This document shows positions 1-64,000 of a stretch of DNA of 64,000 bases, in pieces; the first letter of the stretch is position 1, and every line of letters starts with the position of its first letter. The notes under the pieces were generated by a model. That model did not search any database. It had not been told where the DNA came from and saw nothing but the letters and a program-made list of their open reading frames with translations. Where the stretch lies: positions 1 through 64,000 of the forward strand of contig JANWHQ010000045.1 of assembly GCA_025450315.1 (NCBI GenBank). Direction: 5' to 3'. Both the position numbers and the translations under genes were made by a program. Origin of the DNA: Caulobacteraceae bacterium (lineage in GTDB: Bacteria; Pseudomonadota; Alphaproteobacteria; Caulobacterales; Caulobacteraceae).

Positions 1-1
1 G

Positions 2-427
2 GTCAACGTGCGCACCACCGAGCAGGAGTACACCGCCGAAGGCACCGCCCAGAAGACCAACATCTCCTTCGGGGCGGGCGGCTTCGGCGGTCTGATCGGC
101 GGGGTCGCCGGGGGCTATTCCAACACCGACATCGGCCAGATCATCGCCGCGGCCTACCTCAACGCCTTCGTCGACCTGATCGGCCACATGCAGCAGGTCG
201 CGCCGGGCTCGGCCCAGGCGGCCGCGCCGATCCAGGCCTATGCGGTCACCGACATCATCGTCATGCGCCAGGGCCCCTCGCCGGCCACGCCCCGGGTGCG
301 GGATTTCAAGGCCGGCGACCTCGTCTATCCGACCGGCCAGAAGAACGGCGTCTGGTGGGAAGTGGACGACGAGAACGGCAACCGAGGATGGGTGTCCTCG
401 GCCAAGATATCGCCCCGCGGGCAATAG
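2..427 (+). CDS. CsgG-like curli/holdfast assembly-type lipoprotein with C-terminal SH3-like domain (5' truncated by window)
   Basis: C-terminal CsgG-like motif GAGGFGG..GG.AGGYSNTDIGQIIAAAYLNAF followed by SH3-like VMRQGPS...GVWWEVDDENGNRGWV; ORF open to window edge. Confidence 0.6.
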   Translation, partial: VNVRTTEQEYTAEGTAQKTNISFGAGGFGGLIGGVAGGYSNTDIGQIIAAAYLNAFVDLIGHMQQVAPGSAQAAAPIQAYAVTDIIVMRQGPSPATPRVRDFKAGDLVYPTGQKNGVWWEVDDENGNRGWVSSAKISPRGQ

Positions 428-510
428 GGGCCGCGATTCGGCCGCGTCCGGTCGATTCCTTTTGCGGGTCTGGGCCGCCCGGCGTCCGGGGCGGACCGGG
501 AAAGTCTAGC

Positions 511-542
511 GGCGGCCCCTCGCGGGCCGCCGTTTCTCTTTG
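511..542 (+). terminator. Rho-independent terminator candidate
   Basis: GGCGGCCC-ctcgc-GGGCCGCC stem followed by gtttctcttt, about 85 nt after the first CDS. Confidence 0.6.
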
Positions 543-758
543 CGCCCAAGGGTTTCGCGCCGCTGGCGCCAGTCGATCCAGGCTTGCGCCGCATCCTCCA
601 GGCCAAACAATTGCTCAAGTCCTCAAGATCGTGCATGTGATACTTTCAGGAAATAGTTAGATCGAGATGTAGTGCTATATGTCGTCTTGTCGACATTTGC
701 AGTTTGTGGGTCGCGGACTGCTCGGAACTGGATTTGGCGAACAGCGTTCCGCTTCGCG

Positions 759-1487
759 ATGACCCAGCCGTTACAGCATTCAGCCAACAGGCTGCTGGCT
801 TCGCTCGACCCTGAAGACCTGGAGGACCTGTCGCGAAATCTCGTGACGGTGACGCTAGAAAAGGGCGCGTTGCTATACGAGCCCGGCGACGAGATCGACC
901 TGATCTATTTTCCGCACAACGCCGTGGTTTCCTTGATGACGCTCATGCAGAGCGGCGAGGCCATTGAGTCCGCGACCATCGGCCGGGAAGGCGCGGTCGG
1001 CTTTTCCGCGGGGGTTTTTCCGCGCCGCTCGCTCAGCCGGATCATCGTCCAGGTGGCCGGCTCGGCCTCCAGGATCCCCGCCGCCCAGCTTCACCAGGCC
1101 TGCCGGCAAAGCGAGGCCCTGAGGCTGCTGGTCGACCGCCATTCCGAAGCCCTGTTCGCACACGCCATCCAGTCGGTGGCCTGCAACGCCCTGCATTCGG
1201 TGGAGGCGCGCTTCTGCCGCTGGCTGCTGTGCTGCCACGACCGGATCGACACCGACCGGGTCAGCCTGACCCAGGAGTTCCTGGCCGACATGCTGGGCGT
1301 GCAGCGCACCACCGTGACCGTGGTCGCCCGCACCCTGCAGGCGGCGGGCCTGATCCGCTACAGCCGGGGCGTCGTGGACATCCTCGACCGGGCGGGCCTG
1401 GAGGCCATCACCTGCGAGTGCTACGGGGCGGTGCGGCGCAACTACGAGCGGCTGCTGTCCCAGCCGTTCGACACCACCGTGGGGTAG
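759..1487 (+). CDS. Crp/Fnr family transcriptional regulator
   Basis: cNMP-like fold (LEKGALLYEPGDEIDLIYFPHNAVVSLM) plus HTH (LTQEFLADMLGVQRTTVTVVARTLQAAGLI); start placed at internal ATG 759. Confidence 0.85.
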   Translation: MTQPLQHSANRLLASLDPEDLEDLSRNLVTVTLEKGALLYEPGDEIDLIYFPHNAVVSLMTLMQSGEAIESATIGREGAVGFSAGVFPRRSLSRIIVQVAGSASRIPAAQLHQACRQSEALRLLVDRHSEALFAHAIQSVACNALHSVEARFCRWLLCCHDRIDTDRVSLTQEFLADMLGVQRTTVTVVARTLQAAGLIRYSRGVVDILDRAGLEAITCECYGAVRRNYERLLSQPFDTTVG

Positions 1488-1493
1488 GGCGGG

Positions 1494-1928
1494 CTACTCG
1501 CTCTCGCAGAACACCCGCACCTTGGTCTTTTCCTGATCGACGTCGACGGTCAGGTCGTTCAGGTGGTCGAGCAGTTCGTCGAGGTTCTCGGGCTTCATGG
1601 CGCCGACGTCCACCGGGATGCCCTGTTCACGCAGGGCCTGGTTGACCTTGTCCCGCGCCGGCGAGGGCATCAGCGCGCTGAGCCGCACCCCGGCCCGCAT
1701 CAGCTGGACCGGCACGCGGATGTTGACCTTCACCGGCTTGCCTGTGTGGTGGTCCTCGGCGTCGACCAGCACCCTCAGGTACTTGGGCCTGCCGCCCGGC
1801 CGCGCGGCGGGCCCGGGCGCGGCGGAAGGCCGCTGGCCCTCCAGCGCCGAGAGCAGCCGTTCGGCCTCGTCGGCGGTGACCTTGCCGTCCGCCAGCATCT
1901 GCAGAATCTGCCTGCGTTCTTCGTTCAT
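1494..1928 (-). CDS. SHOCT-like/YvlB-like N-terminal domain protein
   Basis: MNEERRQILQMLADGKVTADEAERLLSALE short helical motif; compact ORF next to DUF2089 gene. Confidence 0.65.
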   Translation of the reverse strand: MNEERRQILQMLADGKVTADEAERLLSALEGQRPSAAPGPAARPGGRPKYLRVLVDAEDHHTGKPVKVNIRVPVQLMRAGVRLSALMPSPARDKVNQALREQGIPVDVGAMKPENLDELLDHLNDLTVDVDQEKTKVRVFCESE

Positions 1929-1937
1929 CGGATCCTC

Positions 1938-2195
1938 CTAGATCAGACGCACCAGCACCGAGGCGGCGGGGCTTTCGACCTCCACCACCAGGCCGCTGAG
2001 GGAAAACACCAGCCGGCGCAGGCCATCGGCGATGGCCACCGGATTTCGCCCCTTGGCCAGGGCGATCCCGGTCAGGACCGGCGACAGCACAAGCCCCAGC
2101 GCCGCCACGAGCGGCCAGAGCAGGATCACCGGCGCCCAGATGGCGAAGCCGCCCCTGGGATGGCGGATGCGGACAATGGCCAGCACCGGCATCAT
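1938..2195 (-). CDS. small membrane protein
   Basis: hydrophobic segments (WAPVILLWPLVAALGLVLSPVL); start overlaps the end of the upstream DUF2089-like gene. Confidence 0.65.
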   Translation of the reverse strand: MMPVLAIVRIRHPRGGFAIWAPVILLWPLVAALGLVLSPVLTGIALAKGRNPVAIADGLRRLVFSLSGLVVEVESPAASVLVRLI

Positions 2196-2563
2196 TTCAG
2201 CCCCTCCAGCGCGCGCACGGCCTCGTCGGCCGAGATCTCGCCCCGGGCCAGCCGCTCCAGCACCTCGCTCCGGCCCGGCTTGGGGTCGGTCTCGACGAAC
2301 TGCAGCAAGGAGGCGATGCGGTTCAGCCGCGCCTTGATGGTCGGGTAGCTGACCCCGAACACCTGCTCCATCTCCTTGATCGAGCCGTGGCCGCGCACGA
2401 AGGCCGCCACGAACACCTGGTCCTCGGCGCTGAGCCGCGCCAGGCGGGGCAGCTCGAAGGCTCCCTCGATGGCGACCCCGCTGTCGGCCAGCCGCACCCG
2501 CTCGACCACCATGGGCCGCCCCTGGGTCAGCTGGGCCAGCTCCGACCAATCCCTGGGTTCCAT
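2192..2563 (-). CDS. DUF2089-like HTH regulator
   Basis: LSAEDQVFVAAFVRGHGSIKEMEQVFGVSYPTIKARLNRI and C-terminal LARGEISADEAVRALEGL. Confidence 0.75.
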   Translation of the reverse strand: MEPRDWSELAQLTQGRPMVVERVRLADSGVAIEGAFELPRLARLSAEDQVFVAAFVRGHGSIKEMEQVFGVSYPTIKARLNRIASLLQFVETDPKPGRSEVLERLARGEISADEAVRALEGLK

Positions 2564-2597
2564 CAGACGATCCCGATCCTTCAGGTTCGCGAGAAAA

Positions 2598-2616
2598 ATA
2601 TCATCGATCTTGATAT
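2598..2616. promoter_or_regulatory. inverted repeat ATATCA-N7-TGATAT, candidate operator
   Basis: perfect 6-bp arms in an AT-rich patch 35 nt upstream of the DUF2089-like start. Confidence 0.4.
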
Positions 2617-2772
2617 CCGCAATAGAATAACTTGATTTTCTTAATTCCGATGGACTGTCAGATCGATAGGACCCTATCCAGATGGCGGCCGCGCGGCTGC
2701 GGGATTCGTTGACGGTGGCCGGCGTCCGCGCCAGAGTCGGCCGGACACCCTTTCCGCCCAAGGACTTCCGCC

Positions 2773-3936
2773 ATGGCGAACTACGGCCTGATCTCGTGCG
2801 ACGACCATCTGGACATGAACCAGCTGCCGGCTGACCTCTGGACCAGCCGCATGCCGGACAGGTTCAAGGACCGCGCTCCTCATCTGGAGGAGGTCGACGG
2901 CCAGATGATGTGGATCTGCAACGGCGCCAACTGGGGCCGCTGGTCCGGCCAGGGCAATCGCTTCAAGGGGCCCAAGCCGATCTTCACCGCGCTGGACCGC
3001 GGCGGCATCGAGGATCAGACCGAACGCCGCCCGGCGGTGGCGGAGCTCCGGCTCAAGGACATGGACCGCGACGGCGTGCACACCCACGTGGTGTTCGGCC
3101 CGGTCACCTCCTTCAACACCACCGACCCCGAGCTCAGGGACGCCTGCTACAGCGTCTACAACGACTGGCTGGCCGACTTCTGCTCGGTGGCGCCCGACCG
3201 CCTGCTCGGCGTGCCGATGCTGCCGCCCAGCCCGGAATCGGCGGTGAAGGAGCTGCGCCGCATCGCCGCCATGGGCGTGTTCAAGCAGGTGAACCTGCAG
3301 ATCGCCGTGGTCGAGCCGCGCCTGCACGACGAGCGCTGGGAGCCGCTCTGGCAGGCGCTGGAAGACACCGGCCTGATCCTGGCCTGGCACGTGACCGTGT
3401 TCTTCCCGCCCGAGGGCGATCCCTCGCGCGGCAAGCTGGCCGGCAACTACACCCACATGAAGTCCTTCATCACCCAGTTCCTGGACGCCTTCGTCGACCT
3501 GTTCGCCTGGGGCATCCTGGAGAAGCACCCCAAGATGAAGGTGGTGATCGCCGAGTCCGGCGCGGGCTGGCTGCCCTGGGTGGTCGAGGAGCTCGACTAC
3601 CGGCACTGGCGGCTGTGGGAGGCCGAGGAATTCTGGAAGGACAAGGGCGGCATCCCATTGAAGACCAAGCCGTCGGACCTGTTCAAGCGGCAGATCTACT
3701 CCACCTTCCAGCAGAGCCCGGTGACCATGCGGCTCCTGGAATTCTACGGCGACAACCTGCTGTGGGCGTCGGACTACCCGCACCCGGACTCAATCTGGCC
3801 GAACTCCAAGGCCACCATCGAGCGCACCATGGGCCACCTGCCGCCCGAGACGGTCAAGAAGCTGACCCACGACAACGCCGCCAAGCTCTACGGCCTGTTC
3901 GAATACGCCCCGGCCGGCAAGATCGCGGCCGAGTAG
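2773..3936 (+). CDS. amidohydrolase-family metal-dependent hydrolase
   Basis: ISCDDHLDMN, MLPPS, VVIAESGAGWLPWVVEELD, LLWASDYPHPDSIWP amidohydrolase_2-type motifs. Confidence 0.85.
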   Translation: MANYGLISCDDHLDMNQLPADLWTSRMPDRFKDRAPHLEEVDGQMMWICNGANWGRWSGQGNRFKGPKPIFTALDRGGIEDQTERRPAVAELRLKDMDRDGVHTHVVFGPVTSFNTTDPELRDACYSVYNDWLADFCSVAPDRLLGVPMLPPSPESAVKELRRIAAMGVFKQVNLQIAVVEPRLHDERWEPLWQALEDTGLILAWHVTVFFPPEGDPSRGKLAGNYTHMKSFITQFLDAFVDLFAWGILEKHPKMKVVIAESGAGWLPWVVEELDYRHWRLWEAEEFWKDKGGIPLKTKPSDLFKRQIYSTFQQSPVTMRLLEFYGDNLLWASDYPHPDSIWPNSKATIERTMGHLPPETVKKLTHDNAAKLYGLFEYAPAGKIAAE

Positions 3937-4053
3937 CCGATCCGCACGCTCGTCTGGTCCGCGGCCCGTTCGAGGGGGCCGCGAACCGTCTTGCATGCTG
4001 GATATAACTCAGAACATAAGATACTCATCTTCCGAGGTAACTCGGAGGCCCAC

Positions 4054-4539
4054 ATGAACGCTGAGCGCGCGACCCCTGCCCTGGTGGTCCTGGGCCGCCC
4101 CGCCGATCCTGGCGACGCCGAGACGATCAGGACGGCGATGGAGGACCAGTGGGCGGCCTGGAACTCCGGGCACATGGTGCGGGACGGCGACTTCACCCCC
4201 GACTGCGACTATGTGACCTTCGACGGGACCGAGCTGCACGGCCTGGAGGAGAACCGCAGGGCGCACGATCAGTTCGGACGCGGCGCCCTTCGGGGATCGG
4301 TGCTGACCGGCAAGGTGCGGCGCGTCCGCTTCATCACCCCGGACGTGGCGGTGGTGCACAGCACGGGCAACCTAAGGCTCCGCTTCCATCGCCGCCCCAA
4401 ACCCGGCCGCGACTCGGTGCAGACTACGGTGATGCGCAAGACGGCCGATGGCTGGCGGATCGAAGCCTTCCAGAACACCCGGGTGCGCCGGCGCGGGCCG
4501 CTGTTCCGGATGGCGGTCTGGCTGGCGCGCAAGCTCTAG
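4054..4539 (+). CDS. SnoaL/NTF2-like domain protein
   Basis: IRTAMEDQWAAWNSGHMVRDGDFTPDCDYVTFDGTELHG..; ATG at 4054. Confidence 0.7.
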   Translation: MNAERATPALVVLGRPADPGDAETIRTAMEDQWAAWNSGHMVRDGDFTPDCDYVTFDGTELHGLEENRRAHDQFGRGALRGSVLTGKVRRVRFITPDVAVVHSTGNLRLRFHRRPKPGRDSVQTTVMRKTADGWRIEAFQNTRVRRRGPLFRMAVWLARKL

Positions 4540-4549
4540 GACCGACCCG

Positions 4550-5032
4550 ATGGCGGAAGACTCCAGACCCGCGGGCGCGGAAGATCTGGGCTTCCTCGGC
4601 CGGCGCCTCAGCACGGCCATCGTGCTCTACCATACCGCCCTGGCCGAGGCGCTCGGGCTGAACCTCACCGACTTCAAGTGCCTGGACCTGCTGATCCGGC
4701 GCGGCGAGGACGCCACGCCCGGGCAGCTCTCCAGGGACGCGGGCCTGTCGAGCGCGACCACCACCCTGGTCCTGGACCGGCTGGAGGCCAAGGGCCTGAT
4801 CCGTCGGGCCGCCGCGCCCGGCGACCGGCGGCGGACGGTCATCCACGTGACCCTGAATCCGCAATTGATCGAGGCCTTCCAGGCCGCTACCCACGGCATG
4901 CGCGGCAGGATGGCGGAGCTGGCCAAGGCCTTCTCCGCGTCCGAACTCGCGGCCATCGGCCGCTATCTGGACGCCGCCACGGCCGCGATCGAAGCATCCC
5001 TGGTCGAAATGAGGTCCGACTCCAAGGCGTGA
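4550..5032 (+). CDS. MarR family transcriptional regulator
   Basis: TPGQLSRDAGLSSATTTLVLDRLEAKGLIRRAAAPGDRRRTVIHVT wHTH signature. Confidence 0.9.
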   Translation: MAEDSRPAGAEDLGFLGRRLSTAIVLYHTALAEALGLNLTDFKCLDLLIRRGEDATPGQLSRDAGLSSATTTLVLDRLEAKGLIRRAAAPGDRRRTVIHVTLNPQLIEAFQAATHGMRGRMAELAKAFSASELAAIGRYLDAATAAIEASLVEMRSDSKA

Positions 5033-5138
5033 CGGCGACGGCCGGTCCGGCGCGCCGATCCCCGGTTGGCGTCCGCGCCCAAACCCGTTAGGGCTCCGCT
5101 CGCCTTGGCCCCCGTCTCGCCGGGGCCGAGGAGTTCCC

Positions 5139-6074
5139 ATGGCGAACGACGATCCCCACGCGCTTCTCGGCCGGCCGGTGGCCAACCAGATCATCGCGCA
5201 GGTGCGCGAGCAGGTCGAGGAGCTGGCCGCGTCCGGATGGCGCGCCAAGCTGGTGTCGATCACCGTCGGCGACACCTCCGCCGTCGAGCTCTACGTCCGC
5301 AACCAGCGCCGCCGCGCCGCCGAGGCGGGCATCGCCTTCGAGGAGCGGAACTTCCCCGAGGGCATCACCCAGGAGGAGCTGGACTCCTCGGTCCGCGCCC
5401 TGAACGCCGACCCGCGCGTCACCGGCATCATCATCCAGCGCCCCGCCCCCAAGCACATCTCTCTGCGGGCGCTGCAGGGCGCGGTCAATCCGATGAAGGA
5501 CGTCGAGGGCATGCACCCCGCCTCCATCGGCAACATCGTCTACAACCAGCTGGACCTGGCGCCCTGCACCGCGGCCGCTTCGGTGGAGCTCCTGAAGTCA
5601 ACCGGCCTGAAGCTGGAGGGTCTGGAGGCGGTGGTGGTCGGCCACTCCGAGATCGTGGGCAAGCCGATCGCCTTCCTCCTGATGAGCGCCGGCGCCACAG
5701 TGACCGTCTGCCACCATATGACCCGCTCGGTGGCCGCGCACGCGCGCCGGGCCGACGCCCTGTTGGTGGCCGTGGGCCGGCCCAAGCTGATCGACGCCTC
5801 GATGGTCAAGCCGGGCGCGGCGGTCATCGACATCGGCATCAACGCCATCACCGACGAGGATGGGACCAAGCACGTCGTCGGCGACGTCGACTACGAGGCG
5901 GTCAAGGAGGTCGCGGCCTGGATCACCCCAGTGCCGGGCGGCGTTGGTCCGGTGACCGTGGCCATCCTGCTGCGCAACACCATCACCGCCCTGAAGCGCC
6001 AGAAGGCCCTCTATGAGGCCGCCTTCGCCCCCTCCGACATCTACCGCGTGGGCCTGACGCCGGCCGGGGCCTGA
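5139..6074 (+). CDS. folD: bifunctional methylenetetrahydrofolate dehydrogenase/cyclohydrolase
   Basis: YVRNQRRRAAEAGI, HPASIGNIVYNQ, VVVGHSEIVGKPIAFLL, DIGINAI, TPVPGGVGPVTVAILLRNT. Confidence 0.95.
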   Translation: MANDDPHALLGRPVANQIIAQVREQVEELAASGWRAKLVSITVGDTSAVELYVRNQRRRAAEAGIAFEERNFPEGITQEELDSSVRALNADPRVTGIIIQRPAPKHISLRALQGAVNPMKDVEGMHPASIGNIVYNQLDLAPCTAAASVELLKSTGLKLEGLEAVVVGHSEIVGKPIAFLLMSAGATVTVCHHMTRSVAAHARRADALLVAVGRPKLIDASMVKPGAAVIDIGINAITDEDGTKHVVGDVDYEAVKEVAAWITPVPGGVGPVTVAILLRNTITALKRQKALYEAAFAPSDIYRVGLTPAGA

Positions 6075-6086
6075 CCGATCCCCGGC

Positions 6087-7868
6087 TCAGCGGCCTTCCG
6101 GCAGGGCGAACACCCAGACCGTGGCGCTGGAGGTCACCGGGTTGCGCACGTCGGGGATCAGGTTGCCGAAGGTGTGGGTGAAGGGACTGCCCGAACCGGT
6201 GGTCACCGCGATGTACTGGCGCCCGCCCACCGAGAAGCTGATCGGCGGCCCGTTGGGGGTGTCGCTGAGGCGCGTGCGCCAGAGCATCCGGCCCGTCTTC
6301 GCGTCATAGGCCGAGAAATAACGGTCGAGATCGCCGTCGAACACCACCCCGCCGGCGGTCGGCAGGGCGCCGGTCGACTGGGGCGAGCGCTCGCGGTGCT
6401 GCCAGGCGGTGGTGCGGGTCTTCATGTCCACCGCCACCAGCCGGCCGATGTCGCCGTCCGAGCCCGGCTTCAGCATCAGGGTGAACTTGGAATTCTCGGT
6501 CTTCTCGCCCGGCTTGATGGGCAGGGCGGTCATCTCCGTGCAGTGGTCCTGCATCGGGACGTAGAGATAGCCGGTCTGCGGGTCGTAGGCGGTGGGGCTG
6601 GGGCCGCGACCGCCGCCCGGATGCGGGCAGAAGAAGGTCGGCTTGTCCAGCTGCGGGATGGCGTCCGGGTTGATGGTCTTCTCGCCGGTCTTGGGATCGA
6701 TGTGGGAGACCACCGTCTGCACGCCCAGGTCGTGGGCGAACAGGAACTTGCCGGTCTTGGCGTCGAGGCCCTCGAGGATGGCCATCTTGCCCGCGGTCAG
6801 GCTGACCTTGCGCATGGCGCCATCCACCGGCAGGTCGATCAGCTCGCGCTCGAAGACATAGTCGAGGTCCCAGCTGTCGTCGTGCAGGTGGGAGTAGTGC
6901 CAGGCCAGCTTGCCGGTGTTCGGATCGATCGCCAGGGTGTTGTCGGTGTAGAGCAGTTCCGGGTTGCCGGTGGACTTGAGCGGCGTGCCGCGGGCGAAGG
7001 CGTTCCACGGATAGGGCTGGCCGACGCCGAAATAGATCAGCCCCGTGCCCGGGTCGTAGCTGCCGGAGTTCCAGACCGATCCGCCGAAGCGCGAGTCTCC
7101 CGGAATGCCGTTCCAGGTGTCGCCGCCGGCCTCGTCCGGCGCGGCGACGGTGTAGAAGCGCCAGAGTTCCTTGCCGGTATTGGCGTCATGGGCGGTGATC
7201 GAGCAGCGCGAGGTGGTGCAGTTGGAGGCCCCGATGATCACCTTGCCGTCCACCGCCATGGGCCCGGAGGTGTAGGTCCCGTCGCCGGCCACCGCCTCGT
7301 CCCACACCGGCTTGCCGGTCTTGATGTCCAGCGCGATCAGATGCTTGCCATCGGCGGCCACGAACAGCTTGTCGCCCTCGATGGCGATCATCCGCTTGAA
7401 CTTGATGCCCTGGCCGGGCGGGGGCGCGTAGCGCCAGAGCAGGTCGCCATTGGCCGCGTTCAGCGCCGCCACGCTTTCATCGGGCGCCTGCACGAACAGG
7501 ACGCCGTCGTGCTCGAGCGGCGTGTTCTCCATGGCCCCGGAACCCAGCGACCAGCTCCAGGCCAGCTGCAGGTCCTTGACGTTTCCTCGGTTGACCTGGT
7601 CCAGCGGGGAATACCCCCAGCCGTTGTAGGTCCTTCGCCACATCAGCCAGTCCGACGCCGGCGGATTGGCCAGCATGGCGTCGGTGACGGGGGTCAGCTT
7701 GGAGAGCGGGGCGTCCTCCTGGGCGATCAGCCTCGGCATCACCTCGTCGGGCTTGGCCGGGAACATGCCCTCTCGGTTCTGGGCCGAGGCCGCCCCGGCC
7801 AGTCCGAAAGCGCCTACAAGCAGCGCCGCCGCGGCCGCGCAGGCGCGGCTCCCCATCATCCTGGCCAT
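6087..7868 (-). CDS. PQQ-dependent dehydrogenase (quinoprotein alcohol dehydrogenase superfamily)
   Basis: signal peptide, repeated beta-propeller W motifs (DWLMWRRTYNGWGYSPLDQVN, GKLAWHYSHLHDDSWDLDY), tryptophan docking repeats. Confidence 0.9.
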   Translation of the reverse strand: MARMMGSRACAAAAALLVGAFGLAGAASAQNREGMFPAKPDEVMPRLIAQEDAPLSKLTPVTDAMLANPPASDWLMWRRTYNGWGYSPLDQVNRGNVKDLQLAWSWSLGSGAMENTPLEHDGVLFVQAPDESVAALNAANGDLLWRYAPPPGQGIKFKRMIAIEGDKLFVAADGKHLIALDIKTGKPVWDEAVAGDGTYTSGPMAVDGKVIIGASNCTTSRCSITAHDANTGKELWRFYTVAAPDEAGGDTWNGIPGDSRFGGSVWNSGSYDPGTGLIYFGVGQPYPWNAFARGTPLKSTGNPELLYTDNTLAIDPNTGKLAWHYSHLHDDSWDLDYVFERELIDLPVDGAMRKVSLTAGKMAILEGLDAKTGKFLFAHDLGVQTVVSHIDPKTGEKTINPDAIPQLDKPTFFCPHPGGGRGPSPTAYDPQTGYLYVPMQDHCTEMTALPIKPGEKTENSKFTLMLKPGSDGDIGRLVAVDMKTRTTAWQHRERSPQSTGALPTAGGVVFDGDLDRYFSAYDAKTGRMLWRTRLSDTPNGPPISFSVGGRQYIAVTTGSGSPFTHTFGNLIPDVRNPVTSSATVWVFALPEGR

Positions 7869-7962
7869 CGAACCTCTCCCACGGCCGCCTTGCCGGCGGC
7901 TCCCATCGTCTCAAGCGAGACTATGCGGGATCAAATCCGCTTCGGCCAAGCCCTGAGATGGA

Positions 7963-8775
7963 TCACGGGATGAAACGGGCGTTGAGGTTCGGGACCCCCT
8001 GCCCCGCCGCCGCCAGGGCCGAGGGGTCGCCGTCCCGCAGGAAGGCCTCGGCGGCCTTGATCATCGGCGCATAGGCCGCGCGGAACAGCCCCGTCGCCGA
8101 GCTCAGCCGGCGCACGCCCAGCTTCCGCAGCTCCGCCGCGGGCGGGACGCCGGCGCGTGACATGACGTTCAGGGGCAGGGCGATGGCGGACGCCAGCCGC
8201 CCGATCGCCGCCGCCTCGGCCAGTCCCGGGACGAAGATCCCGTCCGCGCCGGCCGTGCGGTAGAGTTCCGCCCGCCTGAGCGTCTCGGCCTCGGCCGCCG
8301 CGCCCTCGGCCAGCCGGTGCAGATAGACGTCGACGCGGGCGTTGATGAACAGCTTCACCCCGGCGCGGTCGGCGGCCCGGCGCGCCGCCTCGAGCTTGCG
8401 CGCGTGCAGCTCCGGATCGCGCAGGCCGTCCTCCAGGTTGATCCCCGCCGCCCCGGCGTCGATCACGCCGGTGACGGTTCCAGCCAGGGCCGCAAGGTCG
8501 TCGGAATAGCCGCCCTCGATGTCGGCGGTCAGCGGGACCGGGATCACCCGGGCGATCTCCGAGATCGCGACCAGCAGCTTGTCGACCGGCAGGGCGTCGC
8601 CGTCGGGATAGCCGTGGGCCCAGGCCACTCCCGCGCTGGAGGTCGCCACCGCCTGGGCGCCCGCGTCGGACATCAGCGCCGCGCTGACGGCGTCCCAGGC
8701 GTTGGGCAGCACCAGGATCGCAGGTGCAGGTCCGGCATGCAGGGCGTGGAAGAGGTTCGTACGACCGTCGTTCAT
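7963..8775 (-). CDS. isocitrate lyase/PEP mutase family protein
   Basis: LPNAWDAVSAALMSDAGAQAVATSSAGVAWAHGYPDGD..., ADIEGGYSDD, GAAGINLEDG. Confidence 0.9.
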   Translation of the reverse strand: MNDGRTNLFHALHAGPAPAILVLPNAWDAVSAALMSDAGAQAVATSSAGVAWAHGYPDGDALPVDKLLVAISEIARVIPVPLTADIEGGYSDDLAALAGTVTGVIDAGAAGINLEDGLRDPELHARKLEAARRAADRAGVKLFINARVDVYLHRLAEGAAAEAETLRRAELYRTAGADGIFVPGLAEAAAIGRLASAIALPLNVMSRAGVPPAAELRKLGVRRLSSATGLFRAAYAPMIKAAEAFLRDGDPSALAAAGQGVPNLNARFIP

Positions 8776-8845
8776 GAGCCCGCTCCAGAACAAATCGGCG
8801 GCTCGGACATTATCAAGGTCAAGTCAGAAAGCGGGAGACTCAGCC

Positions 8846-9106
8846 ATGGCTGAAGACCTTGTCACGACCTCCGAGATCACCGCGCACATGGCGGCCTATC
8901 ACAGGTTCACGCTGCTGGTGAAATGGGTGATGGTGATGGCGGCCTCGATCATCTCGTTCCTGGGAACCTGGATCGCGGCGAACGGCGGCTTCATCGCCGG
9001 CCTGATCGTCGGCCTGATCGTGCTCGGAGCGGGAACCTACGCCCTGCGCCACGGCTGGGCGCACTCCTCCGAAGCGGGCTCGATCGGCTACCCCCAGGCC
9101 CGCTAG
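8846..9106 (+). CDS. aa3-type cytochrome c oxidase subunit IV-like small membrane protein
   Basis: MAEDL...HMAAYHRFTLLVKW...IISFLGTWIAANGG short helical subunit IV pattern. Confidence 0.6.
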   Translation: MAEDLVTTSEITAHMAAYHRFTLLVKWVMVMAASIISFLGTWIAANGGFIAGLIVGLIVLGAGTYALRHGWAHSSEAGSIGYPQAR

Positions 9107-9110
9107 CCAG

Positions 9111-9449
9111 CTAGTCGACCCGGCCGTCCTGCCAGGCCAGCTTGGCGTCCACGAAGGGCGCCGGCACGGCGTTGTTGAGCTCGCAGGCGCGGATGAAGCG
9201 CACGCCGATCTCGTCGTTCAGCCACCAGACCGCCTGAGCCTCGAAGGCCTGGCCCGAGTCCCAGAGCACCAGCACCACCTCGTCGGGGCCCCCACCGGGA
9301 TCGACGAACTGGATGCGGGCGCCGTTCTCGCTGATGTCGCGCACCAGGCAGGGCCGATGGCCGGGAAACACCCTCGCGTCCAACCGCACCGGCACGCGCA
9401 CCTGGGTGCGGCGGTCGCGGGTCTCGTCGGGGCCGGCGAGCATGCTCAT
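9111..9449 (-). CDS. PilZ domain protein
   Basis: RDRRTQVRVPVRLDARV...CLVRDISENGARIQF PilZ signature. Confidence 0.85.
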   Translation of the reverse strand: MSMLAGPDETRDRRTQVRVPVRLDARVFPGHRPCLVRDISENGARIQFVDPGGGPDEVVLVLWDSGQAFEAQAVWWLNDEIGVRFIRACELNNAVPAPFVDAKLAWQDGRVD

Positions 9450-9523
9450 CGGCGCGAGGGCTAGCACGGGCCTTGTTAAGAAGCGGTTTGCAACAAGCTG
9501 AGCTGTGACGATCGGCGCACCCC

Positions 9524-9595
9524 GCGCCAGGGAGAATAACCCGAAGTTCGCTCGAACGCCGCCACTCACGCTTGCGGACTTCGGAGCCCTGGCGC
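9524..9595. repeat. inverted repeat, family member 1 (GCGCCAGGG...CCGAAGTTCGC / GCGGACTTCGG...CCCTGGCGC)
   Basis: left and right arms are near-complementary and share the GAAGTTCGC core with the 12.3-12.45 kb repeats; right part enters the decarboxylase 3' end. Confidence 0.65.
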
Positions 9596-11035
9596 CAGCC
9601 GCCGTCCCAACCCCAGCACCGCATCCACCAGGGCGTCGACGTCCTCCGCGCGGGTGCGGTGGCCGACGATGGCCGCCCGGATGGCGAGCCGCCCGCCGAT
9701 CCGGGTGGTCGACGGCGCCGCCGCGCCGGATTCCTGTAGCAGGGTCACCAGTTCGGCGTTCAGCCGGTCGCTGTCCTCCTCCGTACGGTAGCGGAAGCAG
9801 ACGATGTTGAGCGGGACCGGCGCCAGGCGCTCGAGCTCGGGCTCGGCGTCGATCCGCTCGGCCAGGCGGCGGGCCAGGCGGCAGGTCTGCAGCATGGTCG
9901 CGCCCAGCCGGCGGGTCCCGTAGGCCCTGAGCGTGAACCACACCTTCAGGGCGCGAAAGCCGCGCGACAGGTCCGGGCCGAGGTCGCAGGGCCAGGGCGA
10001 GCCGGCCGCCAGGCCCCGCTCGGCGCGTCCGAGATAGGCCGCCGACGAGGCAAAGGCCGCCATGTGCTTTTGCGGATCGCGCACCAGCACGAAGCCGGCG
10101 TCGTAGGGGGCCTGGCCCCATTTGTGGAAGTCCATGGCGATGGAGTCGGCGCGCTCCATCCCCGCGAACAGGGGTTTGAGCTCGGGCGACATCACCCCCA
10201 GCGCCCCGAAGGCGCCGTCGACATGGAAGTGCAGCCCCTCGCGCGCCGCGAGGTCGGCCAGGGCGCCCAGATCGTCGACGGCGCCGAAATCGACCCCGCC
10301 GGCCGTGCCCACCAGCAGGAAGGGCTCAAGGCCAGCCGCCCGATCTGCGGCGATGGCGGCCGCGGCGGCGGGCAGGTCCATGCGCCCCTCGGCGTCGGTG
10401 GAAACCGCCCGCAGGGCCCCCGAGCCCAGGCCGGCCATGTCCATGGCGCGCGGCACGCAATTGTGCACGGCGTCCGAAGCATAGGCGACCAACCGGGCGC
10501 CGGAGGCGGCGACGCCGTCGGTCCGCGAGCCGGCGCCCAGGGCGTGGGTGCGGGCCACCAGCACGGCCACGAAATTGGCCATGGAGGCGCCGGTGACGAA
10601 AAGACCGCTTGAGGTCCGCGGCAGGCCGGTCAGCTCGGCCATCCAGCCCGCCACCTGCCGCTCGAGCTCGATCGGCGCCTGCCAGCGCCCGCCCAGGTTG
10701 GCGTTCAGTCCCGCCGCCAGCATCTCGGCCACGGCGCCGACCACCGTTCCGGCGCCGTGCACCCAGCCCATGAAGCGCGGATGCAGGTTGCCGACCGCAT
10801 AGGGCGCCACATCGCGCAGGAAGTCGGCGTGGATGTCGGCGAGCGGTTCGGGCGTCTCAGGGACGCCCGCGGCGAGGCTGGCGGGAAGCCTGGCCGGCGG
10901 CGCCTGCCAGACCGGCCGCGCCCTCACCCCGGCGACGTGGTCCAGGATGTCGTCCAGCATGGCGTGCGCCTGGGCGCGAAACGCCGGCCAGTCCTCGGGA
11001 TCGAGGTCCGCTTCGGGCGGGACATCGGGGGGCAT
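9566..11035 (-). CDS. PLP-dependent decarboxylase (group II amino-acid decarboxylase family)
   Basis: HPRFMGWVHGAGTVVGAVAEMLAAGLN, FHVDGAFGALG, ADSIAMDFHKWGQAPYDAGFVLVRD PLP-lysine motif. Confidence 0.9.
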   Translation of the reverse strand: MPPDVPPEADLDPEDWPAFRAQAHAMLDDILDHVAGVRARPVWQAPPARLPASLAAGVPETPEPLADIHADFLRDVAPYAVGNLHPRFMGWVHGAGTVVGAVAEMLAAGLNANLGGRWQAPIELERQVAGWMAELTGLPRTSSGLFVTGASMANFVAVLVARTHALGAGSRTDGVAASGARLVAYASDAVHNCVPRAMDMAGLGSGALRAVSTDAEGRMDLPAAAAAIAADRAAGLEPFLLVGTAGGVDFGAVDDLGALADLAAREGLHFHVDGAFGALGVMSPELKPLFAGMERADSIAMDFHKWGQAPYDAGFVLVRDPQKHMAAFASSAAYLGRAERGLAAGSPWPCDLGPDLSRGFRALKVWFTLRAYGTRRLGATMLQTCRLARRLAERIDAEPELERLAPVPLNIVCFRYRTEEDSDRLNAELVTLLQESGAAAPSTTRIGGRLAIRAAIVGHRTRAEDVDALVDAVLGLGRRLAPGLRSPQA

Positions 11036-11121
11036 GACTCAGCCTCTGATTCCCCAGAGGCTGGGACGCCTCAAGGCCGGAGGCAAGGCGGACGAGGTCC
11101 GCCCGCCATGCCGGCTTGGCG

Positions 11122-11583
11122 TCAGCTTTGCGCGCGGGCCTTGCGGCCGCCGCCGCGGCGGCGGGCTTGCTGGCCGCGTTGGCCCAGGCCCAAGCTCTTG
11201 GCCAGTTGAGAACGAGCTGCGCTGTAGTTCGGCGCAACCATAGGGTAGTCCGAGGGCAGACCCCACTTTTCGCGATACTGTTCCGGCGACAGGCCCCGCG
11301 TGGCCAGGTGCCGGCGCAGGGTCTTATAGGGCTTGTTGTCTTCGAAGCTCAGCAATGCATCCGGGGTGATCGACTTGCGGATCTGCGCGCGCGACAGCTT
11401 CGGACCGGCGGCCGAAGCCTCTTCGGACGCGGCCTGACCGGTCCCATCACTGACGCCGCCCAGGCTCGATGCGATCTGCGCAATCACATTGGGGATCTCG
11501 GCAGCATTCACATGTGAATTCGAAAAGTACGCGGCGGCGACTTGGGCGACCAGCTGACGCAAGGCCACATCCGATTCGGACAT
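11122..11583 (-). CDS. MucR family transcriptional regulator
   Basis: IRKSITPDALLSFEDNKPYKTLRRHLATRGLSPEQYREKWGLPSDYPMVAPNYSAARSQLAKSLGLG. Confidence 0.95.
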   Translation of the reverse strand: MSESDVALRQLVAQVAAAYFSNSHVNAAEIPNVIAQIASSLGGVSDGTGQAASEEASAAGPKLSRAQIRKSITPDALLSFEDNKPYKTLRRHLATRGLSPEQYREKWGLPSDYPMVAPNYSAARSQLAKSLGLGQRGQQARRRGGGRKARAQS

Positions 11584-11871
11584 GAAAATCTCCTTTGATT
11601 TGAATGTGGGGAATAAGATCGGATTCGGAAAAGCGCAACGCTATTTTCGACCTCAATGAATAACATTCCGGCCTGATGAGCTTCGCCCGACAAGAACACT
11701 GCGGCGCCGAGGGAGGTTCATACCGGCCCTGCAAGCGCCTGAACTGGTTTCCCGCGGGCGATTAGCTCGCGGGCCGGGCGCGGGGCGGGTGCGGAGGAAA
11801 ACCGCATCCGGGATTGACCTTCGGGCCCGCGGGCCGCTTTAGCTCCGCACGTCAGGCCTCGGGGGAACACT

Positions 11872-12276
11872 GTGCTCACCTATCTTTGGATCGCGATCGG
11901 CGGGGCGCTGGGCAGCATGGCCCGCTACGCCAGCACCAACATCGTGGCCGGATGGCTGGGCGCGCACTTTCCCTGGGGCACCCTGTTGGTCAACATCCTG
12001 GGTTCGTTCGTCATCGGCTTCTTCTCGGCGCTGACCGGTCCTGGCGGCCGGTTCCATCTGGTCGTTCCCAACGACGGGCGGCTGTTCGTGATGGTGGGGA
12101 TCTGCGGCGGCTACACCACCTTCTCGTCCTTCAGCCTGCAGACCCTGGACCTGATGCGCGACGGTCATGCCCTGCGGGCCGGACTGAACGTGGCGGGCTC
12201 GGTGGCGCTGTGCCTGGTCGCCGTCTTCATCGGCTATCTCGCCGCCACGGCGTTCAACGCCGGCAAGACGAGCTGA
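11872..12276 (+). CDS. crcB: fluoride efflux transporter CrcB (GTG start)
   Basis: GGALGSMARY, FPWGTLLVNILGSFVIGFF, GICGGYTTFSSFSLQTLDLMRDG. Confidence 0.92.
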   Translation: MLTYLWIAIGGALGSMARYASTNIVAGWLGAHFPWGTLLVNILGSFVIGFFSALTGPGGRFHLVVPNDGRLFVMVGICGGYTTFSSFSLQTLDLMRDGHALRAGLNVAGSVALCLVAVFIGYLAATAFNAGKTS

Positions 12277-12288
12277 GACGCGCCAGCC

Positions 12289-12360
12289 AGTGTCCCGGTT
12301 CCGAAGTTCGCCAGCGCGAATTGCGGCCCCGAGGCGAACTTCGGAACCGATAAGGACACT
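12289..12360. repeat. inverted repeat, family member 2 (AGTGTCC-CGGTTCCGAAGTTCGCC ... GGCGAACTTCGGAACCG-ATAAGGACACT)
   Basis: two arms reverse-complementary over about 24 nt with one small bulge. Confidence 0.85.
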
Positions 12361-12378
12361 AGCAAGTCTATGAATCCC

Positions 12379-12451
12379 AGTGTGGTTTACGAATCTGAAG
12401 TTCGCACCAGCACGGCCGCGGTCGCCTTGCGAACTTCAGATTCACCGCACT
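12379..12451. repeat. inverted repeat, family member 3 (AGTGTGGTTTACGAATCTGAAGTTCGCA ... TGCGAACTTCAGATTCACCGCACT)
   Basis: arms reverse-complementary with a 3-nt indel; same AGTG... GAAGTTCGC layout as member 2. Confidence 0.85.
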
Positions 12452-12462
12452 AGCATCGCGCC

Positions 12463-13014
12463 ATGCGCAGGGCCCTCAGGATCCATCCCGCCGGCGACCG
12501 CGGCCCGGTCATCCGCATCGAGGTGGAGGTCGGCCGGCCGCGACCCGGGGTGCTGGCGCTGGCCTACGAGCTCACCGGCCGGCTGGACGGCCTGCGCCTG
12601 CCGCCGCCCGCGCCCCCCGGCCCGGTCGACGGGCTTTGGCGGCGCACCTGCTTCGAGGCCTTCCTGGGCCTGGGCCAGGGCGACTATCTGGAATTCAATC
12701 TTTCGCCGTCCGGCCGCTGGGCCGCCTACCGCTTCTCGGGCTACCGGGCGGAGATGACGCCCCTGGCCGGATGGCCGCAGCCCGTGATCGAGCTGGTCAA
12801 GGGCGAAGACAGCCTGGTGCTGAAGGCCCGGCTGGATCTTTCCGGCCTGCCGGGCCTGGATCCCGCCGCCCCCTGGCGGCTCGGCCTCAGCGCCGTCATC
12901 GAGGACGCGCAGGGCCGCATGGGCTACTGGGCCCTGGCGCATCCGGCGGGCAAGCCCGATTTCCACCACCCCGACGGCTTCGCCTGCGAGGTCCGCTTCC
13001 CGGAGGACGCATGA
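12463..13014 (+). CDS. DOMON-like domain protein
   Basis: LWRRTCFEAFLGLGQGDYLEFNLSPSGRWAAYRFSGYR... and GYWALAHPAGKPDFHHPDGF. Confidence 0.8.
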   Translation: MRRALRIHPAGDRGPVIRIEVEVGRPRPGVLALAYELTGRLDGLRLPPPAPPGPVDGLWRRTCFEAFLGLGQGDYLEFNLSPSGRWAAYRFSGYRAEMTPLAGWPQPVIELVKGEDSLVLKARLDLSGLPGLDPAAPWRLGLSAVIEDAQGRMGYWALAHPAGKPDFHHPDGFACEVRFPEDA

Positions 13015-14213
13015 AGTTCGGCATCGATCGCCTCATCGCCGACCCGCAGCTGCGCGCGCCCCTGGAGGGCCGGCGCGTGGCGCTGCTCGCCCATCCCGCC
13101 TCGGTGACGTCCGACCTGACCCACTCGCTGGACGCCCTGGCCGCCCTGCCGCGGATGAACCTCACCGCCGCCTTCGGCCCCCAGCACGGCCTCCGGGGCG
13201 ACAAGCAGGACAACATGGTGGAGTCGCCGGACTATAACGACCCGGTGCATGGCGTCGCCGTCTACAGCCTCTACGGCGAGGTGCGCCGGCCCACCGGCCA
13301 GATGATGGGCGCCTTCGACGTGCTGCTGGTCGACCTGCAGGACCTGGGCTGCCGCATCTACACCTTCATCACCACCCTGCTCTATGTGCTGGAAGCCGCC
13401 GCGGCCCACGGCAAGTCGGTGTGGGTGCTGGATCGGCCCAACCCGGCCGGCCGCCCCATCGAGGGCCTGACCCTGCGCCCCGGCTGGGAGAGCTTCGTGG
13501 GCGCCGGCCCCCTGCCCATGCGCCACGGCCTGACGCTGGGCGAGCTCGGCGACTGGTTCGTCAAGACCTTCAGGCTCGACGTCGACTATCGCGTCGTCGA
13601 GATGGAGGGCTGGCGGCCCCAGGAGGGGTCGGGCTACGGCTGGCCGCTGGGCGAGCGGGCCTGGGTCAATCCCAGCCCCAATGCCCCCAACCTCTGGATG
13701 GCCCGGGCCTACGCCGGCACGGTGATGGTCGAGGGCGCCACCCTGTCGGAAGGCCGCGGCACCACCCGGCCGCTCGAGCTGTTCGGCGCGCCCGACATCG
13801 ACGGCCGCAAGCTGATCGCCGAGATGCAGGCGCTGGCGCCCCGGTGGCTGAAGGGCTGCCGCCTGCGCGACATCACCTTCGAGCCCACCTTCCACAAGCA
13901 CGCCGGGCGGCTCTGCAGCGGCGTGCAGATCCACACCGAGGGTCCCGCCTACGATCACGAGGCCTTCCGCCCCTGGCGGGTGCAGGCCCTGGCCTTCAAG
14001 GCGATCCGGCGCCTCCATCCGGATTACGATCTCTGGCGCGACTTCCCCTACGAGTACGTCACCGACAAGCTGGCCATCGACGTGATCAACGGCTCGCCCC
14101 TGCTGCGTGAATGGGTGGACGATCCGGCCGCCGAGCCCGGCGACCTCGACGCCCTGGCCATCCCCGACGAACAGGCCTGGGCGGCGGCGCGGCGGGACTA
14201 TCTGAGGTACTGA
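13011..14213 (+). CDS. DUF1343 protein (NamZ-like exo-beta-N-acetylmuramidase family)
   Basis: FGPQHGLRGDKQDNMVES, DLQDLGCRIYTFITTLLYVLEAA, WVLDRPNPAGRPIEGLTL, SEGRGTTRPLELFGAP; ATGA overlap with upstream gene. Confidence 0.9.
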   Translation: MKFGIDRLIADPQLRAPLEGRRVALLAHPASVTSDLTHSLDALAALPRMNLTAAFGPQHGLRGDKQDNMVESPDYNDPVHGVAVYSLYGEVRRPTGQMMGAFDVLLVDLQDLGCRIYTFITTLLYVLEAAAAHGKSVWVLDRPNPAGRPIEGLTLRPGWESFVGAGPLPMRHGLTLGELGDWFVKTFRLDVDYRVVEMEGWRPQEGSGYGWPLGERAWVNPSPNAPNLWMARAYAGTVMVEGATLSEGRGTTRPLELFGAPDIDGRKLIAEMQALAPRWLKGCRLRDITFEPTFHKHAGRLCSGVQIHTEGPAYDHEAFRPWRVQALAFKAIRRLHPDYDLWRDFPYEYVTDKLAIDVINGSPLLREWVDDPAAEPGDLDALAIPDEQAWAAARRDYLRY

Positions 14214-14222
14214 GCTCGCCCC

Positions 14223-14873
14223 TCAGATCGGCGCGCGCCGGACCGCGTCGAAGACCCTGAGCAGCTTGGGGAGGAAGTCCGGGCTGGTCAGGGTCAGAGG
14301 GCCCGGATTGTTCATCATCTGATTGTTGATCACGCTGTTGAACACCTGCAGCGCGATGCCCAGGCGGAAGACCTCGGCCTCGGACAGGGCCTCCCCGCGC
14401 AGCTCGCCCAGGCGCGCCGCGATCAGCTGGGGCCGGCGCTGGACGTAGCGGTGGAACTGGGTCCAGAAGCCCGGCGCCTGGGCCGAGCGCCGCAGGGCCG
14501 CGTGCCACAGATTGCGATTGCGCATGATCGACGCGAAGCTGTCGGACAGCACCTGCTCGACCAATCCCTCATCGGAGGCCTCGGCGAGTATCCTGGCGAA
14601 ATCGGCCTCACGGTTCTCGAAATAGACGACCACCAAGACCGCCAGGAAGTCCTCCTTGCTGCCGAAGCGCTGATAGAAGGCGCCCACCGACCGACCCGCC
14701 TCGCGCCCCAGGTCGGCCACCGACAGTTCGTCGAACGTCTTTGATTCCAACAACTTGAACGCGGCGTCCAGGAACCGCTCGGCGGTCTTCCGACTGCGAT
14801 CTTGACTGGGCGCGGGGCGTGCGGGGCCCGACGGCGGATTGACACCAAAAGATGAATCCGTATTCATGTTCAT
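14223..14873 (-). CDS. TetR family transcriptional regulator
   Basis: RSRKTAERFLDAAFKLLESKTFDELSVADLGREAGRSVGAFYQRFGSKEDFL. Confidence 0.92.
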   Translation of the reverse strand: MNMNTDSSFGVNPPSGPARPAPSQDRSRKTAERFLDAAFKLLESKTFDELSVADLGREAGRSVGAFYQRFGSKEDFLAVLVVVYFENREADFARILAEASDEGLVEQVLSDSFASIMRNRNLWHAALRRSAQAPGFWTQFHRYVQRRPQLIAARLGELRGEALSEAEVFRLGIALQVFNSVINNQMMNNPGPLTLTSPDFLPKLLRVFDAVRRAPI

Positions 14874-14972
14874 ATTCCTAGCACGCCTTCACCTGTGGAT
14901 GCCACGGGTTGGTCCCGGGGGGAACCGGATCAAGCGGGGCGCGCGGCGGACCAGAACAAGGGGGAGTCGGGC

Positions 14973-17900
14973 ATGTCTCGAGGGAACGGTCGTACTTTGC
15001 TCATGGCGCTGATGGTCGCCGCCTCGCCCGCGGCGATCGCGCACGCGGCGGACGCGCCCAAGGCCGACGGATCGGCCAACGTGCAGGAAGTGGTGGTGAC
15101 GGGATCGCACCTGCGCCAGACGGGGGTGAATTCGCCCGTTCCGCTGACCGTCGTCAACGCCACCCAGCTGAAGGAGATGGCGCCGACCACCCTGGTGGAG
15201 GGCATCACCCAGCTGCCTGAATTCTACGGCAGCCAGACGCCCCAATCCGGCAACTGGTTCACCCGCGCCGGATACGGGGACCTCAACATCCGCGGCCTGG
15301 GCGTCAACCGGACTCTGACCCTGCTGGATGGCCGCCGGGTCATCTCGCAGAACGCCTTCGGCGGCGTCGACATCGACATGTTCCCCCAGGAGATGATCAA
15401 GAGCGTCGAGACGGTGACCGGCGGCGCCTCGGCCGCCTACGGCACGGACGCCGTGGCCGGGGTGGTCAACTTCATCCTCGACACCAAGTTCACCGGCCTG
15501 AAGCTCAGCGGCCAGGGCGGAGAGACCACCCGCGGCGATGGCGGCGACTGGGAGGTCTCGGGCGCCTTCGGCACGGACTTCGCGGGCGGCAGGGGCCACG
15601 TGCTGGTCTCGGGCGAGATGTTCAAGCAGGAGGGCGTCTTCAGCTACAAGGGCCGCGACTGGTACCAGGCCTGGGGCACGATCGTCGGCCCCAACAACGA
15701 ACTGCTGATCCGTCCGAACGTGGTGTCGACGGGCTCGACCTTCGGCGGCCTGATCTATGCGCCGGGCACCCCGCTGAACGGCCTGGCCTTCAACCCGAAC
15801 GGCTCGACCTATCAGTTCCAGGCCAGCAGCGTGGCGTCGGGCGCCATCGGCACCTCGGCCGGGCGCCAGTCGATCACCAACGGAGGCTCGGGCGACGACC
15901 TCGGCGGCGGCTCGATCCCGACCCTGGATCCGGACCTGTCGCGCTACAGCGCCTTTGCCTATGCCGACTACGACCTGGCGCCGAACTTCAACGTCTACGT
16001 CCAGGGGCTGCATGGCGTGGAAAGCACGCTGGCCTACAACACCCCGGAAGGCTCGCTGCAGGGCTCGCCCACCGCGGTCACCATCTTCAGCGGTAACGCC
16101 TTCCTGCCGGCCAACGTCCAGCAGATCATGACCGCCAACAACATCGCCTCCTTCACCCTGAGGGAGACGGGCAGTCCCCAGGGCTTCGGCGGCGCCGACA
16201 CCCTGCGCGACACCAGCGTGATGAATTCGGCCACCGCCGGCTTCAAGTGGAACATCCAGGACGGCGGCGGCCTGTTCAACGACTGGAACGTCAACGGCTA
16301 CTACCAGTATGGGCACAGTACCCGGCGGATGTACCAGATCGGCCTCAACCTGCTGCACATGTTCGCCGCGGCGGACGCGGTGAAGGATCCGGCCACCGGC
16401 AACATCGTCTGCCGCACCTCGCTCTCGGCCAACCCGCTGCCCGGCTGCGTGCCGATCGACCTGTTCGGCAATGGCGCCGCCTCGCCAGCGGCGATCAGCT
16501 ACGTCACCGGCGAAACCCCCGGGGTGTCGATCACCACGCCGGTCTACTTCGCCGGCACGGGCTACAGCCCGGCACGGACCCTGAGCTACGTCTCCCAAGT
16601 GGCCAAGGTGAACATCACCACCATGAACCAGCACGTGGCCGAGCTGTCGCTGGACGGCGAGGTGTTCGACGGCTGGGGCGCGGGTCCGGTCACGGCGGCC
16701 TTCGGCGGCACCTTCCGCCGCGAGAGCATCCTTCAGCTGGTGGAGGATCCGACCAACCCGCCGGGCGACCAGACCAACGGCCGGCCGATCCCGTGCAACG
16801 GCAGCGCCGCGGCGGTGGCCTCCGGACTGCGCGGCCTGAGCCCGCCGGACTGCGCCAACACCGTCGGCATCCAGTATTCCAAGGTCTCCAACATCATCGG
16901 GGCCCTGGAGACCAAGGAGGTCTACGGAGAGACCGGCATCCCGCTGATCGCCAATGCGCCCTTCATGAAGATGGTCAAGCTCGACCTGGCCGGCCGCTGG
17001 GCCGACTACACCGGCTCGGGCGGGATCTGGGCCTACAAGGCCGGCGCCAGCTGGGACGTGATCGACGGCCTCAGGCTGCGCGGCACCTATTCGCGCGACG
17101 TCCGCGCCGCCAACCTCTCGGAACGGTTCGACAAGACCGGAGGCGCGGGCACCGTCACCGATCCGCTGCATCCGTCCGCCGGGGTGATCAACATCACCAC
17201 CTTCTCGGGCGGCAATCCGACCGTGAAGCCGGAGAAGGCCGACACCTTCACGGCCGGCGCGGTGCTGCAGCCCGGCTTCCTGCCCGGCTCGTCCTTCTCG
17301 GTCGATTGGTACCGGATCAAGATCAACGGCGCGATCGGCCAGCTCGGGGCCCAGAACGTCGTCAACCAGTGCGCGGCCGGCGCCACCGCCCTCTGCTCGC
17401 TGGTCACCCGCGACGTGAACACCGACCTGCCGATCCTGGTGGGCAACGTCTACGTCAACATCAACGAGTCCCTGGTCCGCGGCGTGGACTTCGAGGCCAA
17501 CTACACGCGCGACATCCGCCTGTTCGGCGGCGGCCCCGAGTCGGTCTCGGGGCGCTTCTTCGGCAGCTACCTGATCGAGAACTCCCAGCAGCTGAACGGC
17601 GCGGCCAAGATCGACCGCGCGGGACAGGTGGGCATCCAGCAGTCCGACGGCGTGCCCTACGCCCTGCCCCGGTTCAAGTTCACCGCCGGCCTGACCTACA
17701 GCAATGGTCCGTTCTCGGCCTATGTGCAGGGCCGCTTCATCTCCTCGGGGACCCTGGAGAACGCCGCGGTGGCCGGCACGACGATCGAGAGCAACCACGT
17801 GCGGCCGATCTTCTACCCCGACCTGACGCTGCGTTACCGGCTGAAGATCGTCGCCAATACCGAGATCTTCGGCACCATCACCAACCTGTTCGACGTCGAT

Positions 17901-18014
17901 CCGCCGGTCACGCCGTACTACAGCACCTTCAGCGACTACTCGCTGCAGACCAATCCGTCGGTGTACGATGTGCTGGGCCGGCGGTTCGTGGTGGGCGCCA
18001 CCCTCCGGTTCTAG
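14973..18014 (+). CDS. TonB-dependent receptor
   Basis: VQEVVVTGSHLRQTG plug start, NIRGLGVNRTLTLLDGRR, GGASAAYGTDAVAGVVNFIL, C-terminal beta-barrel ending VVGATLRF. Confidence 0.95.
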   Translation: MSRGNGRTLLMALMVAASPAAIAHAADAPKADGSANVQEVVVTGSHLRQTGVNSPVPLTVVNATQLKEMAPTTLVEGITQLPEFYGSQTPQSGNWFTRAGYGDLNIRGLGVNRTLTLLDGRRVISQNAFGGVDIDMFPQEMIKSVETVTGGASAAYGTDAVAGVVNFILDTKFTGLKLSGQGGETTRGDGGDWEVSGAFGTDFAGGRGHVLVSGEMFKQEGVFSYKGRDWYQAWGTIVGPNNELLIRPNVVSTGSTFGGLIYAPGTPLNGLAFNPNGSTYQFQASSVASGAIGTSAGRQSITNGGSGDDLGGGSIPTLDPDLSRYSAFAYADYDLAPNFNVYVQGLHGVESTLAYNTPEGSLQGSPTAVTIFSGNAFLPANVQQIMTANNIASFTLRETGSPQGFGGADTLRDTSVMNSATAGFKWNIQDGGGLFNDWNVNGYYQYGHSTRRMYQIGLNLLHMFAAADAVKDPATGNIVCRTSLSANPLPGCVPIDLFGNGAASPAAISYVTGETPGVSITTPVYFAGTGYSPARTLSYVSQVAKVNITTMNQHVAELSLDGEVFDGWGAGPVTAAFGGTFRRESILQLVEDPTNPPGDQTNGRPIPCNGSAAAVASGLRGLSPPDCANTVGIQYSKVSNIIGALETKEVYGETGIPLIANAPFMKMVKLDLAGRWADYTGSGGIWAYKAGASWDVIDGLRLRGTYSRDVRAANLSERFDKTGGAGTVTDPLHPSAGVINITTFSGGNPTVKPEKADTFTAGAVLQPGFLPGSSFSVDWYRIKINGAIGQLGAQNVVNQCAAGATALCSLVTRDVNTDLPILVGNVYVNINESLVRGVDFEANYTRDIRLFGGGPESVSGRFFGSYLIENSQQLNGAAKIDRAGQVGIQQSDGVPYALPRFKFTAGLTYSNGPFSAYVQGRFISSGTLENAAVAGTTIESNHVRPIFYPDLTLRYRLKIVANTEIFGTITNLFDVDPPVTPYYSTFSDYSLQTNPSVYDVLGRRFVVGATLRF

Positions 18015-18106
18015 AGCTCGCCTCGCCATGGGGCCAGCGGGCCGCACGGACCCCTCCGTGCGGCTCCTCCCCGAGCGCGCGGGCCCAACCCGTGAGTGAC
18101 CCCGAG

Positions 18107-19075
18107 ATGACCACGCCGAGCCGACGCGCCCTCGTGAAGGCCGCCGCCGCCCTGCCCGCCCTCGCCGCTGTGTCCGCGGCCGTCGCCAAGGCCGCCGAGC
18201 CTGGCGCCACCAGGCTGATCCTCCTGGGCACGCTCGGCGGACCCTCGGTGGGCCGGCCTCGCTACATGACCTCCAGCGTGATGCTGCACGGCGGTTCGGC
18301 CCATGTGCTCGACTGCGGCTACGGCGTCACCGAGCAGCTGGTCCGCGCGGGCGTGAAGCTGCAGGACATCCGCGACATCTTCATCACCCACCACCATCCC
18401 GACCACAACATCGAGCTGGGGACCCTGATCTATTTCGCCTGGTACGCCGGCCTGACCGCGCCCTTGAACCTCTACGGCCCCCCGCCCCTGCGGCGGATCA
18501 CCGCCGACTACCTCAAGGCGCTCAAGCCCGACGTGGATATCTGGCTGGACGACATCGGCCATTCGCCCCTGGGGCCGGTGAAGGTGCACGAGGTGTCCGC
18601 CGCCGGGCCGGTCATGGCCTCGGGCGACATGAAGGTGAGGTCCGCGATCGTGAACCATCCACCGGTCGCGCCGGCCCTGGGCTACCGCTTCGACTTCCCG
18701 GACCGTTCGATCGCCTTCTCGGGCGACACCACGCCGGTGGAATCGGTGGCACGGCTCGCCAAGGGCGCCGACGTGCTGGTGCACGAGGCCATGTACATGC
18801 CGGCGATGAAGGCCGAGCTCGAGGATGTCGCCAACCGCCAGGCCGGCGGCTCGGCCATCGAGGCCGACCGCGACAAGCTCTGGGCGCATCTGATGCGCTC
18901 GCATTCCCCCGCCGAGGGGGTCGGCCGCATCGCCGCCGAGGCCGGGGTGAAGACCCTGGTGCTCTATCACCTGGTGCCGATCACCGGCGTCACCGACGAC
19001 CAGTGGAAGACCGCCGTCCGCTCCGGCGGCTTCAAGGGCGAGATCATCGTGGGCCAGGACCTGATGGTGATCTGA
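18107..19075 (+). CDS. exported MBL-fold metallo-hydrolase
   Basis: Tat/Sec-like N-terminus (SRRALVKAAAALPALAAVSA), IFITHHHPDHNIELGTL, AFSGDTTP, HEAMYMP; possible in-frame GTG start at 18092. Confidence 0.85.
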   Translation: MTTPSRRALVKAAAALPALAAVSAAVAKAAEPGATRLILLGTLGGPSVGRPRYMTSSVMLHGGSAHVLDCGYGVTEQLVRAGVKLQDIRDIFITHHHPDHNIELGTLIYFAWYAGLTAPLNLYGPPPLRRITADYLKALKPDVDIWLDDIGHSPLGPVKVHEVSAAGPVMASGDMKVRSAIVNHPPVAPALGYRFDFPDRSIAFSGDTTPVESVARLAKGADVLVHEAMYMPAMKAELEDVANRQAGGSAIEADRDKLWAHLMRSHSPAEGVGRIAAEAGVKTLVLYHLVPITGVTDDQWKTAVRSGGFKGEIIVGQDLMVI

Positions 19076-19583
19076 CGGCGGCGGCCTTCTGGAAGTCGGC
19101 TGGTTTCATCTGCGGCATGGCCTCCAGGAACGCCACCAGGTCCCAGATGTCGTCATCGCTCATGGTGATCCCCCAGGCGGGCATGCCGGTCATCTTCACG
19201 CCGTTCTTCACCACCCAGAACAGCTGGCCGCGCGTCCACTGCCGCGAGGCGTCCAGCAGGAAAGGCGGCGGCGGGTTCATTCCCTGGACCCAGGTTGCGC
19301 GCGCCACGCCCGGGCCGCCGTGGCAGACCAAGCATCGCTGCTCGTACAGATGCATCCCGGCGACGGTCTGGGCCGGGGTGAAGGCCGCCGGAGGGCGCAC
19401 GTCCTCCGCGCCTTGGCGCACGGAATGGATCATGGTCGTGTGGGTCGCCCAGGCGGTCACGATATTGTGCGGCGTGGAGGCGCGGGTGTCGAAGGCGCCG
19501 GTCTCGATCACCACCAGGCCAGTGGCGCCGAACGCCGCCAGGGTCAGGATCACGCCGCCGAGCAGCCAGGCCCAACCTCTCAT
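19044..19583 (-). CDS. c-type cytochrome
   Basis: CLVCHGGPGVARATWVQGMNPPPPFL ... MTGMPAWGITMSDDDIWDLVAFLEAMP. Confidence 0.85.
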   Translation of the reverse strand: MRGWAWLLGGVILTLAAFGATGLVVIETGAFDTRASTPHNIVTAWATHTTMIHSVRQGAEDVRPPAAFTPAQTVAGMHLYEQRCLVCHGGPGVARATWVQGMNPPPPFLLDASRQWTRGQLFWVVKNGVKMTGMPAWGITMSDDDIWDLVAFLEAMPQMKPADFQKAAAVRSPSGPGPR

Positions 19584-19939
19584 CTCAGCGTCTCGAGGTA
19601 GGCGGCGGCGTCCCTCGCCTGCTGTTCGGAGAGGCCCATGTCCGGCATGGCGTTACCGGGAACAGCGGCCTGCGGCGCGCGCAGCCAGGCGACGAGGTTG
19701 TCCGGGGTGTTGGCCATCACGCCGGCGATCATCGTGCGGCTGGCCAGGCCGCGGAGGGGCGGTCCGGCCAAGCCGTCCGCGAAGATGACCCCGGGGATGA
19801 TGTGGCAGGAGCCGCATTGGGCCTGGCCGATCACGAAATGACCTCGGTCGGCATCGCCGATTGCGGTCGGCGCGCTGCGCCCGCAGGCGGCGAGACCCAG
19901 GCCAAGCACGGCCAGAACCGAAACGACGACAATCCGCAT
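19580..19939 (-). CDS. c-type cytochrome lipoprotein
   Basis: lipobox LAAC; QCGSCHIIPGVIFADGLAGPPL ... PGNAMPDMGLSEQQARDAAAYLETLR. Confidence 0.88.
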   Translation of the reverse strand: MRIVVVSVLAVLGLGLAACGRSAPTAIGDADRGHFVIGQAQCGSCHIIPGVIFADGLAGPPLRGLASRTMIAGVMANTPDNLVAWLRAPQAAVPGNAMPDMGLSEQQARDAAAYLETLR

Positions 19940-20152
19940 TTCCAATCCGCGATCACTTCGGCGGGCGTTGGCGCGCCGGCCTTGCATCTCCTGGCGGCGC
20001 TGATCGACCCCGACCTCCAAGCCCGCCGAGCTCTGACTTCGCAGTCGGTGGAACCCGTCGCCTGGACACTGGTTCCCGGTCGTTGCGGGCCGTCGCGCGC
20101 AGATGGCCGGACGGTTAATAAAATATCCCATAGTGATGCAACCGCGCACGGC

Positions 20153-21019
20153 ATGATTGCGTTCCTCACGGGCGAAGGACCAGAGGGCGGGACCGTGGCG
20201 GGGCGGCAAATTCCTATTCCCTATTGCGGAACGCCGCCCGATCCGGGGCAGCTTCTGCATCGCTGGAACCTTGATCCGGTGCTGATCGCGGCGCTGGCGG
20301 TTATCTGGGCGGCCTATGCCATCGGCGCTTCCCGCGCCGGCGCGGGCCGGCGGGAGAAGACGTTCTTCCATTGCGGATGGGCGCTCACGGCGGCGGCGCT
20401 GATCTCGCCGCTGTGCCCCTTGTCGGTTTCCCTGTTCGCCGCCCGCGTGGGACAGCACATGATCCTGACCCTGGTCGCCGCCCCCCTGGTGGCCGCCGGT
20501 CGCCCCGGCCTGGCGTTGCGCGGCCTGCTGGGACGGCGCTGTCCGCTGCCCGCGCGCGGCGAGGGCGCGGCCAAGAGCGCGGTGCTGGCGGCGGGACTGT
20601 TCTGGGCGCTGCTCTGGTACTGGCACGCGCCGGGCCCCTACGCGGCCACCTTCGAGAGCACCGTGGTCTACTGGACCATGCACCTGACGGTGTACGGGTC
20701 GGCCCTGTGGCTGTGGAGCGCCCTGCTCGCCCAGCCGCACCGGCAGCCGGTCTGGACCATCGCGGCGGGCCTGGTGTCGACCGCCCAGATGGGCCTGCTG
20801 GGGGCGTTGATCACCCTTGCCCCCCGCGCGCTCTATGCGCCGCATTTCACCACCACCTTCGCCTGGGGCCTGACTCCCCTTCAGGACCAGCAGCTGGGCG
20901 GGGCCATCATGTGGGTCCCCGGTTGCGCGGTGTTCCTGATGGCCGCCATGGCCGAGCTGTCGGCCCTGCTGACGGATCCCGCCGAACGCCTGCCGCGCCT
21001 GAGGGCGATGACGCGATGA
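20153..21019 (+). CDS. CtaG-family (caa3_CtaG-like) cytochrome c oxidase assembly membrane protein
   Basis: polytopic; VGQHMILTLVAAPLVAAGRPGLALR, FWALLWYWHAPGPYAATFESTVVYWTMHLTV. Confidence 0.85.
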   Translation: MIAFLTGEGPEGGTVAGRQIPIPYCGTPPDPGQLLHRWNLDPVLIAALAVIWAAYAIGASRAGAGRREKTFFHCGWALTAAALISPLCPLSVSLFAARVGQHMILTLVAAPLVAAGRPGLALRGLLGRRCPLPARGEGAAKSAVLAAGLFWALLWYWHAPGPYAATFESTVVYWTMHLTVYGSALWLWSALLAQPHRQPVWTIAAGLVSTAQMGLLGALITLAPRALYAPHFTTTFAWGLTPLQDQQLGGAIMWVPGCAVFLMAAMAELSALLTDPAERLPRLRAMTR

Positions 21020-22062
21020 GGCGGCGCACGGGGGAGAGGCTCGGACGCGCGGCGCGGAGCGTTGCCGGATTGTCGGCGGCGTTGCTGGCGAAACCCGCGG
21101 CGGCCGCCACGCCGATGAGCTTTCTCGGAGGCTGGGGCTCCCGCGCCTATCCGGTCGTGGATCTCACCTGGGAGGCGCTGATCATCTCGATCGCCGTCTG
21201 CCTGATCATCACGCTCCTGGTCGCCTGGGGAGCGCTCGCGAAGCGCAGCCGCAGCGCCTTCGGGCCCATCGGCGCCGAGCCCGTGGAGCGCCGGCCCGGC
21301 GGCATGAAGTGGATCGTCTGGGGCGTGGGACTCTCGGTCATCCCGCTGGTGGTGACCCTGATCTGGACCGTGTCGGTGCTGGCGGCGGTCAACCAGCCGA
21401 AGGGCGCCGAGCCGTTCACCATCGAGGTGACCGGACATCAGTGGTGGTGGGAGGTCCGGTACAGGGATGCCGATCCCAGCCGGGTCTTCGTGACCGCCAA
21501 CGAGATCCACATCCCCGTCGGCCACCCCGTCCGCCTGGAGCTGAAGGGCGCGGACGTGATCCATTCGTTCTGGGTCCCGGCGCTGGCGGGCAAGACCGAC
21601 ACCATCCCGGGGCAAACCAACGTGACATGGCTGGAGGCCGACCGGGCGGGCCGCTACGTCGGGCAGTGCACCGAATACTGCGGCCTTCAACACGCCCATA
21701 TGGCGGTCTTCGTCATCGCCGATCCGCCGGCCGTGTTCGCGCATTGGTGGCAGAGCCAGCTGGCCGCCGCGGCCCCGCCCGCAACGGTCGAGGCCCAGCA
21801 GGGCCAAGCCCTGTTCGTGACCAAGTGCGGCTCCTGCCACACCGTCAACGGCACCATGGCCCAGGGCAAGGTGGCGCCCGACCTCACGCATCTGATGAGC
21901 CGCGCCACGATCGCCGCCGGCGCCGCGCCCAACACGCCCGCCGGCCTCTCGGGCTGGATCGCCAATCCCCAGGGCGTGAAGCCGGGGACCCTGATGCCGA
22001 CGCTCTATCTGTCCGGCCCGCAGCTCACGCAGGTGCGGGGCTACCTTGAGACGCTGAAGTGA
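21016..22062 (+). CDS. coxB: cytochrome c oxidase subunit II with C-terminal cytochrome c domain (caa3 type)
   Basis: CuA region IEVTGHQWWWEVRY..DVIHSFWVPALAGKTDTIPGQTN..GQCTEYCGLQHAHMAV; C-terminal CGSCHTVNGTMAQGKVAPDLTHL. Confidence 0.95.
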   Translation: MRRRTGERLGRAARSVAGLSAALLAKPAAAATPMSFLGGWGSRAYPVVDLTWEALIISIAVCLIITLLVAWGALAKRSRSAFGPIGAEPVERRPGGMKWIVWGVGLSVIPLVVTLIWTVSVLAAVNQPKGAEPFTIEVTGHQWWWEVRYRDADPSRVFVTANEIHIPVGHPVRLELKGADVIHSFWVPALAGKTDTIPGQTNVTWLEADRAGRYVGQCTEYCGLQHAHMAVFVIADPPAVFAHWWQSQLAAAAPPATVEAQQGQALFVTKCGSCHTVNGTMAQGKVAPDLTHLMSRATIAAGAAPNTPAGLSGWIANPQGVKPGTLMPTLYLSGPQLTQVRGYLETLK

Positions 22063-22072
22063 AGGGGACGTC

Positions 22073-24016
22073 ATGAGCGCCTCGGACATCTCGCGCACGC
22101 CCGACATCGTCCACGTGGACGAGGGCCTGCATCGCCGCCTCGAGGAGATCTGGAAAGGGCGGCCGGGGATCTACGGCTGGTTCGCCACCGTGGACCACAA
22201 GAAGCTGGGCGTCCGCTACATCGTCACCGCCTTCGCCTTCCTGATCCTGGGCGGGCTCGAAGCGCTGGTGATGCGGGTGCAGCTCTACCGGCCCGGCGAG
22301 CACCTGCTGACCCCGGACCAGTACAACCAGCTGTTCTCGACGCACGGGATGACGATGATCTTCCTCTATGCGTTCCCCGTCTTGTCGGGCTTCTCGATCT
22401 TCCTGTGGCCGCTGATCTTCGGCACGCGGGACATGGCTTTCCCGAGGCTGAACGCCTTCTCCTACTGGATCTTCCTGTTCTCGGGCCTGTTCATGTACTC
22501 GGGCTTCGTCATCGGCCAGGGACCCAACGACGGCTGGTTCAACTACGTCCCATTCGCCGAGCTTCCCTACAATCCAGGCCTGAACCAGGACTTCTACAGC
22601 CTGGGAATGATCTTCTTCGGCCTTTCGACCACCATCGGGGCCGCCAACTTCATCGCCACGTTCCTCAAGACCCGCGCGCCGGGCATGTCCCTCGGCCGGG
22701 TCCCGATCATGACCTGGGGGACAATCACCGCCTCGGCCGCCAACCTCCTGGTGGTGCCGGCCGTCAGCCTGGCCTTCCTGATGCTGTGGTTCGACCGGCA
22801 GTTCGGCATGCACTTCTTCGACACCGGGCAGGGCGGCCAACCGCTGCTCTGGCAGCACCTGTTCTGGATGTTCGGCCACCCATGGGTCTACGCCCTGGTG
22901 CTCCCGGCCATGGGAATGGTGCACGAGGGCCTGCCGGTGTTCTGTCGCCGGCCGCTGGTGGGCTACACGCCTGTCGCGCTCTCCACCGTCGCCACCATGA
23001 TCCTGGGCTTCGGGGTGTGGGTGCACCACATGTTCGCCACTGGCTTGCCGACGCTGGGCCTGTCGTTCTTCTCGGCCGCGTCGATCGTCATCGTGATTCC
23101 CAGCGCGGTGGCGGTGTTCGCCTGGATCGCCACCATCTGGACCGGGCGCGTGGTGTGGACCACCGCCTTCCTCTTCTTCGCCAGCATGATCGTGCTGTTC
23201 ACGATCGGCGGGGTTTCGGGCTTCATGACCGCCCTGGCCCCCGTCGACCTGCAGCTGACCGACACCTACTTCGTGGTGGCGCACATCCACTATGTGCTCA
23301 TCGGCATCAACGTCTTCCCGGTCTGCGGCGGCCTCTACTACTGGTTCCCCAAGTTCACCGGACGGATGCTCGACGAGCGCCTGGGGCGGTGGAACTTCTG
23401 GACCATGTTCGTCGGGTTCAACCTGTGCTTCCTGCCCATGCACCTGACCGGCCTGCTGGGCATGCCGCGCCGGATCTACACCTACCCGTCCGAGATGGGC
23501 TGGACCTTCCTGAATCAGGTCACGACGGTCGGGGCCTTCCTGTTCGCGCTGGGCGTCCTGCTGCTGATCGTCAACGTCGTCGTCAGCCTCCGGCGCGGCG
23601 CGTTCGCCGGGGCCAATCCGTGGGACAGCTACAGCCTGGAGTGGGCGATCCCGTCGCCCCCGCCGTCCTACGACTTCGCCGTGATCCCCACCGTCTCCAG
23701 CCGCTACCCCCTGTGGGAAGGCCGGCTGCGGAACGACGAGACCCTCTCCTCGGCCGAGGACGGGCCATCGCTGGAGCACGAGAAGGAGATGCTGCTCACC
23801 AGTTCGCTTGACGCCGATCCCACCCTGATCGTGAAGATGCCGGAGGACACCCTGACGCCGTTCGTGCTCAGCCTGGGCCTGACCGTCGGCTTCGTGGGCC
23901 TGCTGCTGCGGCTCTGGCCGCTGGCCGGCGCCGGCGCAGCGATCTGCATCCTCAGCCTCATCGTATGGGTCTGGCCCCGCCGCAAGCTGGCCCAGGTCGC
24001 GGAGGCACGGCTATGA
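22073..24016 (+). CDS. ctaD: cytochrome c oxidase subunit I
   Basis: WFATVDHKKLGVRYI, HPWVYALVLPAMGMVHE, VWVHHMFATGLP, LTDTYFVVAHIHYVLIGINVFPVCGGLYYWFPKFTGRM. Confidence 0.97.
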   Translation: MSASDISRTPDIVHVDEGLHRRLEEIWKGRPGIYGWFATVDHKKLGVRYIVTAFAFLILGGLEALVMRVQLYRPGEHLLTPDQYNQLFSTHGMTMIFLYAFPVLSGFSIFLWPLIFGTRDMAFPRLNAFSYWIFLFSGLFMYSGFVIGQGPNDGWFNYVPFAELPYNPGLNQDFYSLGMIFFGLSTTIGAANFIATFLKTRAPGMSLGRVPIMTWGTITASAANLLVVPAVSLAFLMLWFDRQFGMHFFDTGQGGQPLLWQHLFWMFGHPWVYALVLPAMGMVHEGLPVFCRRPLVGYTPVALSTVATMILGFGVWVHHMFATGLPTLGLSFFSAASIVIVIPSAVAVFAWIATIWTGRVVWTTAFLFFASMIVLFTIGGVSGFMTALAPVDLQLTDTYFVVAHIHYVLIGINVFPVCGGLYYWFPKFTGRMLDERLGRWNFWTMFVGFNLCFLPMHLTGLLGMPRRIYTYPSEMGWTFLNQVTTVGAFLFALGVLLLIVNVVVSLRRGAFAGANPWDSYSLEWAIPSPPPSYDFAVIPTVSSRYPLWEGRLRNDETLSSAEDGPSLEHEKEMLLTSSLDADPTLIVKMPEDTLTPFVLSLGLTVGFVGLLLRLWPLAGAGAAICILSLIVWVWPRRKLAQVAEARL

Positions 24017-24609
24017 CCGAAGTCGTCCTGACGCCTGGGCCCCTGCCGGTCGGGCCCCACGACAAGAAGAGCTCCACCTGGTGGGGCGTGCTCTGCCTCA
24101 TCGCCACCGAGGCCGCGCTCTTCTCCTATCTCGAGTTCAGCTACTACTATTTCGACGTGCAGCTGCCGCACAGTTGGCGGCCCGAGCCGCCGAAGCTGCA
24201 CTACGCCCTGCCCGATACCATCGTGCTTCTGGCCTCCAGCGTGTTCGTCTGGATCGCCGAGCGGGCGATCAAGCGGGGCGAGCGCGGCAAGGCCATGATC
24301 AACCTGATGATCGGCTTCGTGCTGGGCGTGATCTTCGTGGGCGTCCAGGGCCTGGAGTGGAGCGAGAAGACCTTCCGGCCCCAGACCGGTCCCTATGGCT
24401 CGCTCTATTTCACCACGACCGGCTTCCACATGGTCCACGTGATCGCCGGGCTGGGCGGGCTGTTCTTCATCATGCTCTGGCTCGGCATGGGACTGATCGA
24501 CTCCCGCCGCAACGCCGCCCTCTCCAACGTCGCGATCTACTGGCACTTCGTCGACGCCGTGTGGGTGACGCTGTTCTTCATGTTCTACATCAGCCCGCAC
24601 CTGTGGTGA
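24013..24609 (+). CDS. ctaE: cytochrome c oxidase subunit III
   Basis: FLGVQGLEW-type VGVQGLEWSEKTF, GSLYFTTTGFHMVHVIAGLGGLFFIMLWLG, YWHFVDAVWVTLFFMFYI. Confidence 0.95.
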   Translation: MTEVVLTPGPLPVGPHDKKSSTWWGVLCLIATEAALFSYLEFSYYYFDVQLPHSWRPEPPKLHYALPDTIVLLASSVFVWIAERAIKRGERGKAMINLMIGFVLGVIFVGVQGLEWSEKTFRPQTGPYGSLYFTTTGFHMVHVIAGLGGLFFIMLWLGMGLIDSRRNAALSNVAIYWHFVDAVWVTLFFMFYISPHLW

Positions 24610-24612
24610 GCC

Positions 24613-25053
24613 ATGACCAGGATCGTCCACACCACGGCGCCTCCCGCGATCCCAGCGCCCCATCTGCTGCGCCAGCTCGTCCGTCCGGTGTTCGGCGTCT
24701 TCGGCGCTCCAGCCGCCTGGATCGCCCAGCTCCTGCTGAACTACGCCCTGGCCGCCTACCCGTGCATGCCGAACGACATGCCCTACCCCGCGCCGCCTTC
24801 GAGCTGGGCGTGGGACCGGCCGGTGCTGTTCGTGGTGAACATTCTGGCCCTGATCGTGGCCCTGGCCGCCGCCGTGACGGCCACCGCCGACTGGCGCCGC
24901 ACGCGCGGGTGGAACCAGCACGGCGCCTTGCAGGCGCGAGCGACCCGGGTCCGCTTCCTGGCCTACTGCGGGCTCATGACGGGATGGGGATTCCTGCTCG
25001 CCATCGCCTTCAACACCGTCGACCTGATCGGGGTGCCGGCATGCTCGGGCTGA
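24613..25053 (+). CDS. hypothetical polytopic membrane protein in oxidase operon
   Basis: tightly packed between ctaE and cytochrome gene; several hydrophobic helices. Confidence 0.75.
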   Translation: MTRIVHTTAPPAIPAPHLLRQLVRPVFGVFGAPAAWIAQLLLNYALAAYPCMPNDMPYPAPPSSWAWDRPVLFVVNILALIVALAAAVTATADWRRTRGWNQHGALQARATRVRFLAYCGLMTGWGFLLAIAFNTVDLIGVPACSG

Positions 25054-25418
25054 AGCCGGCGCTGGCCCTCCTCGCCGCAGCCCTCGCCCTGGGCGCGGGC
25101 GCGGCGCAGGCGCGACCTCGGCCCCCCGGAGCGGCCGGCGGGGACGCGGCGCGGGGCCGCGCCCTCATCGCCAAGGAAGGCTGTGGGAGCTGCCACGAGA
25201 TCCCCGGCGTGGCTTCGGCCCACGGCCTGGTGGGCCCGCCGCTCGATCACATGGCGCGCCGGACCACCATCGCCGGCATGCTGCCCAATACGCCCCAGAA
25301 CATGGTCCGCTGGATCGAGGCCCCTCAGAGCGTCGTGCCCGGCAACGCCATGCCCAACATGGAGATCAACGACCATGACGCACGCGACGTCGCGGCCTAT
25401 CTCTATACGCTGCGCTGA
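25041..25418 (+). CDS. c-type cytochrome
   Basis: EGCGSCHEIPGVASAHGLVGPPLDHMARRTTIAGMLPNTPQNMVRWIEAPQSVVPGNAMPNM. Confidence 0.9.
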   Translation: MLGLKPALALLAAALALGAGAAQARPRPPGAAGGDAARGRALIAKEGCGSCHEIPGVASAHGLVGPPLDHMARRTTIAGMLPNTPQNMVRWIEAPQSVVPGNAMPNMEINDHDARDVAAYLYTLR

Positions 25419-27261
25419 CCCCCCGGCCCGCCGCCGCACGGGCGCCCGCGCCTTGCTGGGCCTTGCCTGCGCCGCCGCTCTCCTCGCCGGATGCAACAAG
25501 GGAGGCGGGGTGACCGCCACACCGCCGCCGGAGGGCGGCCAGGTGCAGGCCAACAACGTCTCCACCGCGGACAACGGCGAGTGGACCATGCCGGCCCACG
25601 ACTATGCGTCCACCCGGTTCTCCGGCCTGAACGAGATCGACAACTCCAATGTCGGCCGCATGCAGGTGGCCTTCACCTTCTCCACGGGGGTCGACAAGGG
25701 CCAGGAAGCCGCCCCGATCGTGGCGAACAACACCATGTATATCGTGGCGCCCTATCCGAACTACGTCTTCGCCCTGGACCTGACGAAACCTGGCGCGCCC
25801 TTGAAGTGGGAGTACAAGCCCAACCCTTCGCCGGCCAGCCAGGGGGTCGCCTGCTGCGACGTGGTCAACCGCGGCGCCGTCTATTCCAACGGCAAGCTGT
25901 TCTTCAACACCCTGGACGGAGCGACGATCGCGCTCGACGCCAACACCGGCAAGGAGATCTGGCGCACCCAGCTGGGCGACATCAACAAGGGCGAGAGCGT
26001 CACCATGGCGCCCCTGGTGGTGAAGGATAAGGTCCTCGTCGGCGTCTCGGGCGGCGAGTTCGGCGTGCGCGGATGGCTGCAGGCGCTCGACGCCAACACC
26101 GGCAAGGTCGTCTGGAAGGCCTACCACACCGGCCCCGACAAGGATGTGCTGATCGGGGCGGACTTCCATCCCTACTATGCCGAAGACCGAGGCAAGGATC
26201 TCGGGGTGTCGACCTGGCCGCCGGACGCCTGGAAGATCGGCGGCGGCTCCATGTGGGGCTGGATCACCTACGATCCGAGCCTGAACCTGATCTTCTACGG
26301 CACCGGCAACCCGGGCCCCTGGAACGCCACCCAGCGCCCCGGCGACAACAAATGGACGGCCGGCATCTTCGCCCGCGACCCCGACACCGGGGCCGCGAAA
26401 TGGTTCTACCAGATGAACCCGCACGACGAGCACGACTACGACGGGATCAACGAGATCCTGGAGCTGACCGTGCCGGTGAACGGCCTGCCGCGGAAGGTGC
26501 TGCTGCACCCGGACCGCAACGGCTATCTCTATGAAATGGACCCGTCCACCGGCCAGGTGCTGGCGGCCGATCCCTATGGCTACATCAACTCCACCAAGGG
26601 TGTGGACCTGCGGACGGGCCGGATCATCGTCAATCCGGACAAGTCGCCCAAGCTCGGCAGCGTCGTCCGCGACATCTGTCCCACGGCCTCCGGCGCCAAG
26701 GACTGGGAGCCGTCGTCCTACTCTCCCCGCACCGGCCTGATGTACCTGCCGCACGAGAACCTCTGCATGGACTGGCAGGACATGCAGACCAACTACATCT
26801 CTGGCACCCCCTACGTCGGCGCCGAGGTGGTGATGAAGCCGGGGCCCGGCGGCAACCGGGGCTTCCTGACGGCCTGGGACCCGGTCCATCGCAAGATCGC
26901 CTGGCAGGTGAAGGAGGACCTTCCCGTGTGGTCAGGCACGGTGACCACGGCCGGAGACCTGGTCTTCTATGGAACCATGGACGGCTGGTTCAAGGCAGTC
27001 GACGCGCGCAGCGGCCAGCTCCGATGGCAGTTCAAGACAGGCTCCGGGATCATCGGGCAGCCGGTCGCCTACAAGGGTCCGGACGGCCACGAATACATCG
27101 CCGTGCTTTCCGGCGTCGGCGGCTGGTCCGGCGCCATCGTCTCGGGAAACCTGGATCCGCACGACAAGACCAGCGCGCTCGGCTTCGTCGGCGCCATGGC
27201 GGACCTCAAGCAGAAGAGCACGCCGGGAGGGACTCTCTATGTCTTCACCCTGCCTCACTGA
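25375..27261 (+). CDS. PQQ-dependent alcohol dehydrogenase, predicted lanthanide-type (Asp-x-Asp motif)
   Basis: vicinal CC (GVACCDVVN), GTGNPGPWNATQRPGDNKW, MNPHDEHDYDGINEILE, HPDRNGYLYEMDPSTG. Confidence 0.92.
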   Translation: MTHATSRPISIRCADPPARRRTGARALLGLACAAALLAGCNKGGGVTATPPPEGGQVQANNVSTADNGEWTMPAHDYASTRFSGLNEIDNSNVGRMQVAFTFSTGVDKGQEAAPIVANNTMYIVAPYPNYVFALDLTKPGAPLKWEYKPNPSPASQGVACCDVVNRGAVYSNGKLFFNTLDGATIALDANTGKEIWRTQLGDINKGESVTMAPLVVKDKVLVGVSGGEFGVRGWLQALDANTGKVVWKAYHTGPDKDVLIGADFHPYYAEDRGKDLGVSTWPPDAWKIGGGSMWGWITYDPSLNLIFYGTGNPGPWNATQRPGDNKWTAGIFARDPDTGAAKWFYQMNPHDEHDYDGINEILELTVPVNGLPRKVLLHPDRNGYLYEMDPSTGQVLAADPYGYINSTKGVDLRTGRIIVNPDKSPKLGSVVRDICPTASGAKDWEPSSYSPRTGLMYLPHENLCMDWQDMQTNYISGTPYVGAEVVMKPGPGGNRGFLTAWDPVHRKIAWQVKEDLPVWSGTVTTAGDLVFYGTMDGWFKAVDARSGQLRWQFKTGSGIIGQPVAYKGPDGHEYIAVLSGVGGWSGAIVSGNLDPHDKTSALGFVGAMADLKQKSTPGGTLYVFTLPH

Positions 27262-27790
27262 GCCGCGCCGGCTCGCCCTGGCGCTGGCCCTCGCGCTGGG
27301 AGCCGCAGGCTGTCACGCCAGCCCGCCGGCGGCCGCCACTGCCCCCCCCGCGCAGCAATCGCCGCAACCGGTGGTCCTGTCCGAGCTCCTGCCGGGCGGC
27401 GCCCAGCCGCAGCCGGAGGACCCGCGGGGCAAGATCTACGACGGCAACCCGTACTACATCTCCCAGGGCAAGCAGTATTACGCCTGGTACAACTGCAGCG
27501 GCTGCCACTTCAACGGCGGCGGGGGCATCGGCCCCGCCTTCATGGACAAGGTCTGGATCTACGGCGGGCGGATCGACCAGATCTACAACTCCATCGCCGA
27601 AGGCCGTCCGAACGGCATGCCGACCTGGCGCCAGAAGATCCCCGACGGGCAGATCTGGGAGATCGCCGCTTACGTGCGCTCGCTCTCCACGCCGCAGGTC
27701 AAGGCGGAACAGCCGCCCAACGCGGCGCCGCCTCCGGTCCAGCCGCCGGCCACGCCCAACCACCAGGGCGGACAGACCAGCCCTTCATGA
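27239..27790 (+). CDS. c-type cytochrome (alcohol dehydrogenase-associated, XoxG-like position)
   Basis: lipobox AAGC; NCSGCHFNGGGGIGPAFMD ... NGMPTWRQKIPDGQIWEIAAYVRSL. Confidence 0.88.
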   Translation: MSSPCLTEPRRLALALALALGAAGCHASPPAAATAPPAQQSPQPVVLSELLPGGAQPQPEDPRGKIYDGNPYYISQGKQYYAWYNCSGCHFNGGGGIGPAFMDKVWIYGGRIDQIYNSIAEGRPNGMPTWRQKIPDGQIWEIAAYVRSLSTPQVKAEQPPNAAPPPVQPPATPNHQGGQTSPS

Positions 27791-28761
27791 TCGGCAAGGG
27801 CGCTTGGGCCGTCGTTCTGGTCGCGGCGCTGGCCGGCTGCGCCCAGCCGCAGGTGGCGCGGCACATGGCCTATGTGTCCGACGAACAGGGCAATGTCGTC
27901 CACGTGATCGACGGGACCTCCGACCGGCTGGTCGGCGACATCCCGGTGGGGGGCCGTCCGCGCGGGATGGCCGTCAGCGCCGACGGCAGGACCCTCTATG
28001 TGGCCGCCGGCAACGCCAATCGGATCGACGTGGTGGATCTGGCCTCCCGCCGCGTGGTCGACCACCTTCCCTCGGGCCCGGATCCCGAACGTTTCGCCCT
28101 CAGCCCCGATGGGTCGGCCCTCTATGTCGCCAATGAAAACGACAGCAAGGCCTCCAAGATCGACATCGGGGCCAAGCGCATCGTCTGGCAGACGTCGGTC
28201 GGCCCCGAGCCGGAGGGAATGGCGGTGAGCCCGGATGGCCGATGGGTGATCTGCACCTCCGAGTCGGCCAGCCTGGTGCATTTCATCCGCGCCGCCGACG
28301 GCCGGCTGGTGCAGAGCGTCCTGGTCGGCACCCGCCCGCGCGACGCCCGCTTCAGCCCCGACGGCCGGCGGCTCTGGGTCAGCTCCGAGGCGCGCGCCAC
28401 CGTCGCCGTGTTCGACACCGCCACGCGGCGGATGATCCGCACCGTCGATTTCGAGGACGATCCGATTTCACCCGACGTCCAGGCCGTGGGCCTCGCCATG
28501 ACCCGCAAGGGCGACCGGCTCTACGTCGGCCTCGGCCGGGGGGACCACGTCGCCGAGATCGACACGGCCTCGGGCCGGATCCTTCGCTACTTCCGCGTCG
28601 GCCACCGCACCTGGGGCGTGGCCCTGTCGCCCGACGAGCGGCGGCTCTATGCCGCGAACGGCCTGTCGGGGGATGTGTCGGTGATCGACCTGAAGTCGGG
28701 CCGGACCGTCGCGACGGTCAAGGTCGGAGGCAGACCCTGGGGCGCGGTGACCGCGCCATGA
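27787..28761 (+). CDS. YVTN-type beta-propeller protein (PQQ-dependent catabolism-associated type)
   Basis: repeated AYVSDEQGNVVHVIDGTSDRLVGDIPVGGRPRGMAVSADGRTLYVA repeats. Confidence 0.85.
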   Translation: MIGKGAWAVVLVAALAGCAQPQVARHMAYVSDEQGNVVHVIDGTSDRLVGDIPVGGRPRGMAVSADGRTLYVAAGNANRIDVVDLASRRVVDHLPSGPDPERFALSPDGSALYVANENDSKASKIDIGAKRIVWQTSVGPEPEGMAVSPDGRWVICTSESASLVHFIRAADGRLVQSVLVGTRPRDARFSPDGRRLWVSSEARATVAVFDTATRRMIRTVDFEDDPISPDVQAVGLAMTRKGDRLYVGLGRGDHVAEIDTASGRILRYFRVGHRTWGVALSPDERRLYAANGLSGDVSVIDLKSGRTVATVKVGGRPWGAVTAP

Positions 28762-29561
28762 GATGGCTCGCCGCCCTTCCGATCCTGGCGCTGTTGGCCG
28801 CCTGCCAGGTGCAGCCGAAGGTCTTGAAGGTCTGCGCCGATCCCAACGACATGCCGTTCTCGAATTCGCATCGGGACGGATTCGAGAACAAGATCGCCGA
28901 ACTGGTCGCTCGGGACCTGCATCGGCGCGTGGACTATTATTGGTGGCCGCAATGGCGCGGCTATGTGCGCAAGACCCTGAACGCCGGCCAATGCGATCTC
29001 TGGCCGGGCGTCGCCAGCCAGCTGGAGATGCTGGCGACCACCCGCCCGTACTACCGGTCGACCTATGTGTTCGTGACGCGAAAGGATCGCGGCCTCGACA
29101 TCTCGTCGTTCGACGATCCGCGGCTCCGGCGGCTGAAGATCGGCGTGCAGATGATCGGCAACGATTCCACCAACACGCCGCCCACCTTCGCCCTCGCCCG
29201 CCGCGGCATCACCCGCAACGTGCGCGGGTTCATGGTGTATGGCGACTACAACAAGCCCGATCCGCAGGCGCCGATCGTCAAGGCGGTGGAGGACGGCGAC
29301 GTCGACGTGGGCGTGGTCTGGGGACCGCTCGCCGGCTACTTCGCCTCCCGCTCCAAGGTCTCTCTCGCCATCGCGCCCGTGCATCCCTGGCTGGACGGTC
29401 CCAACATGCCCATGGTGTTCGACATCTCCATGGGCGTGCGCAAGTCGGACGTGGCGCTGAAGCGCCGGATCGACCTCATCCTCAGGCGGGAGGCTCCCCG
29501 GATCAGGGCCATCCTCGACAGCTATGGCGTGCCTGGACCTCCGCCGGAGGCCCAGGGCTGA
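28758..29561 (+). CDS. quinoprotein dehydrogenase-associated periplasmic substrate-binding protein (XoxJ-like)
   Basis: LKVCADPNDMPFSNSHRDGFENKIAELVARDL..VDYYWWPQWRGYVRKTLNAGQCDLWPGV. Confidence 0.88.
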   Translation: MRWLAALPILALLAACQVQPKVLKVCADPNDMPFSNSHRDGFENKIAELVARDLHRRVDYYWWPQWRGYVRKTLNAGQCDLWPGVASQLEMLATTRPYYRSTYVFVTRKDRGLDISSFDDPRLRRLKIGVQMIGNDSTNTPPTFALARRGITRNVRGFMVYGDYNKPDPQAPIVKAVEDGDVDVGVVWGPLAGYFASRSKVSLAIAPVHPWLDGPNMPMVFDISMGVRKSDVALKRRIDLILRREAPRIRAILDSYGVPGPPPEAQG

Positions 29562-29568
29562 GCCGGCC

Positions 29569-30090
29569 TCAGTGGGCGGCCTGCAGGCCCTTCTGGCTGC
29601 GCAGCTCCAGATATCGGTCCAGGGTGGGCAGCATGTGGGCGTGCAGCCACTCGGCCATCGCCCGCTCTTCGGCCAGGCAGCTCTCGAGCAAGGGAACGGC
29701 CCGTTCCTGCGCCGCCTTTTCCGCCAGGGCGATCATGCCCTCGTAGGCGCAGATCTCGTATTCGGCCAGGCCGTAGGTGGCCATGCTGGTCTTGAGGATG
29801 TCGTCCTCGAGCCCGCCGGTCATCAGGCCGGTCAAGCCTCCCATCACCGACATGGCGCTGTCCTTGAGCGAGGAGGCGTCCTCGCCCATGGCGCCGAGGA
29901 CCTCTTCGAGCCGACGCATCTCGTTGTCCTTGTCGACAAGGTGGGCGCGCTGGCGACTCTTGGCTTCGGGATAGTCATCGAGCCTGTCGATGACGCGCTC
30001 GATCATTGTCTTGGCGTTCTTCTGGATCGCGTGAAGGTTGCGAGCTTCGCTCGCCAGCAGATGGCCAGCAATTCCCTGAACGCCAGACAT
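29569..30090 (-). CDS. DUF892 ferritin-like protein
   Basis: DNEMRRLEEVLGAMGEDASSLKDS...ATYGLAEYEICAYEGMIALAEKA..ERAVPLLESCLAEERAMAEWL. Confidence 0.85.
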   Translation of the reverse strand: MSGVQGIAGHLLASEARNLHAIQKNAKTMIERVIDRLDDYPEAKSRQRAHLVDKDNEMRRLEEVLGAMGEDASSLKDSAMSVMGGLTGLMTGGLEDDILKTSMATYGLAEYEICAYEGMIALAEKAAQERAVPLLESCLAEERAMAEWLHAHMLPTLDRYLELRSQKGLQAAH

Positions 30091-30165
30091 GGTTACTCCT
30101 TTCGACAAACACGGGCCAAGGGTCTGGCCGGGCCGGCGACGATGGCGGTTGGGGCATGCCTTCCA

Positions 30166-30191
30166 AACCCATTCAGAGGGTCGGCCGTTCC
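30166..30191 (-). promoter_or_regulatory. EcfG-like promoter candidate GGAAC-N18-GTTT upstream of DUF892 gene
   Basis: reverse strand GGAAC ggccgaccctctgaatgg GTTT, about 75 nt from start. Confidence 0.45.
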
Positions 30192-30216
30192 CCAGAACCG
30201 CCGCCGTCGACCTCCG

Positions 30217-30789
30217 CTAGACGCGGTCGGAGGCCTGGTCCGGACCCGTCGGAGCCGCGCCCTCATCGACCGGCTCGCCGTGCTCGAGCTCGACGCCCTT
30301 GAAGCTGCGGGTCTCGGGCGTGGGCAGGCCGCCGGCCTTGATCTGGGCCAGCACCTCCTGCTTGCGCGCGGCCATCTGCTGGCCCAGGGCGTCCATGTCG
30401 AGCTCGGCCTTGCGGGCCTGGGCGAACAGGCCCTCGGCGGGCTTCTCCTCTTCCTTGACGTGGTGCTGGATCTGCTCGGACAGCACCTTGACCTTGGCGT
30501 CGTAGAACGCTTCGTCCGGGCCGCCCGCCTCGATCTCGGCGATCAGCACCTTGGCGCCGTCGTGCTCGACGTAGGATTCCTCGAGCAGGTCTTCCTCCGC
30601 CTTGCCCTTGCAGGCCGGGTAGAAGATCTCCTCCTCGATGATCGTGTGCACCGTCAGCTCGGTGCAGATCTCCTTGGCGAGGCTTTCCTTCTGCGCCTTG
30701 CCGCGGGCGCTTTCGAACTTCTCGAACAGGCCCTCGACCTTGCGGTGGTCGGCCTTCAGCAGGGCGATGGCGTCGGGTTGGTCGGCCAT
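30217..30789 (-). CDS. hemerythrin HHE domain protein
   Basis: DAIALLKADHRKVEGLFEKFE...VHTIIEEEIFYPACKG...EHDGAKVLIAEIE..HVKEEE. Confidence 0.92.
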   Translation of the reverse strand: MADQPDAIALLKADHRKVEGLFEKFESARGKAQKESLAKEICTELTVHTIIEEEIFYPACKGKAEEDLLEESYVEHDGAKVLIAEIEAGGPDEAFYDAKVKVLSEQIQHHVKEEEKPAEGLFAQARKAELDMDALGQQMAARKQEVLAQIKAGGLPTPETRSFKGVELEHGEPVDEGAAPTGPDQASDRV

Positions 30790-30882
30790 GGGAATCTCCG
30801 TCGGATGGGGGCCGCGGGATGCGGGACGACGACTAAAGCCGGAGCCCTCGCGATCCGTTCCCCGGCGCTCGCGGGCCCGGAC

Positions 30883-31182
30883 TCAGGCTCCGTTTTCGGC
30901 CTTGCCGAACACCTTGCGCAGTTCGTCCTTGGCGTCCTCCAGCACCCGCTTGCGCCCCTCCGGCAGGTTCTTGCCCGCGCGGTTGATGTAGAAGGTCAGC
31001 ATCGACATGGCCGAGCGGAACGGCGAGGCCTTGCGGCGGTGGCTGTGCTCGGCCGACTGCTTCAGCGACAGGGCCACGCGGTGCGGATCGCTGGAGCGGA
31101 ACACCTCGGGCTCGAGGTCCAGAGCGTCGCTGTGCTCGGTGACATCGGCGGACCAGTTGCTGGCCTTGCGGCGAGCGGTCAT
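30883..31182 (-). CDS. DUF3175-like protein
   Basis: WSADVTEHSDALDLEPEVF...DPHRVALSLKQSAEHSHRRKASPFRSAMSMLTFYINRAGKNL. Confidence 0.82.
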   Translation of the reverse strand: MTARRKASNWSADVTEHSDALDLEPEVFRSSDPHRVALSLKQSAEHSHRRKASPFRSAMSMLTFYINRAGKNLPEGRKRVLEDAKDELRKVFGKAENGA

Positions 31183-31215
31183 GGCTGCCTCCGGATGCGT
31201 GGGTCTCGCCCTCAA

Positions 31216-31240
31216 AACGGGGGTCCGGACCCGCCGTTCC
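31216..31240 (-). promoter_or_regulatory. EcfG-like promoter candidate GGAAC-N16-CGTTTT upstream of DUF3175 gene
   Basis: reverse strand GGAAC ggcgggtccggacccc CGTTTT; exact spacing. Confidence 0.6.
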
Positions 31241-31539
31241 GCCTCAAGCGCGGGCTTGGCGGGAAACTTCCCCTCACCCGCCGCGTCCCAGGCGCGAAGG
31301 CCGATGTCCGGGTCTCCGCCGCGCTGAAGACCCTGCGCCGCGGGTCGAGCCGGCAAGATTCCCTCGCGGGTGCGGTGAACTGGCCGATGCCGGACGCGGG
31401 CGAGGCCACGCCGACCTCGCCTCGCTCTTCAAGGCCCTCGGCGGAGGCCGGAGCGCCGGGTGACCGCAGCGCAGGCCTGAACCTTGGGCGGCTCCGACCA
31501 TTTCAACCCTGACGGATTCTCTTCGGGCTTGGCGGTGGA

Positions 31540-32544
31540 ATGAGCGCGCGCTCCCAGGAAGCGATCTTCGTGCGGCGGGTGCTGATCGTGCTGGCGTTCG
31601 GCGTCGGGGTGCTGGCGCTCTGGCGGCTGCGCACGGTCGAGCTTCTGCTGTTCGGCGCGATCCTGGCCGGCGTGTTCTTCGACGCCCTGGCCCAAGTGCT
31701 GGTCCGGCGCCTGCGCCTGCCACGGGGCTGGGCCCTGGCCGCGGCGGCGGCCGGCTCGACCCTGATCGCCGTGGGCGCCATCGCCTTCTTCGGCATCCGT
31801 TTCGAGGCCCAGGTGGCCGAACTGATCGCCGGCCTGCCGCCCGCATGGGCGCGCCTGCGCCAGAACCTGGGCGCCACGCCCCTGGGCGGACTGGCGCTCA
31901 GGACCATCGACCAGCTCCAGGCCACGCCGGGCGGTCAGATCCTCTCGCATGTGCGGACCTATGCCGTGTCGGCGGGCGTGGCGGTGATGGGGACGATCCT
32001 GGTGACGGTCGCCGGCCTCTATCTGGCCGCCCAGCCCAAGACCTATCGGGGCGGCCTGCTGCACCTGCTGGCCGCCGACGAGCGCCCCTCTGTCGCGCGC
32101 TTCCTGTCCGACGCGGGCGCGATGCTGCGGCGCTGGCTGCTGGCCCAGGCCACGGCCATGACGGTGATCGGCCTGGCGACGGGGATCAGCTTCTGGCTCC
32201 TGGGCGTGCCGGCGCCGGCGGCCCTGGGCGTGCTGGCCGGCATCGGCGAATTCATCCCCATGGTGGGGGTCATCATCGCCTCCGCCCCGGCCCTGGTGCT
32301 GGCCGCGACCCACGGCTGGCCCACCGCCGGCTGGACGCTCGCGGTGCTGGTGGTGATCCACCAGCTGGACGGCAATCTGCTGCAACCGCTGCTGCAGAAG
32401 GGTATGGTCTCGATCCCGCCGGTGCTGAGCCTGTTCGCCATCGTCGGATTCGGAGCCTTCTTCGGCGTCCTGGGCGTGCTGTTCGCCGCGCCCCTGACCA
32501 TCGTCTGCATCACGGCGGCGCGGACCTGGCGCGCGGAGCTCTGA
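31540..32544 (+). CDS. AI-2E family (PerM-like) transporter
   Basis: polytopic; GVPAPAALGVLAGIGEFIPMVGVIIASAPALVLA, VIHQLDGNLLQPLLQK. Confidence 0.9.
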   Translation: MSARSQEAIFVRRVLIVLAFGVGVLALWRLRTVELLLFGAILAGVFFDALAQVLVRRLRLPRGWALAAAAAGSTLIAVGAIAFFGIRFEAQVAELIAGLPPAWARLRQNLGATPLGGLALRTIDQLQATPGGQILSHVRTYAVSAGVAVMGTILVTVAGLYLAAQPKTYRGGLLHLLAADERPSVARFLSDAGAMLRRWLLAQATAMTVIGLATGISFWLLGVPAPAALGVLAGIGEFIPMVGVIIASAPALVLAATHGWPTAGWTLAVLVVIHQLDGNLLQPLLQKGMVSIPPVLSLFAIVGFGAFFGVLGVLFAAPLTIVCITAARTWRAEL

Positions 32545-32617
32545 AACCGCGCGGAGGCGACGGCGCGATCCGATCCCGCGGCCAGGCGTTCTAAGCCCAC
32601 TCACCTCGCGAGGCCTC

Positions 32618-34144
32618 ATGCCCGACCCTCCGCCCACCGAGACCGAGCTGAAGAACCTGCTGGGCCAGGACGCCGAACCGCGCCTGGTCGACCAGGCGGG
32701 CCTGTCGCCGCCGGAAAAGGTCCGGACCCTGCGCTCCACCTCCTTCGACACCCCTGGCTGGCGGCTGCGCCAGCGCGGCCTGGCGCTGCGGCTGCGCGAG
32801 GACGGCGAGAGCCTGGTCCAGACGCTGAAACAGGCGGCGGGCCCGGGCGGACTGGCGCGCGGCGAATGGGAGAACGCGATCACCAGCCGGCGTCCCGACC
32901 TGGCCGCCCTGGCCAACACCCCCGCGGCGGGCGTCCTGGGCGGCGACGAGGACGAGCTGGAGCCGGTGTTCCTGACCACCGTCGAGCGACGCACGCGCCT
33001 GTGCCGGGAAGGCGGCAGCCTGATCGAAGTCGCCATCGACGTCGGCGAGATCTCGGCGGGCGACCGGCGGCAGCCGATCCGCGAGATGGAGCTGGAGCTG
33101 AAGCGCGGCGACAGCGGCGCGCTGTTCCGCCTGGCCCACAGGCTGGCCGACGGCGCCGACATGCGGCTGTCCTTCGAGAGCAAATCCGAACGCGGCTATC
33201 GGCTCGCCGACGACACAGTCCTGGAGCCCCGAAGCGCGGCGCCCTTCGCGCTGCGGCCGCAGGCCACGGCGGGCGAGGCGTTCAAGGGGCTGGCCCTGAG
33301 CTGCCTGGCCCAGGCCTGCGCCAACGCCGAGATCCTGCGCGAACAGCCCAGGCCCGAGGCCCTGCACCAGCTTCGCGTCGCCATGCGCCGCCTGCGCGCC
33401 CTGACCAAGGCCTACGAACCGATGCTCGGCCAGGGCGAAGGCCTGCTGGTGGAGGCCGAGCTCAAGTGGCTGGCCGGCGAACTCGACGCGGCCCGCGACC
33501 TGGACGTGTTCATCGCCAGCGCCTTCCGGCCCGCCACGGCCGCCCTCGCCGAACAGGACTTCGCGGCCCTCGGCCAGCAGCTGCTGAAGGCGCAGACCGC
33601 CGCCTACGCCAAGGCCCAGGCGGCCGTGCGCTCGCCCCGCTGCGCGGCGCTCTGGCTGGAAGCGGCGGGCTGGATCGAAGCGGGCGGCTGGACCCGCGCC
33701 AGCGATCTTCCCACGGCGACCCTCCGCGACCAGCCGGCCGCGGACTTCGCCGCCCAGGCGCTGGACCACCTGCGCAAGGTGGTGCGCAAGCGTGGGCGCC
33801 GCTTCGCCGTCCTGGACGCCCGGGGCCGTCACAAGCTGCGCATCCGGGCCAAGCGCATCAGATATGTCGCCGAATTCTTCGCGCCCCTGTTCGACGAGGC
33901 CAGGGGCCGTGGCCGGTTCCTGAAGCGCCTGAAGGCGATGCAGTCGGCGCTGGGCGAGCTGAACGACGTGGCCGTGGCGCGCACCCGCCTGCCGGCCGAG
34001 GCCGGTCTCAGGGCGCCGGCGGTGACCTTTGGCGCCGGGCGTGTGGTCGGCTGGCGCGAACGCGACGAGCGCCGCGAGCTGAAGGCCGCCAGGACGAAGG
34101 TCGAAGCCTTCTGCGGCGAGCCGCCGTTCTGGCGCGCCGGCTAA
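32618..34144 (+). CDS. CYTH and CHAD domain protein (putative inorganic triphosphatase)
   Basis: ETELK CYTH start, TSFDTPGWRLRQRGLALRLRE; CHAD: EALHQLRVAMRRLRALTKAY, HKLRIRAKRIRYVAEFF. Confidence 0.9.
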   Translation: MPDPPPTETELKNLLGQDAEPRLVDQAGLSPPEKVRTLRSTSFDTPGWRLRQRGLALRLREDGESLVQTLKQAAGPGGLARGEWENAITSRRPDLAALANTPAAGVLGGDEDELEPVFLTTVERRTRLCREGGSLIEVAIDVGEISAGDRRQPIREMELELKRGDSGALFRLAHRLADGADMRLSFESKSERGYRLADDTVLEPRSAAPFALRPQATAGEAFKGLALSCLAQACANAEILREQPRPEALHQLRVAMRRLRALTKAYEPMLGQGEGLLVEAELKWLAGELDAARDLDVFIASAFRPATAALAEQDFAALGQQLLKAQTAAYAKAQAAVRSPRCAALWLEAAGWIEAGGWTRASDLPTATLRDQPAADFAAQALDHLRKVVRKRGRRFAVLDARGRHKLRIRAKRIRYVAEFFAPLFDEARGRGRFLKRLKAMQSALGELNDVAVARTRLPAEAGLRAPAVTFGAGRVVGWRERDERRELKAARTKVEAFCGEPPFWRAG

Positions 34145-34939
34145 GCCGTCCGCAGCGCGGGGGCGTCCAGCAGCTTCTCGATCCGGATCGGCAGGTCGCG
34201 GACGCGCACACCAGTGGCGTGGAACACGGCGTTGGCCACCGCCGCGTTCATGCCGACGTTGCCCAGCTCGCCGATGCCCTTGATGCCCAAGGCGTTCACC
34301 TGATGGTCCTGCTCGGGCAGCATGATCACCTCGATCTCGCCGATGTCGGCGTTCACCGGGATCAGATAGTCGGCCAGGTCGTCGTTGACGTAGCGGGCCG
34401 AGCGCGGGTCGATCTGGGTGGCCTCGAACAGGGCCGCGGAAATCCCCCAGATCATGCCGCCCATAAGCTGGCTGCGCGCCGCCAGGGGATTGACGATGGT
34501 CCCCGCGGCGAACGCGCCGGTGGCGCGCGGGACGCGCACCTCGCCGGTGAGCGAATGCACCCGCGTCTCCACGAACTGGGCGCCGCCGCCGCCAGGGTCA
34601 GGCAGCCCAGCACCCGGCGGCCATCGACCAGCACGGTGCAGGCCCCGCACTGGCCATGATCGCAGCCCTTCTTGGAACCGGTCAGGCCGAGATGGTCGCG
34701 CAGGGCGTCCAGCAGCGAGACGCGCGGATCCAGCGACAGCCGATGGGCCTGGCCGTTGGCGGTCAGCTCGACGTTGATCCGGGACGGGCGCGCGGATTTG
34801 GCGGAGGGCGCGGCGCGCGGATTTGGCGGCGGCGCCCATCAGGGCCGCTCCGGCGGCGCCGGCGCCCCCCCGCGGCGAGCAGGCTGCGGCGGTTGAACAG
34901 GCCGGGCTCCGGAAACGCATCGTGGGGCTCGCTGGGCAT
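34141..34939 (-). pseudogene. fused remnant: paoA-like [2Fe-2S] subunit N-terminus joined to paoC-like molybdopterin subunit C-terminus, frameshifted
   Basis: Tat-like NRRSLLAAGG and, in another frame, [30 protein letters not shown], then [57 protein letters not shown]. Confidence 0.85.
34787..34829. repeat. 18-bp direct repeat GGCGCGCGGATTTGGCGG at 25-bp period
   Basis: copies at 34787-34804 and 34812-34829 inside the paoA-like remnant. Confidence 0.85.
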
Positions 34940-35013
34940 GCAGACCGGGAGGCGCTGGACGAAACCTGCCTACAGGAACTCGCCAGCGGCGACAGGGTTC
35001 GCCGCCGCCCGCC

Positions 35014-35937
35014 TCAGGGCTGTCCGCCGCCGCCGGCGGCGCCGTAAATCTGGCCGGTGGCGTAACTGGCGTCGGACGCGGCGAGCTGGACGTAGATCGA
35101 GCCCAGCTCCGCTGGCTGGCCCGGCCGGCCCAGGGGGGTCTGGCCGCCGAACTTCTCCAGCTTCTCCTGGCTGGCGCCGCCCGACACCTGCAGCGGCGTC
35201 CAGATCGGGCCGGGGGCGACGCCGTTCACCCGGATGCCCTTGGGCCCCAGCTGCTTGGCCAGCGATTTGACGTAGTTCATCGTCGCCGCCTTGGTCTGGG
35301 CATAGTCGTAGAGATCGGGCGAGGGGTCGTAGGCCTGCTCGGACGCCGTCGCGATGATCGCGGCGCCGGGCTTCAGGTGCGGCAGCGCCGCCTTCAGGAT
35401 CCAGAACGGCGCGTAGATGTTGGTCTTGATGGTGGCGTCGAAGTCCTCGCTGGAGATGTCGAGGATGGAGTCGTGCGCCTGCTGGCGCGCGGCGTTGCAG
35501 ACCACGATGTCCAGCCCGCCCAGACGCTCGACCGCCTGGCCCACCAGCCTCTGGCAGAAGGCCTCGTCGCGCAGGTCGCCCGGGATCGGCGCCGCCACCC
35601 GACCCTCGGCCTCGATCAGCTCGACCACCTCGCGGGCGTCGGGCTCTTCGGTCGGAAAGTAGTTGAGGGCCACGTCCGCGCCTTCGCGCGAGAAGGCGAT
35701 GGCGGCGGCCCGCCCCATGCCCGAATCCCCGCCGGTGATCAGCGCCTTGCGGCCCTTCAGCCGGCCCGAGCCGCGATAGCTGGTCTCGCCATGGTCCGGA
35801 CGCGGCTGCATGTCGCGGGCCAGGCCGGGCCAGGGCTGGGACTGCCTGGGAAACGGCGGCTGGGGATAGCGGGTGGTGGGGTCCTCGAGCGCGCCAGCGC
35901 CGCCCACCGCCGAAAAGGTCCGATTGTCGCCGTCCAT
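35014..35937 (-). CDS. SDR family oxidoreductase (YhdF/general-stress type)
   Basis: ALITGGDSGMGRAAAIAFSREGADVALNYFPTEEPDAREVVELIE, YAQTKAATMNYVKSLAKQL, ATGQIYGAAGG. Confidence 0.93.
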   Translation of the reverse strand: MDGDNRTFSAVGGAGALEDPTTRYPQPPFPRQSQPWPGLARDMQPRPDHGETSYRGSGRLKGRKALITGGDSGMGRAAAIAFSREGADVALNYFPTEEPDAREVVELIEAEGRVAAPIPGDLRDEAFCQRLVGQAVERLGGLDIVVCNAARQQAHDSILDISSEDFDATIKTNIYAPFWILKAALPHLKPGAAIIATASEQAYDPSPDLYDYAQTKAATMNYVKSLAKQLGPKGIRVNGVAPGPIWTPLQVSGGASQEKLEKFGGQTPLGRPGQPAELGSIYVQLAASDASYATGQIYGAAGGGGQP

Positions 35938-35966
35938 CACAGGCCTCCGAAGCTGAGACACCTGCA

Positions 35967-35991
35967 AACGGGCCGTCGGCGGATTTGTTTC
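35967..35991 (-). promoter_or_regulatory. EcfG-like promoter candidate GAAAC-N16-CGTT upstream of SDR
   Basis: reverse strand GAAAC aaatccgccgacggcc CGTTTG; one mismatch to GGAAC. Confidence 0.5.
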
Positions 35992-36022
35992 TGACCTCGG
36001 GCCGCGGTCGGCGGAATCTGCT

Positions 36023-36047
36023 GAAACCGCGGGCGGCCGCGCTCGTT
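36023..36047 (+). promoter_or_regulatory. EcfG-like promoter candidate GAAAC-N16-CGTT upstream of KGG-like gene
   Basis: GAAAC cgcgggcggccgcgct CGTTC, 31 nt before ATG 36079. Confidence 0.5.
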
Positions 36048-36078
36048 CATCCCGCACGACCGCAAGGAGGAACCCGCC

Positions 36079-36375
36079 ATGCCTCAGGGCGACAAGAGCA
36101 GCTACACCGACAAGCAGAAGCGCAAGGCTGAGCATATCGAAGAGGGCTACGAGGATCGCGGCGTCAGTCACGCGGAAGCCGAGCGGCGGGCCTGGGCCAC
36201 GGTCAACAAGGAGTCGGGCGGCGGCAAGAAGTCCGGCTCGGGCCGCGGCAAGACCGAAAGCCACGCCTCGTCGCGCAAGGGCGGCCACAAGGGCGGCTCC
36301 AGCCAGTCGCACGCCAGCCGCTCGGCGGCGGCCAAGAAGGGCTGGGAGACCCGCGGCCACGAGACCCACCACTGA
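36079..36375 (+). CDS. small basic KGG-rich stress-type protein (often annotated plasmid stabilization protein)
   Basis: DKQKRKAEHIEEGYEDRGVSHAEAERRAWATVNKESGGGKKSGSG. Confidence 0.75.
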   Translation: MPQGDKSSYTDKQKRKAEHIEEGYEDRGVSHAEAERRAWATVNKESGGGKKSGSGRGKTESHASSRKGGHKGGSSQSHASRSAAAKKGWETRGHETHH

Positions 36376-36384
36376 GCGCGTGAC

Positions 36385-36825
36385 ATGAAATCGAAGGAGG
36401 TCTTCGCCGACGGCGGCCTGCGCACCTACGTGCTGATCCTCGATCAGGGCGAGGAGGCCTTCGGGTCCATCACCGCCTTCGCCGAGACGCAGGGCGTGCA
36501 CGCCGCCTCGCTCACCGCCATCGGAGCCTTCGAGCGGGCCACGGTCGGCTGGTTCGACCTGGAGGCCAAGACCTACCGGCCGATCGAGGTGGACGAGCAG
36601 TGCGAGGCCCTCAGCCTCCTGGGCGACATCGCCGTGGGCGACGACGGCCGGCCCAGCGTCCACATCCATGCCGTCCTGGGCGTGCGGGACGGCTCCACGC
36701 GCGGCGGGCATCTGCTGAGGGCCAAGGTGCGGCCCACGCTGGAGGTCACCGTGGTAGAGACCCCGGCCCATCTGCGCCGCCGCAAGCGGCCGGACCTTGG
36801 GATCGCCCTGATCGATCCCGGCTGA
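36385..36825 (+). CDS. PPC (DUF296) domain protein
   Basis: YVLILDQGEEAFGSITAFAETQGVHAASLTAIGAFERATVGWFD, SVHIHAVLGVRDGSTRGGHLLRAKVRPTLEVTV. Confidence 0.88.
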   Translation: MKSKEVFADGGLRTYVLILDQGEEAFGSITAFAETQGVHAASLTAIGAFERATVGWFDLEAKTYRPIEVDEQCEALSLLGDIAVGDDGRPSVHIHAVLGVRDGSTRGGHLLRAKVRPTLEVTVVETPAHLRRRKRPDLGIALIDPG

Positions 36826-36849
36826 GCCTCACTTCTGGCGCGGCGGATC

Positions 36850-37365
36850 TCAATCGGCCAGGCCGTCGCTCAGCATCTCCAGGCTGCAGCGCAGGCAGGC
36901 CACGCGCACGGCCCCGCGGCCGATGTCGCCGAAGTGCTCCTCGCGATGAGCCGTGGGCCGCCCGGCCCTCTTGACCGCGACATGCACGAGGCCCGGCTCC
37001 TCGCCGGGCGCCCCCCGGCCCGCGAAGCCGGTCACCGCGACCGCGATCTGGGCCCCGGCGGCGGCCAGCGCGCCCTCCGCCATGGCGCGCGCCACGGTCT
37101 CGGAGACGGCGCCGAAGCGGCGCAGATCCGCGGCGCTGACCCCCAGCATCTCCTGCTTGGACCGCTCGGAATAGACCACGAAACCCCGTTCGAAGGCGTG
37201 GGCGTAACCATCGACGTCGGTGAGTAGCGAGGCGAGCAGGCCCCCGGTGCAGCTCTCCGCCGTGGCCAGGGTGAGATCGGCGGCGCAGGCGCGCTTCAGC
37301 ACCGCCTCGGCCAGCGCCGACACCTCGGCCGGAACCGCTGCGTCCAGGGTTTCAGCTGCGGACAT
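36850..37365 (-). CDS. CinA C-terminal family (nicotinamide-nucleotide amidohydrolase)
   Basis: TLATAESCTGGLLASLLTDVDG..FERGFVVYSERSKQEMLGV, AVTGFAGRGAPGEEPGLVHVAV. Confidence 0.9.
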   Translation of the reverse strand: MSAAETLDAAVPAEVSALAEAVLKRACAADLTLATAESCTGGLLASLLTDVDGYAHAFERGFVVYSERSKQEMLGVSAADLRRFGAVSETVARAMAEGALAAAGAQIAVAVTGFAGRGAPGEEPGLVHVAVKRAGRPTAHREEHFGDIGRGAVRVACLRCSLEMLSDGLAD

Positions 37366-37494
37366 CGGCGCCTCCCACAAGCGTTTCGAGCCTAAAGCCG
37401 CCGAGCGGCGGAACTGTTCCGGTTGCGGAGGGATCGGCGGGAGCGCCCACCAGCCCGGGCGCGTTGTCACCACGTCTCAGAAGGAGGCTTGGAA

Positions 37495-38058
37495 GTGACG
37501 GTGCTCGATGGAATTCAGGCTCTGGTCGGCCCGGACAAAGTCACCATCAGCTGGTGGCAGATGGGGGTCCGCGGCCTGATCGTCTTCGTGGTCGGACTGG
37601 GGATGATGCGCATCGCCGGCGCCCGGACCTTCACCCGCGGCTCGCCGCTCGAGACCGTGGTGGCCGTGATCATCGGCTCGAACCTCAGCCGCGCCCTGGC
37701 CGGCAACACGCCGTTCTGGCCGATGCTCGGGGTCTCGGTCCTGATCGTCGGGCTGCATGGCGTTCTCGCCCACGCCACCCTGCGTTCAAGGACCCTGGCC
37801 TTCCTGGTGAAACGGCCGCCCGTCCCGCTGGCCAGGGACGGCCGCCTCGACCGCAAGGCCATGGCCAGGGAAGGCGTCGACTCCGGCGATGTGGACGCCA
37901 GCCTGCGCGAGCATGGCCTCACCGAGCTCGGCGAGGTGGCTCTGGCGACGCTGGAGCGCGACGGCAAGATCAGCGTGGTGAAGCGCGATCCGAAGCTCAC
38001 ACCCGGGGGTGCTGTCCGTTCATCACCGGCCCCAGGGTCACCGAGAGGTTCAGCGTGA
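37495..38058 (+). CDS. DUF421 membrane protein (GTG start)
   Basis: GLGMMRIAGARTFTRGSPLETVVAVIIGSNLSRALAGN; C-terminal DGKISVVKRD. Confidence 0.82.
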   Translation: MTVLDGIQALVGPDKVTISWWQMGVRGLIVFVVGLGMMRIAGARTFTRGSPLETVVAVIIGSNLSRALAGNTPFWPMLGVSVLIVGLHGVLAHATLRSRTLAFLVKRPPVPLARDGRLDRKAMAREGVDSGDVDASLREHGLTELGEVALATLERDGKISVVKRDPKLTPGGAVRSSPAPGSPRGSA

Positions 38059-38251
38059 ACAGCACCAGGCCGGTCTGGTCGGAAACCTTGAGGGAGAGGT
38101 TGTCGTGGGCCCAGAACTCCCGTGGCTTCTCCTGGAGGAAACTCCCAAGCACAGTGGAGGCCTCGATGCAGGCCGACGCCACGTCGGGCAGCTCGGTCCC
38201 GTTCTCATCCGGATAGCAGCGGCCGTCTTCGGTTTGGAAGTAGAAGCGCAT
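37997..38251 (-). CDS. DUF6894-like small protein
   Basis: MRFYFQTEDGRCYPDENGTELPDVASACIEASTVLG; overlaps DUF421 3' end antisense. Confidence 0.72.
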   Translation of the reverse strand: MRFYFQTEDGRCYPDENGTELPDVASACIEASTVLGSFLQEKPREFWAHDNLSLKVSDQTGLVLFTLNLSVTLGPVMNGQHPRV

Positions 38252-38259
38252 GGCGCAAC

Positions 38260-38284
38260 AACGGCAGGCGTGACCCGGGGTTTC
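38260..38284 (-). promoter_or_regulatory. EcfG-like promoter candidate GAAAC-N16-CGTT
   Basis: reverse strand GAAAC cccgggtcacgcctgc CGTTG, immediately before the DUF6894-like start; allows only a very short leader. Confidence 0.4.
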
Positions 38285-38293
38285 TCCGCCGCG

Positions 38294-38815
38294 TCAGCTT
38301 TTCTGATCTTTCCCTCCGCGGCGATAGGCCGCCCGGGCCGCCTCCAGGGCCGAAACGGCGGCTTCGCGGGACCGGGCGTAGGCCTTCCGCGCCGCCGACC
38401 GGCGCGCCTCCAGCGCGTCCTGTTCGCGCTGAAACGCCGCTTCCTCGTCCTCTCGCCGCAAATCGAGATCGCGCAAGGCGGCCTCCGCCGCCTCCAGCCG
38501 TGACCGGTCCGGCTTGGGCCGGGGCGCGCGTTTCCTGGCCGCCGTCTTCGGGCCCACGCTCGGCGATCCCGTCGCCTTCAGCTTGAACGCGTCCCGGGTT
38601 CCGGCCGCCCGCTGAAGCGGCGTCTCGGGATGCTCCAGAGCGGCCTTCACGGCCGCCTCGTCGCTGGAGATCCGGGCGTCGCCGCTGGCGAACAGGTCCT
38701 GGTGCGTTCCCCAGGCCCGCAAGGCCGCCGCCTGGCTGGGCGCCGCGACCACGGAGTCGAAGAAGCCGAACTGCGCCTGATAAACCTTCAGCTTACGGGC
38801 GCGGGGCTTGGCCAT
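38294..38815 (-). CDS. hypothetical protein with Ala/Arg-rich coiled-coil C-terminus
   Basis: MAKPRARKLKVYQAQFGFFDSVVAAPSQAAALRAWGTHQDLFASGDA N-terminus; heptad-rich tail. Confidence 0.7.
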   Translation of the reverse strand: MAKPRARKLKVYQAQFGFFDSVVAAPSQAAALRAWGTHQDLFASGDARISSDEAAVKAALEHPETPLQRAAGTRDAFKLKATGSPSVGPKTAARKRAPRPKPDRSRLEAAEAALRDLDLRREDEEAAFQREQDALEARRSAARKAYARSREAAVSALEAARAAYRRGGKDQKS

Positions 38816-38984
38816 GCGCCGTCGAGATTTCGGATTGCGAAAGGCTGCGCTCCCGTTCCCGCGCCAGCCGGTCCCAGGTTTCGGCCATCTCCAGCAGCTG
38901 GTCGCGCTGTTCGCCGCTCGGCATCAGCGCCGCCAAGCCCCGACACTCGTCGGCGTGCTGTCGATACTCGGAGATCTTTCGCAT
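38793..38984 (-). CDS. small hypothetical protein
   Basis: MRKISEYRQHADECRGLAALMPSGEQRDQLLEMAETWDRLARERER pattern common in alphaproteobacterial small proteins. Confidence 0.65.
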   Translation of the reverse strand: MRKISEYRQHADECRGLAALMPSGEQRDQLLEMAETWDRLARERERSLSQSEISTAHGQAPRP

Positions 38985-39078
38985 TCAGACCCACCCCCTG
39001 ACATCGCAGACAACGCCCCGGCCCCGCAGTTTGTTCATCAGCCGCGGCCTGGGGCCCGCTCCGTGATCGCTCACGAAA

Positions 39079-39240
39079 AATCGCGCCCAAATCACCCGCG
39101 CCGACGGCGGCTTCAAGTTCGCCCTGCGCGGCGTTGGCCAGTTCGACGCGGCGGACCACGATGTCCGCCCGCTGACGGCGGCCAACGACCCGATCTCGGG
39201 AACCAACCTTCGCCGCGGGCGGCTGGGCCTCGGCGATGCG
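39079..39240 (+). pseudogene. possible OprO/P-type porin fragment
   Basis: translated NRAQITRADGGFKFALRGVGQFDAADHDVRPLTAANDPISGTNLRRGRLGLGDA resembles the N-terminal part of phosphate-selective porins; no continuation. Confidence 0.4.
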
Positions 39241-39323
39241 AAACGCCGGCCCCGCTCCGACGCCGCAGGAACTATCACGCCGCGAGATAATTTCAGTTCC
39301 GTGGGATCGACGGCCTGTGACCA

Positions 39324-41630
39324 ATGAGCCTGGCTTTGACGGGCGCGGACGATGCGCAATCCGGCGCCGGCCCTGGCGCCCATCCGGTCGATGAAGGGGC
39401 CAGGCAAGACAGCGCGCCGGCGCTTGCGCCCCTGCGGCCCTCGCCCGACGTTTTGCGACCCCTCGGCGCGCGGCTGGCGATCGCGCATGACCATGGTGTC
39501 GTCCTGACCGACCAGGCGGGCCGGCTGAACGCCGGCTCGACCGGCTTCTTCCACCACCAGAGCCGATTCCTGTCGCGGCTGCGGCTCCGGGTCGCCAAGC
39601 GGAGCCTCGAAAGCGCCTCCGCCGTCGTCATTGCGCCCGACAGGCTGACCGCCCGCTTCGTGGCCAAGCTGCCCAGGTCCGTGTCGAGGCCGCCCGGGCC
39701 ACCCCCGCCAGCGTCCGAGCGCATCCTGGAGGTGGAGGTCGACTGTCGGGTGGGCGATGGCCTCGAGGTTCTCTTCCGGCTGACGAACCGCGCGCCGGCG
39801 CCGATCACGGCGCCCTTGAGCTGGAGCCTGGACGCCGACTTCGCGGACCAGGACCAGCTCTCGTCCGGACGCAAACGACCCAGGCTCCACGTCACGCAGC
39901 GCTGGATCAAGCCCGCAACCTTGCAGATCCGCAGTCAAGGCCCCCGTCTGCGCCACGCCGCCCGGATCGGGTTCTCCGGACCGGTCGCCTTCCGCCGCGC
40001 CGACGGAGACATCCGCTGTCGTCTCGAGCTGGCGCCCCAGGCGTCCGCGGAGATCCGGCTCGAACTGATCCCCGAGTTCGACGAGGCCTACGCCGGGGAG
40101 CTGCCTCGTCGCGGGAGGCCCGCGCCGGACAAGCAATGGCAGGATGGCTGCACGCGTCTGGAGGCGCCGGACCCGATCGTCCAGGCCGCGTGGGACGGCG
40201 CGGTTCGCGACCTGCACAGCCTTCAACTCGGCGACGGCGATGGCGAAGAGCGGTTCACCCCCGCGGCCGGGATTCCGCGTTACTTGGCCCTGTTCGGACG
40301 CGACGCCCTGATGGCCGGATGGCAAACGGCCCTGCTCAATCCGGCGACCCAGCGCGGCAGCCTGGACCTCGTCGGCCGCTGGACAGCGGACGAGATCGAC
40401 CCGCGGCGCGACGCCCAGCCCGGGCGGGTCCTGCACCAACGCGCGCTGGGACCGATGGCCCTGCTCGGGAAGACGCCTTTCCTTCGCTATTACGGCGACC
40501 ACTCCGCCTCGGCGCTGTTCCTGATCGGCCTGGCCGACGCCTATGCCCGAAGCGGCAGCGCCGGGTGGTTCCGCGAACGCCGGGACCTGGCCTTGCGGAC
40601 CCTGGACTGGATGGATCGATATGGCGACCTGGATGGCGACGGACTCTACGAGTACCGCACCTTCGCCGGCCGCCACGGCCTGAAGAACCAGGGCTGGAAG
40701 GATTCGAACGAGGCCATCCTGCACCCGGATGGCGTCCTGGTCCCGGACCCGATCGTGGTCTGCGAGATCCAGGCCCTGTTCGCCGCCGCCAAGCAGGCGA
40801 TGGCCGCCGCCTTCGAATCCGCGGGGGAGGACGCCTTGGCGCGCGACCTGGCCGGGCAGGCCGAGCAGGCCCGGCGGCTGTTCGAGCAGACCATGTGGAT
40901 GGAGGACGAGGGCTTCCTCGCAATGGGCCTGGATCCCGACAAGCGCCAGATCCGGACCCTGGCGTCCAACGCCGGCGAGAGCCTCGCCTACGGGCCCCTC
41001 GACGAGGCCAAGGCGCGGCGCGTGGCCGACCGGCTGATGCGCCCGGACTTCTTCACGGGCTGGGGACTGCGCACGCTGACCGCTTCGCACCCGGCCTACA
41101 ATCCGCTGGGCTACCACCTGGGCTCGGTCTGGCCCTGCTTCTCCGCCCTGACCGCCCGCGGATTTGCGAGATACGGCTTCGTCGAACATTGCCACACCCT
41201 GACGCGCGCCCTGTTCGAGGCGACGACGCTGTTCGATCACCACAGGTTGCCCGAGCTGTTCGGGGGACACGCCCGGGACGAGGCCGATCGTCCGCCCGGG
41301 CTCTACCCGGAAGCCTGCTGGCCGCAGGCCTGGTCGTCGGGCGCGATCATCCTGCTGGTCGATACCCTGGTGGGTCTGAAGCCCGCCGCGCCGCTCGGCG
41401 CCGTCCTGGTCGAGCCCAAGCTGCCGCCGTGGCTGCCGAGGGCGAGCCTCGCCGGCATCCGGCTCGGCGCGGGGCGACTCGACCTGAACGTTGACCGCCG
41501 CCCGAACGGCGACATGCTCTGCCAGGTCGGCGCCAACAGCACCGGCCTGCGCGTCTTCGGGCCTGGCCTGCAGGCGCCGTCGCCGGCCGAGGCGGAGGCG
41601 TTGCGGGCCTATGTCGGCTCCCTGCCCTGA
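39324..41630 (+). CDS. glycogen debranching enzyme-like (amylo-alpha-1,6-glucosidase) protein
   Basis: N-terminal GDE domain; AAGIPRYLALFGRDALMAGWQTALLNP, LDWMDRYGDLDGDGLYEYRTFAGRHGLKNQGWKDSNEAI, NPLGYHLGSVWP. Confidence 0.92.
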   Translation: MSLALTGADDAQSGAGPGAHPVDEGARQDSAPALAPLRPSPDVLRPLGARLAIAHDHGVVLTDQAGRLNAGSTGFFHHQSRFLSRLRLRVAKRSLESASAVVIAPDRLTARFVAKLPRSVSRPPGPPPPASERILEVEVDCRVGDGLEVLFRLTNRAPAPITAPLSWSLDADFADQDQLSSGRKRPRLHVTQRWIKPATLQIRSQGPRLRHAARIGFSGPVAFRRADGDIRCRLELAPQASAEIRLELIPEFDEAYAGELPRRGRPAPDKQWQDGCTRLEAPDPIVQAAWDGAVRDLHSLQLGDGDGEERFTPAAGIPRYLALFGRDALMAGWQTALLNPATQRGSLDLVGRWTADEIDPRRDAQPGRVLHQRALGPMALLGKTPFLRYYGDHSASALFLIGLADAYARSGSAGWFRERRDLALRTLDWMDRYGDLDGDGLYEYRTFAGRHGLKNQGWKDSNEAILHPDGVLVPDPIVVCEIQALFAAAKQAMAAAFESAGEDALARDLAGQAEQARRLFEQTMWMEDEGFLAMGLDPDKRQIRTLASNAGESLAYGPLDEAKARRVADRLMRPDFFTGWGLRTLTASHPAYNPLGYHLGSVWPCFSALTARGFARYGFVEHCHTLTRALFEATTLFDHHRLPELFGGHARDEADRPPGLYPEACWPQAWSSGAIILLVDTLVGLKPAAPLGAVLVEPKLPPWLPRASLAGIRLGAGRLDLNVDRRPNGDMLCQVGANSTGLRVFGPGLQAPSPAEAEALRAYVGSLP

Positions 41631-41650
41631 TTTTCGAAAGGAAGTGTCTC

Positions 41651-42694
41651 GTGTTCAGCCCCGCCCTGAAGCCGTCACCCCTGGAACCCCGGCCTGATCG
41701 CGGCCGCGTCGTGGTCGTCACGGGCGCCTCCGCCGGGGTCGGGCGGGCGGTCGCCTTGAGGTTCGCGGAAGCGGGCGACCTCCTGGGACTGATCGCCCGG
41801 GACGCCGATGCGCTCGAGGATGTGCGTCGGGAAGCCCTGGGCAAGGGCGCCTCGAAGGTGGCCGTCGCCTCGGCCGACGTCGCCGACCCGCACCAGGTCT
41901 TCGCCGCAGCGGAGGCCCTGGAGGCGGAGCTGGGGCCGATCGAGATCTGGATCAATGACGCCATGGAAACCGTCTTCTCGCCGGTTTCGGAGATGACGCC
42001 GGCCGAGTTCAAGCGGGTGACCGAGGTGACCTACCTGGGGTTCGTCTATGGAACCATGGCGGCTCTCAAGGCCATGCGCGCGCATGGCCGCGGCCGGATC
42101 ATCCAGATGGGTTCGGCCCTCGCCTATCGCGGCGTCCCGCTGCAGTCGGCCTATTGCGGGGCCAAGCACGCGATCCGCGGGTTCACCGATTCCGTCCGCA
42201 CCGAGCTCGAGCACGACGGCTCGGCGATCTCCATCACCGTGGTCGAGCTGCCGGCGGTGAACACGCCCCAGTTCGACTGGGCGCGGGTCCATATCGACCG
42301 GGACCCCCGTCCCATGGGCCGGCCCATCGAACCGGAGGTGGTCGCCGAAGCGGTGTTCAAGGCCGCGCGCGGCTCGTGGCGCGAGTATTGGCTCGGCTGG
42401 CCGACGCTCCAGACCATCATCGCCAACACCGTCGCCCCAGGCCTGCTCGACCGCTACCTCGCGCGCAAGGCCGTCGACGGTCAGCAGACCTCCAAGCCCG
42501 TCGAGCCGGGCCGGCGGGACAACCTGTTCCGGCCGGTGGGCCCCGCGCACCGCACCCGCGGGTCCTTCAGCGACGAGGCCGGACATCGGGCCATGCTGGT
42601 GCCCGGACCTCTGGCGCGCGCCGCGGTGGTCGCCCTGGGCGCCGCGACCTTCTTCGGGCTCGGCGCGATGTCCCGGATGATCGGCAGAAGCTAG
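41651..42694 (+). CDS. SDR family oxidoreductase (GTG start)
   Basis: VVVTGASAGVGRAVALRFAEAGD, WINDAMETVFSPV, GSALAYRGVPLQSAYCGAKHAIRGFTDSVRTEL. Confidence 0.92.
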   Translation: MFSPALKPSPLEPRPDRGRVVVVTGASAGVGRAVALRFAEAGDLLGLIARDADALEDVRREALGKGASKVAVASADVADPHQVFAAAEALEAELGPIEIWINDAMETVFSPVSEMTPAEFKRVTEVTYLGFVYGTMAALKAMRAHGRGRIIQMGSALAYRGVPLQSAYCGAKHAIRGFTDSVRTELEHDGSAISITVVELPAVNTPQFDWARVHIDRDPRPMGRPIEPEVVAEAVFKAARGSWREYWLGWPTLQTIIANTVAPGLLDRYLARKAVDGQQTSKPVEPGRRDNLFRPVGPAHRTRGSFSDEAGHRAMLVPGPLARAAVVALGAATFFGLGAMSRMIGRS

Positions 42695-44331
42695 AGTTCG
42701 CCGCGGCCCGCCAGGGCCTTGATCCGGTCGGCGGTGCGGCAGGCGATGGCCTGGATGGTCAGCGACGGATTGACCCCGCCCACGGTGGGGAACACCGAGC
42801 CATCGCAGATCCAGAGGTTGGGGATGTCCCAGCTGCGGCAGTCGGCGTCGACCACGCTGTCCTTGGCGGTGAAACCCATCCGCGCGGTCCCGTTCAGATG
42901 GCAGGTGTCGTTGGTCTCCTCGAAGATCTCCCCGACGTCGGCGGCGGCCAGGGCCTCGCGCATGAAGCCCAGGGCATGGGCGATCAACCGCCGGTCGTTG
43001 TCGCAGTAGGCGTAGGTGATGCGCGGGATGCGAAGGCCGTACTGATCGAGCTCGTCGGCCAGGGTCACCCGGTTGCGCTCCTGGGGCAGGCATTCGCCGA
43101 CCATCTTCAGGCCCACCTGATGGTTGTAGCGCTGCATCTGGTCGATCAGCGCCTGACCCCAGAGCCCGCGCTTGGCGTGGATGCCGGCGGCGGTGATCGG
43201 CAGGGTCCCCTGGCTCATGTAGCAATAGCCGCCGAAGAAGTCCTTGCCGGCGTCGGTGTAGTTCCAGTGCTCGGTGAGCGAGAGCGAGGGCGGGCCCTTG
43301 TAGGAGCGGACCTCCTGAGGATGCATGCCCCAGACCGCCTGGTTGGACTGGACCATCAGGTTCCTGCCGACCAGGCCCGAGGAATTGGCCAGGCCCTCGG
43401 GGAACATCTGGGAGGCGGAACTCAGCAACAGCCGGGGCGTCTCGACGGCGTAGCCGGCCACCACCACATTGCGCGCCTTCTGGAAACGCCAGCGGCCGTC
43501 GCGATGATAGTGCACGCCGGTCGCGCGCCCCTGGGCGTCGTGCTCGACGCGCCCGACCATGGCCAGATCGCGGATCTCGGCGCCGGCCTCGATGGCGCGG
43601 GGCAGCCAGGTGACCAGCACGCTCTGCTTGGCGTTGGTGGCGCAGCCGATCACGCACATGCCGCGGTAGACGCAGGGATGGGCCAGGCCGCGCGGCACCG
43701 AGACGGTGGCCAGGGGCGTCTGCGTCCACCGGATCCCCAACGCCTCGGCGCCTCTGGCCAGCACCACGGCCGAGGCGTTCATCTCGTGGGCGCGGTACGG
43801 ATAGCGCGGCCGCTTCGGGCCCCAAGGATAGGCCACCGGACCGGAGATCTTCAGCGCCTGCTCGACTTCGGCGTAGTAGCGCCACATCTCGCGCCAATCG
43901 ATCGGCCAGTCGGCGCCGTAGCCCAGCTTGGTGCGGGCCATGAACCACTCGGGCCGGAACCTCAGCGACACCATGGCGAAGTGGACCGTCGAGCCGCCCA
44001 CCGACTTTCCGGAGTTGTTGGCCCCCATCTGCAAGGGATCTTCGCCGTCGACGATGCGCTCGTCGGTCCAATAAAGCTTGGACTGGTGGCTTTCGTCCGA
44101 GGCGAAGTCTTCGAGCGGCCGCCAATAGGGGCCCGCGTCCAGCCCCACCACCGAGAAGCCGTGCTCCGCCAGCCGGCAGGCCAGGGTCCCGCCGCCCGCG
44201 CCCGTGCCGACGATCACGAAGTCGACCGCCTCGTCCTCGCCGTACTGGCGCATGGGGACCCAGCCGCCCGGCCGCATGACGTCCGGCGCCCTGCCCTCGC
44301 CCGCCCGGATCCGGTCAGGTGCGTCCGACAT
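42691..44331 (-). CDS. GMC family oxidoreductase (gluconate 2-dehydrogenase-like large subunit)
   Basis: DFVIVGTGAGGGTLACRLAEHGFSVVGLDAGP, SVGGSTVHF, NDTCHLNGTARMG, NPSLTIQAIACRTADRI. Confidence 0.93.
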   Translation of the reverse strand: MSDAPDRIRAGEGRAPDVMRPGGWVPMRQYGEDEAVDFVIVGTGAGGGTLACRLAEHGFSVVGLDAGPYWRPLEDFASDESHQSKLYWTDERIVDGEDPLQMGANNSGKSVGGSTVHFAMVSLRFRPEWFMARTKLGYGADWPIDWREMWRYYAEVEQALKISGPVAYPWGPKRPRYPYRAHEMNASAVVLARGAEALGIRWTQTPLATVSVPRGLAHPCVYRGMCVIGCATNAKQSVLVTWLPRAIEAGAEIRDLAMVGRVEHDAQGRATGVHYHRDGRWRFQKARNVVVAGYAVETPRLLLSSASQMFPEGLANSSGLVGRNLMVQSNQAVWGMHPQEVRSYKGPPSLSLTEHWNYTDAGKDFFGGYCYMSQGTLPITAAGIHAKRGLWGQALIDQMQRYNHQVGLKMVGECLPQERNRVTLADELDQYGLRIPRITYAYCDNDRRLIAHALGFMREALAAADVGEIFEETNDTCHLNGTARMGFTAKDSVVDADCRSWDIPNLWICDGSVFPTVGGVNPSLTIQAIACRTADRIKALAGRGEL

Positions 44332-44968
44332 CGCGGTTCTCGGACAGGGCCCGGTCCTCGCGGCCGGGCGCGGCCTCGGAAGCTTCCCAGGGGTCGCGCC
44401 GGTCGAGGTCCATGCGGACGTAGCCGCGCGGCGCGGCCGGGCCGCCGAAGCCGATCTCGTTCCAGGCGGTGGGATGGCCATAGTAGGCGCTGATACAGTC
44501 GGGGATCAGGCGCTTCTTGAAGAACAGATCGGGCGCCATGCCGGCCCAGGCCGGATCGGCCGCATAACCGTTCTGCACGGCGGTCAGCAGCCCGTCCTGC
44601 TCGGCCGGCGACAGCTGACCGAACGGCCGTCCGTGCCGGACGGCGGCCTCCGCCTCCAGCGCCCTCAGCGCCCGCGTCCACGCCTCGCCCATCGGCGGCA
44701 GCCGGGCGTCGCGATAGCCGTCGCCCGAGCCCGAGGCCATCTTGTGATCGATCAGGGCCGCGACCGGGATCGGTGTGGCGCGGTCGGGGGGTTGGGGCAG
44801 GATGCGGGCGCAGACGGCCTTGAGGGTCCGCCAATCCTCGTCGCCGAAGAAGACGTGGCGCTCGGGATCGAGGGCGAGGCGCTCGTCGATCACCTGGCGC
44901 GTCTTGGCGTTCCAGGACGGCGTATCGCGCTTGGACAGGACGTCGTAGCCGGGGAAGCGCTCAGTCAT
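44315..44968 (-). CDS. gluconate 2-dehydrogenase subunit 3 family protein
   Basis: LKAVCARILPQPPDRATPIPVAALIDHKM..., QDGLLTAVQNG, FFKKRLIPDCISAYYGHPTAWNEIGFGGPAAPRGY. Confidence 0.88.
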   Translation of the reverse strand: MTERFPGYDVLSKRDTPSWNAKTRQVIDERLALDPERHVFFGDEDWRTLKAVCARILPQPPDRATPIPVAALIDHKMASGSGDGYRDARLPPMGEAWTRALRALEAEAAVRHGRPFGQLSPAEQDGLLTAVQNGYAADPAWAGMAPDLFFKKRLIPDCISAYYGHPTAWNEIGFGGPAAPRGYVRMDLDRRDPWEASEAAPGREDRALSENRDVGRT

Positions 44969-45875
44969 CGTGGCGCTCCTCGATCAGCGCCAAGGCCGCC
45001 AGACCCGCGAGGGCCAGGCCGGTGAAGCTCGGCGGGGCCGGCAGCGGCGGGCCGTTCAAGAGGTTCTGCCGCCAGTTGCGCCAGCCGCCCATGGACCGCG
45101 CCACCCCGAAGGTGTGGAAGCCCACGCCCAGCAGGCCCAGCGCCGCCGTCAGGCGCAGCCAGGCGCGCGCGATCCGGCTCGTCCGGGCGCGCTCGGTGGC
45201 GCAGGCGTGGCCCAGCAGGACGGCGGCCACCGGCGGGCCGCTGACGGGCAGCACCATGGCGGGATTCTGGAAGGCTCCGCGGAAGTGGAGCAGGCCCGCC
45301 TCCCCCACCGTGCCGGCCAGGCCGACGGCGCTGACCAGGCCGAGCACCCGTTCGAGCGGAAGGCCCAGATAGCGGCGCGCCCGGCTGCGCACCTTCTCGC
45401 CCGTCCGGCCGAGCAGCCCCGCGAGCAGCAAGGCGACCGGCGCCCCGATCGGCGCGCCGTAGAACAGGTTCTCCCACGAGAGCCGGCCAGGGCGCTTGAG
45501 CACGTTGTAGGTGTGGAATCCCAGGCCGATCAGGCCCGTGGCGGCCGCCGTGGCGTAGCCGGCGTCGCGGCCCGGGTGGCGCTGGGGCCGGAAGTCGGCG
45601 ACGCCCAGCAGGCTGGCCGCGAGGGTGAGCCCGGCGACGCCCAGGGGCGCGAACATGGCCCGGTTGCGGAACGAACCTCGATAGTGCTCCACTCCGCTGT
45701 CGGCCAGCACCGAGAGGGCCAGGATGGCCGAGGCCAGATTGACCTGCCGTCCCGCGGCCGCGTCGGCCCGTCGTCGGCGCGACACCGGAAGCCGTCTCGG
45801 CGCCCCGTGCTGAATGACTTCGCCGCCGCGCGCCAGGGCGGATCGGACGGGGCGTCTTACGCGCGCCGCGATCAC
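44961..45875 (-). CDS. membrane protein with two internally similar halves (GTG start)
   Basis: VEHYRGSFRNRAMFAPLGVAGLTLAASLLG...GFHTYNVLKRPG and LLHFRGAFQNPAMVLPVSGPPVAAVLLG...GFHTFGVARSMGG; overlaps neighbours. Confidence 0.75.
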   Translation of the reverse strand: MIAARVRRPVRSALARGGEVIQHGAPRRLPVSRRRRADAAAGRQVNLASAILALSVLADSGVEHYRGSFRNRAMFAPLGVAGLTLAASLLGVADFRPQRHPGRDAGYATAAATGLIGLGFHTYNVLKRPGRLSWENLFYGAPIGAPVALLLAGLLGRTGEKVRSRARRYLGLPLERVLGLVSAVGLAGTVGEAGLLHFRGAFQNPAMVLPVSGPPVAAVLLGHACATERARTSRIARAWLRLTAALGLLGVGFHTFGVARSMGGWRNWRQNLLNGPPLPAPPSFTGLALAGLAALALIEERHDD

Positions 45876-46990
45876 AGCTCGCCTCCCGCGATGCGATAGG
45901 GCTCGGCGTCCTGTTCCTTGAAGTCGAGCCCGGCCCCCGGGCGACCCAGGTCGGGACGGATGGCGCCGGCCGCCGGCCTTGGCGCGCCGTCGAACAGCAT
46001 CGCCTCGATGCGGACGTGGTCGTGGAACCACTCCAGGTGCCGCAGGCGATGGGCCGCGCAGGCGACGTGCAGGTGCAGCGCCGGCGCGCAATGGCCGGAG
46101 AGATCGATGTGATGCGCCTCGCAGAGCGCCGCGATCTCCAGGAAGCCGGTGATGCCGCCGCAGCGGCTGACATCGGCCTGCAGCACGTCGACAGCGTCGG
46201 CCTGGAGCAGGCGGCGGGCGTCGTCGAGGGTGTAGTTGTACTCGCCGGCCGCGACATCGGTGGCGGTGGGCATGCTCTCGCGCACCAGGCGCAGCCCCGC
46301 CGGATCGTCCGAGCTCACCGGCTCCTCGAACCAGCGGATGTCGGCCTCGGCGCAGGCATGGGCGAAACCCAGCGCCTGGCGGGCCGAGAAGGCCCCGTTG
46401 GCGTCGACGAACAGCTCCGCCTCGCCGATCGCGGCGCGCGCCACGGCGACACGATGGGGATCGCGGCCGGGCTCGGAGCCGATCTTCATCTTCACCGATC
46501 GGCAGCCGTCGCGCCGGACCCAGGCCGACAGCTGTTCGCCGAGCCGCTGGTCGGAATAGCTGGTGAATCCGCCCGAGCCATAGATCGGGACCCGGTCGCG
46601 CCGGCGGCCCAGCAGCAGGGCCAGCGGAACCCCGGCCAGCCGCGCCTTCAGGTCCCAGAGCGCCGTGTCGACCGCCGAGATGGCGCACGCCGCCAGCCCT
46701 GATCGGCCGAGATTGCGCACGGCGCGCTGCATGGCTTCCCAGGCTCCCGGCGTGTCCCAGGCGTCATGCCCCTGGATGACGTCGGCCAGGGGCCCGCCGA
46801 TCAGCGACACCAGGCAGCCGTCGGCATAGGTGTAGCCGAGCCCCGTGCGTCCCCCCGCGTGGACGCGGACGACCACCAGGGTGGTCGAGTCCCACGCGAA
46901 GGTTCCATCCGCTTCCGGCGCGTCGGTCGGAATCCGGAACGCCGCCGCGCCGACCCGCTCGATCGGCGCCTCCACACCCAGGCCCGGCAT
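45872..46990 (-). CDS. mandelate racemase/muconate lactonizing (enolase superfamily) protein
   Basis: SVKMKIGSEPGRDPHRVAVARAAIGEAELFVDANGAFSARQAL, WFEEPVSSDD, DVLQADVSRCGGITG. Confidence 0.92.
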   Translation of the reverse strand: MPGLGVEAPIERVGAAAFRIPTDAPEADGTFAWDSTTLVVVRVHAGGRTGLGYTYADGCLVSLIGGPLADVIQGHDAWDTPGAWEAMQRAVRNLGRSGLAACAISAVDTALWDLKARLAGVPLALLLGRRRDRVPIYGSGGFTSYSDQRLGEQLSAWVRRDGCRSVKMKIGSEPGRDPHRVAVARAAIGEAELFVDANGAFSARQALGFAHACAEADIRWFEEPVSSDDPAGLRLVRESMPTATDVAAGEYNYTLDDARRLLQADAVDVLQADVSRCGGITGFLEIAALCEAHHIDLSGHCAPALHLHVACAAHRLRHLEWFHDHVRIEAMLFDGAPRPAAGAIRPDLGRPGAGLDFKEQDAEPYRIAGGEL

Positions 46991-46991
46991 C

Positions 46992-48779
46992 TCAGTCCTT
47001 GCCTGGCATCAGCGCCCCGACCAGCTGGCGGGCGGCCCCCACGATCATGTTGGCTTCGTCCGGATCGCCCTTGAACGTCGCCTGGGCCATCTTTTTGGCC
47101 TCGTCGAAGGTGATGTGCGGCGGCAGGGGCGGCACCTCCGGGTCGGTCTTGATGTTGAGAACCACGGGCCGGTTCGCGGCCAGCGCCTCGTCCCAGGCCG
47201 CGCCCACCGCCTCAGGACGGTCGACGTAGATGCCCTTCAGGCCGATCAGTTCGGCGAACTGGTGATAGGGCACGTTGGGGATCTGCTGGGAGGCGTCGAA
47301 CTTGGGGTCCCCCTCCATCACCCGTTGTTCCCAGGTGACCTGGTTCAGGTCCTCGTTGTTGAAGACGCAGACGATCCAGCGATGGTCGGACCACCTGCGC
47401 CAGTATTTCGAGACGGTGATCAGCTCGGCCATGTTGTTCATCTGCATGGCGCCGTCGCCGACCAGGGCGATCACCGGGCGGTCCGGGTGGGTGAACTTGG
47501 CCGCGATGGCGTAGGGCACGGCCGCGCCCATCGACGCCAGGCCGCCGGACAACGAGGCGTTCATGCCCCGCCGGATCTTCAGGTCGCGCGCGAACCAGTT
47601 GGCGCAGGAGCCGGAATCGCTGGTGAGGATCACCCGGTCGGGCAGCCTCGGCGACAGCTCCCAGGTGACCCTTTGAGGATTGATCGGCTTGGCCGGCTCC
47701 ATCGCCCGGTCCTTCAACAGGTCCCACCAGCTGGACAGGCCCTTGGCGATCTCCTCGCGGAAAGCGCCGTCGGCCTTCGGGGTCAGCAGCGGCAAGAGGG
47801 CCTTCAACGTCTCGGCCGCGTCGCCGACGAGGTTCACCTCCATCGGATAGCGCAGCGACAGCATGTCGGGGGCGATGTCGATCTGCACCCCGCGCGCCTT
47901 GCCCTCCTTGGGCAGGAACTCCGAATAGGGAAAGCCCGAGCCGACCATCAGAAGGGTGTCGCAGCCCATCATCATGTCGTAGCTGGGCTTGGTGCCGAGC
48001 ATGCCGATCGAACCAGTCACCCAGGGAAGGTCGTCGGGCAGCACCGCCTTGCCCAGCAGCGCCTTGGCCGCGCCCGCCTGCAGCTTGTCGGCGACGGCGA
48101 TCACCTCCTCGGTGGCGCCGAGCGCGCCCGCGCCCACCAGCATGGCGACCTTCTGGCCCGAGTTCAGCACCTCGGCCGCGCGGCGGAGGTCGGCTTCGTA
48201 GGGGACCGTCCGGGGCTTGGTGAAGCCGATCCCGGAATGCACCGTGCCGTGCTTGCGGGCCGGCTCCTCGAAAGGGAGATCCTGCAGGTCGTTGGGCAGG
48301 ATGATCGCCGTCACCCGCCGTTCGCCGAGCGCGATGCGGATGGCCCGATCGACCAGGTGGCGGACCTGGGCCGGGGCGGAGGCCTGTTCGACGAAAGCGC
48401 CGGCGGCGTCCTTCATCAGGCTCTTCAGGTCGACTTCCTGCTGGTAGTGGCCGCCGATGGCGGTGCGCGCCTGCTGGCCGCAGATGGCCAGGACCGGCTG
48501 GTGGTCGAGGCGGGCGTCGTAGAGCCCGGTGACCAGATGCGCGGCGCCCGGGCCGGAGGTGGCGATGCAGACCCCGAGCTCGCCAGTGAACTTGGCGTGA
48601 GCCGAGGCCATGAAGGCGGCCATCTCCTCGTGGCGCGCCTGGATGAACTCGATCTTGCCGTCGGCCCGGTTCAGGGCGCCGAAGACCCCGTTGATGCCGT
48701 CGCCAGGGTAGCCGTAAATCCGTCGCACGCCCCAGGCATGCAGCCTCTCGACCAGGAAATCACCGACGGTCTGGGACAT
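46992..48779 (-). CDS. thiamine pyrophosphate-requiring enzyme (pyruvate oxidase/acetolactate synthase-like)
   Basis: GVRRIYGYPGDGINGVFGAL, IQARHEEMAAFMASAHAKFTGELGVCIATSGPGAAHL, LVGDGAMQMNNMAELITVSKY. Confidence 0.93.
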   Translation of the reverse strand: MSQTVGDFLVERLHAWGVRRIYGYPGDGINGVFGALNRADGKIEFIQARHEEMAAFMASAHAKFTGELGVCIATSGPGAAHLVTGLYDARLDHQPVLAICGQQARTAIGGHYQQEVDLKSLMKDAAGAFVEQASAPAQVRHLVDRAIRIALGERRVTAIILPNDLQDLPFEEPARKHGTVHSGIGFTKPRTVPYEADLRRAAEVLNSGQKVAMLVGAGALGATEEVIAVADKLQAGAAKALLGKAVLPDDLPWVTGSIGMLGTKPSYDMMMGCDTLLMVGSGFPYSEFLPKEGKARGVQIDIAPDMLSLRYPMEVNLVGDAAETLKALLPLLTPKADGAFREEIAKGLSSWWDLLKDRAMEPAKPINPQRVTWELSPRLPDRVILTSDSGSCANWFARDLKIRRGMNASLSGGLASMGAAVPYAIAAKFTHPDRPVIALVGDGAMQMNNMAELITVSKYWRRWSDHRWIVCVFNNEDLNQVTWEQRVMEGDPKFDASQQIPNVPYHQFAELIGLKGIYVDRPEAVGAAWDEALAANRPVVLNIKTDPEVPPLPPHITFDEAKKMAQATFKGDPDEANMIVGAARQLVGALMPGKD

Positions 48780-48839
48780 CGAAAGCGCTCCAATGGGCAA
48801 GCGGCCGGCGCCGGGACGACCACGGCGCGCCATGACCAA

Positions 48840-48864
48840 AACCTATCGCGCCGTGATAGGTTCC
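48840..48864 (-). promoter_or_regulatory. EcfG-like promoter candidate GGAAC-N17-GTTTT upstream of TPP-enzyme operon
   Basis: reverse strand GGAAC ctatcacggcgcgatag GTTTT; spacer holds the inverted repeat CTATC-N7-GATAG. Confidence 0.5.
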
Positions 48865-48895
48865 GGCGCTGGCGCGCCGAGGGCCGCGCGGGCGA

Positions 48896-49102
48896 TCAGC
48901 GCTTGTTCAGGACCTTGTCGGCCTTGCGGTCGATCTTCTTCTCTTCGGTCTTGGACATGTGGCCGGCCTTCACGGCCTGGCTGGCGCGGGCCTTGGCGTT
49001 GCGGGCGTGAGCCTTGTCCTCGATCGGATATTTGCGCTCTTCCGGCTCGGCGAATTTCGAGTCGGGCAGCTTGTTGCGCTTGTCGGCGTTCAGTTCGGCC
49101 AT
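48896..49102 (-). CDS. small charged hypothetical protein (DUF6582-like)
   Basis: NKLPDSKFAEPEERKYPIEDKAHARNAKARASQAVKAGHMSKTEEKKIDRKADKVL. Confidence 0.75.
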   Translation of the reverse strand: MAELNADKRNKLPDSKFAEPEERKYPIEDKAHARNAKARASQAVKAGHMSKTEEKKIDRKADKVLNKR

Positions 49103-49126
49103 GGCGAGCTCCTCCATCTAGCCCAT

Positions 49127-49151
49127 AACGCCGACGAACCGAGGTCGTTCG
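49127..49151 (-). promoter_or_regulatory. EcfG-like promoter candidate CGAAC-N16-CGTT
   Basis: reverse strand CGAAC gacctcggttcgtcgg CGTTATG, 25 nt from start; one mismatch. Confidence 0.4.
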
Positions 49152-49213
49152 ACCTCTGCCTTGCGCCCCCGCCCCGATCAGGCGGGACCCGTGGCGGGGC
49201 CGCCGATCGGTCC

Positions 49214-49239
49214 GGAACCCAAGCGGGGGCCGGGCCGTA
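49214..49239 (+). promoter_or_regulatory. EcfG-like promoter candidate GGAAC-N17-CGTA
   Basis: GGAAC ccaagcgggggccgggc CGTATT, 37 nt before ATG 49277. Confidence 0.45.
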
Positions 49240-49276
49240 TTAGACCCCAGGAAATCTCAGCATGGGATAGATCGTC

Positions 49277-49738
49277 ATGGCCGAGGACCACCCTCGCTCC
49301 GCCGCGCGGATCGGCGGACATCCGATCCATCCGATGCTCGTTCCGATCCCCATAGCCTGCTTCGTCGGCGCGCTGATCACCGACATCGCCTACTGGCGCA
49401 CGGCCGACATCATGTGGGGCGATTTCTCGGACTGGCTGATCAGCGTCGGTGTCGTGTTCGCCGTGCTGGCCGCGCTGGCCGGCATCGTCGACTTCCTGGC
49501 CAATCCACGGATCCGCGCCCTGCGCCAAGCGTGGATCCACGGCCTCGGCAACGCCCTGGTCCTGGTGCTGTCGATCATCAACGCCTTCGTCCATACCCGC
49601 GACGCCTACGGCTCGGTGGTTCCCACGGGCCTCCTGCTGTCGCTGCTGGTGGTGGTGATCCTGGCCGTCACCGGCTGGAACGGCTGGGACATGGTCTACC
49701 GCCGCGGCGTGGCCCTGAACCCGGAGCGCCGCCCGTGA
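49277..49738 (+). CDS. DUF2231 membrane protein
   Basis: GHPIHPMLVPIPIACFVGALITDIAYW...VDFLANPRIRALRQAWIHGLGNALVLVLSIIN. Confidence 0.88.
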   Translation: MAEDHPRSAARIGGHPIHPMLVPIPIACFVGALITDIAYWRTADIMWGDFSDWLISVGVVFAVLAALAGIVDFLANPRIRALRQAWIHGLGNALVLVLSIINAFVHTRDAYGSVVPTGLLLSLLVVVILAVTGWNGWDMVYRRGVALNPERRP

Positions 49739-51036
49739 ACCTTCGCCGCCTCGCCCTCTCGGCCGCCGCGCTCGGCGCCCTCGCCGCCTGCGGACCCGCC
49801 CCGATCGATCCCAGCCGTCAGGTCGGACCGAACCCCTATCTGCCGCCGCTGCACCAATATCTGCTGCCGCCGATGAAGCTGGCGAAGGTCATCGGCTGGC
49901 AGGCTGGCCAGACACCGACCGTCGCGCCCGGCCTGAAGATCCAGGCCCTGGCCAGCGGCCTGAAGAACCCGCGCTCGCTCTATGTTCTGCCCAACGGCGA
50001 CATCCTGGTGGTGGAGACTTCAGGGCCCAAGCCGCCGCCGATCCGCCGGCCCAAGGAATGGGTCATGAACTGGATGGAGAAGCAGACCCACTCCTCCCAG
50101 CAGGGCCACGACATCCTTCTGTTGCGCACCGACGGCCGCGGGACGGTGCTTCAGAAGACGGTGTTCATCGACCATCTGAACTCGCCGTTCGGCGTGGTGC
50201 TGGTCGGAAACGACCTCTATGTCGCCGACACCGACGCGGTGCTGCGCTTTCCCTATCAGACCGGACAGACCCAGATCCGCACGCCCGGGGTGAAGCTTTG
50301 CGACCTGCCCGGCGGCCCGATCGACCACCACTGGACCAAGAGCCTGACCGCCAGCCCGGACGGGACCAAACTCTACGCGGGCGTCGGCTCCAACTCGAAC
50401 ATCACCGAGAACGGCGTGATCGCCGAGGTCGGCCGCGCCTCCATCTGGGAGATCGACCGGGCGACCGGCGCCCACCGGCTCTACGCCACGGGCCTGCGCA
50501 ATCCCAACGGCCTGTCCTTCGAGCCGCAGACCCATGTGCTCTGGGCGGTGGTCAACGAGCGCGACGAACTGGGCCCGGACCTCGTGCCCGACTACCTGAC
50601 CTCGGTGCAGTACGGCGGGTTCTACGGCTGGCCCTACAGCTATTGGGGCCGGCATCTGGATCCGCGGGTGAAGCCGCAGCGGCCCGACCTCGTGGCCCGC
50701 GCCATCGTGCCGGACTATTCGCTGAGCTCGCACGTCGCCCCGCTGGGCCTGGCTTTCAGCACCGGCGCCAGCCTGCCGCCACAGTACCGCGGGGGCGCCT
50801 TCGTCGGCGAGCACGGCAGCTGGGACCGCACCAAGTTCAACGGCTACAAGGTCGTCTACGTCCCGTTCGGCTCCGGCCACCCCATCGGCCAGGCCCAGGA
50901 CGTGGTCACCGGATTCCTGACCTTGGACGGCAAGGCGCGCGGACGGCCGGTCGGGCTGGCGATGGATGCGACCGGCGCGCTGCTGATCGCCGACGACGTC
51001 GGCAACACGGTCTGGCGGGTGACCGCCGCGCCGTGA
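49735..51036 (+). CDS. sorbosone dehydrogenase-type PQQ-dependent sugar dehydrogenase lipoprotein (GTG start)
   Basis: lipobox LAAC; LPNGDILVVETSGP, LTASPDGTKLYAGVGSNSNITENG, ATGLRNPNGLSFEP, GGAFVGEHGSWDR. Confidence 0.92.
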   Translation: MNLRRLALSAAALGALAACGPAPIDPSRQVGPNPYLPPLHQYLLPPMKLAKVIGWQAGQTPTVAPGLKIQALASGLKNPRSLYVLPNGDILVVETSGPKPPPIRRPKEWVMNWMEKQTHSSQQGHDILLLRTDGRGTVLQKTVFIDHLNSPFGVVLVGNDLYVADTDAVLRFPYQTGQTQIRTPGVKLCDLPGGPIDHHWTKSLTASPDGTKLYAGVGSNSNITENGVIAEVGRASIWEIDRATGAHRLYATGLRNPNGLSFEPQTHVLWAVVNERDELGPDLVPDYLTSVQYGGFYGWPYSYWGRHLDPRVKPQRPDLVARAIVPDYSLSSHVAPLGLAFSTGASLPPQYRGGAFVGEHGSWDRTKFNGYKVVYVPFGSGHPIGQAQDVVTGFLTLDGKARGRPVGLAMDATGALLIADDVGNTVWRVTAAP

Positions 51037-51049
51037 GGCGCCGAGGCGC

Positions 51050-52093
51050 TCAGGCGGCCCGGGGCTGATCCTCGGCGGCGGCGTCCAGCACTTCCAGCAG
51101 CGCCTCCTCAGCCTGACGGACCGACGGGCGGGCCAGACGCTCGGCCAGGGCGCCGGAGGCATAGTGCTCGAACACAGTCGGATGGATGTAGCTGGAGCGG
51201 CAGACCGCCGGGGTGTTGCCGAGCGTGGAGGCCACCTGCTTCACGCAGGCCGAGACGATTCGCTTGGCCTGCCCCTGGTTCTCGGCCGGGCCGGCCTGGG
51301 CCAGGGCCTGGGCGCAGCGCAGCGTGCCCGCCCAGGTGCGGAAGTCCTTGGCGCTGAACGGGCCGCCGGTCGCCTCGCGGATGTAGGCGTTGACGTCGTG
51401 CGAGCTGATTGCGTGGCGATGGCCGTCGTGGTCGACGAACTGGAACAGGCGCTGGCCGGGCAGCTCCTCGCAGCGGCGGATCAGCGCGGCGAGCCGCCGG
51501 TCGTGGATGCCGGTCTTGTGCATCTTGCCGCTCTTTCCCCGGAACTCGAACTCTGCCGCCGCGCCATGCAGGTCGACGTGACGCTTGCGCAGGGTGGTCA
51601 GGCCGAAGCTCTTGTTGGCCTGGGCGTACTCGTCGTTGCCGACGCGGATGGAGGTCCGCTCCATGATCCGCACCACGGCCGCCAGCACCTTCTCGCGCGG
51701 CAGGCCATGACGGGCGAGGTCGCGCTCCACCTGGGCCCGCAGCTTGGGCAGCGCCCGGCCGAAATCGGCCATGCGGGCGTATTTCGACTCGTCGCGATGG
51801 GCGCGCCAGTCGGGATGGTAGATGTACTGCTTGCGTCCGCGCTGGTCGCGGCCGGTGGCCTGGATGTGGCCGCGCGGGTCGGGGCAGATCCAGACGTCGG
51901 TCCAGGCCGGCGGAATGACGAGCTTGGCGATGCGGTCTTCGGTGCGCGCGTCGTCGATCACGCGGCCGTCCGCGTCGACATAGGCGAAACCCTCGCCGGC
52001 CTTGCGGCGCGCGAGGCCGGGATCGGTGTCGTGGACATAGATCAGCCCGGCGGCCGACGCCTCTTCGGGACCTGTCGGAACATCGGAAGGCAT
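51050..52093 (-). CDS. DNA topoisomerase IB (eukaryotic-like type IB family)
   Basis: IPPAWTDVWICPDPRGHIQATGRDQRGRKQYIYHPDWRAHRDESKYARM, FRGKSGKMH, KDFRTWAGTL, NTPAVCRSSYIHPTVFEHY. Confidence 0.95.
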   Translation of the reverse strand: MPSDVPTGPEEASAAGLIYVHDTDPGLARRKAGEGFAYVDADGRVIDDARTEDRIAKLVIPPAWTDVWICPDPRGHIQATGRDQRGRKQYIYHPDWRAHRDESKYARMADFGRALPKLRAQVERDLARHGLPREKVLAAVVRIMERTSIRVGNDEYAQANKSFGLTTLRKRHVDLHGAAAEFEFRGKSGKMHKTGIHDRRLAALIRRCEELPGQRLFQFVDHDGHRHAISSHDVNAYIREATGGPFSAKDFRTWAGTLRCAQALAQAGPAENQGQAKRIVSACVKQVASTLGNTPAVCRSSYIHPTVFEHYASGALAERLARPSVRQAEEALLEVLDAAAEDQPRAA

Positions 52094-52139
52094 CACGGCT
52101 CCCGGACGCAAAGCCCGGCGGCGCCCGGGACTTCGGCCG

Positions 52140-52164
52140 AACGGCTCAGCCGCGCGCGCGTTCC
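52140..52164 (-). promoter_or_regulatory. EcfG-like promoter candidate GGAAC-N16-CGTT upstream of topoisomerase IB
   Basis: reverse strand GGAAC gcgcgcgcggctgagc CGTTCGG, exact match and spacing. Confidence 0.6.
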
Positions 52165-52193
52165 TCGTGGCGGCCGCGGAGCGTCGATGCGCG

Positions 52194-52219
52194 GGAACCG
52201 CCAGGCGATCCGGCTGGTT
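52194..52219 (+). promoter_or_regulatory. EcfG-like promoter candidate GGAAC-N17-GGTT
   Basis: GGAAC cgccaggcgatccggct GGTTC, 27 nt before ATG 52246. Confidence 0.35.
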
Positions 52220-52245
52220 CGGCAAGAAACTCCGGAGGAGTTCCC

Positions 52246-53208
52246 ATGAGCCAGCCCCTCACCGTCGCCGTTATCGTGGGCAGCCTGCGCGGAGGTTCGT
52301 TCAGCCGCAAGCTCGCCCAGGCCCTGATCGCCCGCGCGCCGGCGGGCCTGGACGCGCGCATCCTCGAGATCGGCGACCTGCCGCTCTACAACGAGGACCT
52401 GGAGGAGCCCGCGCCCGAAGCTTGGACACGGCTGCGCCGCGAGGTGCGCGCCTGCCAGGCGGTGCTGTTCGTCACTCCCGAGTACAACCGCTCGATCCCA
52501 GGCTGCCTGAAGAACGCCCTGGACGTGGGCTCGCGGCCCCAGGGCAAGAGCGTCTGGTCGGGCCTGCCGGCCGGCGTCGTCAGCGACACGCCCTACAAGC
52601 TGGGCGCCTTCGGGGCCAACCACGCCCTGCGCCAGACCTTCGTCTTCCTCGACATGCCGGTGATGCAGCAGCCCGAGGCCTATATCGGCGGCGCGGGCGA
52701 GCTGTTCGGCGAGGACGGCGCGATCAGCAACGCCGACACCGACAGGTTCCTGCGCACCTTCATGGAAGAGTTCACCGCCTGGATCCGCACCCAGCGCGCC
52801 GGCGCCTCCGGCCACGACTTCGAGGGTTTCATGAAGGACCGCGACAAGGCCGCCAGCGCCTATGTCGACGGCGACGCCGGCCCGCTCGACGCCATGGCGA
52901 CCCGGAAGGATCCGGCCAGCTTCTTCCATCCCACGGGCGCCGTGGCGCAGGGCGCCAGGGCCGTCCAGGATCGCTACGATGCCGACGCCAAGGCCTTCGC
53001 GCCCGGTGGCAGGAGCCGGCTGGAGGTGCTGCAATCGGGGTCCAGCGGCCAGATCGCCCTCTGGACCGGCCTGCAGCACGCCGAGGCCATTCTGGGCGGC
53101 AGGAGCCAGGCCATGACCTTGCGCGTCACCGAGGTGTTCCGCTTCGAGGCCGGCTGGAAGCTGGTCCATCGCCACGCCGACATGGCCGATGGCCAGCGGG
53201 GCCGTTGA
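52246..53208 (+). CDS. NADPH-dependent FMN reductase fused to SnoaL/NTF2-like C-terminal domain
   Basis: VAVIVGSLRGGSFSRKLAQAL, LFVTPEYNRSIPGCLKNALD; C-terminal ~120 aa DFEGFMKDRDKAASAYVDGDAGPLDAMATRKDPASFFHPTG..VTEVFRFEAGWKLVHRHAD. Confidence 0.88.
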   Translation: MSQPLTVAVIVGSLRGGSFSRKLAQALIARAPAGLDARILEIGDLPLYNEDLEEPAPEAWTRLRREVRACQAVLFVTPEYNRSIPGCLKNALDVGSRPQGKSVWSGLPAGVVSDTPYKLGAFGANHALRQTFVFLDMPVMQQPEAYIGGAGELFGEDGAISNADTDRFLRTFMEEFTAWIRTQRAGASGHDFEGFMKDRDKAASAYVDGDAGPLDAMATRKDPASFFHPTGAVAQGARAVQDRYDADAKAFAPGGRSRLEVLQSGSSGQIALWTGLQHAEAILGGRSQAMTLRVTEVFRFEAGWKLVHRHADMADGQRGR

Positions 53209-53216
53209 AACAACTC

Positions 53217-53870
53217 ATGGCGGCGGCGGGTTCTTATCCCGTCAGCCTGGGAGCGCCGCCCTGTGCGCCGCCAAGCCGGCCTCCCTCGACTTCGTGCAGG
53301 CCCTCCGTGCCCCTGGCGGCCCTGACGGCCTGGCAGGGGCTGTTCGACCACGGCCATCTGGCAGCCGGCCAGCGCGTGCTGATCCACGGAGCCTCCGGAG
53401 GGGTCGGCCCGTTCGCGGTGCAGTTCGCCAAGGTCAAAGGCGCGGAGGTCTGCGCCACCGTCTCCGCCGAGAGCCGCGGTTTCGTGCAACGGCTTGGGGC
53501 CGACCGGGTGATCGACTACAAGTCAGAGCGGTTCGAGGACATCGTCCACGATGCGGACCTGGTCTACGACCTGATCGGCGGCGAGACCGAGGCGCGATCC
53601 TGGCAGGTGCTTAAGCGGGGCGGGACCCTGGTCTCCACCGTGCACCAGCCCGATGCGGATCGCGCCGCCAAGGCCGGGGTGCGGGCCATGCGCTACACCG
53701 CCCAGCTGAACGGCGAGCAGCTGGCCGAGATCGCGGCGCTGATCCATTCCGGCAAGGTCCGGGTGACCATCGACAGGGTCTTCCCGCTCGACCAGGCCGC
53801 CGAGGCCGAACGGCCTCTGCGGGACGACCACGTCGTCGGCAAGGTCGTGCTCGCGGTCGCCAGCGGGTGA
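53217..53870 (+). pseudogene. truncated, frameshifted MDR-family zinc-binding dehydrogenase/quinone reductase
   Basis: Rossmann half intact (VPLAALTAWQGLFDHGHLAAGQRVLIHGASGGVGPFAVQFAKVKGAEVCATVS) but GroES-like N-terminal domain missing; AKPASLDFVQA lies in a different frame just upstream. Confidence 0.75.
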
Positions 53871-53967
53871 TCCCGGCCCCCAGGCGGCTTACGCCGAATT
53901 AATGCGGGAGCTTATAAACTCTATATCCTAGTTAAATTAATAGGCGGGCGACCTAAGGAAGCCGCCC

Positions 53968-54477
53968 ATGTCCGCACCGCCGTCCACAAGCCCCATCCAG
54001 CGCAGCGCGCGCCGTTTCCGCCGCTTCGCCTATCTGGCCGCCTTCCTCGCGCTGCTGTGCGTCGGCTCGGAGGTCCTGCTGGCCCTGTCGCCGATCTGGC
54101 ATGGCGGAAACCAGGTCGCCGCCCTCTGGAACGGTTTCGGCCAGCTGGTCCTGGCGGTTCCGGTGCTCTGCCTGGTCTGGGGCCTTTCCCGCGCGCGGAG
54201 GCTGTTTCGGCGGATCGAGGGCGGCGACGTCTTCGCGCCGGAGAACAGCCGCGACTTCAAGCGGGTCGGCTGGTGGATAGTCGCGGGCGCGACCTGGTCG
54301 CTGACCATCAGCGGTATGGTCCCGCCAATGACCGGCGCGGTCGCCCAGCAGCTGGCTGGCCTCGGAATGGCCGGACGCGATCTGGCGCTGCTGGCGCTCG
54401 GCTTCGGCCTGGTGGTGATCGGCCAGGTGGTGGCCGAGGCGCGGCGGCTGAAGGTCGACAACGACAGTTTCCTTTGA
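53968..54477 (+). CDS. DUF2975 membrane protein
   Basis: four hydrophobic helices; RIEGGDVFAPENSRDFKRVGWW, VVAEARRLKVDNDSFL. Confidence 0.82.
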   Translation: MSAPPSTSPIQRSARRFRRFAYLAAFLALLCVGSEVLLALSPIWHGGNQVAALWNGFGQLVLAVPVLCLVWGLSRARRLFRRIEGGDVFAPENSRDFKRVGWWIVAGATWSLTISGMVPPMTGAVAQQLAGLGMAGRDLALLALGFGLVVIGQVVAEARRLKVDNDSFL

Positions 54478-54501
54478 TGCCGGTTATCGTCACTCTCGCA
54501 G

Positions 54502-54744
54502 ATGCCGGTCATCCTCACCCTCGATGTCATGCTGGCGCGCCGGAAGATGCGCGCCAAGGACCTGGCCGCCCGGATCGGCATGTCCGAGACCCAGCTGTCC
54601 CTGCTGCGCACCGGCAAGGTCAGGGGCGTGCGTTTCTCGACCGTCGCCAAGCTTTGCCTGGTGCTGGAGTGCAAGCCCGGGGACCTGCTCGACTATGAGC
54701 CAGACCCTCACGACATGAACGACCCCGCGCCCGACGAGGATTAG
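54502..54744 (+). CDS. small XRE/Cro-type HTH regulator
   Basis: LDVMLARRKMRAKDLAARIGMSETQLSLLRTGKVRGVRFSTVAKLCLVLECKPGDLLDYE. Confidence 0.92.
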   Translation: MPVILTLDVMLARRKMRAKDLAARIGMSETQLSLLRTGKVRGVRFSTVAKLCLVLECKPGDLLDYEPDPHDMNDPAPDED

Positions 54745-54768
54745 CGGGCGGATCCGAGGAGAACCCCA

Positions 54769-55704
54769 ATGGGACCGATGAGCTTGATGGCGGCGGCCGC
54801 CCTGGCCGCCGCGCCGACGAGTGCTGCCGATCGCCCGGTCCAGATCGGGCAGGGCGCCTCCGCCCTTCACGGCGCGCTGGTGCGCCCCGAAGGCCCCGCC
54901 GCGCAGGCCGCCGTGCTGCTGGTCCCGGGCTCGGGCCCCTCGGACCGCGACGGCGACGACCGCAAGGACGGCCAGCACAGCCGGACCCAGTGGTATCTGG
55001 CCCAGGCCCTGGCCCGGCGGGGGATCGTCTCCCTTCGCTACGACAAGCGGGGCGCGGCCGAGAGCGCCGGCGCCGGCGAGGCGAAGACCATCCAGGACAC
55101 GGTCGACGAGGCCGTCGGCTGGGCGAATGTCCTCGCCCGCCAGCCGGGCGTGCGCTGCGTCGTGGCCCTCGGTCACTCCGAAGGCGCCCTGATCGGCGCC
55201 CTGATGGCCCGGAGGGTGCGGCTCTGCGGCCTGATCGAGGTGAGCGGTTCGGGAAGGGACATCGGGACCCTGATCGAGGAACAGACCGTCACGCTCCACG
55301 TGGCGCCGGAGGTGGCCGCCCAGATCCACGCCGCCCTCCAGGCCGAGCGCGAGGGCCGGCCGATCCCGCCGGTCCCCAAGGGCTACGTCAGCCTCTTCGG
55401 CCCCCAGGCCGAGCCATATCTCCGCTCGGAGATCAACCTCGATCCCGCGGCCGAACTGGCCAAGGTGAAGGTCCCGGTGCTGGTGGTCCAGGGCGACAAC
55501 GACGTCCAGGTGAAGGTCGGGGACGCCAGGCGCCTGGCGGCGGCGGCGAAGGTCCAGCCGGTGATCATCCCCGGCATGAACCACATCCTGAAGCTGGCGC
55601 CCACGGACGTGAGGGGCAACTTCATGACCTACGCCGACCCCAACCTGCCCCTGGCGCCCGGCGTCGCCGACGCCATCACCGGGTTCGTGCTGGCCCGGCC
55701 GTGA
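54769..55704 (+). CDS. exported alpha/beta hydrolase
   Basis: VLLVPGSGPSDRDGDDR, VVALGHSEGALIGALMA, VPVLVVQGDNDVQV, PGMNHILK. Confidence 0.9.
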   Translation: MGPMSLMAAAALAAAPTSAADRPVQIGQGASALHGALVRPEGPAAQAAVLLVPGSGPSDRDGDDRKDGQHSRTQWYLAQALARRGIVSLRYDKRGAAESAGAGEAKTIQDTVDEAVGWANVLARQPGVRCVVALGHSEGALIGALMARRVRLCGLIEVSGSGRDIGTLIEEQTVTLHVAPEVAAQIHAALQAEREGRPIPPVPKGYVSLFGPQAEPYLRSEINLDPAAELAKVKVPVLVVQGDNDVQVKVGDARRLAAAAKVQPVIIPGMNHILKLAPTDVRGNFMTYADPNLPLAPGVADAITGFVLARP

Positions 55705-55709
55705 GGCGC

Positions 55710-55907
55710 CTAGCCAAGCCCCGACGCTTGGTGGGATCGGGCGGGCGCCCGCCCAGCGGGCGGGCTGGGCCGAGCCTTCGCGGGCGACGGCTGCGCCGTC
55801 TTTCGGGGCGGCAGGCTCACATAGATCTGGACGCCGAGCAGGCTGATCGAAAAGACGGCGAAGACCACGACCACGAAGATCGGGAACGCCATGCTGACCG
55901 TGGGCAT
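55710..55907 (-). CDS. small single-TM membrane protein
   Basis: MPTVSMAFPIFVVVVFAVFSISLLGVQIYVSLPPRKTA; GGAGG ribosome-binding site before ATG at 55907. Confidence 0.65.
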   Translation of the reverse strand: MPTVSMAFPIFVVVVFAVFSISLLGVQIYVSLPPRKTAQPSPAKARPSPPAGRAPARSHQASGLG

Positions 55908-55961
55908 CTGAACCTCCATAGATTTCGAGGTTCACGTCACCGCACTTGCGCCTTTCCAGCC

Positions 55962-55975
55962 TTGATCCGCGTCAA
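55962..55975 (-). promoter_or_regulatory. FNR/FixK-like box TTGAT-CCGC-GTCAA
   Basis: 55 nt upstream of the small membrane protein, overlapping the ligB stop region. Confidence 0.6.
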
Positions 55976-56862
55976 ACCCGCAAAGGCCAAGCTGTGCGCA
56001 GCCGGCCCGGCTGCCGGCCCGCATCCCGGCATTCCAGCACCAGCAGGCCCGCCGCCGTGTTGGAGATCGGAATGTGATAGTTGCGGTGCACCTCGGCGAC
56101 GTCGTCGCCCAGCGCGCCGCGCATGGCGATCCACATCAGGAGCTCCACGCCCTGGGAGCCCGCCATCTCGATGATGTCGGCCGCCGAATAGGCGGTGAGC
56201 ACCTCCGGGAACCGCGACAGACGGTCCAGGCACATCAGGTCGAAGGACTTGTTGATGAAGCCGGCCCGTTTCCCGTCCAGCTGGTGCGATAGACCTCCTG
56301 TTCCCAGGACCAGCACCTTGAGGTCCTCGTCGTAGGAACGGATCGCGCGGCCCACCGCCCGGCCCAGCTTGAAGCAGCGCGCCGGCGAGGGCAGCGGGTG
56401 CTGGATGGTGTTGATGGCGATCGGAACGATCCTGACCGGCCGGCCGCCCTCGGGCCACAGCAGCTGGGTGGGCACGACGAAGGCGTGGTCGACTTTCATC
56501 TCCTGACAGGTGGTCAGGTCGAACTCCTCGGCCGCCAGGCTCTCGATGATGTGCCACGACAGCGCCGGATCGCCGGGAAAGGGCGCCTGGACCGGCAGGC
56601 CCCAGCCCTCGTCGGCGTTGTGATACTCGGCCGCGGCGCCGACGGCGAAGGTCGGCATCTTGTCCAGGAAGAAGTTCAGGCCGTGGTCGTTGTAGAACAT
56701 CACCACCACGTCCGGACGGGCCTCGGCCAGCCATTCGCGGGCCCGCACATAGCCGTCGAAGAACGGCTTCCAATAGGGATCCTGCTGGAGCCCCTTGGCG
56801 ATGGCGGCGCCGATCGCCGGCACGTGCGAGGTTCCGATGCCTCCGACAATCTGGGCCATCAC
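55972..56862 (-). CDS. class III extradiol dioxygenase beta subunit (LigB family)
   Basis: GGIGTSHVPAIGAAIAKG, VVMFYNDHGLNFFLDKMPTFAVGAAAEYHNADEGWG, LVLGTGGLSHQL, YHIPISNTAAGLLVLE. Confidence 0.92.
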   Translation of the reverse strand: MMAQIVGGIGTSHVPAIGAAIAKGLQQDPYWKPFFDGYVRAREWLAEARPDVVVMFYNDHGLNFFLDKMPTFAVGAAAEYHNADEGWGLPVQAPFPGDPALSWHIIESLAAEEFDLTTCQEMKVDHAFVVPTQLLWPEGGRPVRIVPIAINTIQHPLPSPARCFKLGRAVGRAIRSYDEDLKVLVLGTGGLSHQLDGKRAGFINKSFDLMCLDRLSRFPEVLTAYSAADIIEMAGSQGVELLMWIAMRGALGDDVAEVHRNYHIPISNTAAGLLVLECRDAGRQPGRLRTAWPLRV

Positions 56863-57218
56863 GCCCTCCCCGCGGCGAGCAGCTTGTCCTTGAAGGCCTG
56901 CAGGCTGAGGCCGGTCTGCTGGGCGCCGATGTCCTGGACGCTCAGGCCGAAGATGCCGGCCAGCTTGGCGAGGTAGTAGATGTTGCCGCCCGCCTCGATC
57001 ATCTCCAGCACATCGCGCCGCGCGACCGCCCAGCGTTGCTCGGGCGTTAGGTGGAACTTGGCGCAGTAACCCACTTCGTCGCGGCGGAAGGCCTCGCGGT
57101 TGGCCTCGTCATTGAACGAATAGCACATGCGGTTGAGCGCATAGCCCTTCTGGGCGGCGTCGCCGTCGAAGATCGGCGTGCCGGGGATCTCGTATTCGTC
57201 GTGCTTGAGCTCGCTCAT
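56859..57218 (-). CDS. protocatechuate 4,5-dioxygenase alpha subunit-like (LigA family)
   Basis: IPGTPIFDGDAAQKGYALNRMCYSFNDEANREAFRRDEVGYCAKFHLTPEQRWAVARRDVLEMIEAGGNIYYLAKLAGIFGLSVQDIGAQQTG. Confidence 0.92.
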   Translation of the reverse strand: MSELKHDEYEIPGTPIFDGDAAQKGYALNRMCYSFNDEANREAFRRDEVGYCAKFHLTPEQRWAVARRDVLEMIEAGGNIYYLAKLAGIFGLSVQDIGAQQTGLSLQAFKDKLLAAGRA

Positions 57219-57266
57219 GGCCTCTCCTGGTCATGGGAAGGATTGCTCGGCGTTGGCGGTGCGACA

Positions 57267-57280
57267 TTGACTTGGCTCAA
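57267..57280 (-). promoter_or_regulatory. FNR/FixK-like box TTGAC-TTGG-CTCAA (+ strand reading)
   Basis: 49 nt upstream of the ligA start. Confidence 0.5.
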
Positions 57281-57311
57281 GCCCGCCGGAGGAGCCGCCT
57301 GGCGCGCGCGG

Positions 57312-57464
57312 TCAGGAATTCAGCAGGTCGGTGAGGCCGAACGCCAGCGCCGCGTAGAGGGCGACGGTGGCCAGCCCCAGCACGAGCCAGACCAGGGGCG
57401 ACGCCTCCGACACGCGATCGGCGCTCGTCCGCAAGTTCCTCGTCGGGTTTTCGGGCGGTTCCAT
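57312..57464 (-). CDS. 50-aa single-TM microprotein (not in supplied ORF track)
   Basis: MEPPENPTRNLRTSADRVSEASPLVWLVLGLATVALYAALAFGLTDLLNS; purine-rich GGGGGAG before ATG. Confidence 0.6.
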   Translation of the reverse strand: MEPPENPTRNLRTSADRVSEASPLVWLVLGLATVALYAALAFGLTDLLNS

Positions 57465-57497
57465 GGCTCCCCCTAGCGCCGGCGCCGCCGGGCCGCC

Positions 57498-57511
57498 TTG
57501 ACCTCGATCAA
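57498..57511 (-). promoter_or_regulatory. FNR/FixK-like box TTGAC-CTCG-ATCAA
   Basis: 34 nt upstream of the 50-aa microprotein start. Confidence 0.65.
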
Positions 57512-57544
57512 ACGGACCTCCGCGCGGTGGCGGGCGTCACGGGC

Positions 57545-58582
57545 TCAGGCCTCGATGAGCACCTTGAGGGCGTGGGTGTCGGCCGCGTGCCCGAAGGTCT
57601 CATAGGCCTCGAGGATCTGATCCAGCCTGAACCGGTGGGTGATCAGGCGCGTGGCGTCGATCTTCTTCGCCTGCACCGTCTTCAGCAGCATCGGCGTGGT
57701 CACTGTGTCCACCAGGCGGGTGGTGATGCTGATGTTCTGCGACCACAGGCGTTCGAGGTGGAGCTCCACCTTGGCGCCGTGCACGCCGATGTTGGCGATC
57801 ACGCCGCCCGGCGCGACCAGGTCCTGGCAGAGCTGGAAGGTCGCCGGCACGCCCACCGCCTCGATGGCGGCGTCCACGCCCCGGCCGCCGGTCAGCGCCT
57901 TGACCTTCTCCGCGGCCTTGCCGTCGGCGCTGTTGATGGTGTGGGTGGCGCCGAAGCGGCGAGCCACCTCCAGCCGGTTGTCGTCCAGGTCGATCAGGAT
58001 GATCTCGGCCGGCGAATAGAACTGGGCCGTGAGCAAGGCCGCCAGGCCGATCGGGCCGGAGCCGACGATCGCCACCGTCGATCCGGGCGAGACCTTGCCG
58101 TTGAGCACGCCGCACTCGAAGCCGGTCGGGAGAATGTCGCTGAGCATCACCAGGGCATCCTCGTCCGCTCCTTCGGGGATCGGATAGAGGCTGGTGTCGG
58201 CGTGAGGGATGCGGACGAACTCCGCCTGGGTTCCGTCGATCTCGTTGCCAAGGATCCAGCCGCCCGTGGTGCAGTGCGAGTACATGCCGCGGCGGCAATA
58301 GTCGCACTTGCCGCAGGACGAAATGCAGGAGATCAGCACCCTGTCGCCGGCGCGGAAGGCGGTCACGCCCGCGCCCACGCTGTCCACCACCCCGACGCCC
58401 TCGTGGCCGAGGATCCGTCCGGGGGCGCACGTCGGCACGTCGCCTTTCAGGATGTGCAGGTCGGTGCCGCAGATGGTGGTCTTGGTGATCCTGACGACGG
58501 CGTCGCCCGGCGCCTGAATCTGAGGTTTCGGCCGGTCCTCGAGCGCCTTGTCGCCGGGACCGCGATAGACGAGGGCTTTCAT
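57545..58582 (-). CDS. zinc-dependent alcohol dehydrogenase (MDR family)
   Basis: ICGTDLHILKGDVPTCAPGRILGHEGVGVVDSVGAGV, CGKCDYCRRGMYSHC, VAIVGSGPIGLAALLTAQFYSPAEIILIDLDDNRLEVA. Confidence 0.93.
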   Translation of the reverse strand: MKALVYRGPGDKALEDRPKPQIQAPGDAVVRITKTTICGTDLHILKGDVPTCAPGRILGHEGVGVVDSVGAGVTAFRAGDRVLISCISSCGKCDYCRRGMYSHCTTGGWILGNEIDGTQAEFVRIPHADTSLYPIPEGADEDALVMLSDILPTGFECGVLNGKVSPGSTVAIVGSGPIGLAALLTAQFYSPAEIILIDLDDNRLEVARRFGATHTINSADGKAAEKVKALTGGRGVDAAIEAVGVPATFQLCQDLVAPGGVIANIGVHGAKVELHLERLWSQNISITTRLVDTVTTPMLLKTVQAKKIDATRLITHRFRLDQILEAYETFGHAADTHALKVLIEA

Positions 58583-58636
58583 GACGTCACTCCAACTTGC
58601 TGGAGTGGGGATTAGCCCCGCCAGCGGGGCGCGGCC

Positions 58637-58650
58637 TTGATCTCGATCAG
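58637..58650 (-). promoter_or_regulatory. FNR/FixK-like box TTGAT-CTCG-ATCAG between divergent ADH and Crp/Fnr regulator
   Basis: 55 nt upstream of ADH start, about 135 nt upstream of the regulator start. Confidence 0.55.
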
Positions 58651-58784
58651 CTTGGCCCGACCGGCGTCTGACGCCGGTCCACGGGACCTACGTAGTTGCC
58701 CGTAAGGAGACGACCCGAATTTATGGACGGAGGCTGCGAGCCTACCCCTGACGTCATCGCGCTTTGCCGATCAGGAGCTTTCCG

Positions 58785-59489
58785 ATGCACGCCGCCGAGC
58801 AATCCCACACCGCCGCCATGCTTTCCGCGACGACCGGGATGGACGCCATCGTTAGGCGCTCCCCGTCTGCTGCCGGCGCTCCGACCACCGACGCCCTGGG
58901 GATCAGCGGCATGCGCCTGAACTTCGGGCGCAACGAAGAGATCTTCGGCGAGGGCGAGCCGTGCGGTTCGATCTACCGGGTGCTGAGCGGCGTCGTGCGC
59001 ACCTATCGCATCCTTGCCGACGGCCGCCGCCAGATCGCCGAGTTCTTCCTGCCGGGCGACGTCCTCGGCCTGGAGCCCACCTCCGACCACCGCAATTCGG
59101 CCGAGGCGGTCACCGACTGCCAGCTCCTGGCCATGCGCCGCTCCCATCTCGACGATCGGGCCATGAACGACGGCTCGACCGCCAACAAGCTGTGGGCGCT
59201 GACCCTGCACCGGCTGCGCCGCGCCGAGGAGCACATGCTGGTGCTGGGCCGCAAAGGCGCCGGCGAGCGGGTGGCCTGGTTCCTGATGGACATGTCCGAG
59301 CGCATCCCCGCGCCCGACCGGGTCGATCTGCCCATGTCCCGCCAGGACATCGCCGACTTCCTGGGCCTCACCATCGAGACCGTCTCGCGCACCATGACCC
59401 AGCTTCAGGACGACGAGATCATCGCCCTGCCGAGCTGCCGCCAGGTCGTGCTGCGCGACAAGACCACCTTGATGGACATGGCGGCCTGA
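58785..59489 (+). CDS. Crp/Fnr family regulator (FixK-like)
   Basis: EIFGEGEPCGSIYRVLSGVVRTYRILADGRRQIAEFFLPGDVLGLE; HTH LPMSRQDIADFLGLTIETVSRTMTQLQDDEII. Confidence 0.9.
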   Translation: MHAAEQSHTAAMLSATTGMDAIVRRSPSAAGAPTTDALGISGMRLNFGRNEEIFGEGEPCGSIYRVLSGVVRTYRILADGRRQIAEFFLPGDVLGLEPTSDHRNSAEAVTDCQLLAMRRSHLDDRAMNDGSTANKLWALTLHRLRRAEEHMLVLGRKGAGERVAWFLMDMSERIPAPDRVDLPMSRQDIADFLGLTIETVSRTMTQLQDDEIIALPSCRQVVLRDKTTLMDMAA

Positions 59490-59534
59490 ACACCCGCTCT
59501 CGCGCGGGAGTCGCGGTGAGGCTCGCCGGCCCGG

Positions 59535-60176
59535 TTAACGCCCGGCGGCCAGAGCCGGCCAGTCCTCGATCCTGACCTTGGCCACCAGGTCCGGAGGACC
59601 TGTTCCATCAGGATGGAACACCATCGCCTCGCCATCCTTGAGATCGGCGGCCTCCGGGCCGAAGGCGGCGATGATGTTCGGAGACTGGGTGACGATGAAG
59701 GTGTCGGCGCCTGGACGGGGCCGCTGCGCGGCCTTGGCTCTGAGCCACGCGCCCTGGTCGCCCTTCACCACCTGCATGCTGGCCCCATTGTCGCCGAGCG
59801 CGGACGCCGTCATGGGCGGCGGAAGGCCGGCGAGCCGGGCGGTCTCGAGGGCGCGGTAGGTGGGGCTGGACCACACCACGCCGATCCGCAGGTGCAGCGC
59901 CCTGAGGGCGGCTCCCATCGCCACGGCCGTCTCGCGCCCGGCCTGGTCGAGCTGGCGCTGGCGGTCGGTGTTCCCAGGGTCCGCTTCGGCGGCCGAGGGC
60001 GGCGCGCTCGGCGCGTGCGCGTGGCGCATGACGATCACATAGCCGCCGCGCCTCAACGCCTGGACCAGGGCCGCTCCGGAAAGACTCCGCGCCGCGGCCG
60101 GACCCGCGGCGCTGCAGAGCGCCAGGGCGAGGGTCAGGACGGCGCCCGGCCGGGCGATGACAGCTAGAAGGTCCAT
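59535..60176 (-). CDS. exported histidine phosphatase family protein
   Basis: GGYVIVMRHAHAP, VWSSPTYRALETARLAGL. Confidence 0.85.
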   Translation of the reverse strand: MDLLAVIARPGAVLTLALALCSAAGPAAARSLSGAALVQALRRGGYVIVMRHAHAPSAPPSAAEADPGNTDRQRQLDQAGRETAVAMGAALRALHLRIGVVWSSPTYRALETARLAGLPPPMTASALGDNGASMQVVKGDQGAWLRAKAAQRPRPGADTFIVTQSPNIIAAFGPEAADLKDGEAMVFHPDGTGPPDLVAKVRIEDWPALAAGR

Positions 60177-60958
60177 TGGAACGCCGCGTAGTAGGTGAAA
60201 GGTTTGGTCACTTCGGCCCCATCGACCGCAAAAAGCAACCCGCCATGTCCGGCCGAGAACAGCAGATGGTAGTGCTCGGTGAAGTCATACTGGCCGCCGA
60301 GGTTGAAGCCGGTCAGGCCGTTGCGACCGACCATGTTCGAGGTGGTGTGGAACACCTCGCCGCCCAGCGCCAGCTTGTCGGTGATCTGCCGTTGGAGCAG
60401 CCAGCCGGTGAACCAGTAGTTCCGGTTTCCCGGACCCGGATTGATCCAGTACCCGCCGCCGCCGTAGGTGGTCCACTTGCCGAAGCTCTTCTGGACCCAG
60501 ACGGGCAGGAAGGCCTGGACGTAGCCGGCGCCCAGCCCACGCCCGGCGTCCCCGGTCGGGATCTCCAGCAGCGGGAACACCCCGACCTCGGGCCACCAGT
60601 CCTTGTCGCCCGGGTTGATGAACCGGTACTTGGCCCCAAGCTCCGTGTCCCCGAGCCCCATCGTCCCATCGCCGCTGGAGGGACTGTCGTAGGCCAGGTT
60701 GGCGATCAGGTGCAGCTGCAGGTTGGGCGCGGCGCCGTAGTTGATCTCGGCGGAAGGACCCACACCGGTGGCGGAGCCGTCCTGGATCGCGCCGGCGGAA
60801 AAGGCGTAGACTTCCCAGTGGTGCAGGTCGACGGGCTCGGGATCGTCGGTGATGAACGGCGGGCCGGCCCAGGCGCGGCCTGCCCCGGCCGCAAGGCAAA
60901 GGACCGCCGCCAGCTGCAGCGCCCGGGTGGTCCAGCGGCGTCCGAGATCGTTCGGCAT
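60164..60958 (-). CDS. outer-membrane beta-barrel transporter-like protein
   Basis: signal peptide; GPPFITDDPEPVDLHHWEVYAFSAG, LGDTELGAKYRFINPG, terminal aromatic YYAAFQWTF. Confidence 0.78.
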   Translation of the reverse strand: MPNDLGRRWTTRALQLAAVLCLAAGAGRAWAGPPFITDDPEPVDLHHWEVYAFSAGAIQDGSATGVGPSAEINYGAAPNLQLHLIANLAYDSPSSGDGTMGLGDTELGAKYRFINPGDKDWWPEVGVFPLLEIPTGDAGRGLGAGYVQAFLPVWVQKSFGKWTTYGGGGYWINPGPGNRNYWFTGWLLQRQITDKLALGGEVFHTTSNMVGRNGLTGFNLGGQYDFTEHYHLLFSAGHGGLLFAVDGAEVTKPFTYYAAFQWTF

Positions 60959-61073
60959 GACGCCTCCAAACCCTCGAGGCTCGCCCTTTCATAGCGCCCT
61001 TGCCCAAGCGCCCACAACCACGATGGGCGGCCCGGAGCGACGCCGCCGGACGCCCCTGAAAGTCTTCGCGCGT

Positions 61074-62519
61074 TCAGAGCATCGAGAGCAGCTTGGCGTC
61101 CCAGCCGTAGGCGTCCGGACGGAAGTTCACCTGGCCGTCGTCGGCCACGAAGGCGCTCCAGTAGAAGACGAACACCGGCACGGGCTTGGGCAGGACCACC
61201 CGCTGGGTGGTTCCGCTGGCGATCGCCGCGTCCACCCGCCACCCGGGCCAGCCCGAAACGCCGTCTAGCAGCTTCTTGGCCAGGACGTTGGGCTGTTCCA
61301 GGCGCATGCAGCCGTGGCTGAGATTGCGCTGGTCGCGCGCGAACAGCGAATGGGCGGGGGTGTCGTGCAGATAGACGCCGAAGCGGTTCGGCAGATCGAA
61401 CTTGATGGTCCCGAGCGCGCATCTGGGCCCGGGACGCTGCTGCAGCCCGCCGTCCGGCTTCACCACGAAGCCCTCGCGAGCCATGTAGCCGGGATCCTTG
61501 CGGATCTTCGGCCAGATCTCCTTGATCGCGATGCTCTGGGGCACGTTCCAGGGCGGGTTGAACACCACCGCCTCGATCCGGTCCTCGAACATCGGCGTCG
61601 GCTTCCTGGCCTGGCCGACAATGGCCTTCATGCCCAGCGCGGTCTCGCCCGAGTCGTAGAGCGCCAGCGTGGCGGACGCGATGTTCAGCTCCACGCGCAT
61701 CGCCGGCAGCTGGCGGGGCGCCCAGCGCCAGCGCTCCAGATTGGCCCGCATCTGGCCGAGCCGCGCCTGGACGGGAAGGTTCAGCGCCCGCAGCGTTGCG
61801 CCGCCCAGCACCCCGTCCGGCGTCAGGCCGTATCTGGCCTGAGCCCGCGACACCGCCGCGGCCAGCGCCGCGTCGTAGACGTCCGCGTCCGGCGCGACGC
61901 CGGACGACGATGGGACGGCGGAATCTTCGATGGCCAGTCGCGTGCGCAGCGCATGCACCCGATCGCCGGTGGCGCCGGGCTTCAACGACGGCCCCGCGGC
62001 CAAGGCAGTCCATCCCCCCTTGGCGGCGATCTCGCGATAGCGGCCGTAGGCCTGGACCAGAGCGGCGTATCTCGGATCGGCCGGAGCCAGGCCCGCGGCC
62101 CATGATGCAAGCTGATGGCCGGCCCGCGCCAGCGCGAAGTCGGCCGCCGCGTCATAGGGTTTGGGCCGGATCGCCCAGTCGGAGGGAAACCGGCCGGGCG
62201 CAGTGCGGCCGCCATGCTGGGCCCGGGCGTAGGCGATGGCGGCGGCCTCCAGGCGCGCCTGGGCCTTGGCCTGAAGCTCAGGATCGGGCGACCGCAATGC
62301 CGCCTCGGCGTCACCGACGTCGAATTCGCCGGGTGCGAAGCCCTGGGCCTCGGCGCCCTTCAGGGTCTGGATCAGGAGGGCGGCGTCGTCCGCGCTCAAC
62401 GGGACGGACGGCTGTCCAGCCTGCAGGGAAACCCCAACCGCCGTCGCGGGGGCGCTCAGGGCTGGCGTCGCTGCACAGGCGCACAGCGCGACGACCAGGG
62501 CGGACAGGCGTATCGACAT
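61074..62519 (-). CDS. L,D-transpeptidase (YcbB-like) with peptidoglycan-binding region
   Basis: LLIQTLKGAEAQGFAPGEFD..., AIVGQARKPTPMFEDRIEAVVFNPPWNVPQSIA, HDTPAHSLFARDQRNLSHGCMRLEQP. Confidence 0.93.
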   Translation of the reverse strand: MSIRLSALVVALCACAATPALSAPATAVGVSLQAGQPSVPLSADDAALLIQTLKGAEAQGFAPGEFDVGDAEAALRSPDPELQAKAQARLEAAAIAYARAQHGGRTAPGRFPSDWAIRPKPYDAAADFALARAGHQLASWAAGLAPADPRYAALVQAYGRYREIAAKGGWTALAAGPSLKPGATGDRVHALRTRLAIEDSAVPSSSGVAPDADVYDAALAAAVSRAQARYGLTPDGVLGGATLRALNLPVQARLGQMRANLERWRWAPRQLPAMRVELNIASATLALYDSGETALGMKAIVGQARKPTPMFEDRIEAVVFNPPWNVPQSIAIKEIWPKIRKDPGYMAREGFVVKPDGGLQQRPGPRCALGTIKFDLPNRFGVYLHDTPAHSLFARDQRNLSHGCMRLEQPNVLAKKLLDGVSGWPGWRVDAAIASGTTQRVVLPKPVPVFVFYWSAFVADDGQVNFRPDAYGWDAKLLSML

Positions 62520-62526
62520 GATCTCA

Positions 62527-62820
62527 TCAGGCCATGGCGGCGGCCCCGGCGCCTTGACGGTGATCAACGCAAGCCATGGCGGCGCAGTCTGCCGGCGACC
62601 GGACGCTCGCCCGACTGCGAAGCGTGCGGTGGCCTTCACCGGTCAGGACCACATAGCGGATTTCCAGGCCCCGACGGGCGTGGACGAAGCGGATGAGGCC
62701 GGCGTCGCCGAGGCGTTTCAACCGACCCTGGATGGCGCGCGAGACATCGTCGCCGATCGGCTGGGACATGTGCTCGAAGCTGCGCAGGAATTGGACGTCC
62801 GAACGAGCTGGCCAATCCAT
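62527..62820 (-). CDS. hypothetical winged-helix-like protein
   Basis: QPIGDDVSRAIQGRLKRLGDAGLIRFVHARRGLEIRYVVLTGEG. Confidence 0.55.
   Translation of the reverse strand: MDWPARSDVQFLRSFEHMSQPIGDDVSRAIQGRLKRLGDAGLIRFVHARRGLEIRYVVLTGEGHRTLRSRASVRSPADCAAMACVDHRQGAGAAAMA
62554..62567 (-). promoter_or_regulatory. FNR/FixK-like box TTGAC-GGTG-ATCAA
   Basis: 35 nt upstream of the L,D-transpeptidase start, inside the 3' end of the upstream ORF. Confidence 0.6.
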
Positions 62821-62839
62821 CTTCGGCTCCGAACGCCTC

Positions 62840-63229
62840 TTACCGGTCCACCGCTTGGATGAACTCGGCGATCTGGGCGATGAGTTCGCCGCCCATCAGC
62901 GGCTTTTCGATCAGCGGCGCTCCGGCGGCGGCGGCCTGGCGGCGGCACTCGAGCGTCGGATTGCTGGCGATGACGACGGCCGGGCAGCGCAAGCCGTCGC
63001 GGCGCAGGGCCCTCAGCAGAGTCAGGCCGGTTTCGTCGGGCAGGGCGTAGTCCAGCACCAGGCAGTCCGCCCGGGGGAAGTCCAGGCTCGCCTTCGCGTC
63101 CGCCGCGCAGGTCGCGATGCAGACGGCATAGCCCTCCGCCCGCAGTGCGAATTCCAGGGAATTCAACACCGCCAGGTCGTCCTCGACGACAGCGATCAAC
63201 GGGAGGTTTACGGAAGAAGCGGAGCCCAT
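62840..63229 (-). CDS. stand-alone response regulator receiver protein
   Basis: LIAVVEDDLAVLNSLEFALRAEGY, DCLVLDYALPDETGLTLLRALR, LIEKPL. Confidence 0.88.
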   Translation of the reverse strand: MGSASSVNLPLIAVVEDDLAVLNSLEFALRAEGYAVCIATCAADAKASLDFPRADCLVLDYALPDETGLTLLRALRRDGLRCPAVVIASNPTLECRRQAAAAGAPLIEKPLMGGELIAQIAEFIQAVDR

Positions 63230-63262
63230 GCCGCCTTGTGGCGAACGTGGCGGCGACAGGCA

Positions 63263-63276
63263 TTGATCCAGCGCAA
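63263..63276 (-). promoter_or_regulatory. FixK-like box TTGA-TCCAGC-GCAA
   Basis: 34 nt upstream of the receiver protein; fits TTG(A/C)-N6-(T/G)CAA. Confidence 0.45.
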
Positions 63277-63287
63277 CCGCCGGACCC

Positions 63288-63905
63288 TCAGTCCTCGATC
63301 GGAGCCGCCTTCAGGGCCATGCGCACCAGGTCCGCGAACGCCGGCGCGCCCATCTTGGCCATCAGCTTGGCGCGGTAGACCTCGACGGTCCTGGCGCTGA
63401 TGCCCAGCTCCCAGGCGATGGTCTTGTTGAGTTGGCCCTCCACCAGCCGTCTCAGCACCTGGCGCTCGCGGCCGGAGAGCGTGGCGATGCGCGCCCGCAC
63501 GGCGGCCTGCTCGGCCTGTTCGGCGTGGCTGGCGCCGGCCTCGTGGAGCGCGGTCCTGACTATGCCGAGCAGACGCTCGTCGTCGAAGGGCTTCTCCAGG
63601 AAATCCTTGGCCCCGGCCTTCATGGCCTCGATGGCGAGGGGCACGTCGCCATGGCCGGTGATGACGATCACCGGCAAGGCCGCGCCGCGATTGCGAAGTT
63701 CGTTCAGCAGCTCCAGGCCGCTCATTTCCGGCATGCGCACGTCGGTGACGACGCAGCCGGCGTAGCCCTCGATCCCGCCGCCCAGGAAGGCGACGGCGGA
63801 CTCGTAGGTGCGCACCGGCAGGCCGGCGGTGTCGAACAGGAAGTCCAGCGACTCCCGCATCGCCTGGTCGTCGTCGATCACATGCACGAACGACTCACTC
63901 GGCAT
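63288..63905 (-). CDS. fixJ: FixJ-type response regulator (receiver + LuxR HTH)
   Basis: VHVIDDDQAMRESLDFLFDTAGLPVRTYESAVAFLGG, VVTDVRMPEMSGLELL, LSGRERQVLRRLVEGQLNKTIAWELGISARTVEVYRAKLMAKMGA. Confidence 0.9.
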   Translation of the reverse strand: MPSESFVHVIDDDQAMRESLDFLFDTAGLPVRTYESAVAFLGGGIEGYAGCVVTDVRMPEMSGLELLNELRNRGAALPVIVITGHGDVPLAIEAMKAGAKDFLEKPFDDERLLGIVRTALHEAGASHAEQAEQAAVRARIATLSGRERQVLRRLVEGQLNKTIAWELGISARTVEVYRAKLMAKMGAPAFADLVRMALKAAPIED

Positions 63906-63999
63906 CAGCCACCTCTTTGGCGGAGGCCTTGCGGACCGTCATGTGGAACACCGCGCCGCCACTGGCGTGGGGCTCGACCCAGATCCTGCCTCCATGGGC
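63895..63999 (-). CDS. sensor histidine kinase C-terminus (FixL-like position), truncated by window end
   Basis: AHGGRIWVEPHASGGAVFHMTVRKASAKEVADAE ATPase end, overlapping fixJ start. Confidence 0.7.
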   Translation of the reverse strand, partial: AHGGRIWVEPHASGGAVFHMTVRKASAKEVADAE

Positions 64000-64000
64000 C

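Follow-up and report, generated by a model that had tools for sequence, protein, structure and literature searches.

A predicted XoxF-to-oxygen module in a Caulobacteraceae bacterium with an oxidase lacking usual proton-channel residues

Within a 64,000-nucleotide stretch of DNA from a Caulobacteraceae bacterium (the window), we identified a gene cluster that is likely to encode a self-contained periplasmic module leading from a XoxF dehydrogenase to O2, in which an oxidase with abnormal proton delivery would act mainly as a private electron sink. The broad idea of an oxidase linked to XoxF is not new, because XoxF3 has been described together with CoxI/II/III, CtaG, CytC, XoxG and XoxJ in Acidobacteria, Gemmatimonadetes and Verrucomicrobia (PMC10875860). 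The points that appear to be new are the loss of D-channel and K-channel residues in XoxF-linked oxidases, and the presence of two oxidase lineages with XoxF and their re-pairing. A literature search, with subscription journals mostly outside its scope, returned nothing specific on channel-residue loss in this oxidase group.

Ten plus-strand genes occupy positions 20153-29561 almost without gaps, in the order ctaG, coxB-cyt c, ctaD, ctaE, memX, cycC, xoxF, cycD, yvtn and xoxJ, and two cytochrome c genes are divergent from them. Given the xoxF start adopted here, every one of the nine successive junctions is either an overlap or a gap no longer than 10 bases, and all genes named in an earlier note on this DNA were recovered on the strands it gave, with overlapping or near-overlapping ends. 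The oxidase genes begin with ctaG (20153-21019), a caa3 assembly factor (PF09678, 117 bits), and coxB (21016-22062), which encodes subunit II with CuA and a C-terminal cytochrome c (PF00116 and PF00034; TIGR02866 above cut-off). CoxB carries the CuA motif CTEYCGLQHAHM and a CxxCH tail, and CuA and CxxCH motifs are present in 18/18 type A sequences, type A (or lineage A) being that of the window's oxidase; a CuA subunit II with a fused cytochrome c and a nearby CtaG mark this oxidase as a caa3 enzyme. Subunit I is encoded by ctaD (22073-24016; PF00115, 490 bits; TIGR02891 slightly below cut-off) and subunit III by ctaE (24013-24609; PF00510), followed by memX (24613-25053), a membrane protein of three helices in which two Cys are conserved, and cycC (25041-25418; PF00034), a small cytochrome c. 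Downstream of xoxF (25375-27261) lie cycD (27239-27790; PF13442), a lipoprotein-like cytochrome c and XoxG candidate, yvtn (27787-28761), a PQQ-associated beta-propeller (TIGR03866, 351 bits, above cut-off), and xoxJ (28758-29561), a MoxJ/XoxJ-type binding protein (TIGR03871, 287 bits against a cut-off of 212). The divergent minus-strand genes are cycA (19044-19583; CLVCH; PF13442, 59 bits), a homologue of which adjoins the cluster in L040 (a type A locus of Sphingomonas sp. Root710), L045 and L193, and the small lipoprotein-like cytochrome c gene cycB (19580-19939; CGSCH; PF00034). Upstream of the cluster, a TonB receptor and a metallo-beta-lactamase, both considered for lanthanide or PQQ uptake, belong to real families; the TonB receptor had no match near other XoxF loci. 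Promoter matches in the cluster were not commoner than in shuffled sequence, and the terminator-like matches, nine where 3.1 were expected, lay mostly within genes and showed no clear break between the oxidase and xox halves, so that the scan was uninformative. From the overlapping gene ends we infer that ctaG to xoxJ form a single transcript.

The xoxF product is a PQQ methanol/alcohol dehydrogenase of the methanol/ethanol family (TIGR03075, 632 bits against a cut-off of 480) with the lipobox LLAGC and an uncertain N-terminus (25375 ATG or 25453 TTG). Its closest solved relatives in the PDB are XoxF2 (4mae, the best match) and other methanol dehydrogenases, with ExaA-type ethanol dehydrogenases behind. 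The lanthanide motif reads PHDEHDYDGINE where MxaF has PHDEWDYAGVN, so that an extra Asp stands two residues past the catalytic Asp (DYD versus DYA). In the trees the protein groups with sequences from Acidobacteria, Gemmatimonadetes and Solibacter and separately from XoxF2, XoxF5 and MxaF, and it probably belongs to clade XoxF3, a name that none of the tree references carried. The earlier note's "PQQ-ADH" was right as to a PQQ dehydrogenase but too generic: the PDB matches place the enzyme in the XoxF/MxaF group, and it is XoxF-type and probably lanthanide-dependent.

In the window, the products of xoxF, cycD, yvtn, xoxJ and cycB are all lipoprotein-like. A "solid-state wire" made only of lipoproteins was considered and is not claimed here, because the rule used detected a XoxF lipobox in just 5/17 homologues of type A and 18/73 of the others. 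The cycD product scored 30.8 bits against the XoxG/cytochrome cL model TIGR03872, far under its cut-off of 147.8, which counts against the proposed chain. The AlphaFold2 model of memX is a confident three-helix protein (pLDDT 84) with no match to PDB folds at E<=0.001, and by profile memX is related to a small protein encoded between ctaE and ctaG in clusters with the second, type B oxidase, a likeness to the published XoxF3 clusters.

A caa3 oxidase cassette was present in 44/45 XoxF loci with ~19 kb or more of sequence, spanning four phyla and counting L100 through its split ctaD; a few XoxFs (L038, L168) have no oxidase nearby. In the reverse test, in which the search began from CtaD or the GHPWVY pattern, type A oxidases lay inside a xoxF cluster in 6/6 other genomes (G498, G391, G388, G017, G835, G891) and type B oxidases in 2/2, and XoxF was found at 0/15 related caa3 loci. 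At least three different gene orders of the same parts were seen. Because the cassette accompanies the long-flank relatives, and no oxidase adjoins any other quinoprotein locus examined in the window's genome, chance pairing is excluded. This linkage of ctaD and XoxF, strong in both directions, answers the neighbourhood search that the earlier note had proposed and supports its dedicated alcohol-to-O2 chain as one module; the pairing of the two halves is conserved rather than accidental, although not unique to the window or to Caulobacterales (PMC10875860).

The XoxF-associated oxidases fall into two distinct lineages, A and B, whose CtaDs share ~47% identity and each form one clade (100/99 for type A, 100/97 for type B). 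A single XoxF clade was rejected for type B (AU p=0.017) and, with the careful model, for type A (AU p=0.0008); a weaker test, which used a quick model and left out reference enzymes, did not reject it for type A (p=0.09). These trees indicate that XoxF and oxidase lineages were re-paired rather than co-inherited. As a single clade of A and B oxidases is not rejected either (p=0.43), a single ancestral pairing followed by loss and swaps is possible.

Well-studied A-family O2 reductases receive protons through the D- and K-channels, and the D-channel carries all pumped protons in A-family oxidases (PMC8079940). Using P. denitrificans numbering, the window's subunit I retains all metal ligands and Y280 and has E278 replaced by Trp, at the site encoded by TTCGGCCACCCATGGGTCTAC (22871-22891, plus strand; FGHPWVY), and K354 by Ala. 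It is thus outside the A1 type, having kept D124 and lost E278 and K354, and it has no A2-type YSHPxV motif. The earlier note had missed the absence of these two proton-channel residues from subunit I. The same pattern runs through lineage A, where D124, N131 and W278 (within GHPWVY, the D-channel glutamate being gone) each occur in 18/18 sequences and position 354 is A/T/S/G in 18/18. Lineage B has E278 and Q354 in 54/54 and lacks the D-channel entry acid at position 124 in 50/53 rows. Both D-channel acids are kept in related caa3 oxidases free of XoxF (D124/E278/Q354 in 15/15), and three ordinary oxidases have D124/E278/K354. The D-channel losses amount to only about two evolutionary events. 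Proton pumping by the lineage A oxidase is probably altered and perhaps absent. The membrane helices of type A carry additional conserved Thr/Asn/Ser residues (e.g., T217, T219, N224, S232, T386), and unrecognised residues of this kind could restore proton uptake, which counts against altered pumping.

Other readings of the locus differ widely in how well they fit. That an ordinary caa3 operon merely sits beside a functionally unlinked xox operon might be suggested by the varying gene order and the oxidase-free XoxFs, but the neighbourhood survey contradicts it in both directions, the linkage outlasts rearrangement and oxidase replacement, and no such link is seen for the genome's other quinoproteins; we rejected this reading and give it almost no credence. 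It is improbable that the dehydrogenase depends on Ca or acts on something other than short alcohols, which would make the lanthanide reading wrong: the additional Asp and the XoxF identity of the nearest solved relatives argue otherwise, as does the finding in M. trichosporium OB3b that XoxF3 protein increases with cerium (PMC12482762), against which stand the His in PHDEHDYD where Trp is usual, the lack of Fae (formaldehyde oxidation, H4MPT route) in the window's genome and the fact that XoxF3 biochemistry was unpublished as of PMC10875860.

For the oxidase, the same wire might end in a fully coupled enzyme in which other residues substitute for E278 and K354 and pumping is normal, a plausible outcome though not the one we expect. 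In A2-type oxidases a YS motif stands in for the Glu, which is evidently replaceable, and type A retains D124 and N131 and has its own conserved polar residues; the YSHP motif is nevertheless absent here, small residues and no other base occupy the K354 site, and lineage B has also lost a D-channel acid, elsewhere in the channel. The channel losses also recall nitric oxide reductases, whose protons come from the periplasm, but these enzymes have no active-site Tyr and carry FeB, whereas Y280, the three CuB histidines and the heme ligands are conserved here along with CuA and the copper factor CtaG, and it is very unlikely that the divergent subunit I is such a reductase or an inactive relative. 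Rather doubtful is a new functional class of XoxF-linked oxidases that reduce O2 without pumping, perhaps with periplasmic protons, a state reached twice through different D-channel losses in enzymes without the K-channel lysine.

In the module that we favour, the lanthanide-type XoxF, with XoxJ and the beta-propeller, would use PQQ to oxidise methanol or another short alcohol, and electrons would pass to the XoxG-like cycD product and the small cytochromes c, enter CoxB through its cytochrome c tail and CuA, and go on through heme a to the heme a3/CuB centre, where O2 would be reduced. The oxidase would deliver protons abnormally and therefore pump weakly or not at all, serving XoxF as a private electron sink; the carrier order and the alcohol substrate are predictions from the gene content. 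Methanol dehydrogenases, whether XoxF or MxaF, ordinarily use cytochrome cL, cytochrome cH and an aa3 oxidase, with no quinone or bc1. The window shares this succession of PQQ enzyme, c-type cytochromes and terminal oxidase, but its oxidase is co-encoded in the cluster with its own cytochrome c, and its cycD product departs from canonical cytochrome cL. The quinone/bc1 bypass proposed in the earlier note thus fits and is not distinguishing, because it is the normal route for these dehydrogenases. In the type B XoxF3 clusters examined, the oxidase lies downstream of xoxF and has kept E278 and lost D124, whereas in the window it lies upstream and shows the E278W change of lineage A. Caa3-type (A-family) oxidases such as that of Thermus (2yev) have in common with the window's enzyme CuA, the fused cytochrome c, CtaG, the heme/CuB ligands and the active-site Tyr, but the latter lacks the K-channel lysine as well as the glutamate of A1 enzymes and the YS motif of A2 enzymes. 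Clusters of the ped/exa type (PedE/PedH, ExaA) also combine a PQQ dehydrogenase, beta-propeller, binding protein and cytochrome c, yet the window's dehydrogenase lies on another branch, and exa/ped enzymes score far under methanol dehydrogenases.

The lack of PQQ biosynthesis genes, noted earlier for the window, extends to the searched genome, where PqqE fell below its profile cut-off and PqqC was absent; the same search detected PqqC in 4/10 other XoxF-bearing genomes. A bc1 complex and further heme-copper oxidases are also encoded in this genome, so the cluster oxidase is an additional one.

The two lineages provide natural, conserved oxidase families that have a full catalytic centre and lack key D- and K-channel residues, and are thus test material for the requirements of pumping. 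They suggest that in widespread soil bacteria lanthanide-dependent oxidation of alcohols is coupled to a private oxidase, with consequences for estimates of how much energy soil methanol yields, and that one and the same dehydrogenase has had different oxidases as partners. If the non-pumping class is real, alcohol oxidation in these bacteria would be a nearly uncoupled electron sink, unrestrained by the proton gradient.

Listing the window's ORFs, inspecting their start codons and scanning with Pfam and NCBIfam models bore out all genes and strands named in the earlier note, which had read a PQQ alcohol dehydrogenase, cytochromes c and a caa3 oxidase as one alcohol-to-O2 module. The near-overlapping ends it described were also found: in the ten-gene run that opens with ctaG (20153) and closes with xoxJ (29561), neighbours overlap or lie within about 10 bases of each other, except at the ambiguous xoxF start (ATG at 25375, a 44-base overlap with cycC; TTG at 25453, a gap of about 34), and the divergent cytochrome c pair is present at 19044-19583 and 19580-19939. 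Homologues of this pair flank the Sphingomonas clusters. Directly ahead of the cluster lie a TetR regulator, a TonB receptor and a metallo-beta-lactamase-fold protein (14223-19075); around other XoxF loci the receptor has no match. Beyond the cluster, on the opposite strand (29569-30789, minus), come DUF892 and hemerythrin-domain proteins.

The window PQQ enzyme scored 632 bits against TIGR03075 (cut-off 480) and matched methanol dehydrogenases best; the top hit was XoxF2 from strain SolV (4mae, 654 bits), a lanthanide enzyme, and quinoprotein ethanol dehydrogenases reached at most 336 bits. It carries an extra aspartate (PHDEHDYDGINE) that MxaF (PHDEWDYAGVN) lacks. In trees with XoxF2, XoxF5 and MxaF as references it falls outside all three and clusters with sequences from Acidobacteria, Gemmatimonadetes and Solibacter, a placement that would fit clade XoxF3. 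A second, distant PQQ dehydrogenase-like protein (6090-7910, minus; 34% identity to XoxF) has no oxidase match alongside. Besides XoxF, the genome has about 12 PQQ-dehydrogenase-like matches. PqqC was not found, and PqqE not above cut-off, in this draft genome of 164 contigs. PqqC was likewise absent from five other genomes with type A clusters, but 4 of 10 other genomes with XoxF have it, a pattern that suggests PQQ scavenging.

The XoxF-oxidase association as such is already published: XoxF3 occurs with CoxI/II/III, CtaG, CytC, XoxG and XoxJ in all XoxF-bearing Acidobacteria genomes of PMC10875860, which describes related Gemmatimonadetes and Verrucomicrobia clusters, notes a conserved small protein lying between CoxIII and CtaG, and cites an earlier mention that a few xoxF3 operons include cox and ctaG. 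Our gene-neighbourhood comparison, the check proposed for the module, found the pairing kept from either starting gene. Among 80 XoxF relatives fetched, 45 had at least about 19 kb of sequence, and a caa3 cassette adjoins xoxF in 44 of these (L100 by a split ctaD; L038 is the sole unpaired locus), across Pseudomonadota, Acidobacteriota, Gemmatimonadota and Verrucomicrobiota. Starting from CtaD in 395 genomes of the window's class, relatives 65-71% identical to the window's (genomes G498, G391, G388) and both at 47-48% lie in xoxF clusters, and none of 15 at 40-45% does. Within the window genome, pairing was not seen at the other oxidases or quinoprotein loci examined. Locus L092 (Acidobacteriota) has two tandem xoxF genes and L106 (Opitutus) two ctaD copies in its cluster; on one contig, L071 holds a type A cluster close to a second CtaD/CtaE/CtaG set (44% CtaD) on the other strand.

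A careful CtaD tree resolved type A (100/99; the window, Sphingomonas, several gammaproteobacterial MAGs and others), type B (100/97) and a third clade of XoxF-free caa3 enzymes. Type A usually runs ctaG-coxB-ctaD-ctaE-memX-cycC-xoxF-cycD-(yvtn)-xoxJ, with variants at L149, L150 and L169-L171 (the last three ctaG-xoxF-cycD-coxB-ctaD-ctaE-memX), and type B xoxF-(xoxJ)-cycD-coxB-ctaD-ctaE-small protein-ctaG-cycC. MemX, a three-helix membrane protein, is a profile relative of the type B small protein, and such proteins occur at 18/18 type A, 33 other XoxF and 2/15 unlinked loci; at the XoxF-free caa3 locus L159 (8955-11972) a memX-like domain forms the C-terminal end of the large ctaD reading frame. 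Single clades were rejected for the XoxFs paired with type A (AU p=0.0008) and with type B (p=0.017), and the window XoxF nests in a group whose other members go with type B. Re-pairing itself, whatever the number of events, is thus well supported by the trees, although a type A XoxF clade had p=0.09 in a reference-free test under a quick model and one A+B oxidase clade was not rejected (p=0.43).

Aligned CtaDs, gap-free at the motifs, were read at the canonical channel positions, D124, N131, E278 and K354 in P. denitrificans numbering. All 18 type A enzymes retain D124 and N131, carry Trp for E278 (GHPWVY) and replace K354 with Ala, Thr, Ser or Gly. Type B retains E278 and has Gln for K354 (both 54/54), with no acid at position 124 in 50 of 53 readable rows. 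Two rows there have Asp and one Glu (L049, L079, L151), so loss of the type B D-channel entry may have been gradual or repeated. XoxF-free caa3 enzymes keep D124 and E278 with Gln for K354 (all 15/15), and three ordinary oxidases have D/E/K. Only 4 of the 399 Pseudomonadota genomes searched had the FGHPWVY codon pattern, each time within a xoxF cluster. D-channel loss tracked XoxF linkage (Fisher test on rows, p=5e-17, one fragment row scored lost); as the rows are related, this amounts to roughly two independent losses, a single one in each lineage linked to XoxF. Other work may already have described the loss of channel residues in these oxidases. The aligned CtaDs all keep their heme, CuB and tyrosine residues, and every one of the 18 type A CoxBs keeps CuA and its heme c tail. 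The A2 motif (YSHP) is absent.

Bypass of bc1 is standard for methanol dehydrogenases. Here, electrons from alcohol oxidised by XoxF-PQQ would pass to cycD, which resembles XoxG but falls far short of the cytochrome cL model, then to cycC or the CoxB cytochrome tail, and on through CuA, heme a and heme a3/CuB to O2. In A-family oxidases every pumped proton travels through the D-channel, as do two or three of the chemical protons, and the K-channel takes the remaining chemical ones (PMC8079940). Given these roles, the missing E278 and K354 and the intact catalytic centre, the window-type subunit I should reduce O2 with altered proton delivery. Our tentative preference is that the type A oxidase would pump weakly or not at all; a replacement pathway sustaining full pumping is somewhat less likely, and other outcomes share the remaining probability.
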